Assembly (NCBI RefSeq): GCF_006716565.1
Contig: NZ_VFPG01000001.1
Coordinates: 3,038,001 to 3,102,000, forward strand
DNA length: 64,000 bases
Origin: Nocardia bhagyanarayanae
GTDB taxonomy: Bacteria > Actinomycetota > Actinomycetes > Mycobacteriales > Mycobacteriaceae
Direction: 5' to 3'
Position numbers and translations under genes: made by a program. This document shows, piece after piece, positions 1-64,000 of the stretch. The notes beneath the pieces were generated by a model. The model had not been told where the DNA came from, searched no databases, and saw only the letters and a program-made list of their open reading frames with translations. Position 1 is the stretch's first letter, and the number at the start of each line of letters is the position of its first letter.

Positions 1-166
1 TGTTGATCCCCCAGTTGCCACCGCTCTCGCACTGGGCGACGCCGTCCCAGTTGTGGGTGGCGGCGGAGGCCGAGGCGGTGGAGATCGCGAACGGGACGGC
101 AACAAAGGCGCCGGTGATGGCGGCGAGGCCGAGGGCGCGGGTGCTGAACTTCCGGTTCTCAGACAT
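1..166 (-). CDS. Resuscitation-promoting factor (Rpf), N-terminal part, cut by window edge
   Basis: Only the first 55 codons are inside the window. They encode a basic N-terminus and hydrophobic signal segment (ALGLAAITGAFVAVPFAIS) followed by ATHNWDGVAQCESGGNWGIN, the opening of the Rpf lysozyme-like domain including the catalytic Glu in CESGGNW. Rpf proteins are secreted muralytic enzymes that wake dormant actinobacteria by cleaving peptidoglycan. The ATG at 166 has a strong GGAGGG ribosome site. A long leader with predicted hairpins and two CRP-like boxes lies upstream. The M. tuberculosis homologue rpfA is known as a CRP target, which fits, but the rest of the protein is needed to say which Rpf this is. 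Confidence 0.9.
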   Translation of the reverse strand, partial: MSENRKFSTRALGLAAITGAFVAVPFAISTASASAATHNWDGVAQCESGGNWGIN

Positions 167-204
167 GGTGGTTTCCCTCCCTGCGCCCACCGACTCGACG
201 AGTG

Positions 205-274
205 CCGCCGCGTCCCTGTCCCCAGGAGGTCGGGGATCCTCGAACCGCGGGACAGGGTCGCCGGTGTTCGGCGG
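205..274 (-). promoter_or_regulatory. Structured leader of rpf: stacked hairpin
   Basis: In the transcript of the minus strand a 6-bp outer stem (CCGCCG at 205-210 with CGGCGG at 269-274) encloses a perfect 9-bp stem (CCCTGTCCC at 214-222 with GGGACAGGG at 249-257). It sits about 40 nt ahead of the rpf start. The leader is about 270 nt if transcription begins near 434. Actinobacterial rpf leaders often carry c-di-AMP (ydaO) riboswitches, but the conserved ydaO motifs are not recognisable here, so only a structured leader is claimed. Confidence 0.4.
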
Positions 275-455
275 TTCGAGTTCGAGCCCATCACGGTTGA
301 TCCGGGCCGTGGACCGACCGTAACGAAGAAATCTCGGCAGATCACATCTTGATAACTCCGGGAATTGCATGAAGCGAATAACGTGAAAATCCGCGAATTC
401 CCAGGTAAGAAATGCCTCGAGCGCGAGTTCTGGACGGTACGTTATAGCACCGTTA

Positions 456-471
456 TGTGTGCGAGATCACC
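456..471 (-). promoter_or_regulatory. CRP-like box 2 (promoter-proximal) of rpf
   Basis: TGTGT-N6-TCACC matches the TGTGA-N6-TCACA consensus of CRP/FNR proteins at 8 of 10 positions. Its centre is 23 bp (about two helical turns) from box 1. A possible -10 element (TATAAC read on the minus strand, 441-446) lies just downstream, so bound CRP would touch the -35 region. Confidence 0.4.
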
Positions 472-478
472 ACGAAAT

Positions 479-494
479 AGTGACCGCTGTCACG
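479..494 (-). promoter_or_regulatory. CRP-like box 1 of rpf
   Basis: AGTGA-N6-TCACG matches the core GTGA-N6-TCAC of the CRP consensus exactly. It lies about 315 bp upstream of the rpf start and about 50 bp upstream of a plausible start of transcription. CRP (Rv3676) control of rpfA is established in M. tuberculosis; conservation here is inferred from the motif only. Confidence 0.55.
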
Positions 495-789
495 TTTGAA
501 GCGCGGAACTGGTCGGTCGGCTTGCGAAAAATGGGCGTCGACGGCCGCCGATATGCGGACCGAATGCGCAATGTTCCCTCTGTCGCCCAGCCCGTCCGCG
601 TCGACTCTCACGCCTGTGGAACGGTGTCGACGAGTTGCCGCTCGCTGCGGCGACGTGCGCATTTCGGCGTCGTTGGGACTGCCACTTGCGGTGCCTGAAC
701 TCTGGATGGCGCGCTGACCTGGCCGAACGAGCTTCTCGGTAAGCGATTTGCCTTCCCCGCGTAGACGTGTGTAATCTGGTGTTCACCGA

Positions 790-863
790 CGCGGGGTGGA
801 GCAGCTCGGTAGCTCGCTGGGCTCATAACCCAGAGGTCGCAGGTTCAAATCCTGTCCCCGCTA
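790..863 (+). tRNA. Initiator tRNA-Met (CAT)
   Basis: A full cloverleaf can be folded. The acceptor stem carries the 5'-terminal C that fails to pair, typical of initiator tRNA. The D-arm is GAGCAGCTCGGTAGCTC. The anticodon stem has three G-C pairs (GGG/CCC) around CTCATAA with anticodon CAT, and the T-arm contains GGTTCAAATCC. The unpaired first base and the GGG/CCC anticodon stem mark it as initiator rather than elongator. The 3' CCA is not encoded. Confidence 0.95.
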
Positions 864-870
864 CAAACGG

Positions 871-904
871 CTCGAGGCCGGAGAGATTCCTCTCCGGCCT
901 CGAG
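871..904. terminator. Bidirectional terminator between tRNA-Met and the DUF8020 gene
   Basis: Perfect 15-bp stem (CTCGAGGCCGGAGAG at 871-885, complement at 890-904) with a 4-base loop, followed on the plus strand by TCATTTTCG. It sits 8 bp past the tRNA and 22 bp past the stop of the convergent minus-strand gene, so it probably serves both. Confidence 0.8.
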
Positions 905-926
905 TCATTTTCGTCTCGGTTCGAGA

Positions 927-1532
927 TCAGGGCTGGCCGCTGATGGCGGCCGACATCGCGTCCATGAACGGCTGGCCGCCCATGATGTAGCCGCCGGCGA
1001 TCGCGCCGACGACCGCGCCGATGGGTCCGGTGATGATGCTGAAGAAGCCGAGGCCGAGCACCGCGCCGATCAGGCCGCCCAGCACTCCGCCCGCCACGAG
1101 ACCGACCACGTTCTTGTTGATCTCCGTGGCGAGGCGCGCCTGCGAGTCGACCGGCTGCATCTCGCCGATCGCCTTCGCGTCGACCGTCGGCGTGAGCTTC
1201 AGCTTCCGTCCGTCTTCGCTGATCTCGTTCGCCACCGACAGGCGGTGTCCGGAGAGTTCGTAGGTCAGCGGCACGTCGGTGACGACCTCGCCGCGGTCGG
1301 ACTTCAGCACCACCTTCGCGCCGCCCTCGGCGATCTCGAACCGGCCGCTGTCGACGGTCGTGGTGACGATGCGCGAGGCATCCGACAGTACAGTGCGATA
1401 GCCGACTCCCTGGTCGACGCCCGACGCCGAAACCTCCTGCTGCTCAGTGGGGTTAGCGTGCACAGTGCCCGCGGCGAGGCCGACGACGGCGGCGGTCAAG
1501 AGTGTCGTTGTGGCAAGCATGCCGAACTTCAT
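927..1532 (-). CDS. Secreted DUF8020-type protein with glycine-rich hydrophobic C-terminus (copy 1)
   Basis: 201 residues. Residues 1-27 form a signal peptide ending VHA. A beta-rich middle (about 45-115) contains a VPLTYEL..HRLSVANEI segment aligning with the TPLTLRI..FEFPIAADI segment of the two related proteins at 14200 and 38546. The last 65 residues are glycine/alanine-rich and strongly hydrophobic (GLVAGGVLGGLIGAVLGLGF), resembling glycine-zipper membrane segments. Function unknown; families like this are common in nocardiae. The start has an AAAGGA ribosome site 9 bases upstream. It is the most divergent of the three copies in this window. Confidence 0.75.
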   Translation of the reverse strand: MKFGMLATTTLLTAAVVGLAAGTVHANPTEQQEVSASGVDQGVGYRTVLSDASRIVTTTVDSGRFEIAEGGAKVVLKSDRGEVVTDVPLTYELSGHRLSVANEISEDGRKLKLTPTVDAKAIGEMQPVDSQARLATEINKNVVGLVAGGVLGGLIGAVLGLGFFSIITGPIGAVVGAIAGGYIMGGQPFMDAMSAAISGQP

Positions 1533-1817
1533 GCTGAATTCCTTTTGACGAGATATCCGGCTCCCGTGGCCGGATGGCGGGTGACTGTATAGCGCGCGGG
1601 CTACACAGCGTCCGAAACTCTTTGGACTACACCCGGATTCGGCAGGAAATCGGTCGAATCGTTGCCCATTCGTGACCTAGTCGGTTGACCGAAATGCCCG
1701 GATTCGACATCCCAGCCGGAGTCGTGTAAGCATTTCGTGAGTTTCAGAGTGCAAGTTTCAGACTTCAGATCTCGTCAGGGGCGGGGTTCGAAGCGTGACA
1801 GCTGTGGAGGGCGAGAC

Positions 1818-2474
1818 GTGTCGCGCCAACGTGTTCGTGCCGGTTTCGCGCTCGCGGCATTCATGCTGGTCTGCGCGCTGTGCACCGGCCTGACGATCAT
1901 GGTCGCGTTCGCCATGGACGAGCCGGAGCCCACGAGCAGCGCGAGCCCGCAACTCGTCGAGACCACCAGGGTGGCAACGGTTTCGGCGACGCCGTCGACG
2001 ACCCGCGAGCCCGATCCGGTCCGCTCGGAGCCCATCGCCGATGGCGAGCTCAGCCCGGCCAGCAAGGCCCCGACCGCGATTCTGATGAATGTCGGTGACT
2101 GCGTGGTGCTCGGCGCCGGCGAAGAGGGGATCGAGAAAGCCGCCTGCGGTGGCGGCACTTCGAGCTACAAGGTCTTCGACAAGGTGCCCGCCGACGGGAA
2201 ATGCCCGGCCGACGCCGACCAGTCCTACGGCCAGCGTGTGCGCGGGGTCGAGCAGGGATCGCTGTGCATGGACATCGACTGGGTCGTCGGTGGCTGCATG
2301 GAACTCGGCGCGGGCAATCCGAAACACATCGATTGCGCCGCAGGGGGTACGGCCAAGGGCGTGCGGGTGCTGGAAGTCAAACAGGGCGTCACCGACGTCA
2401 ACCAATGCGCCTCCGGCAATTACGGATTCGTCTACAACCAACGCCGTTTCGTGGTCTGCGTCGCCGAACTCTGA
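1818..2474 (+). CDS. LppU-like exported or membrane-anchored protein
   Basis: 218 residues from the GTG at 1818, chosen over a GTG at 1737 because GGAGGG lies 8 bases ahead and because it places the hydrophobic segment (FALAAFMLVCALCTGLTIMV) near the N-terminus. A Thr/Ser/Pro-rich linker follows (about 40-85), then a soluble domain with NVGDCVVLG and six or more cysteines, probably disulphide-bonded outside the cell. The NVGDCV opening and cysteine pattern resemble the LppU family of actinobacterial lipoproteins, but no clear lipobox is visible, so it may be a single-pass membrane protein. Function unknown. Confidence 0.65.
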   Translation: MSRQRVRAGFALAAFMLVCALCTGLTIMVAFAMDEPEPTSSASPQLVETTRVATVSATPSTTREPDPVRSEPIADGELSPASKAPTAILMNVGDCVVLGAGEEGIEKAACGGGTSSYKVFDKVPADGKCPADADQSYGQRVRGVEQGSLCMDIDWVVGGCMELGAGNPKHIDCAAGGTAKGVRVLEVKQGVTDVNQCASGNYGFVYNQRRFVVCVAEL

Positions 2475-2555
2475 AGTGCCGGTCGTGCCGACGTATCGGT
2501 GTCCGGCGGCGCGTCTTGTCGGGTCGAAAGCATTGATCGCGTAATAATCCAGGAC

Positions 2556-3062
2556 GTGAACGCCAATGAGGCACTCCTGGCCGCGTTGCGGCGCGAGCGA
2601 TTGGTCCCGGACCAGATCGATGCGTTTCCGGGCGACGAGGTATCCGCGAAATACGGCGGTGTGCCGGTGTCGCCGGGCGGGAAACTCTCGGTCGAGCAGA
2701 CGGCGAGCGCGCCCGATCTGGAATGGTCGGTGCCGGACGGTGAATCCGCCGCGTACGCGGTTCTGATGTTCGACGTGGACGCGCCGTCGAGGTCGACGTC
2801 GCACGGACTGTGCTGGCTGCACTGGGCGGTGGGCGACATTCCGGGACTCGATATCGCGCGCGGTTCCGAGATCGTGCCGTATGCCGGTCCGACCCCGCCC
2901 AAGGGCTCGGGGCCGCACCGATATGTGCTCGTGGTCTACCGGCAGGCGGAGGAAATGGGCGTCCGGCAACTCGGCCGCCCGAAATTCGATCCACTCCGAT
3001 TCGCGCATTCACAGGAACTCGAGCCCATCGCCGCGAATTTCTTTGTGGCCGAGAACGAATAG
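2556..3062 (+). CDS. PEBP (YbhB/YbcL, Raf-kinase-inhibitor-like) family protein
   Basis: 168 residues from GTG 2556; an in-frame GTG at 2499 would add 19 residues and cannot be excluded. The phosphatidylethanolamine-binding fold is shown by the MFDVDAPSR strand (usual DPDAP), the LHWAVGDIPG motif, the ligand-pocket segment YAGPTPPKGSGPHRYVLVVYR, and the C-terminal LEPIAANFF. No signal peptide is present, so it is cytoplasmic. It follows the LppU-like gene by about 80 bp in the same direction. Family members bind anionic ligands or lipids; the physiological role is unknown. Confidence 0.8.
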   Translation: MNANEALLAALRRERLVPDQIDAFPGDEVSAKYGGVPVSPGGKLSVEQTASAPDLEWSVPDGESAAYAVLMFDVDAPSRSTSHGLCWLHWAVGDIPGLDIARGSEIVPYAGPTPPKGSGPHRYVLVVYRQAEEMGVRQLGRPKFDPLRFAHSQELEPIAANFFVAENE

Positions 3063-3803
3063 CGGACGCCACACGAAACACTGACGCTGCCCGGCGACAG
3101 GTCGCGTGGTCGTCTTCACCCGCGCGGCTTCACGCCCTGCCGTCGCATTGTTCGCGTTGTCCCGGATCCGCGCACGCGTCCGTGCCCTCGTCGGCTGCTC
3201 GGGCGCGGTGATCTTCGACCGGCTGGAGGGCGTCGACGGCGGGAATCCCGACCGACAGCAATTGGCGGGCACGCGTCCCGCGTCGGTCAGCCCGCCGCGC
3301 CCGATGTCGCCCCGCGAGGGCGAGCGGCGGCGGGCACTTCGTCCTTCCCGGGTTCGGCGCCGGGGTGAACAGGTCCTACGCGTCCACCAGGGCGGGGGAG
3401 GCCGCACGCATCGCGATGGTCTCGACCGAAGCTGAACGTAGCTTCGCGTTGGCGAGCGCGGCGATGCCCACCTTGCGGGCGCGGCAGCGGTCGCCCCGCG
3501 CCTTTCAATTGACTGCGGCTCACAGACGCTGATCCAACGGTCGTGACCCGCACCACTTGGCCGATGATCGGCCGACCGCATGCATCCGGCCCGCTCGGGA
3601 GCGGGTGCCGAGGCCGCACGTCGCGTGCACCCCGTACCCCCGAGGCATGGCGCGGACCCCCGGGGTGGGCGCGCTCCACACCTTTGGTGCCTATTTGCCG
3701 AGAAGTTGCGAGCGGACGATAGCTATCGAGGCCGGTACACGGGACAGGCCAGACCTCACCTTCACCCCCGATACACGAGTCACCCTCGCCAGGAGTTCGC
3801 CGG
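3063..3803. other. Intergenic region of 740 bp; possible gene remnant, promoter of the FAAL-PKS cluster
   Basis: No convincing gene is present. On the minus strand a run of about 40 codons ending at the TAG at 3375-3377 (..RKVGIAALANAKLRSASVE..) reads like the C-terminus of a protein but is blocked upstream by a stop, so it may be a decayed fragment. A perfect 12-bp palindrome CGATAGCTATCG at 3717-3728 lies 76 bp before the FAAL start and could be an operator. Start-codon-proximal AGGAG at about 3789 belongs to the FAAL gene. Confidence 0.4.
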
Positions 3804-5546
3804 ATGCATTCCAACTTTGTCGCACACGTGCGAGGGCAGGTAGCCGCTTACGGCGACACCAGGTCGTACACCTATCTGCGGGAGGTCGGCCGGGAGCTGG
3901 TCGAGGAGGTCGCCACCTACCGGGAGCTGGACCGGGAGGCCAGGGCGCTGGCCGAGTGGCTGGCACGACGCGACGAGGCCGACCGGCCGGTGTTGCTGCT
4001 CTACCCGCCCGGCCTCGAGTTCCTGCGCGCCTTCCTCGGCTGCCTCTATGCCGGGGTGATCGCCGTACCCGCCCCCGCGCCGCACGACGCGCGCAGCACC
4101 CGGCGCGTGCTCGGCATGCTGAACGACGCGGGCGCCCGGCTGATTCTCACCACGGCCGAATTCCGCGAGCTGCTGGCCGCGTGGCTGCGCGACAGCGACG
4201 AATCGGGTGTCGCGGTCGCGGCCACCGACGAGCCGCTCGGCGATCCGGACGCGTGGGTCGTGCCCGCGCTGACCGCGGACTCCACCGCCTTCCTGCAGTA
4301 CACCTCGGGTTCCACCAGCGAGCCCAAGGGCGTTGTCGTCTCGCACGGCAACCTCGTGCACAACGAGGCCGCTATCGGCGCGGCGAGCTCCATGGACGAC
4401 GAAACGACCGTCGCCGGCTGGCTGCCGCACTTCCACGACATGGGACTGATCGGGATGCTGCTGCAGCCGCTGTTCGCGGGCGGCCGGTTGGTCTTCATGT
4501 CGCCGACGACCTTCCTGAAGCGCCCGGTCCGGCTGCTCGAGGCGGTCGATCGGTACCGCGCGCACATCACGGTGGCGCCGAACTTCGCCTACGAGCTGAT
4601 CGCTCGCCGGGTGACCGACGCACAGCTCGCGGGACTCGACCTGTCCACGCTGCGCGCGGTGTTGAACGGCGCGGAACCGGTCCGCGCCCGCACGCTCGAC
4701 GCGGTGATCGAGCGGCTCGGCCCCGCCGGATTCGCGCCCGACGCTTTCCTTCCCGTCTACGGCATGGCCGAGGTGACGCTGATGGCGACCGCGGCTCGGG
4801 TCGGGCATCCGCCGGTGTACCTCGACGTCGACACGGCGGAACTGGAACGTCATCGAATCGTCCCCGCCGACAATGGAACTCGCTTGGTGAGCTGCGGTAC
4901 GGCGGCGCCGGGTCTCGACATCCGGATCGTCGACCCCGCGACCCTGCGGACACTGCCGGACGGTGAGGTCGGCGAGATCTGGATCGGCGGACCCAGTGTG
5001 GCGCAGGGATATTGGAATCGGCCGGAGGATACGCGCGAGAGGTTCGCCGCCTACACCGAAGGCGCGGGGCCGTATCTGCGGACCGGCGATCTCGGCGCCC
5101 GCCACGAGGGTGAACTCTTCATCACCGGGCGGCTGAAGGACCTGATCATCATGAACGGCCGCAACCTGTATCCGCACGACATCGAGGAGGCCGTGCGCGA
5201 CGCCCATCCGGCCGTTGCCGACGCGCCCGGCGTCGTGCTGTCGATCGACGCGGGAGACCAGGAGCGACTGCTGGTCGTCCAAGGCGTGCGCACCGCCGCG
5301 CTGGGTGAGCTGCCTTCGGTCGAATTGTCCGCCCGGATCCGGGCGATGGTGTCGCGCGGTTTCGACCTGCCCGCGCCGAACGTGGTGCTGGTCGAGCATC
5401 GCGCGGTGCACCGCACGACCAGCGGCAAGGTGCAACGCAATTCGATGCGGTCCGCGTTCCTGGACAACACGGTCGACGGCGTGCTGCACGAGGAGATCGA
5501 ACCGTCCGTCCAGCGTCTGCGCGCCCGCGCTCTCGCCACCGTCTGA
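3804..5546 (+). CDS. Fatty acyl-AMP ligase (FAAL), loads a fatty acid onto the adjacent ACP
   Basis: 580-residue adenylate-forming enzyme. The phosphate-binding loop LQYTSGSTSEPKG lies near residue 165. It is followed by GWLPHFHDMGLIG, typical of FAAL rather than CoA ligases, then VYGMAEVTL, the YLRTGDLG hinge and TTSGKVQRN with the C-terminal Lys. FAALs make acyl-adenylates and hand the acyl group to an acyl carrier protein instead of CoA. The free ACP gene 35 bp downstream and the PKS after it support that role: this enzyme would supply the starter chain. AGGAG precedes the ATG. It is the first gene of an apparent three-gene operon. Confidence 0.9.
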   Translation: MHSNFVAHVRGQVAAYGDTRSYTYLREVGRELVEEVATYRELDREARALAEWLARRDEADRPVLLLYPPGLEFLRAFLGCLYAGVIAVPAPAPHDARSTRRVLGMLNDAGARLILTTAEFRELLAAWLRDSDESGVAVAATDEPLGDPDAWVVPALTADSTAFLQYTSGSTSEPKGVVVSHGNLVHNEAAIGAASSMDDETTVAGWLPHFHDMGLIGMLLQPLFAGGRLVFMSPTTFLKRPVRLLEAVDRYRAHITVAPNFAYELIARRVTDAQLAGLDLSTLRAVLNGAEPVRARTLDAVIERLGPAGFAPDAFLPVYGMAEVTLMATAARVGHPPVYLDVDTAELERHRIVPADNGTRLVSCGTAAPGLDIRIVDPATLRTLPDGEVGEIWIGGPSVAQGYWNRPEDTRERFAAYTEGAGPYLRTGDLGARHEGELFITGRLKDLIIMNGRNLYPHDIEEAVRDAHPAVADAPGVVLSIDAGDQERLLVVQGVRTAALGELPSVELSARIRAMVSRGFDLPAPNVVLVEHRAVHRTTSGKVQRNSMRSAFLDNTVDGVLHEEIEPSVQRLRARALATV

Positions 5547-5581
5547 CCGAAGCACCGACAAGACTCAGGAGATCACCGCAG

Positions 5582-5863
5582 ATGAGAACACTTGTGCTGG
5601 CCCAGCAGGGCGCCCTCGTCGCCGACTGGATCACCGCGCGGGTCGCCGACTACCTCGGCCGCTCGGCGCGCGATATCGATCCCACCCTTCCGCTGGCCGA
5701 GTTGGGCCTCGATTCGGTGTCCGCGGTGAACATCTGCGGCGAGATCGAGGACGAGTGGGATCTCGACCTGGACCCGACGATCGTGTTCGAGTACCCGACG
5801 ATCATCGACCTGGCCGTGTACATCACCGACCAGGTCGCCGACCGACTCGGGCTCGCCGCATGA
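5582..5863 (+). CDS. Free acyl carrier protein
   Basis: 93 residues with the carrier-protein helix-II motif LAELGLDSVSAV; Ser45 is the expected 4'-phosphopantetheine attachment site. Helix III (IVFEYPTIIDLAVYI) is also clear. AGGAG lies 9 bases before the ATG. Lying between the FAAL and the PKS, it most likely accepts the acyl chain from the FAAL and passes it to the KS domain. Its stop codon overlaps an ATGA at the head of a short repeat-like spacer (5860-5912). Confidence 0.92.
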   Translation: MRTLVLAQQGALVADWITARVADYLGRSARDIDPTLPLAELGLDSVSAVNICGEIEDEWDLDLDPTIVFEYPTIIDLAVYITDQVADRLGLAA

Positions 5864-5912
5864 GCGAACGAAGTGAGCGCATGCCGGAGGCGAGCGTCGG
5901 CGAGGTGCAGGC
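5860..5912 (+). repeat. Short GC-rich spacer with GAGCGAACGAAGTGAGCG motif
   Basis: The spacer between the ACP and PKS genes contains quasi-palindromic GAGCGAACGAAGTGAGCG followed by GCCGGAGGCGAGCG. If read from the overlapping ATG at 5860 it gives MSERSERMPEASVGEVQA. Motifs of this SERSE type recur at gene ends in many actinobacteria, so this looks like an inserted small repeat rather than a gene. Confidence 0.4.
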
Positions 5913-8900
5913 ATGAGCCGACGCACCGAGTGGATGACATGCGGGAAAGCCGCGCGGGCGACGGAGCCGAGTGACGCGATCGCGATCGTCGGCATCGACT
6001 GCCGCTTCCCGCAGGCGCCGGATGCGCGGGCGCTGTGGGCGCTGCTCATGGCGGGCGGAGACGCGATCGCGCAGGTTCCGGCCGAGCGTTGGAATGTGGA
6101 CGATTTCCACGATCCCGCCGGTGGGAGCGGCCGGGTCGACCACCGCACCGGCGGCTTCCTCGCCGACGCCGACGCGTTCGACAACGAGTTCTTCGGCATC
6201 GCGCCGCGTGAGGCCGAGGCGATGGATCCGCAGCAGCGGCTGCTGCTGCAGTCCGCGTGGCGGGCTTTCGAGGACGCCACGCTTGACCCGCGGCGGCAGG
6301 CGGGCTCGAACACCGGTGTGTTCGTCGGTGTCATGGCCAATGAATGGGCCACCGTGCACATGCGCGACTACGCGCGCATCACCCCGCAAATGGGTTCGGG
6401 CAACGGCTATTTCATGACGGCCAACCGGCTGTCCTATCAGCTCGACCTGACGGGACCGAGCATGGCGGTCGACACCGCGTGCTCGTCGTCGCTGGTCGCC
6501 GTCCATCAGGCCTGCGTCGCGCTGCGCGCCGGAGAGTGCGATCAGGCGCTCGCCGCGGGCGTCAATATCGCGGTGACCCCGGCGCTCAACGTCTTCTACA
6601 CGCAGGCGGGCCTCTCCGCGCCGGACGGTCGCTGCAAACCGTTCAGCGGGAAGGCCGACGGCATCGGCCGCGGCGAGGGCGTCGCGGTGCTCGTGCTGCG
6701 CAGGCTCGCGGACGCACAGGCGGATGGGCTGCCGATCTACGCTGTAATCAAGGGCAGTGCGGTGAACAACGACGGCCGCAGCAACGGGATCACCGCCCCG
6801 AACCGATGGGCGCAGCAGCAGGTCGTCGCCGAGGCGTACCGACGTGCGGGGGTCGACGCGGCGCAGGTCGCCTTCCTGGAGGCGCACGGCACCGGAACGG
6901 TGCTCGGCGACATGATCGAGGTCAAGGCGTTGGGCGCGGTGCACGCGGCGCGGCGCGAGCGCCCTTGTGCGCTTGGCTCGATCAAGGGCAATCTCGGCCA
7001 CACCGAGGGCGCCGCCGGGATCGCGGGATTGATCAAGGCGGCGTTGAGCCTGCACCACCGCGTGGTGCCGCCCACGAGGTACGCGGCGGACGAGAACGCG
7101 CGGCTGCGCATGGCCGAGCAGGGTCTGCGGCTGCTCGCCGAGCCGATGACATTGCCGGACGGCCGGATTCACGGTGCGGTCTCCAGCTTCGGCATGGGCG
7201 GCACCAACGCGCACATGGTGCTCGCGAGCGCTCCGCCTACGCCGCGCACGGTCGAGGCGGATGGCGGTGGCGTGCTCACGCTGTCGTCGAACGATCGTGA
7301 GGGGCTGCGGCGCAACGTTTTTCGGCTAGCGGAAGTCGTGGAGCGGGATTCCGTCGCGTTGAGCCGGTTGTGCTGGTCGAGCAACGAGGTGAAGTCCTCG
7401 GGCCGCCACCGCTTGTCGCTCGTGGTGCGGGATCGCGGCCGGGCGGTCGAGGCGCTGCGTGCCTGCGCCGACGACGCCGCACTCGAAACCTACTCCGGTG
7501 TCGCCCGACGACCGTCGATCGGCTGGTTGTTCACCGGCCAAGGCGCGCAGTATCCCGGCATGTCACGCGCGCTGCGCGAGGCGTCCCCGGCGTACCGGCG
7601 CGCACTCGCCGAGGTGGACGAGCGGATGACCGCGCACCTGCACCGATCGGTGGCCGAATTGCTGCTCGGCGACGACGAGATCGTGCACCGCACCGAGTTC
7701 GCGCAGCCCGCGATCTTCGCGGTCGAATACGCCATGGCCAGGGCGCTCACCGAACTCGGCGTCGAGCCCGCGTGGCTGGTCGGTCACAGCATCGGCGAGT
7801 TCGCCGCGGCCGCCGTCGCCGGGGTGTTCTCCCTCGACGACGCGTGTCGGCTCGTCGCCGCCCGCGGGCGACTCATGCAGCGACTGCCCGGCGGCGGCGC
7901 GATGCTCGCGGTCCGCGCGACGGCCGACGCGGTCGCCGAGCTGATCGCGGGAGAGCCCGACGTGGCGCTCGCCGCCGTCAACGGTCCGCGCGAGACCGTG
8001 CTGTCGGGTGCCGCCGAGTCGATCGCCCGTGTCGGCGCGGTGCTGACGGATCGCGGTGTCACCGTTCGCCCGCTGACCGTCTCGCATGCCTTCCACTCGC
8101 CGCTGATGGCGCCCATGCGTGACGAGTTCGCGCAGGTCGCGCGCGACTGCGCGTACAACCCGCCGAGCATCCCGATCTACTCGACGTTGCGCGGCCGCCT
8201 GCTCGGCGCCGACGATCCGATGGACGCCGAGTACTGGGTCGAACACATCGGCGCCACAGTGCGTTTCGCCGACGCGGCGACCGCCGCGCTGACCACCGAG
8301 CCGACGCATCTGATCGAAATCGGCCCGAAGCGCACGCTCGCACCGATGATCGGCCGGGCCCATCCCGGACTCTCGGTGCCGATGCTGACGCCCTGCCCGG
8401 GACCGCGGGCCACCGGCGACGAATTGGCGGACACGATCGCCGCGCTCTACCGCGACGGACTCGATCCGCACTGGGACGCGCTGTACGAACCCGCCGCCCG
8501 GGTCCGGCAGCGCGTCGGCGGATACGAGTTCGACACGAGCCACCGGTTCTGGACGCAGGTCGACGTGACGCCGACCGCTCCTGAAACAACGAACCCAGCA
8601 CCCGAAACCAGCACTTCCGCAAGGCAACACACCGAGGAAACCACCATGGATCAACTCATCGCCCTCTTCCGCGAGCAGGCCGCGGTGCTGGCGGCGGCCG
8701 CCAACGCGGAGGTGGCGACGCAGCCGACCCAGCCCCGCCTTCTCGGCGAGTCAGGGCGAGTCGGCGCGGGCATCGATGCGGCGGCCGTGGTGCGCGCCGA
8801 GGCCGCGCGAGTCAGCGGATTTCCGGTCGAAAAGCTGAAGGACCGCGAAACGATCTGCGGCGAAATGGGTTTCGACTCGATTATGACCGCCGACCTGTTC

Positions 8901-10298
8901 AGCGGTCTCGCGCGCAAAGTCCCGGGCCTCGTCATCGAGCCGAGTTGGTTCACGGAGGCGACGACTCTCGGTGACGTGATCGGGCTCGTCGCGTCGCACG
9001 TCGGCGGAACCGAAAGCGTCCCGGCAACAGTGCTTCCCGAAAGTGTCACGGCGAAAGCGATGCTCGACATACCGGATCGCTCCGACGTGGAGCCGCAGTA
9101 CCGCATCGCGGACTTCCCCGAAGTACAGGCGATCTCCGACCGCATCGACCTGGCCGAGAAGTCCGGCGTGTCCAACCCCTACTTCTTGATCAACGACGGA
9201 GTCACCCGGGACACGTCGGTCGTCGAAGGCCACGAGGTGCTGAACTTTTCCAGCTTCAACTACCTCGGCATGTCCGGGCATCCGGCCGTGACCGCCGCGG
9301 TGCAGGACGCGGTGGCGCGGTACGGCAGTTCCGTCTCGGCGAGCCGCCTCCTCTCGGGTGAGAAGACGATCCACGCCGAGCTGGAACAGGAGCTCGCCGC
9401 GCTGCTCGGCACCGAGGACGCGATCACGCTGACCAGCGGCCACGCCACCAATGTGACAGTCATCGGGCACGTCGTCGGTCCCGAGGACCTGATCGTCCAC
9501 GACAGCCTGGCCCACGACAGCATCTTGCAGGGCTGCAAGCTCTCCGGCGCCACCCGGCGGCCGTTCCCGCACAACGACCACTCCGCGCTGGACCGCATAC
9601 TCACCGACATCCGTGGCCGCTACCGGCGGGTCCTGATCGTGATCGAGGGCGTCTACAGCCAGGACGGCGACATCCCGAATCTGCCCGCGATCATCGAGGT
9701 CAAGAAGAAGCACAAGGCGTTGCTGATGATCGACGAGGCGCACAGCGTCGGCGTGCTCGGTGCCAGCGGCGGCGGCGTCGGCGAGTACTTCGGCGTCGAC
9801 CGTGCCGAGGTGGAGCTGTGGTCCGGGACCATGTCGAAGGCGTTCGCGGGTTGCGGCGGTTACGTCGCGGGCAGCCGGGAACTGATCCGCTTCCTGAAGT
9901 ACACCACCCCCGGATTCGTCTACAGCGTCGGCATCACTCCGGCCAACGCCGCCGCCTCGCTGGCGGCGCTGCGCCAGATGCGTTCGGAACCTGGAGTTTT
10001 CGATCGGCTGCGCGGTCTGTCGCGGATGTTCCTCGAACTCGCCGAGGAGGCGGGCATCGACACCGGCGACAGCCACGACACCCCGATCGTTCCGTGCATC
10101 ATCGGCGACTCGATGCGGACGCTCGCGCTGTCGAACGCTTTGCTGCGCAGGGGAATCAACGTCAACCCGATCCTGCACCCGGCCGTGCCGGAGGACAAAG
10201 CCCGGCTGCGGTTCTTCATCACCACATGCCATACCGAGGAGCAGATCCGCTACGCGGTGAAGGTGCTCGCCGAGGAACTCGCGATCTTGCGAGCGTGA
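5913..10298 (+). CDS. Polyketide synthase with C-terminal alpha-oxoamine synthase: KS-AT-ACP-AOAS
   Basis: 1461 residues. The ketosynthase (about 20-440) has Cys190 in DTACSSSLV, His325 in EAHGTGT and His363 in NLGHTEGAAG. The acyltransferase (about 535-830) has Ser626 in GHSIGEF and HAFH at 725-728, the malonyl-CoA signature. A low-complexity Thr/Pro linker leads to a carrier domain with Ser989 in GFDSI. Residues 1080-1461 form a PLP enzyme of the 5-aminolevulinate synthase/KBL family, with the DEAHSVGVLG cofactor motif and Lys1309 in SGTMSKAFAG for the Schiff base. KR, DH, ER and TE are absent. Expected chemistry: one malonyl extension of an acyl chain, then decarboxylative condensation with an amino acid to release an aminoketone. 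Confidence 0.93.
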   Translation: MSRRTEWMTCGKAARATEPSDAIAIVGIDCRFPQAPDARALWALLMAGGDAIAQVPAERWNVDDFHDPAGGSGRVDHRTGGFLADADAFDNEFFGIAPREAEAMDPQQRLLLQSAWRAFEDATLDPRRQAGSNTGVFVGVMANEWATVHMRDYARITPQMGSGNGYFMTANRLSYQLDLTGPSMAVDTACSSSLVAVHQACVALRAGECDQALAAGVNIAVTPALNVFYTQAGLSAPDGRCKPFSGKADGIGRGEGVAVLVLRRLADAQADGLPIYAVIKGSAVNNDGRSNGITAPNRWAQQQVVAEAYRRAGVDAAQVAFLEAHGTGTVLGDMIEVKALGAVHAARRERPCALGSIKGNLGHTEGAAGIAGLIKAALSLHHRVVPPTRYAADENARLRMAEQGLRLLAEPMTLPDGRIHGAVSSFGMGGTNAHMVLASAPPTPRTVEADGGGVLTLSSNDREGLRRNVFRLAEVVERDSVALSRLCWSSNEVKSSGRHRLSLVVRDRGRAVEALRACADDAALETYSGVARRPSIGWLFTGQGAQYPGMSRALREASPAYRRALAEVDERMTAHLHRSVAELLLGDDEIVHRTEFAQPAIFAVEYAMARALTELGVEPAWLVGHSIGEFAAAAVAGVFSLDDACRLVAARGRLMQRLPGGGAMLAVRATADAVAELIAGEPDVALAAVNGPRETVLSGAAESIARVGAVLTDRGVTVRPLTVSHAFHSPLMAPMRDEFAQVARDCAYNPPSIPIYSTLRGRLLGADDPMDAEYWVEHIGATVRFADAATAALTTEPTHLIEIGPKRTLAPMIGRAHPGLSVPMLTPCPGPRATGDELADTIAALYRDGLDPHWDALYEPAARVRQRVGGYEFDTSHRFWTQVDVTPTAPETTNPAPETSTSARQHTEETTMDQLIALFREQAAVLAAAANAEVATQPTQPRLLGESGRVGAGIDAAAVVRAEAARVSGFPVEKLKDRETICGEMGFDSIMTADLFSGLARKVPGLVIEPSWFTEATTLGDVIGLVASHVGGTESVPATVLPESVTAKAMLDIPDRSDVEPQYRIADFPEVQAISDRIDLAEKSGVSNPYFLINDGVTRDTSVVEGHEVLNFSSFNYLGMSGHPAVTAAVQDAVARYGSSVSASRLLSGEKTIHAELEQELAALLGTEDAITLTSGHATNVTVIGHVVGPEDLIVHDSLAHDSILQGCKLSGATRRPFPHNDHSALDRILTDIRGRYRRVLIVIEGVYSQDGDIPNLPAIIEVKKKHKALLMIDEAHSVGVLGASGGGVGEYFGVDRAEVELWSGTMSKAFAGCGGYVAGSRELIRFLKYTTPGFVYSVGITPANAAASLAALRQMRSEPGVFDRLRGLSRMFLELAEEAGIDTGDSHDTPIVPCIIGDSMRTLALSNALLRRGINVNPILHPAVPEDKARLRFFITTCHTEEQIRYAVKVLAEELAILRA
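8634..8648 (+). promoter_or_regulatory. Internal ribosome site and in-frame ATG within the PKS gene
   Basis: GAGGA at 8634-8638, 7 bases before an in-frame ATG (Met912), directly after the low-complexity linker and before an amphipathic helix (MDQLIALFREQAAVLAAAA). This looks like the start of a formerly separate ACP-AOAS gene that has become fused, or a second translation start that still yields a free ACP-AOAS protein. Confidence 0.45.
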
Positions 10299-10324
10299 CC
10301 GGTCAGCTCTGAGTCGCCACCGGC

Positions 10325-11680
10325 TCAGGCCACCGTTCGGCGCGGCAGTGCGGGCGATGTCGGTCCGCCGGCCGCGATGATCGGGCGGGAGGCGAGCATC
10401 CGGCCGAACAGCTTGGCGAAACGCAAGTGACCCAACGCCTCTCGGCGGCCGAAGGCGACCGACCACACCGTGTCGGTGCCGGTCGGGCCGGTGTCGCGCT
10501 GGTCGAAGCGGTCGGCGAGCCAGTTCATGGTGAACGGGGTGCCGATGTAGAGAAGAGGCAGGTGCAGGCTCAGCCGGTCGCGCAGATATCGGATGGCGGC
10601 CCCGGCCGCGACATAACGCTCGACGTGCGCGTCGACGTCGGCGACGGCGATGAGTTCGTCGTTGACGCCCTGCACCACCAGCATCGGCATGGCGGGGGCC
10701 TGCGCGCCGGGGCGGATGTCGTCGAGGACGTAGCGCATCTCCGGCCGCGCGAGCAGCTCCTCGAACGTGGTGCGGCTGTACTTGTCGATGTTCTTGCCCG
10801 CGAACCGCGGAATCAGCTCGAAGGTGGTGCGCGACTCGGCCTGGGCGAGCAGGCCGAGGAACTCCGGGTTCACCTCGTCGAGCAGCAGCCGGTCCAGCGC
10901 GGGATAGGCCCGGCGCAGCGCCGCGACGCAGACGGTGGCGAAACCGGAGAGGAAGGTGCCGTTGAGCCGGGTGAACGCCGACGCCGGATCGCCGACCGGG
11001 GAACCGGCCACCGCGCCGACGATCGTCAGCTCCGGCGCGTACTCGGCGGCGAGCTCCGCCGCCCACGCGGTGGCCAGGCCGCCGCCCGAATACCCCCACA
11101 GGCCCACCGGCGTGGTGGGGCTCAGGCCGAGCGGGGCGAAGTTCAGCGCCGCCCGGATGCCGTCGAGGGAGCGGTAGCCCGGCTCGCGGGCCACGCCGAA
11201 CTGTCCCGACATGCCGCCGTGATCGGGGACCGACACCGCCCACCCCCGCGCCAGCGCCCCGGCGATGACCGGTAGCTCGAGCTGCGGGATCGCGCCCAGC
11301 GCCCGCGCCCCTCGGCGCAGGGCGTAGGAGGGGAAACAGCGGGAGGAGACGCCGTCGATCGCGCATTGGAACGACACCAGCGAGCGCGGCGCCGTCGGGT
11401 CGGCGCCCCACGGCAGCAGCACCGTGGTCACCGCGACCTCGGGGACGCCGTTCAGATCGCAGGTCCGGTAGAGCAGTTGCCACGCCGAAATGCGCTGCGG
11501 TACAACGCCGAACAGGGCGAGCTCGACGCGACGGGTGCGCAGGATCGCGCCGGGGGAGTACCGGTCCAGGTGCGGCGGCGCCACGTAGAACGGATCCTGC
11601 TCGGGAATCAGCGGTCGTAGCGGATCCGGATACAGCTCGGTGACCGGTGCGGCTGCGTCTTCTGCGATGCCCACGCTCAT
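10325..11680 (-). CDS. Secretory-lipase (LIP) family alpha/beta hydrolase
   Basis: 451 residues from the ATG at 11680, which has AAAGGAC 9 bases upstream; the long upstream extension of the frame has no coding character. The nucleophile elbow is LWGYSGGGLATAWAAELA, and a later VQGVNDELIAVADV segment probably carries the catalytic acid. The layout, with SLVSFQCAIDG and VSVPDHGG upstream of the elbow, matches the LIP family of triacylglycerol lipases. Unlike typical members no signal peptide is visible, so it may act inside the cell. It converges on the PKS with a 26-bp gap; a role in processing the PKS product is possible but unproven. Confidence 0.8.
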   Translation of the reverse strand: MSVGIAEDAAAPVTELYPDPLRPLIPEQDPFYVAPPHLDRYSPGAILRTRRVELALFGVVPQRISAWQLLYRTCDLNGVPEVAVTTVLLPWGADPTAPRSLVSFQCAIDGVSSRCFPSYALRRGARALGAIPQLELPVIAGALARGWAVSVPDHGGMSGQFGVAREPGYRSLDGIRAALNFAPLGLSPTTPVGLWGYSGGGLATAWAAELAAEYAPELTIVGAVAGSPVGDPASAFTRLNGTFLSGFATVCVAALRRAYPALDRLLLDEVNPEFLGLLAQAESRTTFELIPRFAGKNIDKYSRTTFEELLARPEMRYVLDDIRPGAQAPAMPMLVVQGVNDELIAVADVDAHVERYVAAGAAIRYLRDRLSLHLPLLYIGTPFTMNWLADRFDQRDTGPTGTDTVWSVAFGRREALGHLRFAKLFGRMLASRPIIAAGGPTSPALPRRTVA

Positions 11681-11911
11681 TCGTGTTCGTCCTTTCACGC
11701 GCGCGGCGCACGGCTCGGGCGCCGCGGTGCGGCGGATTCGGACCGGAATTCCGGCGCGGCAGTCCCATTCAACGTATCGGCCGGAGCTCGGCCGGGAAAT
11801 TGGCGCGGAAGACGAACCTGTGCGGCCCAAATTCTTCCGATGGGGCGCCACCCGTGAACCATCGCGCGGCGGATTCCGTGGAACGGGTGAACACACGAGG
11901 AGGGCGCCCCC

Positions 11912-12385
11912 ATGCAGACGATCAACGGTTTGCCCGCGCACGTGCTGCTGGTCCACGGGGTGGTCGTCCTGGTGCCGCTGACGGCGCTGCTGCTGGTGCT
12001 GTCCGCGCTCGTGCCCGCGGTGCGGCGGCGATTGGTCTGGCTGGTCGCGGCCCTCGCACTCGTCGGTACGGTGCTCACCCCGGTCACCGCCGACGCGGGC
12101 GAGACGCTGGCCGAGCGGTTCCCGTCCCCGAGCGACGCGCTGCGCACCCACATCGAGCTCGGACGCAGCATGGTCTACTTCGCCGTGGCGCTGCTGGTGA
12201 TCGCGGTGCTGGTGGTCGCGACTCACCTGCTCGAGCTGCGGGGCCGGCCGATCGGTCGCGGACCGGCGGCGCTGCTGGCGATCCTCGCGCTCGTCGCGGG
12301 CATCGCCGCGGGTGTGCTGTGCTACCGCGTCGGCGATTCCGGGGCCCGCGCCGTCTGGGGCGTCCAGTCCGCGAGCGCGCTATAG
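11912..12385 (+). CDS. DUF2231 four-helix membrane protein
   Basis: 157 residues beginning MQTINGLPAHVLLVHGVVVLVPL, the His-rich opening of DUF2231 proteins, with four hydrophobic helices (about 10-35, 42-60, 84-106, 115-135). The conserved His-containing N-terminus may bind a metal or haem, but the family has no defined function. GAGGAGGGC precedes the ATG. The stop overlaps the stop of the convergent NTF2-like gene by a few bases. Confidence 0.85.
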   Translation: MQTINGLPAHVLLVHGVVVLVPLTALLLVLSALVPAVRRRLVWLVAALALVGTVLTPVTADAGETLAERFPSPSDALRTHIELGRSMVYFAVALLVIAVLVVATHLLELRGRPIGRGPAALLAILALVAGIAAGVLCYRVGDSGARAVWGVQSASAL

Positions 12386-13189
12386 ATTCGCGTCGAGAAA
12401 GACCGTCACGCCGGTGATGCGGGGGCCGCTCGCCTCGAATTCGACGAATGCCACGCCGTGCGACTCGCCGAGCCGCACGCTCGCGCTGACGGTGCGGCCC
12501 GCGGCGATCAGCTTGTCCCAGCGCACGGCGCGGGCGCGATTGGTGAACTCCTCGACCGAAATCGGGTTGCCCGCAGGGAATTCCACCACCGCGTGCTCGC
12601 CGAGCAGCGCGCGCACGCGGCCGATGTCGGTCGCGGCCGCCGCCTCGAACAGCTGGCGCGCGGCGCGTTTGCCCGGTCTGCCCACGCTCCGCAATGCCCG
12701 CATCATGCCCATCGCGCCGTCGACGCCGAGGTTCGCGACCAGTTGCGGGCCGAGTTTCGCGCCCGCGAGGAGCCCCGGCACCCCGGTTCGCAGCAGTCGC
12801 GCGATCATCGCCGGAAGTTCCCAGTGCGCCGCCAAGCGGGCGATCCGCCAGCCGTCGCTGGTGTCGACCAAGTCGTAGCGCAGGTGCATCGGCACGGTGA
12901 CGGTGGCACCGGTGGACATGGTCGTCTCGATGTGCAGGTCACGGACCACCGTCTGCCCGGCGACCAGGTCGCGGTCCACCCGGAACGCGATGGAGTTCGG
13001 GCCGATGAAGGTGTCGTAGAACCGCGCGATCGCCACGCGGCCGATGTGCGCGCGCGAGCCGACCGGGTCGTGTACCGCGGCATCGTCCGCGAACAGGCCG
13101 ACCCAGGCGGTCTTGTCGTGCGCGGCCACCGCGCGCGGCGACGCGTGAACGGCCGCCAGCAGGTGTTCGGCGGTCGGGTCCAGCGGCAT
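12380..13189 (-). CDS. Tandem NTF2/SnoaL-like protein, probable steroid or lipid enzyme
   Basis: 269 residues; ATG at 13189 with GGAGGA 8 bases ahead. Residues 5-135 form one NTF2-like unit (EHLLAAVHASPRAVAAHDKTAW..DDAAVHDPVG..ARFYDTFIGP) and about 180-265 look like a second (QLFEAAAATDIGRVRALL..). The fold includes ketosteroid isomerases and polyketide cyclases. It is divergent from a steroid 5-alpha-reductase-like gene, and a perfect KstR-type operator lies between them, so a part in steroid metabolism is likely. Catalytic residues cannot be assigned by eye. Confidence 0.7.
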   Translation of the reverse strand: MPLDPTAEHLLAAVHASPRAVAAHDKTAWVGLFADDAAVHDPVGSRAHIGRVAIARFYDTFIGPNSIAFRVDRDLVAGQTVVRDLHIETTMSTGATVTVPMHLRYDLVDTSDGWRIARLAAHWELPAMIARLLRTGVPGLLAGAKLGPQLVANLGVDGAMGMMRALRSVGRPGKRAARQLFEAAAATDIGRVRALLGEHAVVEFPAGNPISVEEFTNRARAVRWDKLIAAGRTVSASVRLGESHGVAFVEFEASGPRITGVTVFLDANL

Positions 13190-13228
13190 GAGGGTCCTCC
13201 ATAGTCTCGCCACGGCTCGGATCCATGG

Positions 13229-13242
13229 TAGAACATGTTCTA
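13229..13242. promoter_or_regulatory. KstR-type operator
   Basis: TAGAACATGTTCTA is a perfect 14-bp palindrome matching the published KstR consensus TNNAACNNGTTNNA at every fixed position. It lies in the 111-bp divergent region, 40 bp from the NTF2-like start and 59 bp from the steroid-reductase start, so one TetR-family repressor (KstR, controlling cholesterol catabolism) could control both. Confidence 0.75.
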
Positions 13243-13300
13243 ATTTCGGTGCCGCCGAACCGCAGACCGCGCGCGGCGCCCCGTTCGACGAAGGATCTCG

Positions 13301-14092
13301 ATGGACTGGTACACCGGGAACGCCACCTACGACACCGTGCTCGCGATCGCCTTCGCCTTCGCGGCTTTCGTGCTGGTCGGCGGCCTGTTCGCGCAGAGTC
13401 CGTACGGGCGTTTCGCCTCGACGAAGGTCGGCTTCAACCTGAATCCCAAGCTGGGCTGGTGGTTGATGGAGCTGCCCGCCACCGTGGTGTTCGCGGTGTT
13501 CTACCTGAGCGGGCCGGATCGCTTCGAGCCGACGCCCCTGGTGCTCGCGTGCATCTGGCTGCTGCACTACGGCAATCGCGGCTGGTTCTTCCCGCTCTCG
13601 ATTCGGCAGGTGCCGGGCAAGCGCAGCAGTTTCAACATCTCCGTGCTCGCCGCGGGCGTCTTCGTGACCTCGCTGCACGGCTACCTCAACGGCGCGTTCT
13701 TCAGCCACGACTACAAGAACCAATACGGCGCCGACTGGCTCACCGACCCGCGTTTCCTGATCGGCCTCGTCGTGTACCTGTGCGGTTTCGGGCTGCTGGT
13801 GCGGTCCGAGGCGATCGTGCGCAACCTGCGCGACAAGAGCGATCCCGGCGCGACCGAATACCGCATTCCCTACGGCGGCGGCTTCCGTTTCGTGAGTAGT
13901 CCGGCCTATCTCGGGGAGTTGATCGCGTGGGCCGGGTTCGCACTGCTGACCTGGTCGTTGGCGGGTGTGGTGATCTTCCTGATCACGGCGGGGAACCTGG
14001 TGCCGCGCGCGTTCGCGACGCACCGCTGGTACAAGGAGAAGTTCGCCGACTACCCGGCCGAGCGGAAAGCGTTGATTCCCTACGTGATCTGA
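13301..14092 (+). CDS. 3-oxo-5-alpha-steroid 4-dehydrogenase (steroid 5-alpha-reductase) family protein
   Basis: 263-residue membrane protein with about six hydrophobic helices. The C-terminal domain has the family signature YRIPYGGGFRFVSSPAYLGE, then ITAGNLVPRAFATHRWYKEKF near the end, the NADPH-binding part of 5-alpha-reductases. LNPKLGWWLMELPA near residue 45 is also typical. These enzymes reduce the delta-4 double bond of 3-ketosteroids. AAGGA precedes the ATG. The KstR-type operator upstream links it to steroid catabolism. Confidence 0.85.
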   Translation: MDWYTGNATYDTVLAIAFAFAAFVLVGGLFAQSPYGRFASTKVGFNLNPKLGWWLMELPATVVFAVFYLSGPDRFEPTPLVLACIWLLHYGNRGWFFPLSIRQVPGKRSSFNISVLAAGVFVTSLHGYLNGAFFSHDYKNQYGADWLTDPRFLIGLVVYLCGFGLLVRSEAIVRNLRDKSDPGATEYRIPYGGGFRFVSSPAYLGELIAWAGFALLTWSLAGVVIFLITAGNLVPRAFATHRWYKEKFADYPAERKALIPYVI

Positions 14093-14125
14093 GCGCTGTC
14101 GGGTGCTGGTCGGCACCCGCTCGCG

Positions 14126-14148
14126 CTAATGAAAACTGTTTTCATTAG
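14126..14148. promoter_or_regulatory. Zur/Fur-type operator upstream of DUF8020 copy 2
   Basis: Perfect inverted repeat: 11-bp arms CTAATGAAAAC (14126-14136) and GTTTTCATTAG (14138-14148) around one central base. The TGAAAA-N3-TTTTCA core is that of actinobacterial zinc-uptake regulator (Zur) boxes, although Fur-family relatives cannot be excluded. It is 51 bp upstream of the ATG at 14200, so the gene is probably induced when zinc is scarce. Confidence 0.65.
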
Positions 14149-14199
14149 TATGCGTTGCGGTCGCGCACCGCGCGCGGCCGGTATCTGGGATGAGGATCA

Positions 14200-14898
14200 A
14201 TGTTGTTGAGGAAACTGGCCGCACCGGCCGCCCTGGCCATTGCCGCGCTGTCCGTCGTCGCGGGGACGGCCACGGCGCAACCTGCCGACACGATCGGCTT
14301 CACGGCACGCGCGACCGACACCGCCTCGATCATCGAGATCGACGCCGGAGCCTTGGTGGTCGAGGACGACGTGCTGAAGATCGAGGCAGCCGACGGCACC
14401 GTAGTCGCGGGGACCCCGCTCACGCTGCGCATCGATGACTTCGAATTCCCCATAGCCGCCGACATCGCCGGCCGCACCGCCACGCTCACCCCGCAGTTGA
14501 CGATGGATAAAGCCGTCTACAAGCCGGTCGCTCTGCCCTTCGAGGACAAGGCGCCATGGAAGAGCGAATACGAGCGCGAGCAAGCGGCTTGGGCGCGCAT
14601 GACCAGCACCATCGGCATGGGCGCCAGCATCGGCACGCTGGTCGGCGGCCTCGGTGGTGGGGCGGTCGGCTGCGTCCTCGGCGGCATCGTCGGGGCCACG
14701 GTCGCCTCGGCCACCATCATCGGCCTCTTCGGTCCCTTCGTTCCCGCCGCCGCGGTCGGCTGTCTGGGCGGCATCATCGCCGTCGGCGCACTGGGCACCC
14801 TCGCCGGGCAGATCTTCGTGACCGCGCCGGTCGCCATCGGCGCGGCCATCCAGTACTTCACCACCATCAATTCGCCGTTCTCGCCACCCGCCAAGTAG
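14200..14898 (+). CDS. Secreted DUF8020-type protein (copy 2), probably zinc-regulated
   Basis: 232 residues. A signal peptide (1-26, ending ATA) is followed by a beta-rich region (about 30-105) with LVVEDDVLKIEAADGTVVA and a glycine-zipper-like hydrophobic half (about 140-225, GMGASIGTLVGGLGGGAVG..). From the middle onward it is nearly identical to the protein at 38546, and the DNA agrees at roughly nine positions in ten by eye with mostly third-base changes. GAGG lies 5 bases before the ATG. Function is unknown; the operator upstream suggests a role in metal-limited conditions, perhaps at the envelope. Confidence 0.8.
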   Translation: MLLRKLAAPAALAIAALSVVAGTATAQPADTIGFTARATDTASIIEIDAGALVVEDDVLKIEAADGTVVAGTPLTLRIDDFEFPIAADIAGRTATLTPQLTMDKAVYKPVALPFEDKAPWKSEYEREQAAWARMTSTIGMGASIGTLVGGLGGGAVGCVLGGIVGATVASATIIGLFGPFVPAAAVGCLGGIIAVGALGTLAGQIFVTAPVAIGAAIQYFTTINSPFSPPAK

Positions 14899-15378
14899 GG
14901 ATACCTTTCGCGCCCCGCCGAGGCGTGAAGCGGCCGACGTGGCCTTCGCTCCGCCCATGCGGGCTGTCGACTACTACGCCCGGCTTTGTCCGCTAGGGGG
15001 TCGCTGCCGTGCGGGCGGCTGCACCGTGCGGGGGCGGAGGACCGCTCAGCGGGAAACATGCTGGCTGCCAACGACTTCTGGGCCGTCACGTCCGCTCCGG
15101 TATCCGCCGTCTCCACCACAGGTCGAATGCTCCTCACCCCGGTCGTCCCGCCACCCAAGTGAGAGCCGGACGACTTGGTCGCTGCCCGCTGTGCACGGCC
15201 AAGTCGTCCTTCCGTGGAGCGCGGTGCTTCGCAACGGTGAGTTTGCACACCGTTCGCGGTGGAGTGTGGGCGGTGTCACGGAGAGTGTTGTTGCAGGTCA
15301 AGGGATTTGCTGCGATGTTTCACGCCCGCGTTACAGGCCCGCACGGGAAAGGAAATCTTCTACCAAGATCGTCGGGGG
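14899..15378. other. Intergenic region of 480 bp with repeat copy and an inverted repeat
   Basis: No gene seen. It holds one copy of the dispersed repeat (14943-14990). It also holds an 11-bp inverted repeat (GGACGACTTGG at 15168-15178 and its complement at 15199-15209, 20-base spacer), which could be a terminator or regulatory hairpin. The promoter of the ACT-domain gene should lie at its right end. Confidence 0.5.
14943..14990 (-). repeat. Dispersed intergenic repeat, diverged copy
   Basis: Read on the minus strand it contains GTCGACAGCCCGC followed by GGCGGAGCGAAGG, matching the order and spacing of the copies at 57810, 35134 and 28652, though with more changes. Confidence 0.5.
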
Positions 15379-16194
15379 ATGAGGCCGATCGCAGCTCGAC
15401 CCCGTGTGCACGCGTTGGCGTGCGATGTGTGCGGCCGGTTGCCGCATCCACGACGGACCCGTTTGGCGCTGGCCAAGCTGGCGGCCGTCTTTCCGGTGGA
15501 ATTGGCGTTGCACGCGCTGGTGATTCATTGGCATCCGTCGTATCTGGTGGCGGTGCTGCTGCTCACGATCACGACCACGATTCTGGTGATCTGGGTGGTG
15601 GAGCCTTCGGCGATGCGGTTTCTCGGATCCTGGCTGCACGGGCCGGAATTGCGGGACCGCGATCGTGCCGATCGGGCGCCCGCCCTGTGGCGGATACGGG
15701 TGCACGTCGACGATCGGCCCGGTCAGCTCGAGGCGCTGGCCGCGCATCTCGCGGATCGCGAGGCCAATATCCTGACCGTGCACGTGCACCACTTGGAGTC
15801 CGGTGTGCTGGACGAACTGGTGGTCGCGACGCCCGCTGACATCACCACGCACGACCTCACCGCGGCGGTCACCAAGGCGGGCGGCGCGAAGGTGCGGGTG
15901 TGGCCCGCGTCCGCGCTGACGCTCATCGATGGGCAGACCAAGGCGCTCGCCGTCGCCGCGCGCGTGGTGGCGGATTCGGACGAATTGCCGCTCGCCATAG
16001 CGGAATTGCTCGGTGCTCGGTACCTGCCGAATGGGCTCGAGGACGAGGCCTCCGACGGCACTGCGCTCGTACTGCCGAACGAACCCGAAAGACCGCTGAC
16101 CTTCCTACGGCCCGACGAGCCGTTCACCCCGGCCGAGATCGCCCGCGCCCACCGACTGCTCGACCTGGCGCACATCGTCACTCCCCGCACCTGA
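15379..16194 (+). CDS. Membrane-anchored ACT-domain protein
   Basis: 271 residues from the ATG at 15379; the frame is open further upstream but that part is Cys/Arg-rich and not protein-like. Two hydrophobic helices (about residues 28-80: KLAAVFPVELALHAL.. and YLVAVLLLTITTTILVIWVV) precede an ACT domain with RIRVHVDDRPGQLEALAAHL and ANILTVHVHHLESG. A second, weaker ACT-like half follows. ACT domains bind amino acids and regulate enzymes; here the domain would sit at the membrane. No catalytic domain is present, so it may be a sensor. Confidence 0.75.
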   Translation: MRPIAARPRVHALACDVCGRLPHPRRTRLALAKLAAVFPVELALHALVIHWHPSYLVAVLLLTITTTILVIWVVEPSAMRFLGSWLHGPELRDRDRADRAPALWRIRVHVDDRPGQLEALAAHLADREANILTVHVHHLESGVLDELVVATPADITTHDLTAAVTKAGGAKVRVWPASALTLIDGQTKALAVAARVVADSDELPLAIAELLGARYLPNGLEDEASDGTALVLPNEPERPLTFLRPDEPFTPAEIARAHRLLDLAHIVTPRT

Positions 16195-16352
16195 GGGACC
16201 AGCACGATCTCACGGGCAACGCCCCCGGCGGTCGACCGCCGTCCCGCACCGACGGCCGACCGCGGGTGTTGGTCGAGCGGCACTCTCGAGACCCGGGACA
16301 ACACAACGAGCTCTCCATCGAACAAACGTTCGCGCCCGGCTACGCTTTGTCA

Positions 16353-16754
16353 GTGACCAACGAGAACCCCGCCGAGGGCGCCATCCATCGTTACTTCGAC
16401 GCACTCCAGACGGGATCCCCGATGCTTTTGAAGGAGTGCTTCACCGATGACGCGCGATGGTTCGCACCGGGCCGTCTGCCCAACTCCGGAATCTGGCACG
16501 GGCCGAACGCCATCGTCGACGAGTTCTTTCCGATCGCGATGGCTCGGATGCAGCCGGGGTCGTTCACCACTGAATTGCTCAGTCTGACCATCGGTGACTC
16601 GAACGCCGTCGTCGAGTGGCGATCCAGGGCGACCACGATATCGGGCCACGAGTACGACAACGCCTACATCGCGAACTTCGTCGTCACGGACGGCAAGATC
16701 TCCGAGGTGCGCGAGTACTTCGACACCCACCGCGGCGAGACGCTGTACCAGTAG
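16353..16754 (+). CDS. SnoaL-like (NTF2-fold) protein
   Basis: 133 residues from GTG 16353. Features include AIHRYFDALQTGSPMLLKECFTDDARWFAPG near the start, GIWHGPNAIVDEFF in the middle, and the final strand VTDGKISEVREYFDT, which is highly characteristic of SnoaL-like proteins. No ribosome site is seen, but TACGCT ends 6 bases before the GTG, so the message is probably leaderless. The substrate is unknown. Confidence 0.8.
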   Translation: MTNENPAEGAIHRYFDALQTGSPMLLKECFTDDARWFAPGRLPNSGIWHGPNAIVDEFFPIAMARMQPGSFTTELLSLTIGDSNAVVEWRSRATTISGHEYDNAYIANFVVTDGKISEVREYFDTHRGETLYQ

Positions 16755-16791
16755 AACGGCTTACGTGGCGATGTACCCGTAAGAGACCCCC

Positions 16792-17034
16792 TCAGAGATA
16801 CGCGGGGTCGGGCAGCGCCCGCTCGGCCGTGCGTAGTCGCTCGGCGAGGCTGGTCAAAAGGTCGATCGATTCGGCCGAAAGACCGAAGCTCGTGCGGACG
16901 AGACGGCTCAGCCGGGGGTCGCTGAGTTCGCCGATCAACGGGAGATCGGGATCGGCGGGGTGCTGGTCGAGATGGTCGAGATCCACGGGGGCGCTCACAA
17001 TCTGACGACTGGAATTGGCGACACCGTCGCACAA
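16792..17034 (-). CDS. Small hypothetical protein
   Basis: Up to 80 codons from a TTG at 17034, with internal GTG alternatives. The C-terminal half (LPLIGELSDPRLSRLVRTSFGLSAESIDLLTSL..) looks helical and protein-like, whereas the N-terminus is uncertain. It lies between the SnoaL gene and ctaD, on the ctaD strand. No family recognised; it may not be expressed. Confidence 0.35.
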   Translation of the reverse strand: MCDGVANSSRQIVSAPVDLDHLDQHPADPDLPLIGELSDPRLSRLVRTSFGLSAESIDLLTSLAERLRTAERALPDPAYL

Positions 17035-17061
17035 ATTCCCCCGCCGCGCCAGTACGAATCG

Positions 17062-18732
17062 TCAGCGCCGACCCGCCTCCGCCTCCATCCGCGCCACCAT
17101 GTGCGGATAGTGCAGCTCGAACGCCGGTCGCTCGGACCGAATACGCGGAAGCTCGAAGAAGTTGTGCCGCGGCGGCGGGCACGTCGTCGCCCACTCGAGC
17201 GAATTCCCGTATCCCCAGGGATCGTCCACCGTCACCGGCTCCCCGTAGCGGTAGCTCTTGAAGACGTTCCAGATGAACGGCAGCATCGAGGCGCCGAGCA
17301 GGAAGGCGCCGAGCGTGGAGACGGTGTTCAGCGTGGTGAAACCGTCGCCGGGCAGGTAGTCGGAGTAGCGGCGCGGCATGCCCTCGGCGCCGAGCCAGTG
17401 CTGGACGAGAAAGGTCAGGTGGAAGCCGATCAATGTCGTCCAGAAATGCAACCGCGCGAGGCGCTCGTCCAGCAGCCTGCCGGTCATCTTCGGAAACCAG
17501 AAGTAGATGCCCGCGAAGGTGGCGAACACGATGGTGCCGAACAGCACATAGTGGAAGTGCGCCACCACGAAATAGCTGTCGGTGACATGGAAGTCGAGCG
17601 GCGGACTGGCCAGGACCACCCCCGAGAGCCCGCCGAACAGGAACGTCACCAGGAAGCCGATCGAGAACAGCATCGGTGATTCGAAGGTCAGCTGCCCGCG
17701 CCACATCGTGCAGATCCAGTTGAAGAACTTGACGCCCGTCGGCACCGCGATCAAGAACGTCATCATCGAAAAGAACGGCAGCAGAACAGCTCCCGTCGCG
17801 TACATGTGGTGCGCCCACACCGCCACCGAGAGCACGCCGATTGCCAGCGTGGCGTAGACCAACGCGGCGTAACCGAAGATCGGTTTGCGGCTGAACACCG
17901 GGAAGATCTCGGTGACGATCCCGAAGAACGGCAACGCCACGATGTACACCTCGGGATGTCCGAAGTACCAGAACAGGTGCTGCCACAACAAGGTTCCGCC
18001 GGTGGCCGGATCGAAGACGTGCGCGCCGAGGTGCCGGTCCACCGCGAGCCCCATCAGCGCCGCCGTCAGAATCGGAAATGCCAGCAGCACAAGCACACTC
18101 GTGACGAGGATGTTCCAGGTGAAGATCGGCATGCGGAACATCGTCATGCCGGGGCAGCGCAGGCAGACCACGGTGGTGATCATGTTGACCGCCCCGAGAA
18201 TGGTGCCGAGACCCGAGACGACCAGACCCATGATCCACAGATCCGCGCCGACGCCGGGCGAGTGCTCGAACAGGCTCAGTGGCGTGTATCCGGTCCAGCC
18301 GAAGTCGGCGGGACCGCCGGGGGTGAGGAAGCCGGCCGTCGCGATCGTCGCGCCGAACAGGTAGAGCCAGTAGCTGAACGCGTTGAGCCGGGGAAAGGCC
18401 ACGTCGGGTGCGCCGATCTGCAAGGGCAGCACCGCGTTCGCGAAGCCGAACACGATCGGGGTGGCGTAGAACAGCAGCATGATCGTGCCGTGCATGGTGA
18501 ACAGCTGATTGAACTGCTCCGGCGAGAGGAACTGCATGCCGGGCCGCGCCAGCTCGGCGCGCATCAGCAGCGCGATCAGACCGCCGATGAAGAAGAACGT
18601 CATCGCGGTGGTCAGGTACATGACCCCGAGCACCTTCGGATCGGTCGTGGTGATCATCTTCCACAGGTGGGAACCCTTGGGCCCCAACCGACGTGGATAG
18701 GGACGAACGGCCTGCAATTGCGTCGTGCTCAC
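17062..18732 (-). CDS. ctaD: Cytochrome c oxidase subunit I (aa3 type)
   Basis: 556 residues with about 12 membrane helices. The haem-copper ligands are visible: HGTIMLLFY (low-spin haem), [11 protein letters not shown] (CuB His and cross-linked Tyr), WAHHMYATG (the CuB His pair) and [10 protein letters not shown] (haem a3 and a ligands). [11 protein letters not shown] and the C-terminal PRHNF match the actinobacterial ctaD product. It is the proton-pumping core of respiratory complex IV. The GTG at 18732 is preceded by AAGGTGG. It stands alone, as ctaD often does in actinobacteria, divergent from the P450 gene. Confidence 0.95.
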
Positions 18733-18855
18733 GATCGCGCCACCTTCCGAGAACGCCGGCGGGCCTGTGGACCGGATTATGCGCCGCCGTGCGGGGCGAC
18801 ATGCCGAATTCGCCAGACCTACCCTGGTAGGAGACGTGTTTGCGACCGGGGTGGG

Positions 18856-19935
18856 ATGTGCGCGCGGCAGCGCGGCGTGACGCCGCCGGAAGCGATGGAC
18901 CTGCCCGCGCCGTTCCGGCGACTGATCAGCGCCACGGATCTGCGGCTGGCCAGCCCGGTGGAGCCGCCGTCCATGCTGATGGTCGATCTGCCCGAGCACA
19001 CCCGCTACCGCAAACTGGGGGCCGGTGCGTTCACCCCGCGCGCGGTGGCTCGACTGCGCGACCGGGTCGGCGAGGTGACCGAGGAGCTGCTCGACGGCCT
19101 CGCGTCACGCGAAAACGCCGATCTGATAGGTGATTTCGCGCTGCTTCTGCCGATCGCCATCATCAGCGAGATCCTCGGCATCCCGGCCGACAAACGCGAC
19201 GACATGCTCGAATTCGGGAATGCGGGCTCACCGCTGCTGGACATCACCGTCTCGTGGCGCCAGTTCAGTTCGGCCGTCGCCGCGCTGCGCGAAAGCCAGG
19301 ACTATCTGATCGGCCACATCGAGCACCTGCGCCGCGAACCGGGCGACAGCATCCTCAGCGACCTCGCCACCGGCGGCGAACTCACCGACCGCGAACTGCT
19401 CGCCACCGCGACCCTCATCGCGGGCGCGGGCTTCGAGACGACCGTCAATCTGCTCGGCAATGGCGCAATGCTGCTGCGCGACCATCCCGGCCAACTGGAT
19501 CTGCTGCGCGCCGAACCGGCCCGCTGGCCCGGCGCGATCGAGGAGATGCTGCGCTACGACAGTCCCGTGCAGATGACGGCCCGAACAGCGTTGTGCGACA
19601 TGGAGATAGCGGGGGAGCCGATACGGGCGGGCGAGACGATCGCTCTCCTGCTCGGCTCGGCGAACCGCGATCCCGCCGTGTTCCTCGACCCGGACACCTT
19701 CGACATCACCCGGTCCAACGCTAAGGATCACCTGGCCTTCGGCAGCGGCGTGCACGCCTGCCTCGGCGCGAGCCTGGCCAGGATGGAAGGGGCGATCGCG
19801 CTGCGGGCACTCTACGACCGGTTCCCCGACCTGCGGCACACCGGACCGGCGACGCGACGCGGATTGGTGAATCTGCGCGGGTACGAGCACATTCCGGTGT
19901 CGACCGGAGTGGAGCGGAAAGTGGTGGTCGGCTAG
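18856..19935 (+). CDS. Cytochrome P450 lacking the usual N-terminal region
   Basis: 359 residues from ATG 18856. The core is intact: [18 protein letters not shown] (C-helix), the I-helix [14 protein letters not shown] with oxygen-activating Thr, [11 protein letters not shown] (ExxR), and the haem loop [17 protein letters not shown] with the Cys ligand. Bacterial P450s normally have about 70-90 residues before the PEHTR motif; here there are about 45, and the first 15 do not look P450-like. The upstream frame is non-coding and ctaD starts 123 bp away. The gene is probably 5'-truncated or its real start lies in another frame. Substrate unknown. Confidence 0.75.
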
Positions 19936-19944
19936 TCGATCGGT

Positions 19945-19982
19945 CGGGGCGGTCGCCGGTGTGGATACCGGCGACCGCCCCG
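19945..19982. terminator. Bidirectional terminator between P450 and DoxX genes
   Basis: Perfect 16-bp stem (19945-19960 with 19967-19982) and a 6-base loop GTGGAT, 10 bp after the P450 stop and 52 bp after the stop of the convergent DoxX gene. No T-run follows, as is common for strong GC hairpin terminators in actinobacteria. Confidence 0.75.
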
Positions 19983-20034
19983 TGCCTCGATGGCGTTCTC
20001 AGGCCGCTGCTGAACCGTTCTGGGAACCGCAGGA

Positions 20035-21348
20035 TTACCTGAACTTTCGGGCCTTCCCAGCCCAGTCCGCACCCTGATGCCTTGCCGCCTCGGTGAATTC
20101 GGCTCCGCGATGACGTGCGGTCTCACTCAGCTCCGCACCCCGGTGCCGTGCGGCCTCGCGCAACTCCGCGCGACGATGCCTCGCGGTCTCGCTCAGCTCG
20201 GCGCGCCGATGCTTGGCGGTCTCGCCGAACCCGGACCCGCCCTTCTTGGCGGCCTTCTTCAGTTCGGCGCGGCGCTGCTTGGCTGCCTTCTTCAGCTCGG
20301 CGCGGCGCTGCCGCGCGGTCTGGCCCAATTCGGCTCCGCGCTGCTTGGCGACTTCGCCCAGCTCGGCTCCGCGCAGCCGGGCGACCTCGCCCAGCTCGGC
20401 TCCGCGCTGCTTGGCGACTCCACCGAACTCGGCTCCACGCACACGGGCGACTTCGCCCAATTCCGCTCCGCGCTCCCGGGCGACCTCACCCAGCTCCGCC
20501 CCGCGCGCCTTGGCGATATCCGCCCACACCCCGCCGCGCGCCTTCGCCACATCACCGAGTTCGTCGCCGCGTTCCTTCGCGATCTCAGCCCACTCCGAAC
20601 CGTGTGTCCGTGCGGCATCGGCGAATTCGGCGCCGTGCTCGCGGGCCGCGGCGGCCAGTTCCGCGCCGCGCTCCTTCGCCACCGCGGCGATCGCCGCGCC
20701 GCGCTGCTTGGCCGCGGCGGCCCAGTCGGGTCCGTGGGTCTGGACGATCTCGGCGAGCTCGGAGCTCTTGGTGGCGGCGGTGCCGCCCAGCGCCTTCGCG
20801 CGCTCCGCGACACCCTGCGCCTGCTGGCGCAGCGCCTCACCGTTCGCATGATCGGCGGCCGCGCCGAACGGCAGCGCCGCGGAGACCGTGGCCGCCGCGT
20901 TGCGGGCCGCGCGCTTGCCGCGCCAGCCGAGGGACGGCTTGCCCTCGGTGTCGGCGCTGGCGATCAGCAGTCCGCCGAGCAGGCTCATGTCCTTGAGGAA
21001 GGCGTTGCGCTTGGCCGCCTTCCGGTCCGGGTCCTGTTCGGCCCAGAAGTCCTGTTCGGTGATGGTGGCGGGCACGACGGTGGCCGCGAGTACGAGCGAG
21101 GCGAGGCGCGGCGCCTTGCCCAGCGCGAGCAGCACGCCGCCCGAGACCTGTGCGATGGCGTTGACCCGCACCACCGTGGCCGGGTCGGCGGGCAGCTTCG
21201 CGGCGACGTTGTCCGGCAGCGAACGCTCACCCCGTTCGACCAGCGACGCGGCGGCCTTGGCGCGCGGTTCGGGATGGATCAGAGTGTCGACCCCATCGGC
21301 GACGAAGGCGGTCGCCAGCAGTGGTCGGGCAAGTCGGCGCAGCAACAT
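20035..21348 (-). CDS. DoxX-family membrane protein with a tail of 22 eleven-residue repeats
   Basis: 437 residues. The N-terminal 150 residues are a DoxX-type membrane domain (MLLRRLARPLLATAFVADGVDTLIHPEP.., VNAIAQVSGGVLLALGKAPRLASLVLAATVVPATIT, FWAE). Residues 194-435 are 22 uninterrupted 11-residue units of the form RGAELGEVAKQ, ending FR. An 11-residue period with regular Leu/Phe/Trp and Val/Ala positions, alternating Glu and Lys/Arg, predicts long amphipathic helices like those of lipid-binding apolipoproteins, perilipins or LEA proteins. GAGGAAAGG lies upstream of the ATG. DoxX domains are linked to redox or respiratory membrane complexes. The tail's role is unknown; membrane or lipid-droplet association is an inference. 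Confidence 0.85.
   Translation of the reverse strand: MLLRRLARPLLATAFVADGVDTLIHPEPRAKAAASLVERGERSLPDNVAAKLPADPATVVRVNAIAQVSGGVLLALGKAPRLASLVLAATVVPATITEQDFWAEQDPDRKAAKRNAFLKDMSLLGGLLIASADTEGKPSLGWRGKRAARNAAATVSAALPFGAAADHANGEALRQQAQGVAERAKALGGTAATKSSELAEIVQTHGPDWAAAAKQRGAAIAAVAKERGAELAAAAREHGAEFADAARTHGSEWAEIAKERGDELGDVAKARGGVWADIAKARGAELGEVARERGAELGEVARVRGAEFGGVAKQRGAELGEVARLRGAELGEVAKQRGAELGQTARQRRAELKKAAKQRRAELKKAAKKGGSGFGETAKHRRAELSETARHRRAELREAARHRGAELSETARHRGAEFTEAARHQGADWAGKARKFR
20044..20769 (-). repeat. 22 tandem 33-bp units encoding 11-residue repeats
   Basis: The tail of the DoxX gene is an exact 33-bp periodic array with no broken unit. The central units (RGAELGEVAR/K followed by E, V, Q or L) are most alike; the outer ones have drifted (HGPDWAAAAKQ, GGSGFGETAKH), the pattern expected of repeated internal duplication. 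The copy number is likely to vary between strains. Confidence 0.9.
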
Positions 21349-21506
21349 GAACGTCAACCCTTTCCTCGATGGCTTATCGACCGGGTTCCCGTGGCATAGA
21401 TCGCCAAACACCAAGATCAGCATACGCCCGGGCCCGCTCCCGCCCGGGCGAAAAGTGCTCGTCAGCCGCTCGCGGGCGCACCTCCTCCGCCGGTCTCCGC
21501 GTTCCG

Positions 21507-22394
21507 TCAAGAAGTGCGCGGCAGCGAGTCCTTGCGCGGCGCGTGCGGTCGGCGGCCGCCGTGCGGGCGGATCTCGGGAGCGGCGAGGAACTCGGTGATC
21601 GCGGTCGTCACCGCCGCCGGGTCCTCCACCATCGGGAGGTGGCCGCAGTCCGGAAGCACCACGCTCGTGTGCGGGTGCAGGGTGCGGTCGAGGACGGCGC
21701 CCGCCGAGGCGGAGAGGATGTGGTTCTGTTTGCCCCAGATCGTGCAGATCGGCGGGAAGGCCGGGCCCGGAGTGAACTCGTCGAGGACCCGGAAGTTCGG
21801 GAAGTCCTGCACCAGCCCGTGCAGCGCCTGCAACCGGCCCCGATCGCCCCAGTGTGCCTTGAGCCGCCGCGAATGCTGCATGCCGAGGCGGCGGCCGCGC
21901 GCGCCGAGCTGGTTGGCGATGATCAGCGAGATCACCCGATCGGGCAGGGCGAGCCGCTTGGCGAGCGGCGCCAGCGGCAGCTTGCCGTCCACCCAGGCCA
22001 AGCCCGCGGATTCGCCCTTGCGCACGGTGTTGCGGGTGAGCGGGCTGATCAGCACCAGGGCGCGCACGTTCGAGGGGTGCGCCATGGCGTAACCGAGCGA
22101 GGTGGCGCTGCCGAGGCAGTTGCCGATGAGGACGACGTCGGACAGGTCGTGTTCGTCGAGGAAGGCGCCGAGCATGCGCACGTACTCTTCGAGCCGGTAG
22201 CCCGCGGCCGGTTGATCGGATTCGCCGTAGCCCGGCAGGTCGAGTGCGAAGACCTCGTGGTCGCGCCTGAGCACCGCCACCTGATCGTCCCAGATATGTC
22301 GCTGCGTTCCCGCGTTGTGCAGCAACACGATCGGCGGTCCACTGCCGATGCGGTCGAAGACTACGGTCCGGCCCTGGTGCGCGAAAGTCGCCAC
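21507..22394 (-). CDS. Alpha/beta hydrolase with Cys in the nucleophile position
   Basis: 295 residues from GTG 22394, which has a perfect AAGGAGG 5 bases upstream. The fold is clear: VLLHNAGTQRHIWDDQ (oxyanion hole), LDLPGYGESD, and the catalytic His in LPDCGHLPMVEDP. The nucleophile elbow reads IGNCLGSATSLG, so Cys replaces the usual Ser. Cys-nucleophile members exist (dienelactone hydrolase and some actinobacterial relatives). It follows the acyl-CoA ligase gene in the same direction after about 135 bp and could belong to that lipid operon. Confidence 0.85.
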   Translation of the reverse strand: MATFAHQGRTVVFDRIGSGPPIVLLHNAGTQRHIWDDQVAVLRRDHEVFALDLPGYGESDQPAAGYRLEEYVRMLGAFLDEHDLSDVVLIGNCLGSATSLGYAMAHPSNVRALVLISPLTRNTVRKGESAGLAWVDGKLPLAPLAKRLALPDRVISLIIANQLGARGRRLGMQHSRRLKAHWGDRGRLQALHGLVQDFPNFRVLDEFTPGPAFPPICTIWGKQNHILSASAGAVLDRTLHPHTSVVLPDCGHLPMVEDPAAVTTAITEFLAAPEIRPHGGRRPHAPRKDSLPRTS

Positions 22395-22529
22395 GTCGCC
22401 TCCTTGCGAGTGGTGCGTGCGTGCGAACGTTGCACGCCTCATCCCAAGGTAGACCCCTATATGGTGGCGGGTCGATACCCCGAATCCCGGACGGTCCAGA
22501 CCGGTCGGTTCGCTACTGGCCGCCTCGCG

Positions 22530-24206
22530 TCACCCGCTCACGTCGGTAATGGCCTCGGCAATGCCCGCGCGAACCACCTTGCCGGTCGCGTTGCGGCTGA
22601 GTGGGGTGGTGGTCAGACGCCATCGCGCGGGCACCTTGTAGTAGGCCAGCCGCTCCCCGGCGAACTCGCGCAGGTCCGCTTCGGTGACCGTCGCGCCCTC
22701 GCGCACCACGACGAGGGCGGCCACCTGCTGACCCAGGTCGGCGTCCGGCACGCCGACCACGGCGCTCTCCTCGACGTCGGGGTGTTCGTCGAGGCACTGC
22801 TCGACCTCGGTCGGATAGACGTTCTCCCCGCCACGCAGGATGAGATCCGACCGCCTGCCCGACAGCCGCAGCCTGCCCTCCTCCAGGATCCCGATGTCGC
22901 CGGTGCGCAACCAGCGATCCGGGGTGATCGCCGCCGCGGTGGCCTCGGGATCGTTCCAGTAGCCGAGCATCACGTACGGGCTGCGCACCCAGATCTCGCC
23001 CTCCACGCCTTCGCCGACCGGCTCGCCGAGCGGGTCACGGATCTCCAGGCTCACCCCGAGCACCGGACGGCCGACCGTGTCCGGGTAGGCGGCGAGCTCG
23101 GCGGGTGCCGCGATGGTGGCGGCCGTCGAGCATTCGGTCATGCCGTAGCTGGTCACCAGCGCGTTCCGCGCGACCGGCAGCCGCTGCCGCAGTCGCTCTT
23201 GCAACGCCGCCGAGGAGGGCGCGGAGTTGAGCGAGAAGGCGGCCAGCGAGGACACGTCGTAGGCGTCGAGGTCCACCTCGAGCAGCCGGGTGGCCATGGT
23301 CGGCATCGCGCCCCAGTTGCTGATCCGTTCCCGTTCGATCAGCCGAAGCACCCGGTCGGCGTCGAACGCGCCCTGGTAGATGACGGCCGTGTCGCCGGTG
23401 ACCATCCGCGGCAGCACCAGATTGTGCAGGCTGGCGATGTGGAACAGCGGGGAGGTGAGCAGGAAGCGCCTGCCCTTGGGGCTACCGTCGTCCGAACCGC
23501 CCGCGAACGCCGCGGCCAGCGCGTCGTTGAAGCGGTGATAGTCGATGACCGCCAACAGGTTTCGGTGCGTGTGCACCGCGCCCTTGGGTCGTCCGCTGGT
23601 GCCGCTGGTGTACAGGATGACGGCCGGATCGTCTTCGGCGACGGCGGCGTCGGGCAACTCGCCCGCCGCGAACTCGGCGACCAGCTCCGGGACGTCGCGC
23701 TCCATGGTGAGCACCGGTACGTCGACACCCAGCTCGGCGACCCGCGCGGCGCGCTTGGCGTCCACGATCAGCACCGCGGGCTCGGTGTGCGCGAGACCGT
23801 AGGCGATCTCGCGCGGCGTCCACCACGCGTTGTAGCCGACCGCGATCGCGCCGAGGCACTGCGCGGCCCAGAACGCCACCACCCACTCGGGCGTGTTCGC
23901 GGCGAGGATGCCGACGCGGTCGCCCTTGCCGACGCCGTAGCGGTCGCGCAGCGCCCTGGCCAGCGCTCCGACTTCGGCAGCGTGCTCGGCGTAGGACAAC
24001 CGCCGGTCCTCGGTCACCAGGTATTCGCGGTCGCCAAGCGCCGCCGAGGCGGCGAGTACCTCGCGCAGCGCGCGGCCCCGGTTCTTCTGTACCGGAAGGG
24101 GCGCGCCGAGCACGTCCTCGACCGTCGTCTCGAAGGGGCCGCCGGGCCCGGTGAGCCGCCCGATGACGGTCGCGGCCAGCGCCTGGGGATCCATGGATGT
24201 CGTCAT
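22530..24206 (-). CDS. Acyl-CoA synthetase (FadD type), last gene of a mymA-like operon
   Basis: 558 residues. The ATP loop [54 protein letters not shown] and the C-terminal Lys in [11 protein letters not shown] identify an ANL-family acid-CoA ligase that activates a fatty or other carboxylic acid. GAGGA precedes the ATG, 29 bp after the alcohol dehydrogenase stop. In M. tuberculosis fadD13 ends the mymA operon after a flavin monooxygenase, hydrolase and dehydrogenases; the gene content here is similar. Confidence 0.9.
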
Positions 24207-24235
24207 TCGATGTTCCTCGTCGTTCGTGCGCGGGT

Positions 24236-25300
24236 TCACGGGATCAGCACCGCTCGTCCGCGGATCCGCCCGTTTGCCAGGCGGTCGAGCGCCTCGCGGC
24301 CGTCGTCCAGCGCGAAGACCTCGACCTCGACCCGGAGTCTGCCCGATCGAGCCAGGGCGACGGACTCGATCAGATCGGATTTGGTGCCGCCGTAGGACTT
24401 TCGTACCGTCGCGCCCCACGGCCAGCCGGGACCGCCCGCGGGCGCCGCGGTGATCTCCGGCGCGCCCGCGCCGAGCCCGACCATCCGGTACGCGCCGTTG
24501 GGCGCCACGCATTCGACCGCGAGGCGCGCGGTCTGGTCGACGCCGACGAAATCGAACACCGCCTCCGCGCCGCGCCCGCCGGTCCGGTCGAGGATGGCCG
24601 CGGCGGTCCCGGCGTCGGCGAGCAGTCCTTCGGCGGCGCCGTGCGCGCTCGCCAGCGCGAGCTTGTCCTCGTGCACGTCCACCGCGATCACCCTTGCGGC
24701 GGTGGTGGCGGCGAGGATCTGCACCGCGACATGGCCGAGGCCGCCGACGCCGATGACCACGGCGGTCGCGCCGGGCCGCAACTGGTCGCGCGCGCCGTCG
24801 ATCGCGTGGTAGCTCGTCAGCGCCGCGTCGGCGAGCGGCGCGGCCTGGGCGAAGTCCAGATCGCCGATCGGCACGAAAGCCGTTGCGGGAATACGGATGT
24901 ACTCGGCCATGCCGCCGTCCGGGCCGAGTCCGGGACAGGGCGGCATGGCCGCCCGGCCCGCGGCGAGGCACACGTTCTCGTTGCCGCGCACGCACTCTCG
25001 GCACACGCCGCACGACCAGCACAGGTAGACGACGCCGCGATCGCCGACCGCTCGGCCGGTCACCCGTTCGCCGATCCGCTCGACGGTGCCCGCGATCTCG
25101 TGGCCGAGCGTCAGCGGGTCCTCGCGCAGCCGGAACGGTATCTCCAGCACGTGCAGGTCCGAATGGCAGATGCCCGCCGCGCCGACCCGCAGCAGCAGAT
25201 CGTCGGGTCCGATCGGGGGCACCGGCACCTCGCGCAACTCCAGCGTGCCCGGCCCGGTCAACTGAAGGGCGCGCATCGTGTCGCTCATGCTCTGCTTCAC
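24236..25300 (-). CDS. Zinc-dependent alcohol dehydrogenase (MDR family)
   Basis: 354 residues from GTG 25300, chosen because it overlaps the upstream stop as GTGA and has GGAGGGGG just upstream; an ATG at 25288 is the alternative. Catalytic zinc ligands are in GICHSDLH and [10 protein letters not shown]. The structural zinc loop has four Cys ([18 protein letters not shown]). The NAD-binding motif is [15 protein letters not shown]. It probably oxidises an alcohol produced or released by the neighbouring monooxygenase and hydrolase. Translation is likely coupled to the upstream gene. Confidence 0.9.
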
Positions 25301-26448
25301 GCCGCCCCCTCCCGCACGGCCGCGTAGGTCGCGCGCAAGTAGGCATCGGCGCGGGCCGAGCCCAGGATGCCCGGCTCCATCTTGTTCATGGTGTAGGCGA
25401 AAGTGAGGCGGTGGTCCAGGTCGTTCACCACGATCGCCCCGCCGTATCCGGCCCACCAGCACACCCGGCCCTCGGGCACGGCGGGGGCGGTCTGCGGGTG
25501 CGGCAGGCCGTAGCCGATGCCGAAGCGCAGCGGAACCAGCAGCGCTTGGTCGACGCCGTCGGACTGCTGCTCGAAGATCAGGTCGAGGGTCTTGTCCGAC
25601 AACAGCTTCCGCCCGTCGAGTGAGCCGCCGCAGGACACCACCGACTGCACCCGCGCCACCGAACGCGCGTTGCCGTGGCCGTTGACCGCGCCGATTTCGG
25701 CTCCCTGCCACCCAGGGCTTGCGGTCTCGGCGATGTCGAGCAGCGGACTCGTCAGGGTCTTGACCAAGATGCTGTCCTGGTCCAGCGTCGACATGTCGAA
25801 TTGCACTGCGGGCGGCGGGATCAGCGAGGCGATGCGGTCGCGGTGCTCAGGTCCGGTACCGATATGGAAGTCGGCGCCCAGCGGCCCGGCGAGTTCCTCG
25901 GCGAAGAAGCGCCCGAGGCTGCGTCCGGTGACGCGGCGGATCACCTCGCCGACCAGGTGCCCGTAGTTGAGCGCGTGATAGCCCGATGCGCTGCCCGGCT
26001 CCCACCACGGCGGCTGGGCGGCCAGTCGAGCCGCGGCCGCTTCGGCGTCGTAGATGTCCGCCAGGTCGATCGGCGGCTGCCACCCCGAAACACCGGAGGT
26101 GTGCGCGAGGATGTGCCGAATCTCGATGTCGCCCTTGCCGTTCGCGGCGAATTCCGGCCAGTAGTGCGCGACCTTCTGGTGCACGTCGAGCTCGCCGCGA
26201 TCGACGAGCAGCAGCGCGCACAGCGCCGTCATGGTCTTGCTGATCGAGAAGACGTTCACCAGGGTGTCGGTTCGCCACGGCACCGTGCGGTCCTCGTCCA
26301 GGTGCCCGCCCCACAGATCGACCACCGGCTCGCCGTCGACGGTCACGCAGATCGACGCGCCGAGTTCGGCGCCGGAGTCCAGTTGGCGCTCCAGCTCGCA
26401 CCGGACGCCTTGGAAGCGGTCGGCGCAGTATCCCGAGATCTCGGTCAT
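25297..26448 (-). CDS. Serine hydrolase of the beta-lactamase/EstB (class C-like) family
   Basis: 383 residues. The SxxK nucleophile motif is in [11 protein letters not shown], the YxN-type motif in [13 protein letters not shown], and a WWAGYGG segment near the C-terminus takes the place of the KTG box. [16 protein letters not shown] is typical of LipE/EstB-like esterases. No signal peptide, so it is cytoplasmic and more likely a lipid esterase than a drug-resistance enzyme. It starts 4 bp after the monooxygenase stop, with its ribosome site inside that gene's end. Confidence 0.88.
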
Positions 26449-26452
26449 GGCC

Positions 26453-27820
26453 TCACACCCGATCCAGCGTTCGGGCGGGCACCGGCAGCGCGTATCCTGC
26501 CGCGGCGGCGCGCTTGGCGCCCCTGGCCATCTCCCGCTGCATATCGCGCACGTACGGCTCGAATTCGACCTGGATCGTGTGGCGCGGTGAGTCGTAGTAG
26601 CGGCCCGTGCGCGCGTTCTCGGCGGCGCGGATGTCCTCGCGCATCCCGTCCGGATCGGGCGGGAGGTAGCGCCCCGTCAGATACGCGGCGACCAGCTTGC
26701 TCTGCTGCTCGGCGAAATTGACGAGTGTGGGCAGCGGTTGGGCGAGACCGAGGTAGAAGAGGTTGTCGATGCCCGGCTTCATCATCTGCTTGAACAGCGG
26801 CAGCCGATTGTCCTTGTCCGGCAACAGTTCCGGGTCACTGAAGAATGGGAAGCTGATGTGATAGCCGGTGGCGCACACGATCACGTCCACCTCTTCCACG
26901 CTGCCGTCGGCGAAGCGCACCCGCGGCCCTTCCAACGCGGTGATGGCGGGCTTGAACGCGATGTCGCCGCAGCCGGCGCGGTGCAGGAACTCCTCGCTCG
27001 CCGAGGGGTGCGCCTCGAACGGCTCGTGATCGGGCGCGGGCAGACCGTAGAACTCCATGTCGCCGCGGTACTTGCGGACGAAGCGCTGCTTCAGCTTCAG
27101 CGCGATCTTGCGTGGCATCCAGGGCGGCACCCGGCGTTTGTCGCCGACTTCGCCGTGCACGTATTTCGGCAGCACCCACACCCCGCGCCGGGCCGAGACC
27201 GTCAGCCGCGCGGCGAGGAAACGCTGGGACAGCTCCGAGGCGATGTCGAGCCCGGAGTTGCCCATACCCACCACGACAACCCGCTTGCCGCGCATGTCGA
27301 CCGGGTCGAACGGGTCGTTGTAGGCGTGGCTGTGCATGAGCACGCCGTCGAATTCGCCTGGATAGTCCGGCATTCTGGGATCCCAGTGGTGCCCGTTGCA
27401 CACGACGAGCGCGTCGTAGGCGCGGGTCCGACCGTCGGAGGCGGTCACCAGCCAGAGCCCGTCGGGCTGCCGCTCGGCCGCGGTGACCTTGGTTTCGAAC
27501 AGGATCTTGTCGCGCAGGCCGAAGTGGTCGACGTAGTTCTTGAAGTACTCGAACAGCTGCGAGTGGTGTGGGAAGTCCGGCCACGATTCCGGCACCGGAT
27601 AGTCCTCGAAGGCCAAGCGCCACTTGGACGTATCGATGTGCAGGCTCTGGTAGCAGGCCGACATGCCGTTCGGGTTCTTGAAATACCAGTTGCCGCCGAC
27701 CTCGTCACCCGCTTCGAAACAGTCGAACGGGATGCCGTGGTCCTGGAGGCGTTTGGCGGCGGTGATCCCCGACGGTCCCGCGCCGATGACGCATACCCGG
27801 GGAAGTTGCTGAGAAGTCAA
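26453..27820 (-). CDS. Flavin-containing monooxygenase (FMO/Baeyer-Villiger-like), first gene of operon
   Basis: 455 residues from TTG 27820, with GAGGA 10 bases upstream. The FAD-binding motif GAGPSGITAAKRL is at the N-terminus. The FMO fingerprint lies in the middle (YPGEFDGVLMHSHAYNDP), followed by the NADPH-binding GMGNSGLDIASEL and the ATGYHISFPFF segment. Such enzymes add oxygen to ketones, amines or sulphur compounds. It resembles MymA (Rv3083), which heads an operon for envelope lipid maintenance. The TetR gene and its palindrome lie directly upstream and divergent. Confidence 0.9.
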   Translation of the reverse strand: MTSQQLPRVCVIGAGPSGITAAKRLQDHGIPFDCFEAGDEVGGNWYFKNPNGMSACYQSLHIDTSKWRLAFEDYPVPESWPDFPHHSQLFEYFKNYVDHFGLRDKILFETKVTAAERQPDGLWLVTASDGRTRAYDALVVCNGHHWDPRMPDYPGEFDGVLMHSHAYNDPFDPVDMRGKRVVVVGMGNSGLDIASELSQRFLAARLTVSARRGVWVLPKYVHGEVGDKRRVPPWMPRKIALKLKQRFVRKYRGDMEFYGLPAPDHEPFEAHPSASEEFLHRAGCGDIAFKPAITALEGPRVRFADGSVEEVDVIVCATGYHISFPFFSDPELLPDKDNRLPLFKQMMKPGIDNLFYLGLAQPLPTLVNFAEQQSKLVAAYLTGRYLPPDPDGMREDIRAAENARTGRYYDSPRHTIQVEFEPYVRDMQREMARGAKRAAAAGYALPVPARTLDRV

Positions 27821-27924
27821 AGTCGATGTCCTCGTCTGGAGCTGCCGGCGTCGGCGGGCCGCGAGCGGTGGGTGAACACCGCGGGAGCCATCCGTCGCCG
27901 AAGTGACGTAGGCAACAAATTAAC

Positions 27925-27951
27925 ACTCGCTAGACTTGCTGTCTAGTGAGT
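27925..27951. promoter_or_regulatory. Probable TetR operator between FMO operon and TetR gene
   Basis: Inverted repeat ACTCGCTAGAC (27925-27935), 5-base spacer, GTCTAGTGAGT (27941-27951), one mismatch in 11. It covers the putative -10 (TAGACT) and start region of the TetR gene and lies about 105 bp upstream of the FMO start, so it fits autorepression and possibly control of the operon. Confidence 0.6.
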
Positions 27952-27999
27952 GACAAGCTGTCTATTGGAACCGACGACGAGACGGGGTTACCGTTCACC

Positions 28000-28653
28000 A
28001 TGCCGACCAAGCCGAAGCCAGCCGGGCTCAGCCTGCGCGACGAACAGAAGCAGCAGACCAGGGCCAAACTGCTGGAGGCCGCCAAGACGCTGTTCGGCGC
28101 GAACGGATACGCCGCAGTGCGTGTCGACGAGATCGCCGCCGCCGTCGGGTGCAGCCGCGCCACCTTCTACCTGCACTTCACCGGCAAGCTGGACATCCTG
28201 CGCGAGGTTGCCGCGCAATCCACCGCACCCACGGCGCTGCACTTCTACGAGGACCTGGACCGGGTGCTCGACATCGGCACCCGCGAGGCGTTCGTCGGGT
28301 GGATGTCCAGGGCCATCGACTGGTTCCACGAGTACAAGGACCTGCTGCCCGCCTGGGACGAGGCGACCACGCTGGAACCGGAGTTCCGCGAGATCGCCAG
28401 GCAGGGCATCGCGGCACTGCCCAACGCGATGCCCTCGTATCTGTCCCGTTGGCCAGCCGATCGCGTGGACGAGGCACGGCTGCGCGTGGAACTGCTTGTC
28501 GCGCAATTGGAACGGTTCTTCACCCGCTGGGCGATGCAGGGCACCATCGATGTGGACGCCGAGCAGGCCGCCGAGGTGCTCACCGACATCTGGTTTCCCG
28601 CACTGCAACCGCCTGCCGCGCAGCGCGGCGTGAAGGGCGGTCGCTCGACGTAG
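28000..28653 (+). CDS. TetR/AcrR family transcriptional regulator
   Basis: 217 residues from ATG 28000. A GTG at 27946 would add 18 residues and could be used as a leaderless start, but it lies inside the palindrome. The helix-turn-helix is typical: LLEAAKTLFGANGYAAVRVDEIAAAVGCSRATFYLHFTGK. The C-terminal half is a helical ligand domain of unknown specificity. It is divergent from the FMO-hydrolase-ADH-FadD operon and is its most likely local regulator, replacing the AraC-type VirS found next to mymA in M. tuberculosis. Confidence 0.88.
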   Translation: MPTKPKPAGLSLRDEQKQQTRAKLLEAAKTLFGANGYAAVRVDEIAAAVGCSRATFYLHFTGKLDILREVAAQSTAPTALHFYEDLDRVLDIGTREAFVGWMSRAIDWFHEYKDLLPAWDEATTLEPEFREIARQGIAALPNAMPSYLSRWPADRVDEARLRVELLVAQLERFFTRWAMQGTIDVDAEQAAEVLTDIWFPALQPPAAQRGVKGGRST

Positions 28654-28712
28654 GCGTACCTCCGCGTTCGCTCCGGCCGTGCGCGCTTTTCGTACGGACT
28701 TCGTCCGGCAGC
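28652..28712 (-). repeat. Dispersed intergenic repeat copy
   Basis: Read on the minus strand: CTGCCGGACGAAGTCCG, then GCGCACGGCCGGAGCGA and GCGGAGGTACGCCT. One mismatch in about 33 bases to the copies at 35134 and 57810. Lies directly behind the TetR stop. Confidence 0.75.
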
Positions 28713-28850
28713 GCCGACTTAGCCGTGCGTTTGCTGTCGCGGGCGGGCTGGGCCGGGGCGGCGCGAATTCCCGACGCCGTGCGAATCTGTCGGTGGCGTG
28801 CGGCATCATCTGTGCACGCAGACATCCACGAAGACCGCTCGGAGTGCCCC

Positions 28851-29609
28851 ATGCCGTCGCCAAGAACCAAACCCAAGCCGTTGTCCGACACCGAGATCGA
28901 GCAGATCGCCGCGGAGATCGCGGGCGGCCGCCCGCCGATGGTCTGGTTCACCGCCGCCGCTGTCGGTGTGCCCGAGGGTCGTTCGGGCAAGGTGATCGCG
29001 CTCGGCGATCCGTCCGACGGAGATTTCCTGCAGGTGCGGCCGACCGGATCGAAGGATGTACTGTCCTTTTCTCCGACCGAAGTGACGTTGACCAAGCCGT
29101 CGCGCGACCGGGCGGCGGCCGCACCACCCAGCCAGCCGAAGTCGACAACAAGGAAGGACTCGACCGTGACCCAGCCGTCGACCACGACGAGCGCACCGGC
29201 GCCGACCGTCAGCCCCGCGCCGGTTTCCCCCGCGCCGAAACCCGTTGCGCCGGTGGCGGAAACGAGCGGATCCGGCGCCGCTGGAGCGGCGAAGCCGGCG
29301 ACCGCGCCGAAGCCGGCCAAGGCCGCGGCGGCGCGCAAGGCGAAGGCCGCGGAGGTCACGGTGACGCTGTCCGGCACGGCCGACGGCGAGTGGACGGTCG
29401 AGGTGGTCAACGGTAAGAAGCGCTCGGTGCGCGGCCTTCCGGTGAACAGTTCCGCGGTCGCACAGGCCGCCAAGATCTTGCATCCGGAGGTGGCCGAGGT
29501 GGTCGCCGGAGTTCTGGAGGCGGCTCGGGGCGCGCAGCTGGCGAAGGTCGAGCAGTTACAGGCCGAGCTCGAAGAGGCCAAGCGGCTGTTGGATGAACTG
29601 ACCGACTGA
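28851..29609 (+). CDS. DUF6319-like protein with Ala/Pro-rich linker and coiled-coil end
   Basis: 252 residues from ATG 28851, with GGAG 8 bases upstream. The N-terminal domain (1-85: LSDTEIEQIAAEIAGGRPPMVWFTAAAVG.., DFLQVRPTGSKDVLSFSPTEV) is followed by a long Thr/Pro/Ala-rich linker (about 90-165), a small beta domain (VTVTLSGTADGEWTVEVVNG), and a C-terminal coiled coil (LAKVEQLQAELEEAKRLLDEL). The domain order resembles DUF6319 proteins of actinomycetes. Function unknown; the lysine/alanine-rich linker suggests a nucleic-acid or nucleoid association, but this is speculation. Confidence 0.6.
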   Translation: MPSPRTKPKPLSDTEIEQIAAEIAGGRPPMVWFTAAAVGVPEGRSGKVIALGDPSDGDFLQVRPTGSKDVLSFSPTEVTLTKPSRDRAAAAPPSQPKSTTRKDSTVTQPSTTTSAPAPTVSPAPVSPAPKPVAPVAETSGSGAAGAAKPATAPKPAKAAAARKAKAAEVTVTLSGTADGEWTVEVVNGKKRSVRGLPVNSSAVAQAAKILHPEVAEVVAGVLEAARGAQLAKVEQLQAELEEAKRLLDELTD

Positions 29610-29701
29610 GTCGCGGCTCGTTCGGAGCTGTCGGGTAGGCCCATTTCATTCGGCAGTGCCGGGGCGTACGGCGGCGTCGGGGTCGTCCGATGATCTCTGC
29701 G

Positions 29702-31255
29702 TCAGACCGCGGTGCTTTCGGCGTTGGAGCGCCAGGTCCTGGTCGCGGGATCGGGCGCCGCGGTCGGGCGGCCCGCGGGCAAGTGTGGGTGGCGCAGGTC
29801 GTCGTGGAAGGCGTAGCCCAGCGAGTACTCCTTGGCGTGGTACATCGCCGAATCCGCTTCCCGGATCAGGTCGTAGACGGTGGCCTCTGGATCGCGCGGA
29901 CTGTCGCACGCGATGCCGACGCTCGCGGTGATCGGCACTTCGCCCGCGCTCAGTTCGAAGGGGCGGACGAAGGCCCCGAGTAGTCGCTCGGCGAGCACCG
30001 CCGCGTCCTGCTTGCCGAGCGGAGCGAGCACCACGAACTCGTCGCCGCCGTAGCGGGCGACCGCGTCGTCGCGGCGCACCACCCGCCGGATCCGGGAGGC
30101 GGCGTTGGCGATCAGCTCGTCGCCGACGGCGTGGCCGTAGCTGTCGTTGACCATCTTGAAGCCGTCCAGGTCGATGAACAACAGGCACAGCGGCTGATCG
30201 CGCCAGTGCGCGCTGTTGCGGTTGAGCACCCGCAGCAGGGCCGACCGGTTGAGCAGGCCGGTCAGCATGTCGTGGTCGGCCTGGTACTGGGCCCGGCGTT
30301 CGCTGCGGGCGCTGCGCTGGATGGCGCGTTCGCTGCGCACCAGCACGCCGATCAGCAGCAGCGCGAACAGCGAGGACACCACCGCCCGGTCGACGGCGCC
30401 GAGACTGGAGCCGACCACGGGCACCAGCGACGCCACGATCAGCGCGACCGCGATGAAACTGGCGCGCTGCCTGGACTGGTGCGGATGGATGTGGCGCGGG
30501 GCCCCGAGGCTCGCCATGGTCGGGTGCAGCGCGGCGATGCCGACCGTCGCGTAGGCGATCAGCAGCGGCGTCAGCAGGACCTCGTGGCCGATGGACGCGG
30601 TGCCCGCGGTTTCCAGGCTGTAGCCGAGATCGCCGACCAGCACGGCGACCATGGCCAGGTGCAGCAGCCGCAACGAGGTCTCCGAACGGGTCGCGGTGGC
30701 CACCGAATGGGCGACCAAGGTCAGCAGCAGGGCGTCGAGGATCGGATACGCCGCCGCGACCACCGTGGTCAGGGTGGTGGCGCGCGATTGCAGGATGGGG
30801 GAGATGAGAAAGGTCCAGGAGGCCAGCAGCGCGCCGAGACCGATCAGCGCCGAGTCGAGCAGCAGATCGTAGTCGCCGCGGACCTGCCTGGGTCGCAGCC
30901 AGAGGGTCGCCGCCACCCCGATGCCCAGATATCCGGCCAGCGTGCAGATGTCGTCGAGCGGGCTGATCGAGTCGTCGGTGAAATCCCGCAGCGTGGTGCC
31001 GAGCGCGAAGAGCACCGCCGACAGCGACAGCAGATACCACGGCAGCGGCTGCGCCGGGCGATGCCGAAGCAGCCCGGACCCGATCATGGTGAGCGCCCCC
31101 GCCACCACCGCCAGCATCGTCACCAGCGCGAGCGCACGGGAATGGAACACCAGCGGCACCGAGATCAGTGCCGTCCAGCCGCCGAGAAGCGCCACGCACC
31201 AATGGTTGCCGGTACAGTAGCCGCGGTCGCTCGCCTGCGCTTCGCTGGATGTCAT
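29702..31255 (-). CDS. Membrane-bound diguanylate cyclase (GGDEF)
   Basis: 517 residues. About nine or ten hydrophobic helices (about 20-325) form a membrane sensor region, then a GGDEF domain (about 330-490). The active-site motif YGGDEFVVLAP is intact (residues 403-407). A product-inhibition site RRDD lies five residues before it, so the enzyme should make c-di-GMP and be feedback-controlled. No EAL domain is present. Its ATG overlaps the TGA of the preceding gene (TGATG), so the two are translationally coupled. It is the last gene of an arginine-decarboxylase-like operon. Confidence 0.93.
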   Translation of the reverse strand: MTSSEAQASDRGYCTGNHWCVALLGGWTALISVPLVFHSRALALVTMLAVVAGALTMIGSGLLRHRPAQPLPWYLLSLSAVLFALGTTLRDFTDDSISPLDDICTLAGYLGIGVAATLWLRPRQVRGDYDLLLDSALIGLGALLASWTFLISPILQSRATTLTTVVAAAYPILDALLLTLVAHSVATATRSETSLRLLHLAMVAVLVGDLGYSLETAGTASIGHEVLLTPLLIAYATVGIAALHPTMASLGAPRHIHPHQSRQRASFIAVALIVASLVPVVGSSLGAVDRAVVSSLFALLLIGVLVRSERAIQRSARSERRAQYQADHDMLTGLLNRSALLRVLNRNSAHWRDQPLCLLFIDLDGFKMVNDSYGHAVGDELIANAASRIRRVVRRDDAVARYGGDEFVVLAPLGKQDAAVLAERLLGAFVRPFELSAGEVPITASVGIACDSPRDPEATVYDLIREADSAMYHAKEYSLGYAFHDDLRHPHLPAGRPTAAPDPATRTWRSNAESTAV

Positions 31256-31824
31256 CAGCCCCCCTTGGTCGCTCCGTCCCCGGTGAACTGTGCGGCGTAG
31301 TACGTCTGTGAATCCTCCACCGCGACTTCGACGTTCGTCTGCTCATCGAGCACCGCGCGAATGCTGTCGGCGAACGAGAGCTGAGTGTTGTTGTACGAGC
31401 AGATGTCCCAGCCGACCGCAGCGCGCTCGGCCACCAATGTCTGGACAACTGATTTGATCATGGCATGGAAGGCGGCCCCTTGTCGTGCACTTGGCGCAAC
31501 AAGGGTGAATCCCGCGTAGTAGATCGCGTTGCGCGCCGCGTGCTCGGGATAGCGCGCGGCGAAGTAGTCCGGGCTGATCCACGGCACGGTCTCCAAATGC
31601 CTGGTCAGCGTGGTCAGTCCGATCGGCTCGCCGGACGCGGTGCGCGCGACGTGCTTGTGCACCCGCGGATCGACCATCTCCTCGTGGAATTCGTCGCGGT
31701 GCAGCACCTGCCTGGCGATGGCCTTCGTGCGCAGCGGGCCGAAGGCCTCCTCGTAGAGGCGGTGGAACATCTCGATCCGGTCGTCCGGGATCGTGGTCTC
31801 GACGGTGACGTGCAGCTCGCTCAT
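31255..31824 (-). CDS. GNAT-like acyltransferase-type protein
   Basis: 189 residues from ATG 31824 (GGAG 9 bases upstream; the TTG at 31839 is less likely). The sequence (RIEMFHRLYEEAFGPL.., VHKHVARTASGEPIGLTTL, YYAGFTLVAPSARQGAAFHAMI) has the layout of an N-acetyltransferase fold with a diverged acetyl-CoA loop. It lies between the pyruvoyl-type decarboxylase (5-bp gap) and the GGDEF gene (1-bp overlap), so the three are co-translated. It could acetylate the amine made by the decarboxylase, but this is inference; the specific family was not recognised. Confidence 0.6.
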   Translation of the reverse strand: MSELHVTVETTIPDDRIEMFHRLYEEAFGPLRTKAIARQVLHRDEFHEEMVDPRVHKHVARTASGEPIGLTTLTRHLETVPWISPDYFAARYPEHAARNAIYYAGFTLVAPSARQGAAFHAMIKSVVQTLVAERAAVGWDICSYNNTQLSFADSIRAVLDEQTNVEVAVEDSQTYYAAQFTGDGATKGG

Positions 31825-31829
31825 CGCCG

Positions 31830-32414
31830 TCAGCTCCAAGAGGTCGTGTGGTAGGCGGCCAGCACCACCGCGCAGGCCGGGTCGCCCGCGCAGCGGGTCT
31901 GGGCGAGCGAGAGCTGCACCGGGCCGAAGGCCTCGGGCCGCCGGGCGGTCATGTCCGCGAGGCTGGCGCGGATCAGTCCCTCTACCTCGACCGCGCTCTC
32001 GCCCTCGTGCTCGACGAAAAGCCCAGCTCCGGAACCGTCGTCGCGCAGCGCCCAGCCGACGCCCGCGGCGGCCGAGCGGCCGACCTCCTCGGTGTGCTGC
32101 GCGGCGTAGACACAGTAGAGCCGATCACCCCAGGGGATCGGCTTGCGGACGCGGGCGGTGCGCTCCAGCATGGCGCGCGGCGGGATCACCGACGACAGGC
32201 GAATCAAGTTCGCATCACCCACTCCCAATTCGCGCAGGGCCGCGTCGAAGGCCGACATCGCTGTCGGGCCCACCCCGGTCGCCGCGCCGATCTCGATTCT
32301 CAGTGGCGCCCCGGGGATCTGCCGGTTGTCGCGCTCCGGCCTGCCCAGGGGCGGAAGTAGTCGATCGATCCACTGCAGCCCGAGCAGGCCGCCGCGTGGG
32401 GTGGTGTGAATCAT
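31830..32414 (-). CDS. Pyruvoyl-dependent arginine decarboxylase-like protein (PvlArgDC)
   Basis: 194 residues from ATG 32414 with GGGAGGG 5 bases ahead. The family core is plain: IGAATGVGPTAMSAFDAALRE then NLIRLSSVIPP, where cleavage between Ser74 and Ser75 would create the pyruvoyl cofactor. Family enzymes convert arginine to agmatine. It has an N-terminal extension of about 35 residues compared with archaeal members. Two Cys near the C-terminus (RCAGDPACAVVL) are unusual. It heads a three-gene operon with the GNAT-like and GGDEF genes. The true substrate is not certain. Confidence 0.82.
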   Translation of the reverse strand: MIHTTPRGGLLGLQWIDRLLPPLGRPERDNRQIPGAPLRIEIGAATGVGPTAMSAFDAALRELGVGDANLIRLSSVIPPRAMLERTARVRKPIPWGDRLYCVYAAQHTEEVGRSAAAGVGWALRDDGSGAGLFVEHEGESAVEVEGLIRASLADMTARRPEAFGPVQLSLAQTRCAGDPACAVVLAAYHTTSWS

Positions 32415-32529
32415 AGTGCCCTCCCGGAACTCTCGGCCGAATTTGCAGGCCGATATTGCTTCGAATTCGACTGTGCGGCACGAACGCGAATCGCGCACGC
32501 GCACCGGCTGAAAGCGGTGCTGAGGCGGC

Positions 32530-33696
32530 GTGTCTCGTAACGTGTGGCGCGACGAACCAGCTCCGAGTCGATCGAGCGAGGCAGCAGTGCGGACATGGGT
32601 GGCGCCGGGCCGGGTGAACATCATCGGCGAGCACACGGACTACAACGACGGTTTCGTGCTGCCCATCGCGTTGCCGCTGGTGACGCGGTGCGCAGCCGAG
32701 CCGACCGCCGACGGGCTCGTCCGCGTCGAATCGCGACAGCGCCCTGGCGAGGCGGTGCGGATCGGCATCGACGAGCTCGCCGAGGCGCGGGAGCGGCTGC
32801 CGGTCTGGGCGCGGTATCCGCTGGGCGTGGTCGCCGAGTTCGTGCGGCGCGGGCACATCGTTCCCGGTCTCGTACTGGAACTCGACGGCGCCGTGCCGAT
32901 CGGTGCGGGACTGTCGAGTTCGGCGGCGCTGTCGTGCTCGGTGGCGGTTGCGCTGCGGGATATGTACGCGCCCAGCGTCGCAGACCGCGAACTCATCGAT
33001 ATCGCTCGCGCCGCCGAGAACGACTACGCGGGCGCGCCGACCGGCGTGCTCGACCAGTCGGCGGCCGTGCTGTGCACCGCGGGTCACGCGCTGTTCCTCG
33101 ACGTGCGCCGGTTCACGACCGCCGACGCGGGCTACGAACAGATTCCGTTCGATCTCGCCGCTTTCGGTCTCGAGCTCTTGGTGGTCGACACCGGCCAGCC
33201 GCACGAACTGGTCGACGGCGGCTACGCGCGGCGGCGCGCGCAGTGCGCGGCGGCCGCGGCCGAACTCGGAGTGCCCGCGCTGCGCGACGCCGAGGCGGCG
33301 GATCTCGAGCGCATCGCGGACCCGGTCGCTCGGCGGCGGGCGCGCCACGTGATCACGGAGAACGCCCGCGTCGTCGCGGTTGCCGAGCAATTGCGCCAGG
33401 GAGCGGATCCGCGCCAGATCGGATCCGTCCTGAGCGCGGGCCACGCCTCGCTGCGCGACGATTTCGAGGTCTCGACGGACGCGCTCGACGCGGCGGTGAC
33501 CGCGGCGCTGGACGCGGGCGCGCACGGCGCGCGGATGGTCGGCGGCGGCTTCGGCGGCAGCGCGATCGCGCTGGTCGACCGCGAACGCGCCGAGGCGGTG
33601 GCCGCGGCGGTGGGGGATCGCTTCGCGCGCTGCGGTTTTGCCGCGCCGCGCACATTCGTCGTGGTTCCGGCCGACGGAGCCCGGCGAGAGTTCTGA
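32530..33696 (+). CDS. galK: Galactokinase
   Basis: 388 residues from GTG 32530, with GAGG 5 bases upstream; a GTG at 32590 would remove 20 residues. The galactokinase signature GRVNIIGEHTDYNDGFVLP, the GHMP ATP loop PIGAGLSSSAALS, the catalytic Asp region GVLDQSAAV, and the third motif ARMVGGGFGGSAIAL are all present. It phosphorylates galactose to galactose-1-phosphate (Leloir pathway). galT and galE are not next to it. A sodium:solute symporter of a type that can carry sugars lies 1.5 kb downstream. Confidence 0.93.
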   Translation: MSRNVWRDEPAPSRSSEAAVRTWVAPGRVNIIGEHTDYNDGFVLPIALPLVTRCAAEPTADGLVRVESRQRPGEAVRIGIDELAEARERLPVWARYPLGVVAEFVRRGHIVPGLVLELDGAVPIGAGLSSSAALSCSVAVALRDMYAPSVADRELIDIARAAENDYAGAPTGVLDQSAAVLCTAGHALFLDVRRFTTADAGYEQIPFDLAAFGLELLVVDTGQPHELVDGGYARRRAQCAAAAAELGVPALRDAEAADLERIADPVARRRARHVITENARVVAVAEQLRQGADPRQIGSVLSAGHASLRDDFEVSTDALDAAVTAALDAGAHGARMVGGGFGGSAIALVDRERAEAVAAAVGDRFARCGFAAPRTFVVVPADGARREF

Positions 33697-33811
33697 GCGT
33701 CGGTTCGCGATTCCTCGCGGTCTCGCCGACGGAGCTGAGCGCCGTGGTTCGCGCGGCGACGCGCATCGGCCCGAGCGCGGAGGACGCAGCGGTGTGTTCC
33801 TCGGCCGACGA

Positions 33812-34402
33812 TCAGCCGCGGCCTGGATCGGTGACCGCACGGACCAGGAACTCGAGCTTCTCGACGGTCTGATCCAGCGGCCGGGTGCTGCGCTCGGCGC
33901 GGCACATGGCCACGGTGCCCTCGATGGCGGCCACGATCAGCGTGGCGGTCTGCTCGGCGTCGTCTTCGCTCGCGCCGTGCGCGCGCAACGAATCCGCCAG
34001 CAGCGCGGTCCAGTTCCGGAAGGCGGCCGCGGCGGCCTCGCGCGGCGCGTCGTCCGCGTCGGTGGAATCCTCGACCGACACCGCGAGCACCGGGCACCCC
34101 GCCCGGAAATCGCTGTCGATCACCACTTTTCGCCACATGTCCACGAACGCGCGGAGCCCGGGGAGCGGCCCGGCCTGCAGCTCCTCGGCGAGCTTGCGCG
34201 CGGCGAGCGCGTCGGCGAACCGCACCGCCTCGACGGCCAGTTGCGACTTCCCGCCCGGGAAGTAGTGATACGTCGACCCGAGCGGAGCCTCGGCGTGTTT
34301 GGCCAGCTCACGCACGCTGGTGGCGTTCAACCCGCGGCGGCGGATCATGTCCGCGGCGCCCGCAACCATCCGATCCCGCATCTGCGGGGACGTCTTCGCC
34401 AC
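33812..34402 (-). CDS. TetR-family regulator (LmrA/YxaF type)
   Basis: 196 residues. The helix-turn-helix is MVAGAADMIRRRGLNATSVRELAKHAEAPLGSTYHYFPGGKSQL, with the GSxYHYFPxGK wording typical of LmrA/YxaF-type regulators. The C-terminal domain contains FRAGCPVLAVSVEDS, also typical. It is divergent from the tautomerase gene, and two matching palindromes lie in the 95-bp region between them, so it probably represses both. Confidence 0.9.
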   Translation of the reverse strand: MAKTSPQMRDRMVAGAADMIRRRGLNATSVRELAKHAEAPLGSTYHYFPGGKSQLAVEAVRFADALAARKLAEELQAGPLPGLRAFVDMWRKVVIDSDFRAGCPVLAVSVEDSTDADDAPREAAAAAFRNWTALLADSLRAHGASEDDAEQTATLIVAAIEGTVAMCRAERSTRPLDQTVEKLEFLVRAVTDPGRG

Positions 34403-34419
34403 CGCGCACCTCCTTGCTC

Positions 34420-34468
34420 ATAACGACCGTCATAGAGTACCGTTCGGGACTTATAACGACTGTTATAG
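34420..34468. promoter_or_regulatory. Twin TetR operators
   Basis: Two imperfect palindromes, ATAACGACCGTCATAG (34420-34435) and ATAACGACTGTTATAG (34453-34468), 33 bp apart (about three helical turns), between the divergent TetR and tautomerase genes. The second is the more symmetric. Confidence 0.7.
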
Positions 34469-34497
34469 GTCGGTTGTTCCGAGAACTGGAGGACGAC

Positions 34498-34923
34498 ATG
34501 CCGATGATTCAACTGACCCTGCCCGCCGGGGTCCTCGCCGCCGAAACCCGTGGCAAGTTGCAAAAGACGCTGGCCGCGACCCTGCTGAAGTGGGAGGGAG
34601 CGCCCGACACCGCGTTCTTCCGCGCGCTGGCTTGGAGCCGGGTCGACGAGGTGCCCGAGGGCGGATTGATCACCGCGGAAGACGAGCTGCCGCGCTTCCG
34701 CGTCGACGCCACCGTGCCGCAAGGCGCGCTGTCCGACCGCCGCAAGGAGGGCCTGATCAAGGACGTCACCGCCGACGTGCTCACCGCGGCCGGCCTGACG
34801 GAAGCCGACGCCCTACGCGTCTGGGTGCTGATCCACGAACAGCCCGAAGGAACTTGGGGCGCAGGCGGCCAAGTGGTCCGCTTCGCCGAGGTGGCCGCGC
34901 TCGCGAAAGGCCAGCGCGCCTGA
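34498..34923 (+). CDS. Tautomerase-superfamily protein
   Basis: 141 residues from ATG 34498, with GGAGGAC just ahead. The second residue is Pro, which becomes the catalytic N-terminal proline of the tautomerase superfamily once Met is removed. Two beta-alpha-beta halves are visible (MIQLTLPAGVL..ETRGKLQKTLAATLL and FRVDATVPQGALSDRRKEGLIKDVTADVL), ending in VWVLIHEQPEGTWGAGG. It resembles the longer 4-oxalocrotonate tautomerase-like proteins often paired with TetR regulators. The substrate is unknown. Confidence 0.85.
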   Translation: MPMIQLTLPAGVLAAETRGKLQKTLAATLLKWEGAPDTAFFRALAWSRVDEVPEGGLITAEDELPRFRVDATVPQGALSDRRKEGLIKDVTADVLTAAGLTEADALRVWVLIHEQPEGTWGAGGQVVRFAEVAALAKGQRA

Positions 34924-35038
34924 TGCGCGAATTGCAGTGAAGCTCGTCCTGCACCGCCCATCGCTGGGGCGGGCGAGCGCTGAACAACAGCGCGCATTCC
35001 CTTGGGGCGACGGACTCGCTGAGCAACCGTCCAGATTT

Positions 35039-35080
35039 TGTGCGTGATTGTGCCACCAGGGTGCGGCACAATCACGCACA
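35039..35080. repeat. Long inverted repeat upstream of the symporter gene
   Basis: Perfect 16-bp arms, TGTGCGTGATTGTGCC (35039-35054) and its complement (35065-35080), with a 10-base spacer. It is 124 bp before the symporter start and 116 bp after the tautomerase stop. No T-run on either side, so it may be a terminator of GC-rich type, an operator, or a palindromic repeat. Confidence 0.55.
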
Positions 35081-35133
35081 GTGGATGTCACGAGTACCGC
35101 ACGACGGACGCGCCCCGAACAGGCCCGTCCATA

Positions 35134-35170
35134 GCCCGCGCACGGCCGGAGCGAAGGCGGAGGTACGCCT
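35134..35170 (+). repeat. Dispersed intergenic repeat copy
   Basis: 37 bases identical to 57810-57846 (core GCACGGCCGGAGCGAAGGCG followed by GAGGTACGCCT), preceded by a similar CCGTCNNNNGCCCG context. It ends 33 bp before the symporter start. Confidence 0.85.
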
Positions 35171-35203
35171 CGTCGCCGGTCGCACGCCAGGAGGGACGAC
35201 GCT

Positions 35204-36967
35204 GTGCCGCTTGCCGATTCACCCTTCCTCAGTTCCGCACTGCCTGGCGAGACTCCCGGCGCGACGCTGCTGCGTTTCGAAGCCGCCACCACCCTGCGCT
35301 TGGACGCGGAACCCGTCGACTATGCCCTGGTAGCCCTGTACTTCGTGTTCGTGCTCGGCATCGGTTTGCTGGCCAGGCAGCGGGTCTCCTCCAGCATCGA
35401 CTTCTTCCTGTCCGGTCGCTCGTTGCCCGCGTGGGTCACCGGCCTGGCGTTCATCTCGGCCAACCTCGGCGCGGTCGAGATCATGGGCATGTCGGCCAAC
35501 GGCGCCGAGTACGGCTTCCCGACCTTCCACTACTTCTGGATCGGCGCGGTGCCCGCCATGCTGTTCCTCGGCGTGGTGATGATGCCGTTCTACTACGGCT
35601 CGAAGGTGCGCAGCGTGCCGGAGTTCATGCGCAGGCGCTTCGGCACCGGCGCGCACTTGGTGAACGCGCTGAGCTTCGCGATAGCGCAGATCCTCATCGC
35701 CGGAGTGAATCTCTATCTGCTCGGTTCCATCGTCAACGTGCTGCTCGGCTGGCCGCTGTGGGTGTCGGTGATCGTGGCCGCGGTGATCGTGCTGTCCTAC
35801 ATCACTTTGGGCGGGCTCTCGGCCGCCATCTACAACGAGGTGCTGCAGTTCTTCGTCATCGTGGCGGCGTTGCTTCCGCTCACCCTGGTCGGTCTGCACA
35901 AGGTCGGCGGCTGGGATGGCTTGCGGGACAAGGTGACCGCCTCACCCGGCGGCGCGGAACAGCTGGAATCCTGGGCGGGCAACGCACTGAGCGGGTTCGC
36001 CAACGACTTCCTGTCGGTGCTCGGCATCGTGTTCGGCCTCGGCTTCGTGCTTTCCTTCGGCTACTGGACCACCAACTTCGTCGAGGTGCAGCGCGCCATG
36101 GCGACGCACTCCATCTCCGCGGCCCGGCGCACCCCGATCATCGGCGCGTACCCCAAGATGTTCATTCCGTTGATCGTCGTGATCCCCGGCATGATCAGCG
36201 CGGTGCTGGTGCCGCAGATGGCCGAGTACAAACAGGCGGTGACTGCCGATCCGGAGTATTCGAGCGACGTCACCTACAACCAAGCGCTGCTGTACCTGAT
36301 GAAAGACGTACTGCCCAACGGACTTCTCGGCGTCGGGCTCGCGGGCCTGCTCGCGGCGTTCATGGCGGGCATGGCCGCCAACGTCTCGGCGTTCAACACC
36401 GTCTTCAGCTTCGACCTGTGGCAGCAGTACGTGGTCAAGGATCGCTCGGACGGGTACTACCTGACCGTCGGTCGCCTGGCCACCGTCGGCGCCACCGTCG
36501 CGGCCATCTTCACGGCGTTCATCGCGGGCAATTTCAGCAACATGATGGACTACTTGCAGACGCTGTTCAGCTTCTTCAACGCGCCGCTGTTCGCCACTTT
36601 CATCCTCGGCATGTTCTGGAAGCGGATGACGCCCACCGCGGGCTGGATGGGTCTGGTCGCCGGAACCGGCTCGGCCATCACCATTTTCATCATGCACGAG
36701 GCGGGCGTCTTCGAATTGTCCGGGCAGGGCGCGAGTTTCGTCGCCGCGGGCACGGCGTTCGTGGTCGACATCGTGGTCAGCGTCGTGGTCAGCCACGTGA
36801 CTCAGCCGAAACCCGCCGCCGAACTCGTCGGACTGGTCTACTCGGAGACTCCGGAATCCATGCGCACCGACCCCGAAGCCGACACGCTGCCCTGGTATCA
36901 GCGCCCGGTCCTGCTGGCGGGCATCGCGCTGGTGCTCGTCATCGCACTGAACATCCTCGTCGGATAA
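35204..36967 (+). CDS. Sodium:solute symporter (SSS family), possibly sugar-transporting
   Basis: 587 residues with about 14 hydrophobic helices. SSS hallmarks are present: SGRSLPAWVTGLAFISANLGAVEIMGM (first helices), GGLSAAIYNEVLQFFVIV (helix 5-6 region) and GLAGLLAAFMAGMAANVSAFNTVFSFD (sodium-site Ser/Asn-rich helix 8). The wording is closest to SGLT-like sugar symporters, and galK lies nearby, so galactose or another sugar is a reasonable guess. GTG 35204 has AGGAGG 11 bases ahead. It is followed 12 bp later by a small membrane protein probably in the same operon. Confidence 0.85.
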   Translation: MPLADSPFLSSALPGETPGATLLRFEAATTLRLDAEPVDYALVALYFVFVLGIGLLARQRVSSSIDFFLSGRSLPAWVTGLAFISANLGAVEIMGMSANGAEYGFPTFHYFWIGAVPAMLFLGVVMMPFYYGSKVRSVPEFMRRRFGTGAHLVNALSFAIAQILIAGVNLYLLGSIVNVLLGWPLWVSVIVAAVIVLSYITLGGLSAAIYNEVLQFFVIVAALLPLTLVGLHKVGGWDGLRDKVTASPGGAEQLESWAGNALSGFANDFLSVLGIVFGLGFVLSFGYWTTNFVEVQRAMATHSISAARRTPIIGAYPKMFIPLIVVIPGMISAVLVPQMAEYKQAVTADPEYSSDVTYNQALLYLMKDVLPNGLLGVGLAGLLAAFMAGMAANVSAFNTVFSFDLWQQYVVKDRSDGYYLTVGRLATVGATVAAIFTAFIAGNFSNMMDYLQTLFSFFNAPLFATFILGMFWKRMTPTAGWMGLVAGTGSAITIFIMHEAGVFELSGQGASFVAAGTAFVVDIVVSVVVSHVTQPKPAAELVGLVYSETPESMRTDPEADTLPWYQRPVLLAGIALVLVIALNILVG

Positions 36968-36979
36968 GGAAGAACGCCA

Positions 36980-37249
36980 ATGCTGTTCGATATCCGCACC
37001 ATCGTCGGAGCCCTGCTGGGCAGCTATGGGGTGATCCTGGTGATCACCGGCTTGGTCCACGACACCGGCGCCGAGGAGGCCAAGACCGGCGGCATCAACG
37101 TCAACGTGTGGGCCGGGGTCGGCATGATCGCCGTCGCGCTGGTCTTTCTCGTCTGGGTGCTGTTGCGTCCGGTCGTGCCTGCCGAATCCGAGACGCCGCA
37201 CATCGACGATCAGCCGCGCGCCGGCGATCAGCCTGACGCCACGGAGTGA
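36980..37249 (+). CDS. Small membrane protein partner of the symporter
   Basis: 89 residues with two hydrophobic helices (IRTIVGALLGSYGVILVITGLV and VWAGVGMIAVALVFLVWVLL) and a charged C-terminal tail. It starts 12 bp after the symporter stop with AAGGAA ahead. Small two-helix proteins often follow SSS transporter genes in actinobacteria and may stabilise them. The stop is one base from the stop of the convergent SRPBCC gene. Confidence 0.8.
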   Translation: MLFDIRTIVGALLGSYGVILVITGLVHDTGAEEAKTGGINVNVWAGVGMIAVALVFLVWVLLRPVVPAESETPHIDDQPRAGDQPDATE

Positions 37250-37250
37250 A

Positions 37251-37910
37251 TCAGATCCCCGGCCGCGGGATGTCGCCGCCCGGCCGCGGGATGTCGCCGC
37301 CCGGCCGCGGGATATCGCCGCCCGGTCGCGGCATTTCGCCGCCCGGTCGCGGCATTTCGCCGCCCGGTCGCGGCATTTCGCCGCCCGGTCGCGGCATATT
37401 GCCGGTCCCCTGGCGCGGCATGTCAGCGGGGCCCTGGCGAGGCATGTCGCCGGCTCCCGGGCGCGGAATGTCGCCACGCCACGCGCCGGTCTCGCGGCCG
37501 CGGCCCTCGATGAACTCCTTGAACCGCCGCATGTCCCGGTCGACGCGGTGTTCGAGCACGCCGAGCTTGTCGGCGACGTTCTCCACGAAACCCTCGGGAT
37601 CGACGTCCATTTGCGCGGTGACCCGGGTGTGGGTGTCGTCGAGCCGGTGGAAGGTGATCACGCCCGCGTGCCGTGGGCCGCTGTCGGACTTCCACGCGAC
37701 GCGCTCGTCGGGATGCTGTTCGGTAATGGTGGCGTCGAACTCGCGGGTCGAGGGCCCGACATGGATGCGCCAGTGGGTGTGCCGATCGTCGATCTGCTCG
37801 ACAGCCTCGACTCCCTCCATGAACTCGGGGAAGGTCTCGAACTGCGTCCACTGGTTGTAGGCGGTGTGGACGGGTACGTCGACGTCCACGGTGGCGGCCA
37901 TTGTGCTCAT
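37251..37910 (-). CDS. SRPBCC (polyketide cyclase-like) protein with Pro-Arg-Pro-Gly-Gly repeat tail
   Basis: 219 residues from ATG 37910 (AAGGAA upstream). Residues 1-145 form an SRPBCC domain: STMAATVDVDVPVHTAYNQW, FPEFMEGVEAVEQ, VAWKSDSGPRHAGVITFHRL and RRFKEFIEGRG. The last 74 residues are repeats, three 8-residue units (GDIPRPGA-like) then seven exact 7-residue units (GEMPRPG or GDIPRPG). The tail is positively charged, proline-rich and probably unstructured; it may bind nucleic acid, wall polymer or a partner. A related DUF4383 gene lies 17 bp upstream on the same strand. Confidence 0.85.
   Translation of the reverse strand: MSTMAATVDVDVPVHTAYNQWTQFETFPEFMEGVEAVEQIDDRHTHWRIHVGPSTREFDATITEQHPDERVAWKSDSGPRHAGVITFHRLDDTHTRVTAQMDVDPEGFVENVADKLGVLEHRVDRDMRRFKEFIEGRGRETGAWRGDIPRPGAGDMPRQGPADMPRQGTGNMPRPGGEMPRPGGEMPRPGGEMPRPGGDIPRPGGDIPRPGGDIPRPGI
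37254..37475 (-). repeat. Tandem 21-bp (and 24-bp) coding repeats
   Basis: Seven 21-bp units (37257-37403; plus-strand unit CCCGGNCGCGGNATNTCGCCG) preceded in the gene by three 24-bp units. Neighbouring units are nearly identical in DNA, so recent slippage expansion is likely and the copy number may vary. Confidence 0.9.
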
Positions 37911-37927
37911 ATTCTTCCTTTCTCTCC

Positions 37928-38398
37928 TCAGTTCAGCAGGCCCGTGTGCCTGCGTCCGGTGGTCATGCGCGGCAACGCGAGGCCGAGGGCGATCATGGCG
38001 ACCCCGAGCCCGAAGTGCAGCCAGTTGTCGGCGGTGTTGAGCGGAACGAAGTTCGCGTCGCTCGCCTCGTCGACGATCAACCCGTACAGCCACAGGACCA
38101 GGTAGATCGCCCCGCCGCCGACCAGGAAGCCCGCCGCGGCGTTGGCCGCCCGGGAGGCGAGCAAGCCCGCTACGCCGAAGGCGAGATGGACGATGTTGTG
38201 CAGGATGGACACCTGGAAGATCCCGAACAGCTTGGCCTGAGAGTGGTGTCCGGCCCAGTCGAGGCTGTCGTAATCGGTCGTGACGCCCGGGATGAAGCCG
38301 AGAATGCCGACGAGCAGGAATACCGCGCCGACAGCGAACGCGGCGATTCGCACCGGGGACCACTGGTTGGTCCGCGTGGTGGCATCGAACGTTGCCAT
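37928..38398 (-). CDS. DUF4383 membrane protein
   Basis: 156 residues with four hydrophobic helices. FLLVGILGFIPGVTT, FQVSILHNIVHLAFGVAGLLASR, GGAIYLVLWLYGLIVD and NFVPLNTADNWLHFGLGVAMIALG are the standard DUF4383 landmarks. Function unknown; the conserved His and Asn residues are in or near helices. ATG 38398. Located 17 bp upstream of the SRPBCC gene on the same strand, so the two are probably co-transcribed. Confidence 0.9.
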   Translation of the reverse strand: MATFDATTRTNQWSPVRIAAFAVGAVFLLVGILGFIPGVTTDYDSLDWAGHHSQAKLFGIFQVSILHNIVHLAFGVAGLLASRAANAAAGFLVGGGAIYLVLWLYGLIVDEASDANFVPLNTADNWLHFGLGVAMIALGLALPRMTTGRRHTGLLN

Positions 38399-38482
38399 GG
38401 CAGATGCCTTTCTGTGTTCAGGCAACTGGGACACCGGTCGCATACCCGGGCTATGGGCCGACAAACGAGCGGCCCGGACGCG

Positions 38483-38519
38483 GCGAACCCCGCCCGGCCC
38501 TGGGCCGAACGGGGTTCGC
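38483..38519. terminator. Hairpin terminator after DUF8020 copy 3
   Basis: 10-bp perfect arms (GCGAACCCCG at 38483-38492, complement at 38510-38519) with a GC-rich loop that can itself pair (GGCCC..GGGCC). It lies 26 bp beyond the stop of the minus-strand gene at 38546 and before DUF4383. Confidence 0.55.
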
Positions 38520-38545
38520 GCAGACGAAAGGGTGTTTCTACCGGC

Positions 38546-39259
38546 TCACTTCGCGGGCGGGGTGAACGGCGAATTGATGGTGGTGAAGTACTGGATGGCC
38601 GCGCCGATGGCGACAGGTGCGGTCACGAAGATCTGTCCGGCGAGGGTGCCGAGTGCGCCGACGGCGATGATGCCGCCGAGGCAGCCGACGGCGGCGGCGG
38701 GGATGAAGGGGCCGAAGAGGCCGATGATGGTGGCCGAGGCGACGGTGGCGCCGACGATGCCGCCGAGCAGGCAGCCGACGGCGCCGCCGCCGAGTCCGCC
38801 GACCAGGGTGCCGATGCTGGCGCCCATGCTGATGGTGCTGGTCATGCGCGACCAGGCCGCCTGTTCGCGTTCGTATTCGCTCTTCCAGGGGGCTTTGTCC
38901 TCGAAGGGCAGAGCGACCGGTTTGTAGACGGCTTTGTCCATCGACAGTTGCGGTGTGAGCGTGGCGGTGCGGCCGGCGATGTCGGCGGCGATGGGGAATT
39001 CGAAGTCGTCGATGCGCAGCGTGAGCGGGGTGCCCGCGACGACGGTGCCGTCGGCTGCCTCGATCTTCAAGGCGTTGTCCTCCACGACGAGCGAGCCCGC
39101 ATCGATCGAGACGATCGAGGACGTTTCCGTGGCGTTCGCCGTGAAGTTGATCGCGGCGGGGGCGGCGTCGGCGAGGGGTGCGGCCGAGCCGGTGCCCGCG
39201 GCGATGCCGACCGCGCCGGTCAGGAACGCGGCGGCCAGGGCGAACTTCGTGATCTTCAT
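38546..39259 (-). CDS. Secreted DUF8020-type protein (copy 3)
   Basis: 237 residues. A signal peptide (1-26, ending GSA) is followed by the beta-rich segment LVVEDNALKIEAADGTVVAGTPLTLRI and the glycine-zipper-like hydrophobic half. From LKIEAADG to the C-terminus it differs from copy 2 at only a few positions, while the signal peptides differ. Unlike copy 2, no Zur-type palindrome is visible upstream, so the two copies are probably expressed under different conditions. Function unknown. Confidence 0.8.
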   Translation of the reverse strand: MKITKFALAAAFLTGAVGIAAGTGSAAPLADAAPAAINFTANATETSSIVSIDAGSLVVEDNALKIEAADGTVVAGTPLTLRIDDFEFPIAADIAGRTATLTPQLSMDKAVYKPVALPFEDKAPWKSEYEREQAAWSRMTSTISMGASIGTLVGGLGGGAVGCLLGGIVGATVASATIIGLFGPFIPAAAVGCLGGIIAVGALGTLAGQIFVTAPVAIGAAIQYFTTINSPFTPPAK

Positions 39260-39391
39260 GGTGCTGTGAATTCCTTGTTGTCTGGGCTGTCGCGGGCGCG
39301 ACAGGGCGACGGCCGTACCTATGACGAATCGGCAGGCCGTGAGGTAACGCGCCGGGGTGGTCCCGCCCGGCGCGGATGTTTCAGCGGGGGA

Positions 39392-40864
39392 TCAGGACGT
39401 GGTGGCGCGCAGCCGTCCGACGAACCCGACCGCGACGTCCACGGCCAGGAACGCGAGGAGGCTCAGGCCGACCAGCGGCACGAACCAGCCGACCGTCAAC
39501 GCGGCCGCCACCACCGGCAGCGCGAGCCACGGCGACGTGCCGCGCAACGCGCCGCGGCGCGGAGCCCGGCCGAGCGCGAATCGCGAACCGCGGGTCGGAC
39601 GCCTGCGCCACCACATCAGGTAGCCGAACACGATCACCACGATCAGGCCGATCATCGCGACGAACAGCAGCAGCTGATTCGGCAGACCGAACAGCAGGCC
39701 CATGTGGAACGCGATGCCCCAATTGGTGAGCTTGGCCATCAGCGGCCAGTCGCCGTAGGCGAGCCGGTCGGTGATGCTGCCGGTGGCGCCGTCCACCGCG
39801 ACCGCGTCGACGGTGTAGGTGCCCGGCATGCGCCGCTCTTTCACGGCGAACGCCTTCTCCGGAGTGGCTGGAATCGAGATCTCCACCGCCTGGGTCACGC
39901 CGACGGCGCGCGCGGACTCGTACACCCGATCCACCTGAGCGATACGAGCCTGCGGGTCGGTGGGTTGCGGTGCGTGCGCGTGCCCGCCGCCGTGGTGATC
40001 GCCACCCGAGGAGTCATTCGGCGCGGTCGAGCCTGGCATCGCGGTGCTCACGGCGGGCGTGGTCCAGCTGAGCTGCTCGCGCAACTCGGTGATGTTCTCG
40101 CCCGCGTAGGTCGACCAGGTCATGCCGGTGGCCGAGAGCAGCAGGATCAACGGCAGGATCCACACACCGATCGCGCCGTGCCAGTTCATCGTCCGGCCGC
40201 GGCCAGCCGTGGAGCGGTCGGGGGCGAACAGCCAGGCGGCCGAGTTGCGCCGCCTGCGCGCGCGGACACGGCGGAACCACAGCACCAGACCGGCCAGCGC
40301 GATGACCCACAACCAGGAGGCGGCCAGTTCGCTGTAGAGCCTGCCGGCTTCACCGAGGTGCAGATCGCGGTGCAACCGGTCGATCCAGGTGCGCAGTGGC
40401 AGCGCTTGGGAGCTGCCGTAGATGACGGATTCGCCGACCGGCTCGGCGGTGTACGGGTTGACGAACACCGCCCGGCGCTCCGATTCGCCCAGCGCCGGGT
40501 CGGTGAAGATGACCCGGGTGGTGTCCTCGGGTCCCGGCGCGGGCGCGACCGCGGCCAGTGCGAGGTCCGGCTTGGTCGCCACCGCGGCGGTGACCTGTTC
40601 CGCCAGCGGGCGGGTCGTTTCGCCCGGTCCGACCGTCAACAGGTCACGGGAGACGAACGACTCCAGCGTCGGTGAGATGGCGTACAGCGCACCGGTGACG
40701 GCCGCGATCAGGATGAAGGGCGCCACGAAGACGCCCGCGTAGAAGTGCAGCCGCATGGCCAGCGCTTGCAGGCCGTTGCGAGCCGAGGACTTGCGCCGCC
40801 CGGTGGGTTCGGGCGGCGGCGCCGGGGATTCGGCGTCGGGGGTGATGGTTTCTGTTGTGCTCAC
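39392..40864 (-). CDS. PepSY-domain membrane protein with His-rich loop
   Basis: 490 residues from GTG 40864 (no clear ribosome site). Four main membrane helices: LHFYAGVFVAPFILIAAVTGALYAI, LWVIALAGLVLWF, GVWILPLILLLSATGMTWS and the C-terminal pair. PepSY-type extracellular segments (RLHRDLHLGEAG, GSITDRLAYGDWP) lie between them. An external loop carries GGDHHGGGHAHAP, a likely metal-binding stretch. Related PepSY-TM proteins are tied to iron, copper or siderophore reduction. The next gene on the same strand is a His-containing membrane protein, which may be its partner. Confidence 0.85.
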   Translation of the reverse strand: MSTTETITPDAESPAPPPEPTGRRKSSARNGLQALAMRLHFYAGVFVAPFILIAAVTGALYAISPTLESFVSRDLLTVGPGETTRPLAEQVTAAVATKPDLALAAVAPAPGPEDTTRVIFTDPALGESERRAVFVNPYTAEPVGESVIYGSSQALPLRTWIDRLHRDLHLGEAGRLYSELAASWLWVIALAGLVLWFRRVRARRRRNSAAWLFAPDRSTAGRGRTMNWHGAIGVWILPLILLLSATGMTWSTYAGENITELREQLSWTTPAVSTAMPGSTAPNDSSGGDHHGGGHAHAPQPTDPQARIAQVDRVYESARAVGVTQAVEISIPATPEKAFAVKERRMPGTYTVDAVAVDGATGSITDRLAYGDWPLMAKLTNWGIAFHMGLLFGLPNQLLLFVAMIGLIVVIVFGYLMWWRRRPTRGSRFALGRAPRRGALRGTSPWLALPVVAAALTVGWFVPLVGLSLLAFLAVDVAVGFVGRLRATTS

Positions 40865-41067
40865 GATCGTTTCGTTTCTGAGGTTCGGAAACCCGGTGGG
40901 TGCGCGAGACACCGGCGCGCGACGCACAACGGCCGCACCGAGGAGTGCTCGGCGGGTCGGATGACATCGCTGGCGGCGAGAGTCCGGGCGCGCGACGGAG
41001 CCGCGTCGGAACGCGGGACTACGGCGGGAACGCGAACAGCGCGCTCGTGCACCGGGTGTGGGTGAAA

Positions 41068-41631
41068 TCAGACGTGAACGAGCCGCGGCGGGCCCCGGGT
41101 GCGCAGCGTCTCGGCGGCGAGAATGCGCAGGATGACGCGGTCGCGGTGGGTCGTGCGCAGCGGAGCGGGATCGGCGACGACCGGTACCCGATGGAGCACC
41201 GGCAGCACCCGCGCCAGGACGGCGGTGCCGATCCGATAGGCCGCCTCGGCGCCGCGGATGACCACGGCGGCGACGCAGGCGGCGACGATGTGCGCGGCGA
41301 GCATCTGCGGGGTCAGCTGGGCGTCGCCGTGGTGCAGGTGCCCGGAGCTGAATCCCATGGCGACGTGGCCGAGCAGCTGACCGCCGACCAGCGCCGTGAT
41401 CAGACCCGCCGCGGTATCGCGCAGCGGAGCGAGCCCGGCCACCAGCGCGCCGACGACCGCGGAAGCCGCGGCGAGCAGGGCGAGGGTGGTGCTGTCGGGC
41501 GCCATGCCGCCCGAGGCCCAGCCGTGGGCCGCGATGGAGACGGTTCCCGAGATCGCACCGGCCGACCCGCCGCGCAGCCGCGCGACGGCGCTGCGACGTC
41601 CCGCAGCCGACCGATCGAACTCGATACTCAC
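41068..41631 (-). CDS. Membrane protein of unknown function, possible metal-related partner of the PepSY protein
   Basis: 187 residues with four or five hydrophobic helices and a His cluster (GHVAMGFSSGHLHHGD) at a helix end. GTG 41631 has no ribosome site, but TATCAT read on the minus strand lies about 7 bases upstream, so the message is probably leaderless. The promoter overlaps a TAAC-N6-GTTA inverted repeat (about 41642-41655), a candidate operator. The gene is about 200 bp upstream of the PepSY gene. Confidence 0.65.
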   Translation of the reverse strand: MSIEFDRSAAGRRSAVARLRGGSAGAISGTVSIAAHGWASGGMAPDSTTLALLAAASAVVGALVAGLAPLRDTAAGLITALVGGQLLGHVAMGFSSGHLHHGDAQLTPQMLAAHIVAACVAAVVIRGAEAAYRIGTAVLARVLPVLHRVPVVADPAPLRTTHRDRVILRILAAETLRTRGPPRLVHV

Positions 41632-41726
41632 CCGCTGATGATAACGGACCTGTTACTGGTCGCCGACCACACTGAGCGACCGCTGGAAACCGCTCCGACC
41701 AGGCGTTTCCGCATGGAAACTCCGGA

Positions 41727-43337
41727 TCAGGTCCGGTCGGCCTTGAACTGGTTGATCGGGCCCTTGTCCATCTTCACCTCGACGCGGCCGTCGGGTTGCA
41801 GGAACACCGCGGGCCGGAACTCGGAGAACCGCTTGCTGTAGAGCTCGAGCCGTTCGATGAGCACGCCCTCGGGGCGGTTGTAGACGACGCCGGGCACGCA
41901 GGTGAAGATCCAGCTGGACTTCTTGGCCTGATCGGCGGGGATCACCACCTGATCGGCGCCGTTCTCGATGGCCAGCGACACCCGGTACTTGAAGAACGAC
42001 CCGGTGCCGTTGTTGATCGCCGAGTACGCCACGGGCACGATCGCGACGATCTCGGGGGCGAAGCGGACCTCGATGATCTCCTCGGCCTGCCCGCCGCCGC
42101 TGCGCACATGACCCCGGCCGCGGTCGCCGAGGTGCCGGACCAGATCACGGTAGTGCGGGTTGGCCGGGGTGTCCTTGGCATCGAAGGTGGCGACGTGCAC
42201 GACCTCGCCGGTGTTCAGCACGACCAGGGCGTACGCCTCGTAGTCGGTGCCGCTGGCCCATGCCACCCGTAGTCGGATCACGGGAGCCTTTTCCAGCAGG
42301 ACCGGCGGGGCGTTCTTGGTCAGGGTGACCGCGCCCTTGGAGAAGTTCACGCCGGAAGGCGGTGGGGTCTGCGGGGGCATGCCGTGCGGTCCGGTCGGAG
42401 CTTGCGCATGCGAGTCCGGCGTCGAACCGAAACTCGCGCCGGGAGTCGCCGAAGGCGGCGGGAACGACTGCGGGGCAGCCTGATACGAGCCGGGCGGCGT
42501 GCCGAAGTTCGAGCCCGACGACGGAGGAGGAGGCGCAAATGATTGCGCTCCAGCGTGATACGAGTCGGGCGGCGTACCGAAATGCGTGCCGGGCGATGGC
42601 CCGGTGGGCGGCTGACCGAACGCCGTACCTCCGGTCGGCCCGACAGGCGGCTGGCCGTAGGACGCGCCCGCCGTCGGCCCGGTGGGCGGCTGCCCGAACG
42701 ACGCCGCATTCGGTGACCCGACCGGCGGCTGGCCGAACGAGGCTCCCGGCGACCCGGCGGACGGAACGGGCGGCTGCCCGAACGCGGGGGTGTGCGGAAC
42801 AGCGGACTGGGCTGGGGATGGAAACTGCTGTGCCGCAGATGGATTCGTACTCTGGGGTTCATCGTCGACGGAAATGCCGAAATCCGTTGCCAACCCGGCC
42901 AGTCCGGTCGCATAACCCTGCGCCACATTGCGCAATTTCCAGCCGTTCGCGCGGCGATACACCTCGCCGAGGATGACGGTGGTCTCCGAACTCAGCCCGG
43001 TGATCGGCAGATCGTGGGCGAGCCCGCCGTCCTCGGTGATGCGGACCGCGAGCGGAATGCCCCCGAACACACCGTTGTCCACCGAGGCGGCTACGACCAG
43101 CCGGTCGGTCACCGCGCCGACACTGGGTAGATCGATACAGATCGCGCCGTCGGTCAGGCGCACCGCGCCGTCCGGCGAGACCGGCTGGTTGTAGAAGACG
43201 AATTCGCTGTCGTCACCGACCTTGCCGTGGTCGCGCACGCACAGCACCGAGAGATCGATACCGGCGGGCGCCACCGTCACGTGCAATCGCCCGCCGCCCA
43301 GCGCGACGTTCCCGCCTTTGCCGATCACGCTGGACAT
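41727..43337 (-). CDS. Two-domain TerD-family protein with FGQPP repeat linker
   Basis: 536 residues. Residues 1-150 are a TerD domain: GIDLSVLCVRDHGKVGDDSEFVFYNQP holds the acidic calcium-site residues, followed by SSETTVILGEVYRRANGWKLRNVAQGY. Residues 160-335 are a Pro/Gly/Ser-rich linker with repeated SFGQPP or FGTPP units. Residues 340-536 form a second, diverged TerD-like domain (VIRLRVAWASGTDYEAYALVVL.., SFFKYRVSLAIENGADQVVIP). TerD proteins are calcium-binding stress proteins first known from tellurite resistance. No ter-operon neighbours are present. Confidence 0.88.
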   Translation of the reverse strand: MSSVIGKGGNVALGGGRLHVTVAPAGIDLSVLCVRDHGKVGDDSEFVFYNQPVSPDGAVRLTDGAICIDLPSVGAVTDRLVVAASVDNGVFGGIPLAVRITEDGGLAHDLPITGLSSETTVILGEVYRRANGWKLRNVAQGYATGLAGLATDFGISVDDEPQSTNPSAAQQFPSPAQSAVPHTPAFGQPPVPSAGSPGASFGQPPVGSPNAASFGQPPTGPTAGASYGQPPVGPTGGTAFGQPPTGPSPGTHFGTPPDSYHAGAQSFAPPPPSSGSNFGTPPGSYQAAPQSFPPPSATPGASFGSTPDSHAQAPTGPHGMPPQTPPPSGVNFSKGAVTLTKNAPPVLLEKAPVIRLRVAWASGTDYEAYALVVLNTGEVVHVATFDAKDTPANPHYRDLVRHLGDRGRGHVRSGGGQAEEIIEVRFAPEIVAIVPVAYSAINNGTGSFFKYRVSLAIENGADQVVIPADQAKKSSWIFTCVPGVVYNRPEGVLIERLELYSKRFSEFRPAVFLQPDGRVEVKMDKGPINQFKADRT

Positions 43338-43457
43338 CGCGCCCCTGTCGCTCGAACTGCCTTCTCGCGCAAGCCTAATACCAGCAGACCGGACGGTCGA
43401 CAGCTCGCGCGGCGTCGGCGCTCCGGGAACACGGGCGCCGCGCGAGCGATCACGGGA

Positions 43458-45113
43458 TCAGTTCTCGATCTCCATCTCGATCAACGGCTTGCGCAGCAGC
43501 TTGCCGGTGGCGTTGCGCGGCAGTTCGTCGAGGAAGATCACCTCGCGTGGCACCTTGTAGCGGGCCAGGTTCGCCTTGACGTAGTCCTTGATCTCCTGCG
43601 GATCGCGCTTGGAGTCCGGGCCGGGAACGACGAACGCGCGCAGCCGCTTGCCGTACTCGCGGTCGTCGACGCCGACCACGGCGGCCTCGAAGATGTCCTC
43701 GCGCCCGGCGATCAGGTTCTCCACCTCGAGCGGGAAGACGTTCTCGCCGCCGGAGACGATCATGTCGTCGTCGCGGCCATCGATGTAGAGCAGGCCGTCG
43801 GCGTCGAAGTGCCCGACGTCGCCGCTGGACATCATGCCGTCGACGATCTCCTTGGTGCGGCCGTCGGTGTAGCCGGTGAACGCGAATCCGTTGTCCACGA
43901 AGATGGTTCCGGTGACGTTCGGCTCGGTGATCGGCTTGCGGTTCTCGTCGAGCAGCACGATGCGGATGCCGACCGGCGGGCGGCCCGCGGTGGTCGGCGA
44001 CTTGCGCAGGTCTTCCGGGGTGGCCACCGTCATCACGGCGCATTCGGTGGAGCCGTACAGGTTGTAGAGGCTGTCGTTGAAGTGGTCCAGCGTGCGGGTG
44101 ACCACGTCGGGCGCGATGGCCGAACCCGCCGCGAAGATCACCTTGATGCTGCGCACGTCGTACTTGGCGAGCACGTCGTCGCCGAGATCGAGGATGCGCT
44201 GCAGCATGGTCGGCACGACGACCAGCGAGTCCGCGCGGTACTTCTCGATGTTGGCCAGCGTCTGCTCGGGGTTGAAGCGGCGCTGCTGGAAGACGACCCG
44301 GTTGCCGAGCGCCAGACCGAGGGTGAACTGGGAAAGGCCGGTGCCGTGGAAGATCGGCGCGGCCATGATCATCGTGCCGTTGGCGGGCAGCGGCACCCGA
44401 TCGACGAACTGCGCCGAGGCGAACGGGCTGACCCGATCGCGCGGCGCGCCCTTCGGGGTGCCGGTGGTGCCGCTGGTCAGGATGACCATGCCGCCGGGCT
44501 TGGCCGGGGCGGGCAGCGGCGCGGTGGACCGGCCCGCGGACACCGTTTCGACGGTCGGGATCGACGGGTCGGCGTTGTCCTTCTCGTCCACCCAGGTGAG
44601 GATGCGCGGGATCTCGGCGGGAATGGCGCTCATCAGGTCGAGGAACTCGCTGTCGTGCAGCACGGCCTTGACCTTCTCGCGCGTGGCGACGTCGGCGAAC
44701 TGCGGCTTGGCGAAGCCGGTGTTCATCAGCACCGCGCGCACACCGAGCTTGCCGGCGGCCAGCAGGCTGAGCACCATGCCGCGGTGATCGCGGGCCAGCA
44801 CCGCGACGACGTCGCCAGCCCCGATGCCCTGAGCTTCCAGCCCGCGCGCGAAGGCGTTGGACTGGTCGTTGAGCTGGCCGAAGGTCAGCTCGCCGCGCTC
44901 GTCCACGATGGCGGCCGCGTGCGGCCTGGTCTGCGCGGCGTGCATGACGACACCGGCGAAGGGACCGAACTTCAGCACGTTGAACGCCGAGCGTGCCGCG
45001 TGGTCCGGACGCAGCGGGTTGAACAGACCCCGCTTCACCATGACGTTCACGCCGAGTGCGAGATCGCCGGCCTTGCGAACGGAACCGCCGAGCGCGGGAA
45101 AGGACAAAGACAT
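43458..45113 (-). CDS. Long-chain acyl-CoA synthetase (FadD12-like)
   Basis: 551 residues from ATG 45113, with GGAAGG 9 bases ahead. ANL-family motifs: VILTSGTTGTPKGAPR, YGSTECAVMT, SSGDVGHFDADG, DDDMIVSGGENVFPLEVE and the C-terminal Lys in LPRNATGKLLRKPL. The N-terminus (SVRKAGDLALGVNVMVKRGL) matches FadD12-type proteins. About half its residues agree with the ligase immediately upstream on the same strand, so the pair arose by duplication. Activates fatty acids for degradation or lipid building. Confidence 0.9.
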   Translation of the reverse strand: MSLSFPALGGSVRKAGDLALGVNVMVKRGLFNPLRPDHAARSAFNVLKFGPFAGVVMHAAQTRPHAAAIVDERGELTFGQLNDQSNAFARGLEAQGIGAGDVVAVLARDHRGMVLSLLAAGKLGVRAVLMNTGFAKPQFADVATREKVKAVLHDSEFLDLMSAIPAEIPRILTWVDEKDNADPSIPTVETVSAGRSTAPLPAPAKPGGMVILTSGTTGTPKGAPRDRVSPFASAQFVDRVPLPANGTMIMAAPIFHGTGLSQFTLGLALGNRVVFQQRRFNPEQTLANIEKYRADSLVVVPTMLQRILDLGDDVLAKYDVRSIKVIFAAGSAIAPDVVTRTLDHFNDSLYNLYGSTECAVMTVATPEDLRKSPTTAGRPPVGIRIVLLDENRKPITEPNVTGTIFVDNGFAFTGYTDGRTKEIVDGMMSSGDVGHFDADGLLYIDGRDDDMIVSGGENVFPLEVENLIAGREDIFEAAVVGVDDREYGKRLRAFVVPGPDSKRDPQEIKDYVKANLARYKVPREVIFLDELPRNATGKLLRKPLIEMEIEN

Positions 45114-45265
45114 AAGGGACAACCTTCCGCGGTCCAGCCACCGGGACTCGGGGTGGTGTGGACCGCAACATCGAGATCCAGTGCTGGCGCTAACAATAGC
45201 AAGCAACTGTTACCGAGTGTGTCATCCATCTCACCGCGCGGAGGTCTTGTCTTTCGAGAACCTCG

Positions 45266-45312
45266 CGGGTCGCGAATCGGATTGTGCCGCAAGGGCTCCG
45301 ATTCGCGACCCG
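45266..45312. terminator. Hairpin terminator after the second acyl-CoA synthetase
   Basis: Perfect 16-bp arms (CGGGTCGCGAATCGGA at 45266-45281, complement at 45297-45312) with a 15-base loop, starting 12 bp past the stop of the minus-strand gene at 45325. No T-run. It separates the two ligase genes, so they are probably independent transcription units. Confidence 0.65.
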
Positions 45313-45324
45313 GATCGGTCACGA

Positions 45325-46944
45325 TCAGATCTGGTACTCCACGAGCACCCGGCGCAGCAGCTTGCCGGTGGGGTTGCGCGGCAGATCGTCGAGGAAGACG
45401 ACCTCGCGCGGCACCTTGTACCTGGCCAGGTTGTCCTTCACGTAGGCCTTGAGCTCCTCGCCGTCGGGCGTGTGGCCGGGCTCCGGGACGATGAAGGCGC
45501 GCAGCCGCTTGCCGAACTCCACATCGTCCACGCCGATCACCGCGGCGTCGAACACGTCGGGGCGCTCGAGCAGCAGGTTCTCCACCTCCTGCGGGAAGAC
45601 GTTCTCGCCGCCGGAAACGATCATGTCGTCGTCACGGCCGTCGACCATCAGCAGGCCGTTGTCGTCGAAGTGGCCGACGTCGCCGCTGGACATGTAGCCG
45701 TCGATGATCTGCTTGTTGCGGCCGTCGGTGTAGCCCTCGAACGGCGCGCCGCTGCGCACGAAGATGCGCGCGGTGACGTTGCGGTCGGTGACCAGCTGGT
45801 CGTTGTCGTCGTAGAGCCGCACGTCGCAGGTGATCGGCGGGCGACCGACCGTGCCGGGGGCCTGCGCCAGCTCTTCCGGCTTGGCGATGGTGGCGATCGC
45901 GACCTCGGTCGAGCCGTACAGGTTGTGCAGCACCGGACCGAAGACCTCGGCGGCGCGCACGCACAGCTCGGGCGAGAGCGCGGAACCGGCGAGCACGATG
46001 GCCTTCAGCGAGGAGGTGTCGTACTTGGCGCGCACCTCCTCGGGCAGCTCTACCATGCGGTGCAGCATGGTCGGCACCGCGACCAGCATGTCGGCCTTGT
46101 GGTCGGAGACCATCTTCAGCGTCGCCTCGGCGTCGAAGCGGCGGCGCATCACGATCTTGTTGGACAGCACGGTGCCGACCAACCAGGTGCCGAGGCCGGT
46201 GCTGTGGAAGATCGGCGAGACGATCACCATCGTGCCGAACTTCTGGAACGGAATGCGGTCGACGAACTGCGCGGTGGCCATCGGCGTCACCTTGGTGCGC
46301 GGCGCGCCCTTGGGCAGGCCGGTGGTGCCGCTGGTCAGGATGATGAAGCCGCCGGCCTTGCTAGGCGCGGGCAGCGGCTCGGTGGAGTTCGCGGCGATCA
46401 GGTCGTCGAAGGTCTGCGCGCCCTGCGGCAGCTGGGCGCCCTCGTCGACCCACGTCAGGTAGCGCGGCAGGTCGGCGGGCAGCGCGTCGAGCAGCCCGAG
46501 GAACTCGCTGTCGTGCAGCACCGCCTTCACCTTCTCGCGGGCGCACACCTCGGCGAACTGCGGCTTGGCGAAGCCGGTGTTCATCAACGCGATCCGGGCG
46601 CCTAGTTTGCCCGCGGCGATCATCGACATGATCAGGCCGCGGTGGTCGCGGGCCAGCACGCCGATCACGGTGCCCTCGGTGATACCGGCCGATTGCAGGC
46701 CGCGCGCGACGGCGGTGGACTGCTCGTCCAGCTCGCGATAGGTCAGTTCGCCGCGTTCGTCCGCGAGGGCGACCTGGTCCGGCGCGATCCGCGCGGAATG
46801 CCGCACCAGGGCCGCCTGCGGGCCGAACGCCTTGGTCTCGCGCATGGTGCGCAGTGTCTCCAGCGGCGCCTTCGGATCGCTGACTCCACGAGACCGCAAC
46901 ACCCCAAGGGCCTTCACCGTTTCCAGCGCACGCGCCATGCTCAC
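45325..46944 (-). CDS. Acyl-CoA synthetase (FadD type), duplicate of the neighbouring gene
   Basis: 539 residues from GTG 46944, with GGAGGA 7 bases ahead; an ATG six bases further in is the alternative. Motifs: FIILTSGTTGLPKGAPR, YGSTEVAIAT, SSGDVGHFDDNG, DDDMIVSGGENVFPQEVE and LPRNPTGKLLRRVL with the catalytic Lys. Closely related to the ligase at 43458 through the whole core. Acts on fatty acids; chain-length preference cannot be told. Confidence 0.9.
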   Translation of the reverse strand: MSMARALETVKALGVLRSRGVSDPKAPLETLRTMRETKAFGPQAALVRHSARIAPDQVALADERGELTYRELDEQSTAVARGLQSAGITEGTVIGVLARDHRGLIMSMIAAGKLGARIALMNTGFAKPQFAEVCAREKVKAVLHDSEFLGLLDALPADLPRYLTWVDEGAQLPQGAQTFDDLIAANSTEPLPAPSKAGGFIILTSGTTGLPKGAPRTKVTPMATAQFVDRIPFQKFGTMVIVSPIFHSTGLGTWLVGTVLSNKIVMRRRFDAEATLKMVSDHKADMLVAVPTMLHRMVELPEEVRAKYDTSSLKAIVLAGSALSPELCVRAAEVFGPVLHNLYGSTEVAIATIAKPEELAQAPGTVGRPPITCDVRLYDDNDQLVTDRNVTARIFVRSGAPFEGYTDGRNKQIIDGYMSSGDVGHFDDNGLLMVDGRDDDMIVSGGENVFPQEVENLLLERPDVFDAAVIGVDDVEFGKRLRAFIVPEPGHTPDGEELKAYVKDNLARYKVPREVVFLDDLPRNPTGKLLRRVLVEYQI

Positions 46945-47185
46945 CTCGAACTCCTCCACTGAACACTCGCGTCGGCACTCGACCTCGCGATCGGCTATGT
47001 GGATGCCTACCGTAGCAGCGAACGTGTCATGGGTCACATGCAAAGGCGGCAAAGCGGACAATGGTCCTGTGTGACGTGGCATCGCCGGCGCGGGTCTCTC
47101 CGGGCGGCGCCAGTGGCTCGCTCCCGCGGCCTCGCCACCCGCCCGAGCCGACGCACGACACCCGCCGCCCGGAGGGGACACCGAC

Positions 47186-48166
47186 ATGTCGAGAAATCTG
47201 ACCCAACTGGAATTGCTGATCGAGCTGGAGCCGATCGTCGAGCGCGAACTGAATCGGCACCTCGCGACGGCCAAGAACTGGCACCCGCACGACTACGTGC
47301 CCTGGGGTGAGGGCCGCAACTACGCCGCGATGGGCGGCGCCGACTGGGAACCGGAACAGTCGCGGCTGTCCGAAGTGGCCAGGGCGGCCATGGTGGTCAA
47401 CTTGCTCACCGAGGACAACTTGCCCTCCTACCACCGCGAGATCGCCGAGAGCTTCTCCCGGGACGGGGCATGGGGCACCTGGGTCGGCCGCTGGACCGCC
47501 GAGGAGAACCGGCACGGCATCACGATGCGTGACTATCTCGTCGTCACCAGGGGAGTGGATCCGGTCGCGCTGGAACGCGCCCGCATGGTGCACATGACCA
47601 AGGGCGCCGACACGCCCGCCGCCTGGGACGACGAGACCAACGCGCTCTACGGCTTGGCGTACGTGACCTTCCAGGAGCTCGCCACTCGAGTGAGTCACCG
47701 CAACACCGGCAAGGTCTGCGACGACCCGATCGCGGACAAGATGCTGCAACGCATCGCCGCGGACGAGAACCTGCACATGGTCTTCTACCGCAACATGTGC
47801 GAAGCGGCCCTCGAGCTCACCCCCGACCAGGCGCTGGAGGCGATCTCGATGATCGTGCGGAGGTTCCGGATGCCGGGTGTCGGCATGCCGGACTTCCGTC
47901 GAAAGGCGGCGCTCATCGCCAAACACGGCATCTACGATCCGCGCCAGCATCTGGACGACGTGGTGATGCCGGTGTTGCGGAAGTGGAACATCTTCGACCG
48001 CACCGGCTTCGGACCGCCCGGCGAGCAGTGCCGGGACGAGCTCGGCGCGTTCGTCGAGCAGTTGGATCGGGATGCGGCGCGGTTCGAGGAACGGCGCGAT
48101 CGGATATTGATGGCCGAGACGGCTCGCCGATTGGCCGCCGAGACCGGAGATTCCGGACGAGGTTGA
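47186..48166 (+). CDS. Acyl-ACP desaturase (DesA-like)
   Basis: 326 residues. A ferritin-like di-iron protein: the ligand motifs LLTEDNLPSYH, EENRHGITMRDY (ExxH) and ADENLHMVFYRNM (second ExxH) have the spacing of plant-type stearoyl-ACP desaturases and of mycobacterial DesA1 (Rv0824c). It introduces a double bond into an ACP-bound acyl chain, a step in mycolic acid or unsaturated fatty-acid synthesis. GGAGGGG precedes the ATG. It is divergent from the acyl-CoA ligase gene. Confidence 0.93.
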   Translation: MSRNLTQLELLIELEPIVERELNRHLATAKNWHPHDYVPWGEGRNYAAMGGADWEPEQSRLSEVARAAMVVNLLTEDNLPSYHREIAESFSRDGAWGTWVGRWTAEENRHGITMRDYLVVTRGVDPVALERARMVHMTKGADTPAAWDDETNALYGLAYVTFQELATRVSHRNTGKVCDDPIADKMLQRIAADENLHMVFYRNMCEAALELTPDQALEAISMIVRRFRMPGVGMPDFRRKAALIAKHGIYDPRQHLDDVVMPVLRKWNIFDRTGFGPPGEQCRDELGAFVEQLDRDAARFEERRDRILMAETARRLAAETGDSGRG

Positions 48167-48401
48167 GCCGTGACGACTTCCCCTCGTGGCGGAAGCAGCT
48201 CGGAGACCGGCGGCCCGAGGTGCCGGGCGGGCTCGAGTGGTAACGCCCGGTGCGGCGCTGGTTCGAGTCGTCAGGCCCGTCGAGATCGTAAGTCTCTGCG
48301 GCGCTGGGTCGTTCATCCTGTCGCGCGGCGGGGATGCGTGTGACGGGGCGAGGCGACCGGTTCGCCGCGGCGGCGTGGTGGCCGCCGCGACGAATCGCGG
48401 G

Positions 48402-49043
48402 TCAGTTGTAGACCGCGCCCATCGAGGGGATGGAGACGGTGCCGCGCTGGTACTGGTAGCCGTCCGGGTTGGCGTCGCTGACCGGGACCGACCAGCGGTG
48501 CCACAGGGTTCCGTACACCGCGGAGACGATCATGCCGGGGCCGAGGTCGAGCGCCCTGGAACGGATGGTGGTGTCGACCGGAACGTCGTTGTGCTCGTAG
48601 AGCACCTCGGTGCCGCTGCGTCCGTTGGACAGGTTGACCCACAGCGCTTCCATCTTGGCGCCGCCCTGGTTCGGCGAGATGGTGCCTGGTCCGCCGAAGA
48701 AGCCGAGGCGGAAACCGTCGACGCCGAGCGCGATGCCCGACCCGTATACGCCGGGGCCCTGGCCGCGGCCGATGTCGGACTGCGCCGGAATCTGGAACGG
48801 CTGGGCGGGCAGCGCGACCTTGCTCTTGGCGGGCAACCGGTCCCGCTCGGCGAGGAGCCGATCGATCGCCTCCTCCGCCATCGGATTACCTTCGGCGGCC
48901 TCCCGCAGTTTCTGCACCGCGATGCCCCAGTCCACGGTCGGGACCTCGGGCTCCGCCGCCGCGCTTCCGCTGAACACCGTTGCCAACACGGCCGAAACGG
49001 CCGCCGCCGCGGTGAGATGACGCTTGAAACTCAGTCGACGCAT
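48402..49043 (-). CDS. Secreted protein of unknown function
   Basis: 213 residues with a clear signal peptide (about 1-30, ending SAAA) and AAGGAGA 7 bases before ATG 49043. The mature part begins with a short charged helix (VQKLREAAEGNPMAEEAIDRLL) and continues as a beta-rich, glycine-rich domain (GPGVYGSGIALGVDGFRLGFFGGPG, MIVSAVYGTLWHRW). No cysteine, lipobox or enzyme motif. Family not recognised, but the composition is that of nocardial envelope or secreted proteins. Confidence 0.75.
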   Translation of the reverse strand: MRRLSFKRHLTAAAAVSAVLATVFSGSAAAEPEVPTVDWGIAVQKLREAAEGNPMAEEAIDRLLAERDRLPAKSKVALPAQPFQIPAQSDIGRGQGPGVYGSGIALGVDGFRLGFFGGPGTISPNQGGAKMEALWVNLSNGRSGTEVLYEHNDVPVDTTIRSRALDLGPGMIVSAVYGTLWHRWSVPVSDANPDGYQYQRGTVSIPSMGAVYN

Positions 49044-49219
49044 AACCAATCTCCTTGCCAGAGTCCTTGGTACAGCCTTTACTGAAATTCGTCCGCTACC
49101 TTCGCGGTATCTGCGAGACCCTAGCCGATCCCCCAAACCCCCGACAGCCCACCCCGCGCACCGGAAAAATCGCGGGGTCGGCCGTCCGGGCCGCCCTGCG
49201 GAAAGCCCTGGGGCATAAA

Positions 49220-49257
49220 GAAACCGGTGCGGGGCCACCCAACCCCGCACCGGTTTC
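49220..49257 (-). terminator. Terminator of the acyl-CoA dehydrogenase operon
   Basis: Perfect 15-bp stem (49220-49234 with 49243-49257), 8-base loop, 16 bp past the stop at 49274. On the minus strand it is followed by TTTAT, giving a canonical intrinsic terminator. Confidence 0.8.
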
Positions 49258-49273
49258 GTTGTGGGTCAGCGCG

Positions 49274-50497
49274 TCACTTGAGTTCGGCGCTGGTCTTGCC
49301 GAGCACCCGGCGCGCCACGATGAGCTGCTGGATCTGCTGGGTGCCTTCGAAGATGTCGAGGATCTTGGAGTCGCGGCCCCACTTCTCCAGCAGGGTGCGC
49401 TGGGAGTAGCCGATGGTGCCCGCCAGCTCGACGGCCTTGAGGGTGATGTCGGTGCCGGTGCGGCCCGCCTTGGCCTTCGACATGGAGGCTTCCAGCGAGT
49501 TGGGCTTCTTGTTGTCGGCCATCCACGCCGCGCGCAGCGCGAGCAGGTAGGCGGACTCGTAATCGGCTTCCATGCGCAGGAATTCGGCCGCCGCCGCGTG
49601 CTGGTTGATCGCCGGGGTGTCGTAGGAGATGTCGATACCGGCAGCGGTCAGGATGGCGCGCAGCTCCTCGAGCGCGGCGCGCGCCACGCCGACGGCCATC
49701 GCCGCCACCAGCGGACGGGTGTTGTCGAAGGTCTGCATGACCCCCGCGAAACCCTTCTCCACGTTGACTTCCGGGCTGCCGAGGATGTTGTCGGCGGGAA
49801 TCCGGCAGTCCTGCAACAGGAGCACGGCGGTGTCGGACGCCTTGATGCCGAGCTTGTGCTCGAGCCGGGCCACCGACAGACCGGGAGCGTCGCGCGGCAC
49901 GACGAACGACTTGATCGCCGCGCGGCCAAGGCTCTTGTCGACGGTCGCCCACACCACGATGTGGGTGGCGCGCTGACCGGCGGTGACGAAGATCTTCTCG
50001 CCGTTGAGCACCCACTCGTCACCGTCGCGCACCGCGGTGGTGGTGACGGCGGCGGAGTCGGAGCCGAAGGACGGCTCGGTGATGGCCATCGCGGCCCACA
50101 CCTTGCCGAAGCGCTTCAGCTGCTCGTCGGTGGCGACGGCCGCGATGGCCGCGTTGCCGAGACCCTGGTAGGGGATCGACAGCATCAGGCCGACGTCGCC
50201 CCACGAGGTCTCCAGGGCGTTCAGCAGCGCGGACATGTTGCCGCCGTTGGTGTTTCCGAGCAGCTCGGTGGCGTGCGCGTCGGACTCGTCGGAACGGCCG
50301 CCCGCGGCGCCGCCGATCTTCTGGGTGCCGGAGTCGGCGAGGCCCTCCACCATGGCGGCCATGGTGTCCAGCTCGACCGGGTACTCGTGCTCGGCGAGGT
50401 CGTATTTGCGCGAGATCGGTCGGAAGATCTCCGAGGCCACCTGGTGGGCCTGGTTGGCGCTGGCCCGCAGCTTCTTGGGGAGTTCGAGGTTGATCAT
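49274..50497 (-). CDS. Acyl-CoA dehydrogenase (FadE23-like)
   Basis: 407 residues. The flavin/substrate region (AMAITEPSFGSDSAAVTTTAVRDG, then GEKIFVTAGQRATHIVV) and the C-terminal IFEGTQQIQQLIVARRVLG with GTQQ are standard for the family. The catalytic base is not certain by eye. It starts 34 bp after the stop of a second dehydrogenase. The pair has the order and sizes of Rv3139-Rv3140 (fadE24-fadE23) of M. tuberculosis, and such paired FadEs often form heterotetramers. AGGAGA precedes the ATG. Confidence 0.88.
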   Translation of the reverse strand: MINLELPKKLRASANQAHQVASEIFRPISRKYDLAEHEYPVELDTMAAMVEGLADSGTQKIGGAAGGRSDESDAHATELLGNTNGGNMSALLNALETSWGDVGLMLSIPYQGLGNAAIAAVATDEQLKRFGKVWAAMAITEPSFGSDSAAVTTTAVRDGDEWVLNGEKIFVTAGQRATHIVVWATVDKSLGRAAIKSFVVPRDAPGLSVARLEHKLGIKASDTAVLLLQDCRIPADNILGSPEVNVEKGFAGVMQTFDNTRPLVAAMAVGVARAALEELRAILTAAGIDISYDTPAINQHAAAAEFLRMEADYESAYLLALRAAWMADNKKPNSLEASMSKAKAGRTGTDITLKAVELAGTIGYSQRTLLEKWGRDSKILDIFEGTQQIQQLIVARRVLGKTSAELK

Positions 50498-50531
50498 TGT
50501 TGAAGGTCTCCTGAAGGAAGGAACGAGCCGA

Positions 50532-51923
50532 TCAGATGAGCACGACACCCTCGGCGACGCCGATGGCCCGCAGATCGCGGTACCAGCGCTCGACCGGGTG
50601 TTCCTTGGTGAAGCCGTGGCCGCCGAGCAGCTGCACGCCGTCCAGACCGATCTGCATGCCCTTGTCGGTGGCCAGCTTGCGGGCCAGCGCCGCCTCACGG
50701 CCGAAGGACAGGCCCTGCTCGGCGCGTGACGCACCCCGCAGGGTCACGAGCCGCAGGCCGTCGAGCTCGATGGCGATGTTGGCGACCATGAAGGCGACCG
50801 CCTGGCGGTGCGAGATCGGCTCGCCGAACGCCTCGCGCTCGTTGACGTAGGGGATCACGTAGTCCAGCACGGCCTGGCCGGTGCCCGCGGCGAGCGAAGC
50901 CCAGCCCAGTCGCGCGAGGCGCACCGCGTCGGCGTACTCCTCGGCGCGGGTCTTGGCGTCGCCGTCGCCGAGCACGGCGTCGGCGGGGACCGCGACGTCG
51001 TTGAGCAGCAGGCGGCCGATGCCCGCGGCGCGCAGACCCATGCTCGGGTCGGCCTCCACGACCAGGCCCGGCGCGTCGGACTCGACGATGAACAGGGCGG
51101 GACGGCCGTCGAGTTCGGCGGCGATCAGGAACAGCTCGGCGTCCGCGGCGGCGGGCACCAGGCTCTTGACGCCGTTGAGGCGGTAGCCGCTCGGCGAGCG
51201 GGTGGCCTTGGTCTGCAGCGCGAACGGGTCGAACAGGGCGCGCGGCTCGTTGATCACGACCGAGGCCTGCGGCACGTTCTCGCCGGTGAAGGCGGGCAGG
51301 TAGGTCTTCTGCTGGGAATCGGTGCCCCACTGGGAGAGGGCGACCGCGACGCCGCTCGGCGCCAGGATCGGCAGCGCGAGGCCCATGTCACCGTGCGCGA
51401 GCGCCTCGGCGACCATCGAGTTGGTGACCGCGCCGCGTTCGGAGGCCGCACCCTCGAGCTCCTCGGGCACGTTGATCAGGGTGATGCCGAGTTCGGCGGC
51501 GCGCTCGAGCAGGTCGCGCGGCGCCTTGGCGGAGTTGTCGGCCTCGTAGGCCGCGGGGCGCAGGATCTCGGCGGCGAATTCCTTCACCGTCTCGACGATC
51601 ATCTGCTGCTCGTCGGAGGGGGTGATGTCGAAGAGGTCCTTCTTCTTCGACTCGTTGTCCGCGAGCCGCTTGGGGGCGCCGCCGCCCGCGACCTTGTTGA
51701 ACGCGCGGGTGGCCGCACCCAGGGTGCGGAAGCCGGTCTTGGTGCCTTCGTAGGTGACTCGCTCGATCGGCTTGCGCAGGTTGTACTTCTCGGCGAGCTC
51801 CGACCCGGTGAGGGTTGTCATGACCCGCATCGCCGCGCCCATCCAGTCCCGCTTGGGCTGGTTGAGGCCGACGGCGGACGTGTCTGGACGTCGCGTCGTT
51901 GCGCTGTCTCGAGTGCTCATCAT
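50532..51923 (-). CDS. Acyl-CoA dehydrogenase (FadE24-like), first gene of pair
   Basis: 463 residues; three adjacent start codons (GTG 51926, ATG 51923, ATG 51920) cannot be separated. About 100 N-terminal residues (PKRDWMGAAMRVMTTLTGSELAEKYNLRKPIERVTYEG..) precede the dehydrogenase core, as in FadE24. The core is diverged: the usual flavin motif is VVINEPRALFDPFALQTKA, and the C-terminus ends LLGGHGFTKEHPVERWYRDLRAIGVAEG. It may be the non-catalytic or flavin-poor subunit of a heteromer with the next gene. Twin operators lie just upstream. Confidence 0.88.
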   Translation of the reverse strand: MMSTRDSATTRRPDTSAVGLNQPKRDWMGAAMRVMTTLTGSELAEKYNLRKPIERVTYEGTKTGFRTLGAATRAFNKVAGGGAPKRLADNESKKKDLFDITPSDEQQMIVETVKEFAAEILRPAAYEADNSAKAPRDLLERAAELGITLINVPEELEGAASERGAVTNSMVAEALAHGDMGLALPILAPSGVAVALSQWGTDSQQKTYLPAFTGENVPQASVVINEPRALFDPFALQTKATRSPSGYRLNGVKSLVPAAADAELFLIAAELDGRPALFIVESDAPGLVVEADPSMGLRAAGIGRLLLNDVAVPADAVLGDGDAKTRAEEYADAVRLARLGWASLAAGTGQAVLDYVIPYVNEREAFGEPISHRQAVAFMVANIAIELDGLRLVTLRGASRAEQGLSFGREAALARKLATDKGMQIGLDGVQLLGGHGFTKEHPVERWYRDLRAIGVAEGVVLI

Positions 51924-51967
51924 CACCTGTTTTCTCGGGTGGGTGGGTGAGGTCTTGTCCCAGCTAT

Positions 51968-52004
51968 CTTACTCCTGAGTAAGGCAATCTTACTCCAGAG
52001 TAAG
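51968..52004. promoter_or_regulatory. Twin palindromic operators of the FadE pair
   Basis: CTTACTCCTGAGTAAG (51968-51983) and CTTACTCCAGAGTAAG (51989-52004): two perfect 7-2-7 palindromes, 21 bp apart (two helical turns), 45 bp upstream of the FadE24-like start. Regularity and position strongly suggest a dimeric repressor, probably TetR-type and acyl-CoA responsive; its gene is not in the immediate neighbourhood. Confidence 0.8.
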
Positions 52005-52215
52005 AAGACCGTCGAGCGGCCGTCCGAGTCGATGGTGCCGGAGGTTGCGGACGCATGCTGGACGGGCGACCGATTCGCCTCTCGATCCCAGGTGTCGACC
52101 GTTTTTTCAGTGATACCTCACGATTGTCCAATAGTGAAACGAATGTGCTTCACAAGTCTGCGGATTCGGCTACGGTGGCGGCACGTTGTCTGCCCCCGAA
52201 ATGGAGGTCTTGTTC

Positions 52216-52518
52216 ATGAAACGGCTTGTGGTATCGGTCGGGTTCGCGGTGGCGGTGGGATTGGCCGCACCGGTCGCGGGCGCCGCGCCCGGACTGCCGT
52301 TGACGCCCATCGATGTGGATACGGGCGGGCCGCCACGGGTGGATTTCGGTTCCGGCGCACCGGTCTTCGATTTGGGCTCGGGTGAGGGCGGTACGGGCAT
52401 CGACCTCGGTTCGGGCGAGGTCGGGTTCCCGTCCGGGTCGGCGGGTTCGGGATCAGGGGAGTCCGGTTCGGTGACGGGGTCGGGAACCGGATCCGCGCGG
52501 CCCGGTAGCGCGGACTGA
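52216..52518 (+). CDS. Small secreted Gly/Ser-rich protein
   Basis: 100 residues from ATG 52216, chosen because TGGAGG lies 9 bases ahead and the signal peptide then begins MKRLVVSVGF and ends AGA. The mature 75 residues are low-complexity, dominated by Gly, Ser and Asp (DFGSGAPVFDLGSGEGG, IDLGSGEV). No cysteine or known domain. Probably an exported, disordered protein; function unknown. Confidence 0.6.
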   Translation: MKRLVVSVGFAVAVGLAAPVAGAAPGLPLTPIDVDTGGPPRVDFGSGAPVFDLGSGEGGTGIDLGSGEVGFPSGSAGSGSGESGSVTGSGTGSARPGSAD

Positions 52519-52737
52519 GCGAGGCGGCTCTGCGGGGCTGCCGTGGCGCGGTGGTTCCGCGGAGCCGATCGCCGTCCGGGGGTGCGGCCGAACTCGCCGA
52601 AGCGCGCGCAAACCTCTGAGCGCTGTGCCCAGCAGCGGGTTCGCTGCGACGGCTCGAGGGTCGATGTGCGGCTCGGGATGCGGACACCCGTCGCGCGAGG
52701 TATGGCCGGACGCTCGGCGCTGTGTCATGGTGACGGG

Positions 52738-54225
52738 ATGTACTGGGTCGCGGGGCTTTTCGCCGCCGTGCTCGTCGCGTTCTCGAATCGGTACGGTTAC
52801 CACCGCGACGAGCTGTACTTTCTCGCGGCGGGCAAAAGGCCGGCGTGGGGTTACGCCGATCAGCCGCCGTTCACGCCGCTGGTCGCGCGGGCGGCATCGG
52901 CGATCGACCCCGAATCGCTGCCGCTGCTGCGGGCCCCGGCCGTGCTCGCGGCGACCCTGGTGGTGGTCTGCGCCGGGCTGATGGCTCGCGAATTCGGCGG
53001 TGGCCGCGGTGCGCAGACCTTGGCCGCCGCGGCGGTTGCCAGCGCGGCGCTGGTGCAGGGTGTCGGGCACACGTTGAGCACGGCGGTGTTCCATCTGGCG
53101 GCATGGTCGCTGCTGGGGTTGTTGCTGCTGCGGTTGTTGCGCGATGCCGTGCCCGGTTCCGACGTAACCGTGCGATCCGCTCGTCCGGTGACAGACCGTC
53201 GCGTCGATCCCCGCTGGTGGCCGGCGATCGGACTGGTGGCCGGGCTCGGCCTGCTGAACAAATCGCTGCTGATCTTTCCCGCGGCGGCGGTGGTTTTCGC
53301 GCTGCTCGTGGTCGGCTCACGAAAGGTGCTGGCCACCAAATACTTCGCCGCGGCAGTCGGGCTGGCGACGCTGCTCTGGGTGCCGTATCTGTGGTGGCAG
53401 GCGGACAACAGGTGGCCGCAGTGGGAGGTCGGGCGCGCTATCGCGGGCGGCTCGTCGGGCACATCGGATTCGCCGATCATGTTCGTGGTTCTGCAATTCG
53501 GGCTGATGGGTCCGCTGCTCACGCCGCTGTGGGGCTACGGGTTGTGGCGGTTGTGGCGGGAACCGCGGTATCGAGTTTTTCCTCTCACCTACGGTCTGCT
53601 GCTCGTCGTCTTCCTGCTGACCGGTGGCAAGGCCTATTACCTGGGTGGGATGTATCCGATCCTCCTCGCCGCCGGGGCGGTGCCGCTCGCGGCGTGGCTC
53701 GGTCGGGCGCGCGGGCGCTGGGCGGCGGCCGGGGCGATTGTGACGGTGAACGCGATCGGGTCGGCGGTGCTGTTCCTGCCGGTTCTTCCGGTCTCGGCGC
53801 TGCCCGGCTCGCCGATGCTCGCGATCAACTACGACGCGGGGGAGACCGTCGGATGGCCGGAGTTCGTCCGCGAAATCGGCGATATACGAGCGGGTTTGGG
53901 CCCCGACGTCACCATCCTCACGGACAACTACGGCGAGGCGGGCGCGATCGAACGCTTCGGCGCGCCCTACGACCTCCCCGCCCCGCATTCCGGCCACAAC
54001 GCCTACTGGTGGTGGGGCCCGCCGCCCGACACGGCCACCGAGATACTCACGGTCGGCATCGAACGCGACCGGCTCGCCGAACTGTGCACCGCCATCGAAC
54101 CGGCGGGCCGCATCGACAACGGCCTCGGCATCGACAACGACGAGCAGGACGAGCCGCTGTTCGTCTGCCGCGAACTCCGCGCACCGTGGCATGAACTCTG
54201 GCCGCGCGCAAAGCATCTCGGGTGA
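52738..54225 (+). CDS. GT39/ArnT-like membrane glycosyltransferase
   Basis: 495 residues with 9-11 membrane helices. The N-terminal FSNRYGYHRDELYFLAAGKRPAWGYADQPPF places acidic residues after the first helix, as in PMT/ArnT enzymes that use polyprenyl-phosphate sugars outside the membrane. A C-terminal soluble domain follows (about 370-495: DVTILTDNYGEAGAIERFG). ATG 52738 is preferred over ATG 52702. The acceptor may be a protein or lipid of the envelope. No glycan cluster surrounds it. Confidence 0.82.
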   Translation: MYWVAGLFAAVLVAFSNRYGYHRDELYFLAAGKRPAWGYADQPPFTPLVARAASAIDPESLPLLRAPAVLAATLVVVCAGLMAREFGGGRGAQTLAAAAVASAALVQGVGHTLSTAVFHLAAWSLLGLLLLRLLRDAVPGSDVTVRSARPVTDRRVDPRWWPAIGLVAGLGLLNKSLLIFPAAAVVFALLVVGSRKVLATKYFAAAVGLATLLWVPYLWWQADNRWPQWEVGRAIAGGSSGTSDSPIMFVVLQFGLMGPLLTPLWGYGLWRLWREPRYRVFPLTYGLLLVVFLLTGGKAYYLGGMYPILLAAGAVPLAAWLGRARGRWAAAGAIVTVNAIGSAVLFLPVLPVSALPGSPMLAINYDAGETVGWPEFVREIGDIRAGLGPDVTILTDNYGEAGAIERFGAPYDLPAPHSGHNAYWWWGPPPDTATEILTVGIERDRLAELCTAIEPAGRIDNGLGIDNDEQDEPLFVCRELRAPWHELWPRAKHLG

Positions 54226-54228
54226 GAA

Positions 54229-54990
54229 CTACAGTCCGTGCCGACGCAGGAAATCGTCGACGGTCTTCCACCACTCCTCGGGCCGCTCGATCATGAGCAC
54301 ATGCCCGGCCTGGATCTCGGTGTACTCCGCGCCGGGGATGGCGGCCGCGAGAGCCCGCGAGTTGGCCGGATGGATGAGCAGGTCGCCGGTGGCGTTCACC
54401 ACCAGGGTCGGCACCTCGATATGCGCCAAATCGTCCGTGGTGTCGACGTTTGCGACGAGCACTGCTTGCTGCCGGGTGCCGCCTGGAACGGATCCGGCCA
54501 TCTGGCGGACGAGCGCGTCGGCCGCCGTCGCGGACAGCGACTCGAGCTGGTCGGCCGAGAATCCCACCAGGGCCGAGAGCCGCGCGAATGTCTCGGTGTC
54601 ACCGAGATCGAGCAGATCCTGCCACGCCTTGGCGAGGATCCTGGCGCGGTTGTCCGCCTTCGAAAAGCCCGCGGCCAGAATCAATCCGCGAACCCGATCG
54701 GGATACCGCACCGCGGCGCGCACCGCGACTGTCGTGCCGAGCGAGTACCCGATGATCGTGAACGTCTCGACGCCCGCCCGCACTGCGGCCGCGACCAACG
54801 CGTCGGCCAATCCGTCGAGTTCGAGTCGGGTGTCGTCGCCCGGGTAATCGGAGGCCACCACGGTGTGCGACGCGGCCAGTGCCGGAATGATGCCGCCGAA
54901 GTTGCTCTCGATCGATCCGCTCGCTCCGTGCGCGAGGACGATGCCGGGTCCGGAACCGGTGACGGTGGTGGTCAGGGGAATCGCAGTCAT
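54229..54990 (-). CDS. Alpha/beta hydrolase
   Basis: 253 residues. Oxyanion-hole segment IVLAHGASGSIESNF, nucleophile elbow IIGYSLGTTVAVRAA with the catalytic Ser, the Asp region LVVNATGDLLIHPANS, and His in IQAGHVLMIERPEEW are all present. Substrate unknown. It is divergent from the MerR gene, with a perfect palindrome in the 59-bp gap, so it is probably that regulator's target. Confidence 0.9.
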   Translation of the reverse strand: MTAIPLTTTVTGSGPGIVLAHGASGSIESNFGGIIPALAASHTVVASDYPGDDTRLELDGLADALVAAAVRAGVETFTIIGYSLGTTVAVRAAVRYPDRVRGLILAAGFSKADNRARILAKAWQDLLDLGDTETFARLSALVGFSADQLESLSATAADALVRQMAGSVPGGTRQQAVLVANVDTTDDLAHIEVPTLVVNATGDLLIHPANSRALAAAIPGAEYTEIQAGHVLMIERPEEWWKTVDDFLRRHGL

Positions 54991-55007
54991 GCCGCCGAAG
55001 TTAGGTA

Positions 55008-55023
55008 TTCACATGGATGTGAA
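55008..55023. promoter_or_regulatory. Probable MerR operator
   Basis: Perfect palindrome TTCACAT-GG-ATGTGAA in the short divergent region between the hydrolase and MerR genes. Position and symmetry fit a MerR-type operator lying between the -35 and -10 elements. Confidence 0.6.
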
Positions 55024-55049
55024 GGCCAACCCGGAGTGAGCGGAGTCAC

Positions 55050-55415
55050 ATGCTGATCGGAGACTTGTCGCGGGCTTGTGGCGTGAGCCCACGGCTGTTG
55101 CGCTACTACGAGGAACAGGGTCTGTTGCTGCCAGGCAGAGATGCCAAGGGCTACCGCGTCTACGGCGAGGACGCACCCGTGCGGGTCGCGCGTATTCGCG
55201 AATTGCTCTCGGCCGGAATGTCGACGGAGGACATCCGCGGTCTGCTGCCCTGCCTGCGGGATCCGACGCGATGGGTGGTGCCCTGCGACGAATCGCTCGG
55301 CATCGTCGAACAGCGTTACGCCGAACTCGACGGCAAGATCGCCGAACTGGCGCGGAAGCGCGCCCTGCTCGGCGTCCAGCGCGATGCCATTCGTGGCTGG
55401 CTCGCGCGCGAGTGA
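55050..55415 (+). CDS. MerR-family transcriptional regulator
   Basis: 121 residues. The N-terminal winged helix is typical (MLIGDLSRACGVSPRLLRYYEEQGLLLPGRDAKGYRVY), followed by ARIRELLSAGMSTEDIRGLLPCL and a C-terminal dimerisation coiled coil (IVEQRYAELDGKIAELARKRALL). The effector region is minimal, with Cys in LLPCLRD and VVPCDESL that could sense oxidants or metals. Controls itself and the divergent hydrolase by inference. Confidence 0.9.
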   Translation: MLIGDLSRACGVSPRLLRYYEEQGLLLPGRDAKGYRVYGEDAPVRVARIRELLSAGMSTEDIRGLLPCLRDPTRWVVPCDESLGIVEQRYAELDGKIAELARKRALLGVQRDAIRGWLARE

Positions 55416-55439
55416 CGCGCGAGCATTAGCGTATGCCGC

Positions 55440-56405
55440 ATGCCATCAGGGATGGGGAGTAAGCGTTTCGGTGCCGCGATCGCGACGATCGCGGCGGGAT
55501 TGGTCATCGGATCACCCACGGCCAATGGTGATTTCGTGCCCGCGTCCTGTGCGCAGGGCTGGGGCGTGGAGACCGTGGTCGAGGGTGTCGGCAATCTGGA
55601 GAATCTCGACAGCGACGGTGCGGGCGGGTTCTACGTCACCGGCATCCTCGACGGCTTCCTCGCCCACGTCGACGCCTCCGGTCGCTTCGAACCGCTGGTC
55701 ACGGGGCTCGATCACCCGGCGGGCGTGCGTGTGGTCGGTCGCTCCGTGTACTTCCTGACCGGCGACGGTATCGACGCCGCGCCGGGCACGTTGCGGCGCT
55801 ACGACATCGACACCGGTGCCGTCGAGGTCCTGCTGACCGGCCTGAACGGACCGAACGGACTGCTGGTGCTTCCCGACGGTGACCTGCTGTTCACCACCAT
55901 CGGCGTCAAGGCCCCGCCGACCGGCATCTCGCGCTACCGCCCGTCCACCGGCGAATACACCAAGACCTGGTCGGCGCTGCCGCTGACCAACGGGCTCGCG
56001 CTCGCTCCCGACGGCCGGTCGATCTACACCGACAGCCTGGAACTGAAGATCTTCCGCATCCCGCTGGACGCGCCGAACAGCCCGAGCGTCGTCACGGGCG
56101 TCCCGCGACTGCTCGCACTGCCCGACGACATGGAGGCCACCCGCGACGGCCTGCTGTTCGTCGCCGATCACACGCTGGGCGCCGTCTACCAGGTCGACAC
56201 CGCCACCGGCTCCGCCTGCGCCATCATCACCGGGTTGATCAAGCCGGGTCCGTTCCGCAATCCGCCGGACGGCGCGACCTCGGTGCGCATCGTGCGCGAC
56301 GGCGCCAACTGGGCGCTGTACGTCACGAGCATGGACGGCGCGCTGCGCCGCCTGCGTCCACCGTCCGGTCTCGACCTGACGCCCGCCGACGAACGGCGGC
56401 GATAA
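55440..56405 (+). CDS. Secreted beta-propeller protein (SMP-30/ScyD-like)
   Basis: 321 residues. A signal peptide (about 1-30) is followed by beta-propeller blades: GVGNLENLDSDGAGGFYVTG, GLDHPAGVRVVGRSVYFLTGDG, GLNGPNGLLVLPDGDLLFTT, LPLTNGLALAPDGRSIYTD and LPDDMEATRDGLLFVADHTLG. This layout matches SMP-30/strictosidine-synthase-like propellers. The family includes lactonases but the metal ligands cannot be confirmed here. A putative -10 (TAGCGT) lies close to the ATG, so the message may be leaderless. Confidence 0.8.
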   Translation: MPSGMGSKRFGAAIATIAAGLVIGSPTANGDFVPASCAQGWGVETVVEGVGNLENLDSDGAGGFYVTGILDGFLAHVDASGRFEPLVTGLDHPAGVRVVGRSVYFLTGDGIDAAPGTLRRYDIDTGAVEVLLTGLNGPNGLLVLPDGDLLFTTIGVKAPPTGISRYRPSTGEYTKTWSALPLTNGLALAPDGRSIYTDSLELKIFRIPLDAPNSPSVVTGVPRLLALPDDMEATRDGLLFVADHTLGAVYQVDTATGSACAIITGLIKPGPFRNPPDGATSVRIVRDGANWALYVTSMDGALRRLRPPSGLDLTPADERRR

Positions 56406-56451
56406 CCGGAACCTGCGCCTCGGCGTCCGCGCGCCAAGTAGGTTGGCGGTC

Positions 56452-56979
56452 ATGGTGGATTCCCGAGCACTCGAACCCCTCGAGATGGTTCCGGCGACCA
56501 CGGCCGACGCCGCTCCCATCATCGCGATGCGCGATGGCTTGGCGCGCTGGATGGTGGCCAACGGCATCGCGCAGTGGCTGCCCGGCGAGTACCCCGTCGC
56601 GATCCTCGCGCGGGAGGCGGCGCGCGGCGAATGGTACGTGCGGCGCGAGCCGACCGGCGAGGTGCTGGCGGCCGTGCGGCTGATCTGGCACGACCCCGAT
56701 TTCTGGGGACCGGACGAGATCGAGGCCGGTTATGTGCACGGACTCATGGTCGCGCCGAGCCATCGCGGCCGGGGTCTCGGCGCGCGCGCTCTCGCGTTCT
56801 GCGCCGAACGCACGATTGCGCGCGGGCTGGACCGCCAGCGGCTGGACACCGCCGCGGACAACCGGGCCCTCCGGAAGTATTACGCCGCACAGGGTTTCAC
56901 CGAGCTGCGGGAGACGACGCTGCCGCCGCAGTTCCACGGCACCGACCGCGTCGTCCTGATGGAGAAGCCGCTGAGCTGA
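56452..56979 (+). CDS. GNAT-family N-acetyltransferase
   Basis: 175 residues from ATG 56452. GNAT fold with the acetyl-CoA loop VAPSHRGRGLGARALAFCAERT and the following strand LDRQRLDTAADNRALRKYYAAQGF. TAGGTT ends 7 bases before the ATG and no ribosome site is present, so the message is probably leaderless. The stop codon abuts the stop of the convergent hisN. Substrate unknown. Confidence 0.88.
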   Translation: MVDSRALEPLEMVPATTADAAPIIAMRDGLARWMVANGIAQWLPGEYPVAILAREAARGEWYVRREPTGEVLAAVRLIWHDPDFWGPDEIEAGYVHGLMVAPSHRGRGLGARALAFCAERTIARGLDRQRLDTAADNRALRKYYAAQGFTELRETTLPPQFHGTDRVVLMEKPLS

Positions 56980-57765
56980 TCAGCGCGCGAAGCGGGACAG
57001 CACCGCCTCGTGCAACAGCCCGTTCGTCGCGACGGCGTCGCCGCCGTGCGGTCCCGGCGTGCCGGACAGCGACGTGAACGCCCCGCCCGCCTCGCGGACC
57101 AGGATGTCGAGAGCGGCCAGATCCCACAGCGACACTTCGGGTTCCGTGGCGATGTCGACCGCGCCCTCGGCGAGCAGGCAGTAGCTGAAGAAATCGCCGT
57201 AGCCGCGCACCCGCCACACGTCGTCGGTGAGCGCGAGGAAGTCCTCGCGCATGCCGCGCTCGCGCCAGCCGGACAGGCTGGAGAAGGCCAGGCTCGCCGA
57301 GTCGAGCTCGGCGACGGCGGACACCGAGATCGGGTGCGGCGCACCGGGATGGAACATGGTCCAGGCCCCCGAACCGGCCGCCGCCCACCAGCGCCGCGCC
57401 AGCGCGGGCGCGCTCACCACGCCCACCACCGGCACTCCGTCCTCCAGCAGCGCGATCAGGCTGGCCCAGATCGGCACGCCGCGCACGAAGTTCTTGGTGC
57501 CGTCGATCGGGTCGACCACCCACTGCCGTCCGGCGAATTCCGCGTCGCCGCCGAACTCCTCGCCGAGCACCGAGTCCGCCGGCCGTTCGTGCGTCAGCAT
57601 GTGGCGGATCGCCCGCTCCACCGCGAGGTCGGCGTCCGAGACCGGGGTCAGGTCCGGCTTCGCGTCCACCTTCAGGTCCAGCGCGCCGAACCGCGCCTTG
57701 GTGATCGAGTCGGCCGCGTCGGCCAGCCGCAACGCGAGTTCCAGGTCAGAGGTGTGAGCAGCCAC
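56980..57765 (-). CDS. hisN: Histidinol-phosphatase (inositol-monophosphatase-like)
   Basis: 261 residues from GTG 57765. Metal-site motifs of the IMPase superfamily are complete: [21 protein letters not shown] and [18 protein letters not shown]. The [14 protein letters not shown] wording and length match actinobacterial HisN (Rv3137), which removes phosphate from histidinol phosphate in histidine synthesis. TAGGGT lies 8 bases before the GTG and no ribosome site is visible, suggesting a leaderless message. In M. tuberculosis this gene is near the fadE24-fadE23 pair, as here within 6 kb. Confidence 0.88.
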
Positions 57766-57778
57766 GTCCGCAAACCCT

Positions 57779-57908
57779 AGTAGACACTGCCGGACGGAGT
57801 CCGTCGACAGCCCGCGCACGGCCGGAGCGAAGGCGGAGGTACGCCTAGTAGACGCAGCCGGACGCAGTCCGTCGACAGCCCGCGCATGGCCGCAGCGACG
57901 GTACGCCT
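57779..57908 (+). repeat. Two tandem copies of the dispersed intergenic repeat
   Basis: Unit 1 (57779-57846) and unit 2 (57847-57908, one short deletion) share GCCGGACG-AGTCCGTCGACAGCCCGCGC, a GGCCG-AGCGA stretch and GGTACGCCTA. The CGGAC-GGA-GTCCG part can form a small hairpin. A third partial start follows (TAATGGACGCGGCCGG). The array lies between the divergent 5' end of hisN and the FMN-reductase stop. Confidence 0.85.
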
Positions 57909-57939
57909 AATGGACGCGGCCGGATCGACAAAGCGCGCC

Positions 57940-58530
57940 TCAGGCGGCGACCGACGCAGATCGTGCGGCGGCCAGCGCGGAGGCCCACCAGTGCAGGCGG
58001 TCGAGCATCGTCTGCGCCGCGGCGGCGGGCTCCTCCGGTTCGCGCAGCCGACCCGCTTCGTCGAAGAGCAGGTAGTAGCGCGGGAAGGAGACGTACTCGC
58101 GGACCGTGTGCGCGTTCAGCTCGTTGAAGATCTGCCGCAGGTGCTCGATCGCGAGCAGCCCGCCGCTGCCGCCGCTGTAGCCGACGAACCCGATCGCCTT
58201 GGCGTCCCACTGGGTGAAGTGCCAGTCGATGGCCGCCTTGAGCGCGGCCGGGTAGCTGCGGTTGTAGTCGGGGGTGACGATGACGTACGCGTCGGCGGCG
58301 GCGAGCCGCGCGCTGAGATCGACCATGCCCTCGGGGCGCGGCGGGTTCGGTTCCATGGCGGGCGGGACAGCGGGCAGCGCGAGCGGCAGGTCCGCGTCCG
58401 CGAGGTCGATCACGTCGACCTCGAAGCCGCCGTACCGAGCGGCCTGCTCGGCGAACCATCCGGCCACCGTGGGACCGAACCGCCCCTCCCGGACGCTGCC
58501 GATGATCACCGCGAGCCTGAGTGACGACAT
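57940..58530 (-). CDS. NADPH-dependent FMN reductase family protein
   Basis: 196 residues. Flavodoxin-like fold with LAVIIGSVREGRFGPTVAGW (FMN phosphate loop), YVIVTPDYNRSYPAALKAAIDW and FVGYSGGSGGLLAIEHLR, all diagnostic of the chromate/azo/FMN reductase family. Cytoplasmic. It is divergent from an XRE-family regulator 147 bp away that probably controls it. Confidence 0.92.
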   Translation of the reverse strand: MSSLRLAVIIGSVREGRFGPTVAGWFAEQAARYGGFEVDVIDLADADLPLALPAVPPAMEPNPPRPEGMVDLSARLAAADAYVIVTPDYNRSYPAALKAAIDWHFTQWDAKAIGFVGYSGGSGGLLAIEHLRQIFNELNAHTVREYVSFPRYYLLFDEAGRLREPEEPAAAAQTMLDRLHWWASALAAARSASVAA

Positions 58531-58676
58531 TGCTGTTCTCCTTGCGAGTCGAGGGCGGCCGGTGCGACCGCCGTATCTCGAATCTGCTGCGCGGCAGCGT
58601 CGGGCTGGTAGACCGCGCGGAGAGTGGTAGTGGCAGGGCCACCCTGGCGGCGGGGTGCCCTTGTACCGTTCGAAGG

Positions 58677-59534
58677 GTGAGCGACAACGAGCTTGGCCTG
58701 TTTCTGCGGAGCAGGCGCGAAGCGGTCAGTCCGGCGCGGGTCGGCCTGCCTGCGGGCCCGCGCAGGCGCACCCCTGGCCTGCGCCGCGCCGAGCTGGCCA
58801 CCGTGGCCGGGGTGAGTGTCGAATACATCACCCGGCTGGAGCAGGGACGCGACCGTCATCCCTCGCCGCCGGTGCTCTCCGCGCTGGCCGACGCGCTCCA
58901 GCTCACGCCGAGCGAACGCATCCACCTGCATCGCCTGACCAAGTCCGCCGACCCGGGCTTCACCTGCATGGGCGGCGCGCAGCCGAACCGTCAGGTGCGT
59001 GCGACCGTGCGCGCCGTGCTCGATCATCTGGATCCGGCGGCCGCGGTCGTGGTCAATCGACTCGGCGAGGTGCTCGCCTGCACCGACGGCTACCGCAGGT
59101 TGATGGGTCCGACGGGCCTGCTCGACTCCGACCCCTTCGCCAACCTCGCGCGTTTCGTCTTCGCCGACCCACGCGCCCGCGAGGTCTATCCGGACTGGGA
59201 TCACGTGGCCGACCAGCAGGTCGCGACGCTGAAGCAGGGACCATTCCGCGCTGATCCGGCCATCGCGGCGCTGGCCGACGAACTCACCGTCGTCGCGGGC
59301 GACGAGTTCACCCGGCGGGTGGCGAGCGTTCCGAGCTTGCCCGCCGCCACCGGTATCGCCCGGCTGGCGCACCCCACGGCCGGTCCGCTGCGGCTGGCCT
59401 ACGAAACCCTCGACCTGTTCGCCGACGACGACCAGCAGATAATCGTCCATCTCCCCGCCGACGACGCCACGGCGGCGGCACTGGACGCGTTGGCGGGTCG
59501 CCGCCCGGGGCAGCTGCGCGCGGTCTCCGGTTGA
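58677..59534 (+). CDS. XRE-family regulator with MmyB-like ligand domain
   Basis: 285 residues from GTG 58677. The N-terminal HTH (LGLFLRSRREAVSP.., RTPGLRRAELATVAGVSVEYITRLEQGRDRHPSPPVLSALADAL) and the C-terminal PAS-like MmyB domain (AAAVVVNRLGEVLACTDGYRRLM, FADPRAREVYPDWD) are both complete. Such regulators usually repress a divergent oxidoreductase gene and are thought to bind fatty acids; the divergent FMN reductase fits. TACCGT lies 7 bases before the GTG; probably leaderless. Confidence 0.9.
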   Translation: MSDNELGLFLRSRREAVSPARVGLPAGPRRRTPGLRRAELATVAGVSVEYITRLEQGRDRHPSPPVLSALADALQLTPSERIHLHRLTKSADPGFTCMGGAQPNRQVRATVRAVLDHLDPAAAVVVNRLGEVLACTDGYRRLMGPTGLLDSDPFANLARFVFADPRAREVYPDWDHVADQQVATLKQGPFRADPAIAALADELTVVAGDEFTRRVASVPSLPAATGIARLAHPTAGPLRLAYETLDLFADDDQQIIVHLPADDATAAALDALAGRRPGQLRAVSG

Positions 59535-59599
59535 GGTGTGCCGGGAAATCGCGGGCGCGCTTTTCGTGGTATCGACCGGGACCGGTAGCCTAGTAGACC

Positions 59600-60718
59600 G
59601 TGCATCCTGATGTTTCCGCTGATCTCGCCGAACTCGACGCCACGCTGAAGACGGTCGAGTCGGTCCTCGACATCGAGGAACTGCGCCGCCGCATCGATGA
59701 GCTCGAGCACCAGGCGGCCGATCCCGACCTGTGGAACGACCAGGACCACGCTCAGCAGGTGACCAGCGAGTTGTCCCACGCGCAGGGCGAGCTGCGCCGG
59801 GTCGAGGAGCTGCGCCAGCGGCTCGACGACCTGCCGGTCCTCTACGAACTGGCCGAGGGCGAGGAGGGCGAGGCCCGCACCCAGGCCCTCGCCGAGGCCG
59901 ACGCCGAACGCGCCGCGCTGCACGGCGACGTGGAGGCGATGGAGGTCCGCACCCTGCTCTCCGGCGAGTACGACAAGCGCGAGGCGCTGGTCAACATCCG
60001 CTCCGGCGCCGGTGGCGACGACGCCGCCGACTGGGCCGAGATGCTGATGCGCATGTACATCCGCTGGGCGGACCGGCACAAGTACCCGGTCGAGGTGTAC
60101 GACACCTCCTACGCCGAGGGTCAGGGCATCAAGAGCGCCACCTTCGCGGTGAAGACGCCCTACGCCTACGGCACCCTCTCGGTCGAGATGGGCACCCACC
60201 GCCTGGTGCGGATCAGCCCGTTCGACAACCAGGGCCGCCGCCAGACCTCGTTCGCCGAGGTCGAGGTGCTACCTGTGGTCGAGACCACCGACCACATCGA
60301 GGTGCCCGAGACCGAGATCCGCGTCGACGTATACCGCTCCTCGGGCCCCGGTGGTCAGAGCGTCAACACCACCGACTCCGCGGTGCGCATCACGCACATC
60401 CCGACCGGCATCGTCGTCACCTGCCAGAACGAGAAGTCCCAACTCCAGAACAAGATCTCGGCCATGCGCGTGCTGCAGGCCAAGCTGCTGGAGCGCAAGC
60501 GGCAGGAGGAGCGCGCCGAGATGGACGCGCTGAAGACCAACGAGGGCGCGTCCTGGGGCAACCAGATGCGCTCCTACGTGCTGCACCCCTACCAGATGGT
60601 CAAGGACCTGCGCACCGCGCACGAGGTGAACAACCCGACCGCGGTGCTGGACGGCGACATCGACGGTTTCATCGAATCCGGTATCCGGTGGCGCATGCGG
60701 GAAAGCCAGAACCAGTGA
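59600..60718 (+). CDS. prfB: Peptide chain release factor 2
   Basis: 372 residues. RF2 hallmarks are present: the SPF stop-codon-recognition motif in [16 protein letters not shown] and the catalytic GGQ in [18 protein letters not shown]. It reads through without a frameshift, so there is no programmed +1 site like that of E. coli prfB. GTG 59600 follows TAGCCT by 8 bases with no ribosome site, pointing to a leaderless message. It heads the conserved prfB-mscS-small protein-ftsE-ftsX block. Confidence 0.97.
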
Positions 60719-60935
60719 GAACTCTCGGCATTCGTCGGCGCAGGCGCGAAGGCTGAGCCGAATTGGTTCTCGGAACTCGCCGCGCTTCCGAAGTCGCGGC
60801 AGCCGCCGGCGCAGGCGGGAGCAGGCGAATCAGTTTGCGGCGCGTGGCATTCCGGTGCGACGCGCGGCCCGGCTCGGCGCTCCGTTGTAGCCTGTCTGGC
60901 GTGCGTGTCGCGGATGGTGTGAAACGGCAACAGGG

Positions 60936-61793
60936 ATGGTCGCGGTGATCGCGGCGGCGTCCGCCGCGGATTCCACGGCGTGGCTGCGTTCCAGCGGCCT
61001 GGAGATCGTGCTGCTGATCCTCGGCGCGATGTTGTTCAGCCGGTTCGCCACCTTCGTGCGCGACCGGGTCACGAGCAAGATCGACGCCGGGTTCCGCAGC
61101 AGCGACGCGCTGGTGCGGACGGAGGCGGCCAAGCATCGGCACGCGCTGGCCCAGGTGCTCACCTGGGTGGTGCTGACCATCGTCTACGTGCTGGTCGGCA
61201 TGGAGGTGTTGCAGCGGCTCGGCTTTCAGGTGACCGGTCTGGTCGCGCCCGCCGCGGTGCTCGGCGCCGCGCTGGGTTTCGGCGCGCAGCGCATCGTGCA
61301 GGACATTCTGGCCGGATTCTTCCTGATCACCGAGCGGCAGTACGGATTCGGTGACGTAGTTCGCATCGCCGTGACTGGAGCCGCGGAGGTGGCCGAGGGT
61401 ACGGTCGAGGACGTCACGCTGCGGATCACCACGTTGCGCAACGCCGACGGCGAGGTGATCACCGTGCCGAACGGGCAGATCGTCAAAGTGACCAATCTGT
61501 CGAAGGATTGGGCGCGCGCCGCGATCGACGTTCCGGTGGCGGCCAGCGCCGACATCACCAGGGTGAACGAGATATTGCACAAGGTAGGAGCCGAAGCGTT
61601 CCGCGACCGAAGGCTCGAGCCGCTGCTGCTCGACGAACCCACCGTGATGGGCGTGGACGACCTCACCATGGACCAGATGAACATCCGAATGGTTGCCCGG
61701 ACGTTGCCGGGCAAGCAGTTCGAGGTCGGACGCGAGCTGCGGGTCCGAGTGGCCGCGGCCTTGCGCCGGGAAGGTATCAGTGAAACCACGTAA
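60936..61793 (+). CDS. Mechanosensitive channel (MscS family)
   Basis: 285 residues. Three N-terminal helices (LEIVLLILGAMLFSRF, ALAQVLTWVVLTIVYVLVGMEVL, and the pore-lining VAPAAVLGAALGFGAQRIVQDILAGFFLI), then the beta domain FGDVVRIAV..GTVEDVTLRITTLRNADGEVITVPNGQIVKVTN, a textbook MscS signature. It opens under membrane tension to release solutes. The position between prfB and ftsE matches M. tuberculosis (Rv3104c region). Confidence 0.92.
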   Translation: MVAVIAAASAADSTAWLRSSGLEIVLLILGAMLFSRFATFVRDRVTSKIDAGFRSSDALVRTEAAKHRHALAQVLTWVVLTIVYVLVGMEVLQRLGFQVTGLVAPAAVLGAALGFGAQRIVQDILAGFFLITERQYGFGDVVRIAVTGAAEVAEGTVEDVTLRITTLRNADGEVITVPNGQIVKVTNLSKDWARAAIDVPVAASADITRVNEILHKVGAEAFRDRRLEPLLLDEPTVMGVDDLTMDQMNIRMVARTLPGKQFEVGRELRVRVAAALRREGISETT

Positions 61794-61938
61794 ATCGACC
61801 GCGATCCTCGGGGCCGCCTGGGTCGCGACATTCGTGTTGTACCTGTTCGTCAAGCCTGATCAACCGGCTGCGACCGGGATCACCCAGGTCGTGAACGCCG
61901 TACCCGCCGTGGCGAATACGGAGCAGGCCGGGCAGTAG
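61780..61938 (+). CDS. Small single-helix membrane protein
   Basis: 52 residues from GTG 61780, with GGGAAGG 5 bases ahead, overlapping the end of the mscS-like gene by 14 bases. One hydrophobic helix ([19 protein letters not shown]) and a short outside tail rich in Ala, Pro and Val. A small membrane protein gene occupies the same place in mycobacteria (Rv3103c), though longer there. Function unknown; coupled translation with the channel is likely. Confidence 0.75.
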
Positions 61939-62012
61939 CCGCCGCTCGGGGCTGGATGGTAGCTGCGTATCCGGGGTGGATGCGCGGGTTTAGCTGGTTA
62001 CACTGGCTCCCC

Positions 62013-62702
62013 GTGATCACCATGCGGAACGTCACCAAGTCGTACAAGACGTCGACGCGACCCGCGCTGGACAACATCACGGTCGATGTGAGCAAGGGCG
62101 AGTTCGTCTTCATCATCGGACCGTCCGGTTCAGGCAAGTCGACCTTCATGCGCCTGCTCCTCAAGGAGGAATCGCCGAGCGCGGGGGAGATCCGCGTCGC
62201 GGACTTCCGAGTCGATCGGCTGCCCGGACGCAAAGTGCCGAAGCTGCGCCAGCGCATCGGCTGCGTGTTCCAGGACTTCCGGCTGTTGCAGCAGAAGACG
62301 GTCCAGGAGAACGTCGCGTTCGCCCTGGAGGTGATCGGCAAGCGCCGCCAGATCATCGACCGCACGGTGCCCGAGGTGCTCGACATGGTCGGTCTCGGCG
62401 GCAAGGGCGACCGGCTGCCCAGTGAGCTGTCCGGCGGTGAGCAGCAGCGGGTCGCCATCGCGCGCGCGTTCGTGAACCGGCCGCTTGTGCTGCTCGCCGA
62501 CGAGCCGACCGGCAATCTGGACCCCGACACCAGCGGCGACATCATGATGCTGCTCGAGCGCATCAACCGCACCGGGACCACGGTGGTCATGGCCACCCAC
62601 GACAACCACATCGTCGACTCGATGCGCAGGCGGGTGGTCGAGCTCGACCGCGGCCGCTTGGTGCGCGACGACGCGATCGGCGTGTACGGAGTGGATCGAT
62701 AA
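62013..62702 (+). CDS. ftsE: Cell-division ATP-binding protein FtsE
   Basis: 229 residues. ABC ATPase with Walker [11 protein letters not shown]-loop [13 protein letters not shown], signature [15 protein letters not shown], Walker [12 protein letters not shown] and H-loop [11 protein letters not shown]. The wording matches mycobacterial FtsE almost throughout. With FtsX it forms the divisome complex that activates a peptidoglycan hydrolase. GTG 62013 is 8 bases after TACACT; probably leaderless. Its TAA overlaps the ftsX ATG by one base. Confidence 0.97.
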
Positions 62703-63604
62703 TGCGCGCGAGTTTCCTGTTCAGCGAGGTCGTCACCGGTCTGCGCCGGAATGTGACGATGACCGTCGCGATGATCCTGACCACCGCGGTGTCGCTGGCC
62801 ATGCTCGGCGGCGGTCTGCTCTCGGTGCGGATGGCCGACAAGACCGAGCAGTACTTCACCGGCCGCCTCGAGGTGCGCTTCTACCTCGACGAGAACATCT
62901 CCGCGAACGACCCGGACTGCGCCACCGATCCGTGCCGCTCGCTGCTGACCGACATGAAGAACACCTCGGGCGTGGTCAGCGTGCAGTACCTCAATCGCGC
63001 GGCCGCGCTGGAGGAGGCGAAGAAACTCTTCGCCGATCAGCCGGAGATGGTGCAGTACATCTCGGAGACGCCGCTGCCCGCCTCGATGCGGGTCAAGATG
63101 ACCGACGGCGACCAGTACGAACGGATCTACGACAGCTATCACGCCCGCGAAGGTGTGCGCACCGTCGCCAACGACCGCGAGTTCGTGGACCGGCTGCTGC
63201 GGCTGTTCGACGGCCTGCGCAACGCGGCCTTCGGCCTCGCAGTGGTGATGGCGCTCGCCGCGCTGCTGCTGATCGCGAACATGATGCAGATCGCGGCGTT
63301 CACCAGGCGCACCGAGGTCGGGATCATGCGGTTGGTCGGCGCGACGCGCTGGTACACCCAGTTGCCGTTCCTGCTCGAGGCAGTGGTCGCGGCCGTCGCG
63401 GGCTCGGTGCTGGCGATCGTCGGGCTGCTCATCGCCCGGCCGCTGGTCATCGATCGGGCGCTCGGGCCGCTGTTCGACAGCAATGTGTTCCCGCGGATCA
63501 CCGGGGACGACATCGCCACGGTTGCGCTGACGATTCTGCCCGTCGGCATCCTGGTCGCGGCCGTGGCGGCCTATGCCACGCTGCGGTACTACGTGCGCGA
63601 ATAA
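62702..63604 (+). CDS. ftsX: Cell-division protein FtsX
   Basis: 300 residues with four membrane helices: [20 protein letters not shown] near the N-terminus and three after residue 175. A large external domain (about 45-170) contains [13 protein letters not shown] with two Cys and [18 protein letters not shown] text. The cytoplasmic loop [24 protein letters not shown] is the FtsE-coupling segment of the family. It is translationally coupled to ftsE. In mycobacteria the external domain activates RipC. Confidence 0.97.
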
Positions 63605-63755
63605 GACGAGGTCCGGCGGGCGGGCGGTGTGCGCGAGCGGGCCGCCGCGCCCCGGCGAATTCGGTTCATCCCCATGTGGAGAACTCGGCGCTCACGGCGG
63701 GATTCACCGTGCAGCGGCGGCGCGATGGTCGGGGGTCGCTCGTAGGATGGGCGGC

Positions 63756-64000
63756 GTGAATCCACCCGAAGCCCTCCCCGTCGACGTGACCGGTCCCGGC
63801 GCTCCCGCGAGCGCCGAAAGCGCTGCGGTGCAAGAGGTTCTACGGTCACGGGAGGTGCTGAGCCGGGTCTTCGGGTACGACAGTTTCCGCGGCGACCAAG
63901 CCGAGATCGTCGAGCACGTGATCGCGGGCGGGGACGCGTTGGTGCTGATGCCGACCGGTGGCGGCAAGTCGCTGTGCTACCAGGTGCCCGCGTTGGTGCG
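63756..64000 (+). CDS. recQ: RecQ-family DNA helicase, N-terminal part, cut by window edge
   Basis: The first 81 codons from GTG 63756 are in the window. After a Pro/Ala-rich start, the text [47 protein letters not shown] contains RecQ motif 0 (FRGDQ) and the Walker [15 protein letters not shown] lies 7 bases upstream of the GTG; probably leaderless. In mycobacteria smpB follows ftsX; here recQ does. Confidence 0.92.

What the first reader, a model, noticed from the sequence alone, without database searches (positions are those of the whole stretch)
3804..10298. Compact FAAL - free ACP - PKS/alpha-oxoamine synthase cluster: candidate route to a long-chain aminoketone (sphingoid-like) lipid
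Seen: a FAAL, a carrier protein and one KS-AT-ACP-AOAS megasynthase in a row, with all catalytic residues intact (Cys190, His325, His363, Ser626, Ser989, Lys1309) and a malonyl-type AT (HAFH). Known: FAALs prime ACPs with fatty acids; AOAS domains (as in SxtA, or standalone serine palmitoyltransferase, KBL and ALAS) release acyl thioesters by decarboxylative condensation with an amino acid. Inference: the three genes turn a fatty acid into a C2-extended beta-keto chain and release a 2-amino-ketone related to 3-ketosphinganine. There is no reductase, thioesterase or exporter in the block. I do not recall a characterised Nocardia product of this architecture.
Basis: partly seen in the sequence, partly recalled or inferred. 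Interest (0 to 1): 0.8.

Follow-up and report, generated by a model that had tools for sequence, protein, structure and literature searches.

The report
Split RedL-like lipid synthase in Nocardia
Three neighbouring Nocardia genes look like a split version of RedL, the enzyme that makes the fatty pyrrole half of the red prodiginine pigments, so they probably make a fatty nitrogen-ring lipid rather than a sphingosine-like one; the product itself is not known.

Summary
In detail: a FAAL (3804-5546), a free ACP (5582-5863) and a KS-AT-ACP-AOAS protein (5913-10298) in a row, catalytic residues intact. They are conserved: 44 of 147 genomes of the genus carry the ACP-AOAS end; FAAL and ACP stand beside it in 26 of 26 Nocardia relatives whose surroundings were read.

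The product inference needs correcting. Domain for domain the block matches RedL, found here in two prodiginine-type loci. RedL makes 4-keto-2-undecylpyrroline from a fatty acid, malonyl and glycine (PMC11188435, PMC12654105, passages). A beta-ketoacyl thioester plus an amino acid gives a 1-amino-2,4-dione, which should close to a pyrrolinone or hydroxypyrrole, not a 3-ketosphinganine analogue.

New here: three genes instead of one protein; an AOAS branch apart from RedL; Ser where RedL has Thr at a site that tunes amino-acid choice (Ser also in the serine-using RedN type). I predict an alkyl-pyrrolinone/3-hydroxypyrrole lipid from serine or alanine. All chemistry is inferred; no product was shown. 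New variant of a known kind.

The parts
3804..5546 (+). fatty acyl-AMP ligase (FAAL), 580 aa: activates a free fatty acid and loads the ACP (function inferred)
   Evidence: beside the PKS in 26 of 26 Nocardia loci read
5582..5863 (+). free acyl carrier protein, 93 aa, Ser45 in GLDSV; best PDB match is the N-terminal ACP of Pks13
   Evidence: 4e-13
5913..10298 (+). KS-AT-ACP-AOAS protein, 1461 aa
   Evidence: aligned to relatives
5973..7079 (+). ketosynthase (residues 21-389), Cys190/His325/His363
   Evidence: 49% identical to the KS of RedL in L160
7524..8342 (+). acyltransferase (residues 538-810), GHSIG Ser626 and HAFH, read as malonyl-type (motif rule recalled)
   Evidence: complete HAFH in 33 of 34 rows
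8787..8987 (+). second acyl carrier domain (residues 959-1025), Ser989
9234..10268 (+). alpha-oxoamine synthase domain (residues 1108-1452), PLP lysine Lys1309, His1201, Asp1274, His1277
9342..9344 (+). codon of Ser1144, equivalent to Val79 of ThAOS, a determinant of amino-acid choice; Thr in the RedL rows, Ser in the RedN rows
   Evidence: alignments; role of the site from PMC11906848 (passages)

Best explanation
The three genes form a split RedL-type assembly line. The FAAL adenylates a fatty acid and loads it on the free ACP; the KS takes the acyl chain and extends it once with malonyl (AT) on the second ACP; with no reducing domain the chain stays a beta-ketoacyl thioester; the AOAS condenses it, with loss of CO2, with an amino acid, most likely serine or alanine, and releases a 1-amino-2,4-dione. 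This closes by itself to a 5-alkyl-pyrrolin-3-one / 5-alkyl-3-hydroxypyrrole carrying CH2OH (serine), CH3 (alanine) or H (glycine). Shown: gene order, domains, catalytic residues, conservation, domain-by-domain match to RedL, the Ser/Thr difference. Inferred: every reaction step, the amino acid, chain length and ring closure.
For: Collinear match to RedL of L160: FAAL 42%, ACP 39%, KS 49%, AT 43%, ACP 37%, AOAS 53%. L050 and L160 are prodiginine-type loci: in L050 an AOAS protein, an AMP-ligase, the RedL-like protein, a thioesterase, a methyltransferase, a PPDK_N/PEP-utiliser protein and a KS; in L160 counterparts of the AOAS, RedL, thioesterase and PPDK proteins. The Red names are mine, from recall and the pathway text of PMC11188435. 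RedL chemistry: glycine plus beta-ketomyristoyl thioester gives 4-keto-2-undecylpyrroline; PigH/RedN: serine plus a pyrrole beta-ketothioester gives the hydroxypyrrole HBM (PMC11188435 passage). AOAS tree: the RedL rows are the nearest rows of known type, next to the 111 rows that hold the window; RedN, KBL, ThAOS and plant SPT lie farther off (quick tree, midpoint root). Specificity site: Ser in 111 of 121 rows with the window, Thr in both RedL rows, Ser in both RedN rows (their glycine and serine use is assumed from homology). A stand-alone thioesterase follows the PKS in 5 relatives of the block (L033, L036, L079, L085, L164), as in the two red loci; a reductase family (N11) related to the C-terminal reductase of L160 RedL stands beside this AOAS clade in 7 loci.
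Against: No product is known. No RedK-like gene is in the block, and no Epimerase- or SDR-type domain was found in the 30 further window ORFs (17-64 kb) scanned with Pfam; the two homologues of the N11 reductase in the genome are unlinked and 27-29% identical. Ser at the site does not exclude glycine: ThAOS V79S still uses glycine, alanine and serine (PMC11906848). The N11-RedK link may be no more than shared superfamily (Pfam Epimerase); L050's own C-terminal domain matches N11 only marginally. In 24 of the 26 Nocardia loci no member of the thioesterase family was seen (clustering; not every neighbour was scanned with Pfam). The window's AOAS is not in the RedL branch, and the branch that separates them has only 83% support.
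Confidence: 0.62

Rival explanations
1. One reading: a sphingoid-like long-chain 2-aminoketone is the end product (stable, reduced elsewhere to an amino alcohol), comparable with SgaAB of Pseudomonas fluorescens.
For: PKS plus AOS makes sphinganines in P. fluorescens MYb115 (PMC12134224, section 8 and passages). Ser1144 is the residue of SPT at that site. Plant SPT LCB2a is the best PDB match of the AOAS by a small margin over KBL (228.7 against 225.3 bits).
Against: The PKS has no KR, DH or ER, and a sphinganine-type chain needs the beta-keto group reduced (recalled chemistry). Of the enzymes compared, the closest collinear one is RedL. A PKS with KS-AT-DH-ER-KR-ACP followed by a separate AOAS ORF, the SgaAB-like design, lies elsewhere in the same genome.
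Confidence: 0.15
2. Glycine-using RedL analogue: the product is a plain 4-keto-2-alkylpyrroline, perhaps reduced to a 2-alkylpyrrole by an unlinked reductase.
For: RedL uses glycine (PMC11188435 passage); ThAOS V79S still accepts glycine (PMC11906848 passage); two unlinked reductase homologues exist.
Against: Both RedL rows have Thr at the site; the window and its relatives have Ser in 34 of 34 rows.
Confidence: 0.15
3. Mycolate-like Claisen line: the AT takes a long 2-carboxyacyl-CoA as in Pks13, so a branched beta-keto lipid is released by the AOAS.
For: The free ACP is closest in the PDB to the N-terminal ACP of Pks13, and FadD32 is among the best solved relatives of the FAAL.
Against: HAFH motif, read as malonyl-type (rule recalled); the whole PKS scores better against CurL and modular PKSs than against Pks13; no carboxylase domain among the window ORFs scanned.
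Confidence: 0.06

Closest known systems
RedL of the prodiginine (red) pathway
   Same: FAAL/A, ACP, KS, AT, ACP, AOAS in the same order, each 37-53% identical to RedL in L160; free fatty acid start, one malonyl extension, release with an amino acid (PMC11188435, PMC12654105, passages)
   Different: RedL is one protein, here three; RedL rows have Thr at the specificity site, here Ser; L160 RedL carries a C-terminal reductase; no tripyrrole genes near the block
PigH/RedN
   Same: AOAS acting on a beta-ketothioester; Ser at the specificity site in both RedN rows; serine gives a hydroxypyrrole methanol (PMC11188435 passage)
   Different: AOAS only 36-38% identical; no FAAL or KS-AT of its own
FadD32-Pks13 (mycolic acid condensation)
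   Same: FAAL loading an ACP ahead of KS-AT-ACP (recalled); ACP similarity
   Different: Pks13 is one protein, ends in a thioesterase and uses long carboxyacyl units (recalled)
SgaAB of Pseudomonas fluorescens MYb115
   Same: PKS plus AOS giving an amino lipid (PMC12134224, section 8 and passages)
   Different: iterative PKS (its reducing domains are inferred from the product), separate serine-using AOS; product sphinganine
A-CP-PLP2 proteins of Planctomycetota (table in PMC3870968; 28 of 80 loci)
   Same: FAAL, ACP and an AOAS of the same clade (55-61% identity)
   Different: no KS-AT, so no extension expected

Membership tests
RedL-type synthase | FAAL-ACP-KS-AT-ACP-AOAS domain order, no reducing domain before release | tested here: met
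   (as three proteins)
RedL-type synthase | AOAS in the RedL branch | tested here: not met
   the two RedL rows form their own branch (SH-aLRT 99) next to the 111 rows with the window (83); quick tree
RedL-type synthase | Thr at the ThAOS Val79 site, as in the RedL rows | tested here: not met
   Ser1144
RedL-type synthase | glycine as substrate and a 4-keto-2-alkylpyrroline as product | not testable with these tools
   needs enzymology
Prodiginine cluster | RedN-, RedM-, RedH-like genes in the same locus | tested here: not met
   no second AOAS and no PPDK_N domain among 11 neighbouring ORFs and 30 further window ORFs to 64 kb; the two other AMP-ligases at 43-47 kb were not studied
FAAL | closer to FAAL than to CoA ligases | tested here: met
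alpha-oxoamine synthase | PLP lysine and active-site His/Asp/His/Arg | tested here: met
   Lys1309, His1201, Asp1274, His1277, Arg1433 in 121 of 121 rows; PLP binding itself untested
Serine palmitoyltransferase / sphingolipid route | acyl chain used without a beta-keto group | tested here: inconclusive
   KS-AT residues intact and no reducing domain argue against; activity untested
Serine palmitoyltransferase / sphingolipid route | ketosphinganine reductase (short-chain dehydrogenase) nearby | tested here: not met
   none among 11 neighbouring and 30 further window ORFs; a PF02544 reductase-like gene at 13301-14092 is of another family

The most novel reading that the evidence does not exclude
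About 30% of Nocardia species, with Rhodococcus, Antrihabitans and others, make an undescribed class of lipids: long-chain 5-alkyl-3-hydroxypyrroles (2-hydroxymethyl from serine or 2-methyl from alanine), a fatty counterpart of the hydroxybipyrrole of prodiginines, made by a three-gene line in which RedL-type chemistry runs with serine or alanine instead of glycine.
Probability: 0.35. Interest if true: 0.68.

Novelty: new variant of a known kind. Interest (0 to 1): 0.48.

Why it matters
It gives a small, testable target: three proteins that should turn a fatty acid, malonyl-CoA and an amino acid into a ring lipid, present in 44 of 147 sampled genomes of the genus, with no product named in the papers searched. 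It also ties together a broad clade of AOAS enzymes, many of them FAAL-fed (actinobacteria, planctomycetes, myxobacteria, cyanobacteria, Paenibacillus), in which presence or absence of a KS-AT module should decide between ring lipids and sphingoid-type aminoketones.

Tried and rejected
Considered and set aside: (1) sphingoid end product, because nothing in the block reduces the beta-keto group. (2) A RedK homologue inside the block: none. The N11 reductase was compared with the C-terminal domain of L050 RedL (only a marginal match) and then, after fetching L160, gave E 6.8e-16 to the C-terminal domain of L160 RedL; the link rests on one locus and a large superfamily. (3) A shared neighbour as a clue: neighbours differ between loci (a carboxylesterase downstream in 11 of 26 Nocardia loci, an MFS/MarR pair upstream in 8 of 26, one member of each checked with Pfam); neither family was seen beside the window's block. 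(4) A partner elsewhere in the window: 30 ORFs between 17 and 64 kb scanned with Pfam show a terminal oxidase, beta-lactamase-fold protein, FMO, GGDEF, symporter, two AMP-ligases, a desaturase, acyl-CoA dehydrogenases, division and other genes, with no link seen; smaller ORFs were not scanned. (5) Papers naming a product: searches found none; PMC3870968 lists a Nocardia brasiliensis A-CP-Luc-PLP2 protein, another design; PMC11481915 (siderochelin, passages) uses a different PLP enzyme; the FAAL review PMC11837247 has no mention of prodiginines or RedL (term search); the Rhodococcus survey PMC5550956 gave nothing on AOAS (term search). MIBiG could not be searched. Structure prediction was not used.

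Rows dropped: AOAS domains with under 280 matched query residues were left out before the tree. Three pairs of rows are identical and are probably the same genomes under unnamed and named records (L035/L098, L043/L081, L055/L082). The tree is quick, SH-aLRT only, midpoint-rooted; the long rows (plant SPT, KBL, ThAOS, RedN) are unsure.

The odds did not change.
Full report
WHAT IS THERE. Pfam and NCBIfam read them as a fatty acyl-AMP ligase, a free acyl carrier protein and a protein with KS, AT, ACP and an Aminotran_1_2 domain of the BioF/KBL/SPT kind; no KR, DH, ER, MT or TE domain is found. The best NCBIfam match of the KS-AT part is a PKS family that ends in an SDR (NF045894), of which the window protein has only the first 909 of 1515 positions. 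The FAAL's best solved relatives include FadD32, FadD23 and FadD28; CoA ligases come much later. The free ACP is closest, among solved structures, to the N-terminal ACP of Pks13. The AOAS domain matches plant SPT subunit LCB2a, KBL and ThAOS best, then bacterial SPT, ALAS and BioF, with small differences.

IS IT REAL AND CONSERVED. The window lies in G000:C1:3038001-3102000. The nearest named protein is from Nocardia amikacinitolerans (91% over the ACP-AOAS part). That part is found at E <= 1e-150 in 44 of 147 genomes of the genus at least 90% complete, own genome included, and at E <= 1e-90 in 18 of 394 genomes drawn from the class. In a search of 148 relatives at E <= 1e-70, 60 genomes had a match; 27 (own included, all labelled same genus) match at E < 1e-200 and are of the long PKS type, the other 33 only at 38-45% identity. 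I read about 20 kb around 26 Nocardia relatives: FAAL and ACP are next to the PKS in 26 of 26. Each active-site residue is kept in 33 or 34 of 34 rows, window included; L033 has a broken KS, L038 has Asp at position 725 of the AT motif, L083 has Pro at 989. dN/dS between the window and its nearest relative, one pair only, is about 0.20 for the PKS, 0.21 for the FAAL, 0.15 for the ACP and 0.13 for the AOAS part (ratios of the values). The block sits in different neighbourhoods in different species; in four loci it follows a hisF-like gene of a his-trp region, and in three of these four the next gene is of one family, identified in L049 as phosphoribosyl-AMP cyclohydrolase. A patchy block with changing neighbours is what one expects of a specialised-metabolite or lipid cluster (inference).

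SURROUNDINGS. Of 11 neighbouring ORFs in 0.9-16.2 kb scanned, those with a domain are a PBP-like protein upstream, and downstream a secretory lipase (- strand), a SnoaL-like domain (about 12863-13141, - strand), a PF02544 steroid 5-alpha-reductase-like gene (13301-14092, +) and a protein with a sub-cut-off ACT match. The lipase and PF02544 families are shared with the two nearest relatives only (L031, L032). Thirty further ORFs to 64 kb show no thioesterase above the Pfam cut-off, no Epimerase or SDR, no PPTase and no second AOAS.

WHAT IT MATCHES. Two of the relatives found by the AOAS search, L050 (another family of the order) and L160 (another family of the class), turned out to be prodiginine-type loci. 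L050 has in a row an AOAS protein, an AMP-ligase, a 2489-aa protein with FAAL, ACP, KS, AT, ACP and AOAS, a thioesterase, a methyltransferase, a PPDK_N/PEP-utiliser protein and a KS. L160 has counterparts of the AOAS, RedL, thioesterase and PPDK proteins, and its RedL-like protein has AMP-binding, ACP, KS, AT, Aminotran_1_2 and a C-terminal Epimerase-type reductase, with the second ACP seen by BLAST. I name these RedN, RedM, RedL, RedJ, RedI and RedH from recall and from the pathway text in PMC11188435. Against L160 RedL the window's domains are collinear and identical to 42% (FAAL), 39% (ACP), 49% (KS), 43% (AT), 37% (ACP) and 53% (AOAS). So the block is like a RedL cut into three genes without the reductase.

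WHAT RedL DOES. In the passages I read, dodecanoic acid is converted by RedL into 4-keto-2-undecylpyrroline (PMC12654105), by extension to a beta-ketomyristoyl thioester, PLP-dependent condensation with glycine and cyclisation; RedK then makes 2-undecylpyrrole (PMC11188435). In the other half of the pathway PigH/RedN joins serine to a pyrrole beta-ketothioester to give 4-hydroxy-2,2'-bipyrrole-5-methanol (same passage). Both are the reaction expected here: amino acid plus beta-ketothioester gives a 1-amino-2,4-dione that closes to a five-membered ring.

WHICH AMINO ACID. PMC11906848 (passages) shows that Val79 of ThAOS is an important determinant of amino-acid choice; the site is Val in KBL, Ser in AONS and S. 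paucimobilis SPT, Thr in ALAS. In the window it is Ser1144. Among 121 AOAS rows it is Ser in 111, Ala in 4, Thr in 3 and Val in 3; both RedL rows (glycine, by homology) have Thr and both RedN rows (serine, by homology) have Ser. All 34 block rows have Ser. This favours serine or alanine, but ThAOS V79S still uses glycine, so it is not proof.

PHYLOGENY. In a quick maximum-likelihood tree the window's AOAS sits with those of Nocardia, Rhodococcus, Antrihabitans, Mycobacterium intermedium and a Solirubrobacteraceae MAG (SH-aLRT 98); the sister group (joint support 99) holds proteins of Streptomyces, Pseudonocardiaceae and others. Farther out are planctomycete, myxobacterial and cyanobacterial AOAS domains, a few mycobacterial and other actinobacterial ones, and that of Paenibacillus; RedL is next (its own branch 99; the branch that separates it from the 111 rows with the window 83). 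RedN, KBL, ThAOS and plant SPT lie outside, on long branches whose place is unsure. So by anatomy the block works like RedL; by AOAS branch and specificity residue it is not a RedL.

WIDER FAMILY. The design was already listed as A-CP-PLP2 for Blastopirellula marina in PMC3870968 (table), and Spt-like proteins are reported from 138 Planctomycetota MAGs of the Black Sea (PMC11334938, passage; whether they are these proteins was not checked). A cyanobacterial MAG has FAAL, ACP-AOAS and a short-chain dehydrogenase in a row (L140), an order that would suit a sphingoid base. Paenibacillus tritici has FAAL, ACP-KS-AT, ACP-AOAS, an Epimerase-type reductase and a phosphopantetheinyl transferase in a row (L143). 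The same reductase family (N11) stands before a KS-AOAS protein in 6 Streptomyces, Amycolatopsis and Sciscionella loci (one checked with Pfam). A profile of the 7 N11 proteins matches the C-terminal domain of L160 RedL at 6.8e-16, which suggests, but does not prove, RedK-like ketone reduction.

RIVALS. SgaAB of Pseudomonas fluorescens shows that PKS plus AOS can make sphinganines (PMC12134224, section 8 and passages). That PKS is described as iterative, and the AOS is a separate protein that strongly prefers serine. A locus of like design, KS-AT-DH-ER-KR-ACP followed by a separate AOAS ORF, is in this very genome, far from the window; if this Nocardia makes a sphingoid base, that locus is the better candidate, although its AOAS has Thr at the site. 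A Pks13-like carboxyacyl extender is unlikely given HAFH.

NOVELTY. The architecture is known (RedL; A-CP-KS-AT-PLP2 in PMC3870968). New are the three-gene form spread through Nocardia and relatives, its separate AOAS branch, and the Ser residue. No paper in the held library, by the searches, names a product; subscription papers and MIBiG were not searchable. I rate it a new variant of a known kind, interest 0.48.

Noticed in passing
G000:C1 about 5151260-5159180 (L060:3369-11290): Same genome: a reducing PKS (KS-AT-DH-ER-KR-ACP, 2170 aa) followed by a separate AOAS ORF, a design like the sphinganine-making SgaAB; its AOAS has Thr at the specificity site.
   Followed up: partly
L059:5263-17880: In another Nocardia (G077) a PKS of the same family and an AOAS stand next to FG-GAP/ASPIC-UnbV, weakly RnfD-like and DUF1702 proteins, a trio I recall from enediyne clusters.
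   Followed up: no
L099, L100, L104, L107 and 24 more of L078-L157: FAAL and AOAS in one ORF without KS-AT in 28 of 80 loci, all titled as Planctomycetota: a candidate ACP-dependent route to sphingoid-type aminoketones.
   Followed up: partly
L140:7817-12171: Cyanobacterial MAG with FAAL, ACP-AOAS and short-chain dehydrogenase in a row.
   Followed up: no
L086, L087, L089, L090, L091, L093, L094, L096, L097, L113: KS-AOAS genes of Streptomyces and other actinobacteria, with no FAAL seen, lie beside or near a family of large proteins (N3) in these 10 loci; the one checked (L090) is an MMPL exporter.
   Followed up: no
L049, L051, L056, L057: The FAAL-ACP-PKS block sits in a his-trp region, right after a hisF-like gene.
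   Followed up: partly
L033:7992-14427: The G072 copy of the block has a PKS ORF of only 1098 aa without intact KS residues: a broken or misassembled copy.
   Followed up: no
window 13301-14092 (+): A PF02544 steroid 5-alpha-reductase-like gene 3 kb downstream of the block, shared with the two nearest relatives only; no reason found to tie it to the block, but not excluded.
   Followed up: no
window 43458-51926: Two AMP-ligases, a fatty acid desaturase and two acyl-CoA dehydrogenases lie close together, a second lipid-related group in the window.
   Followed up: no
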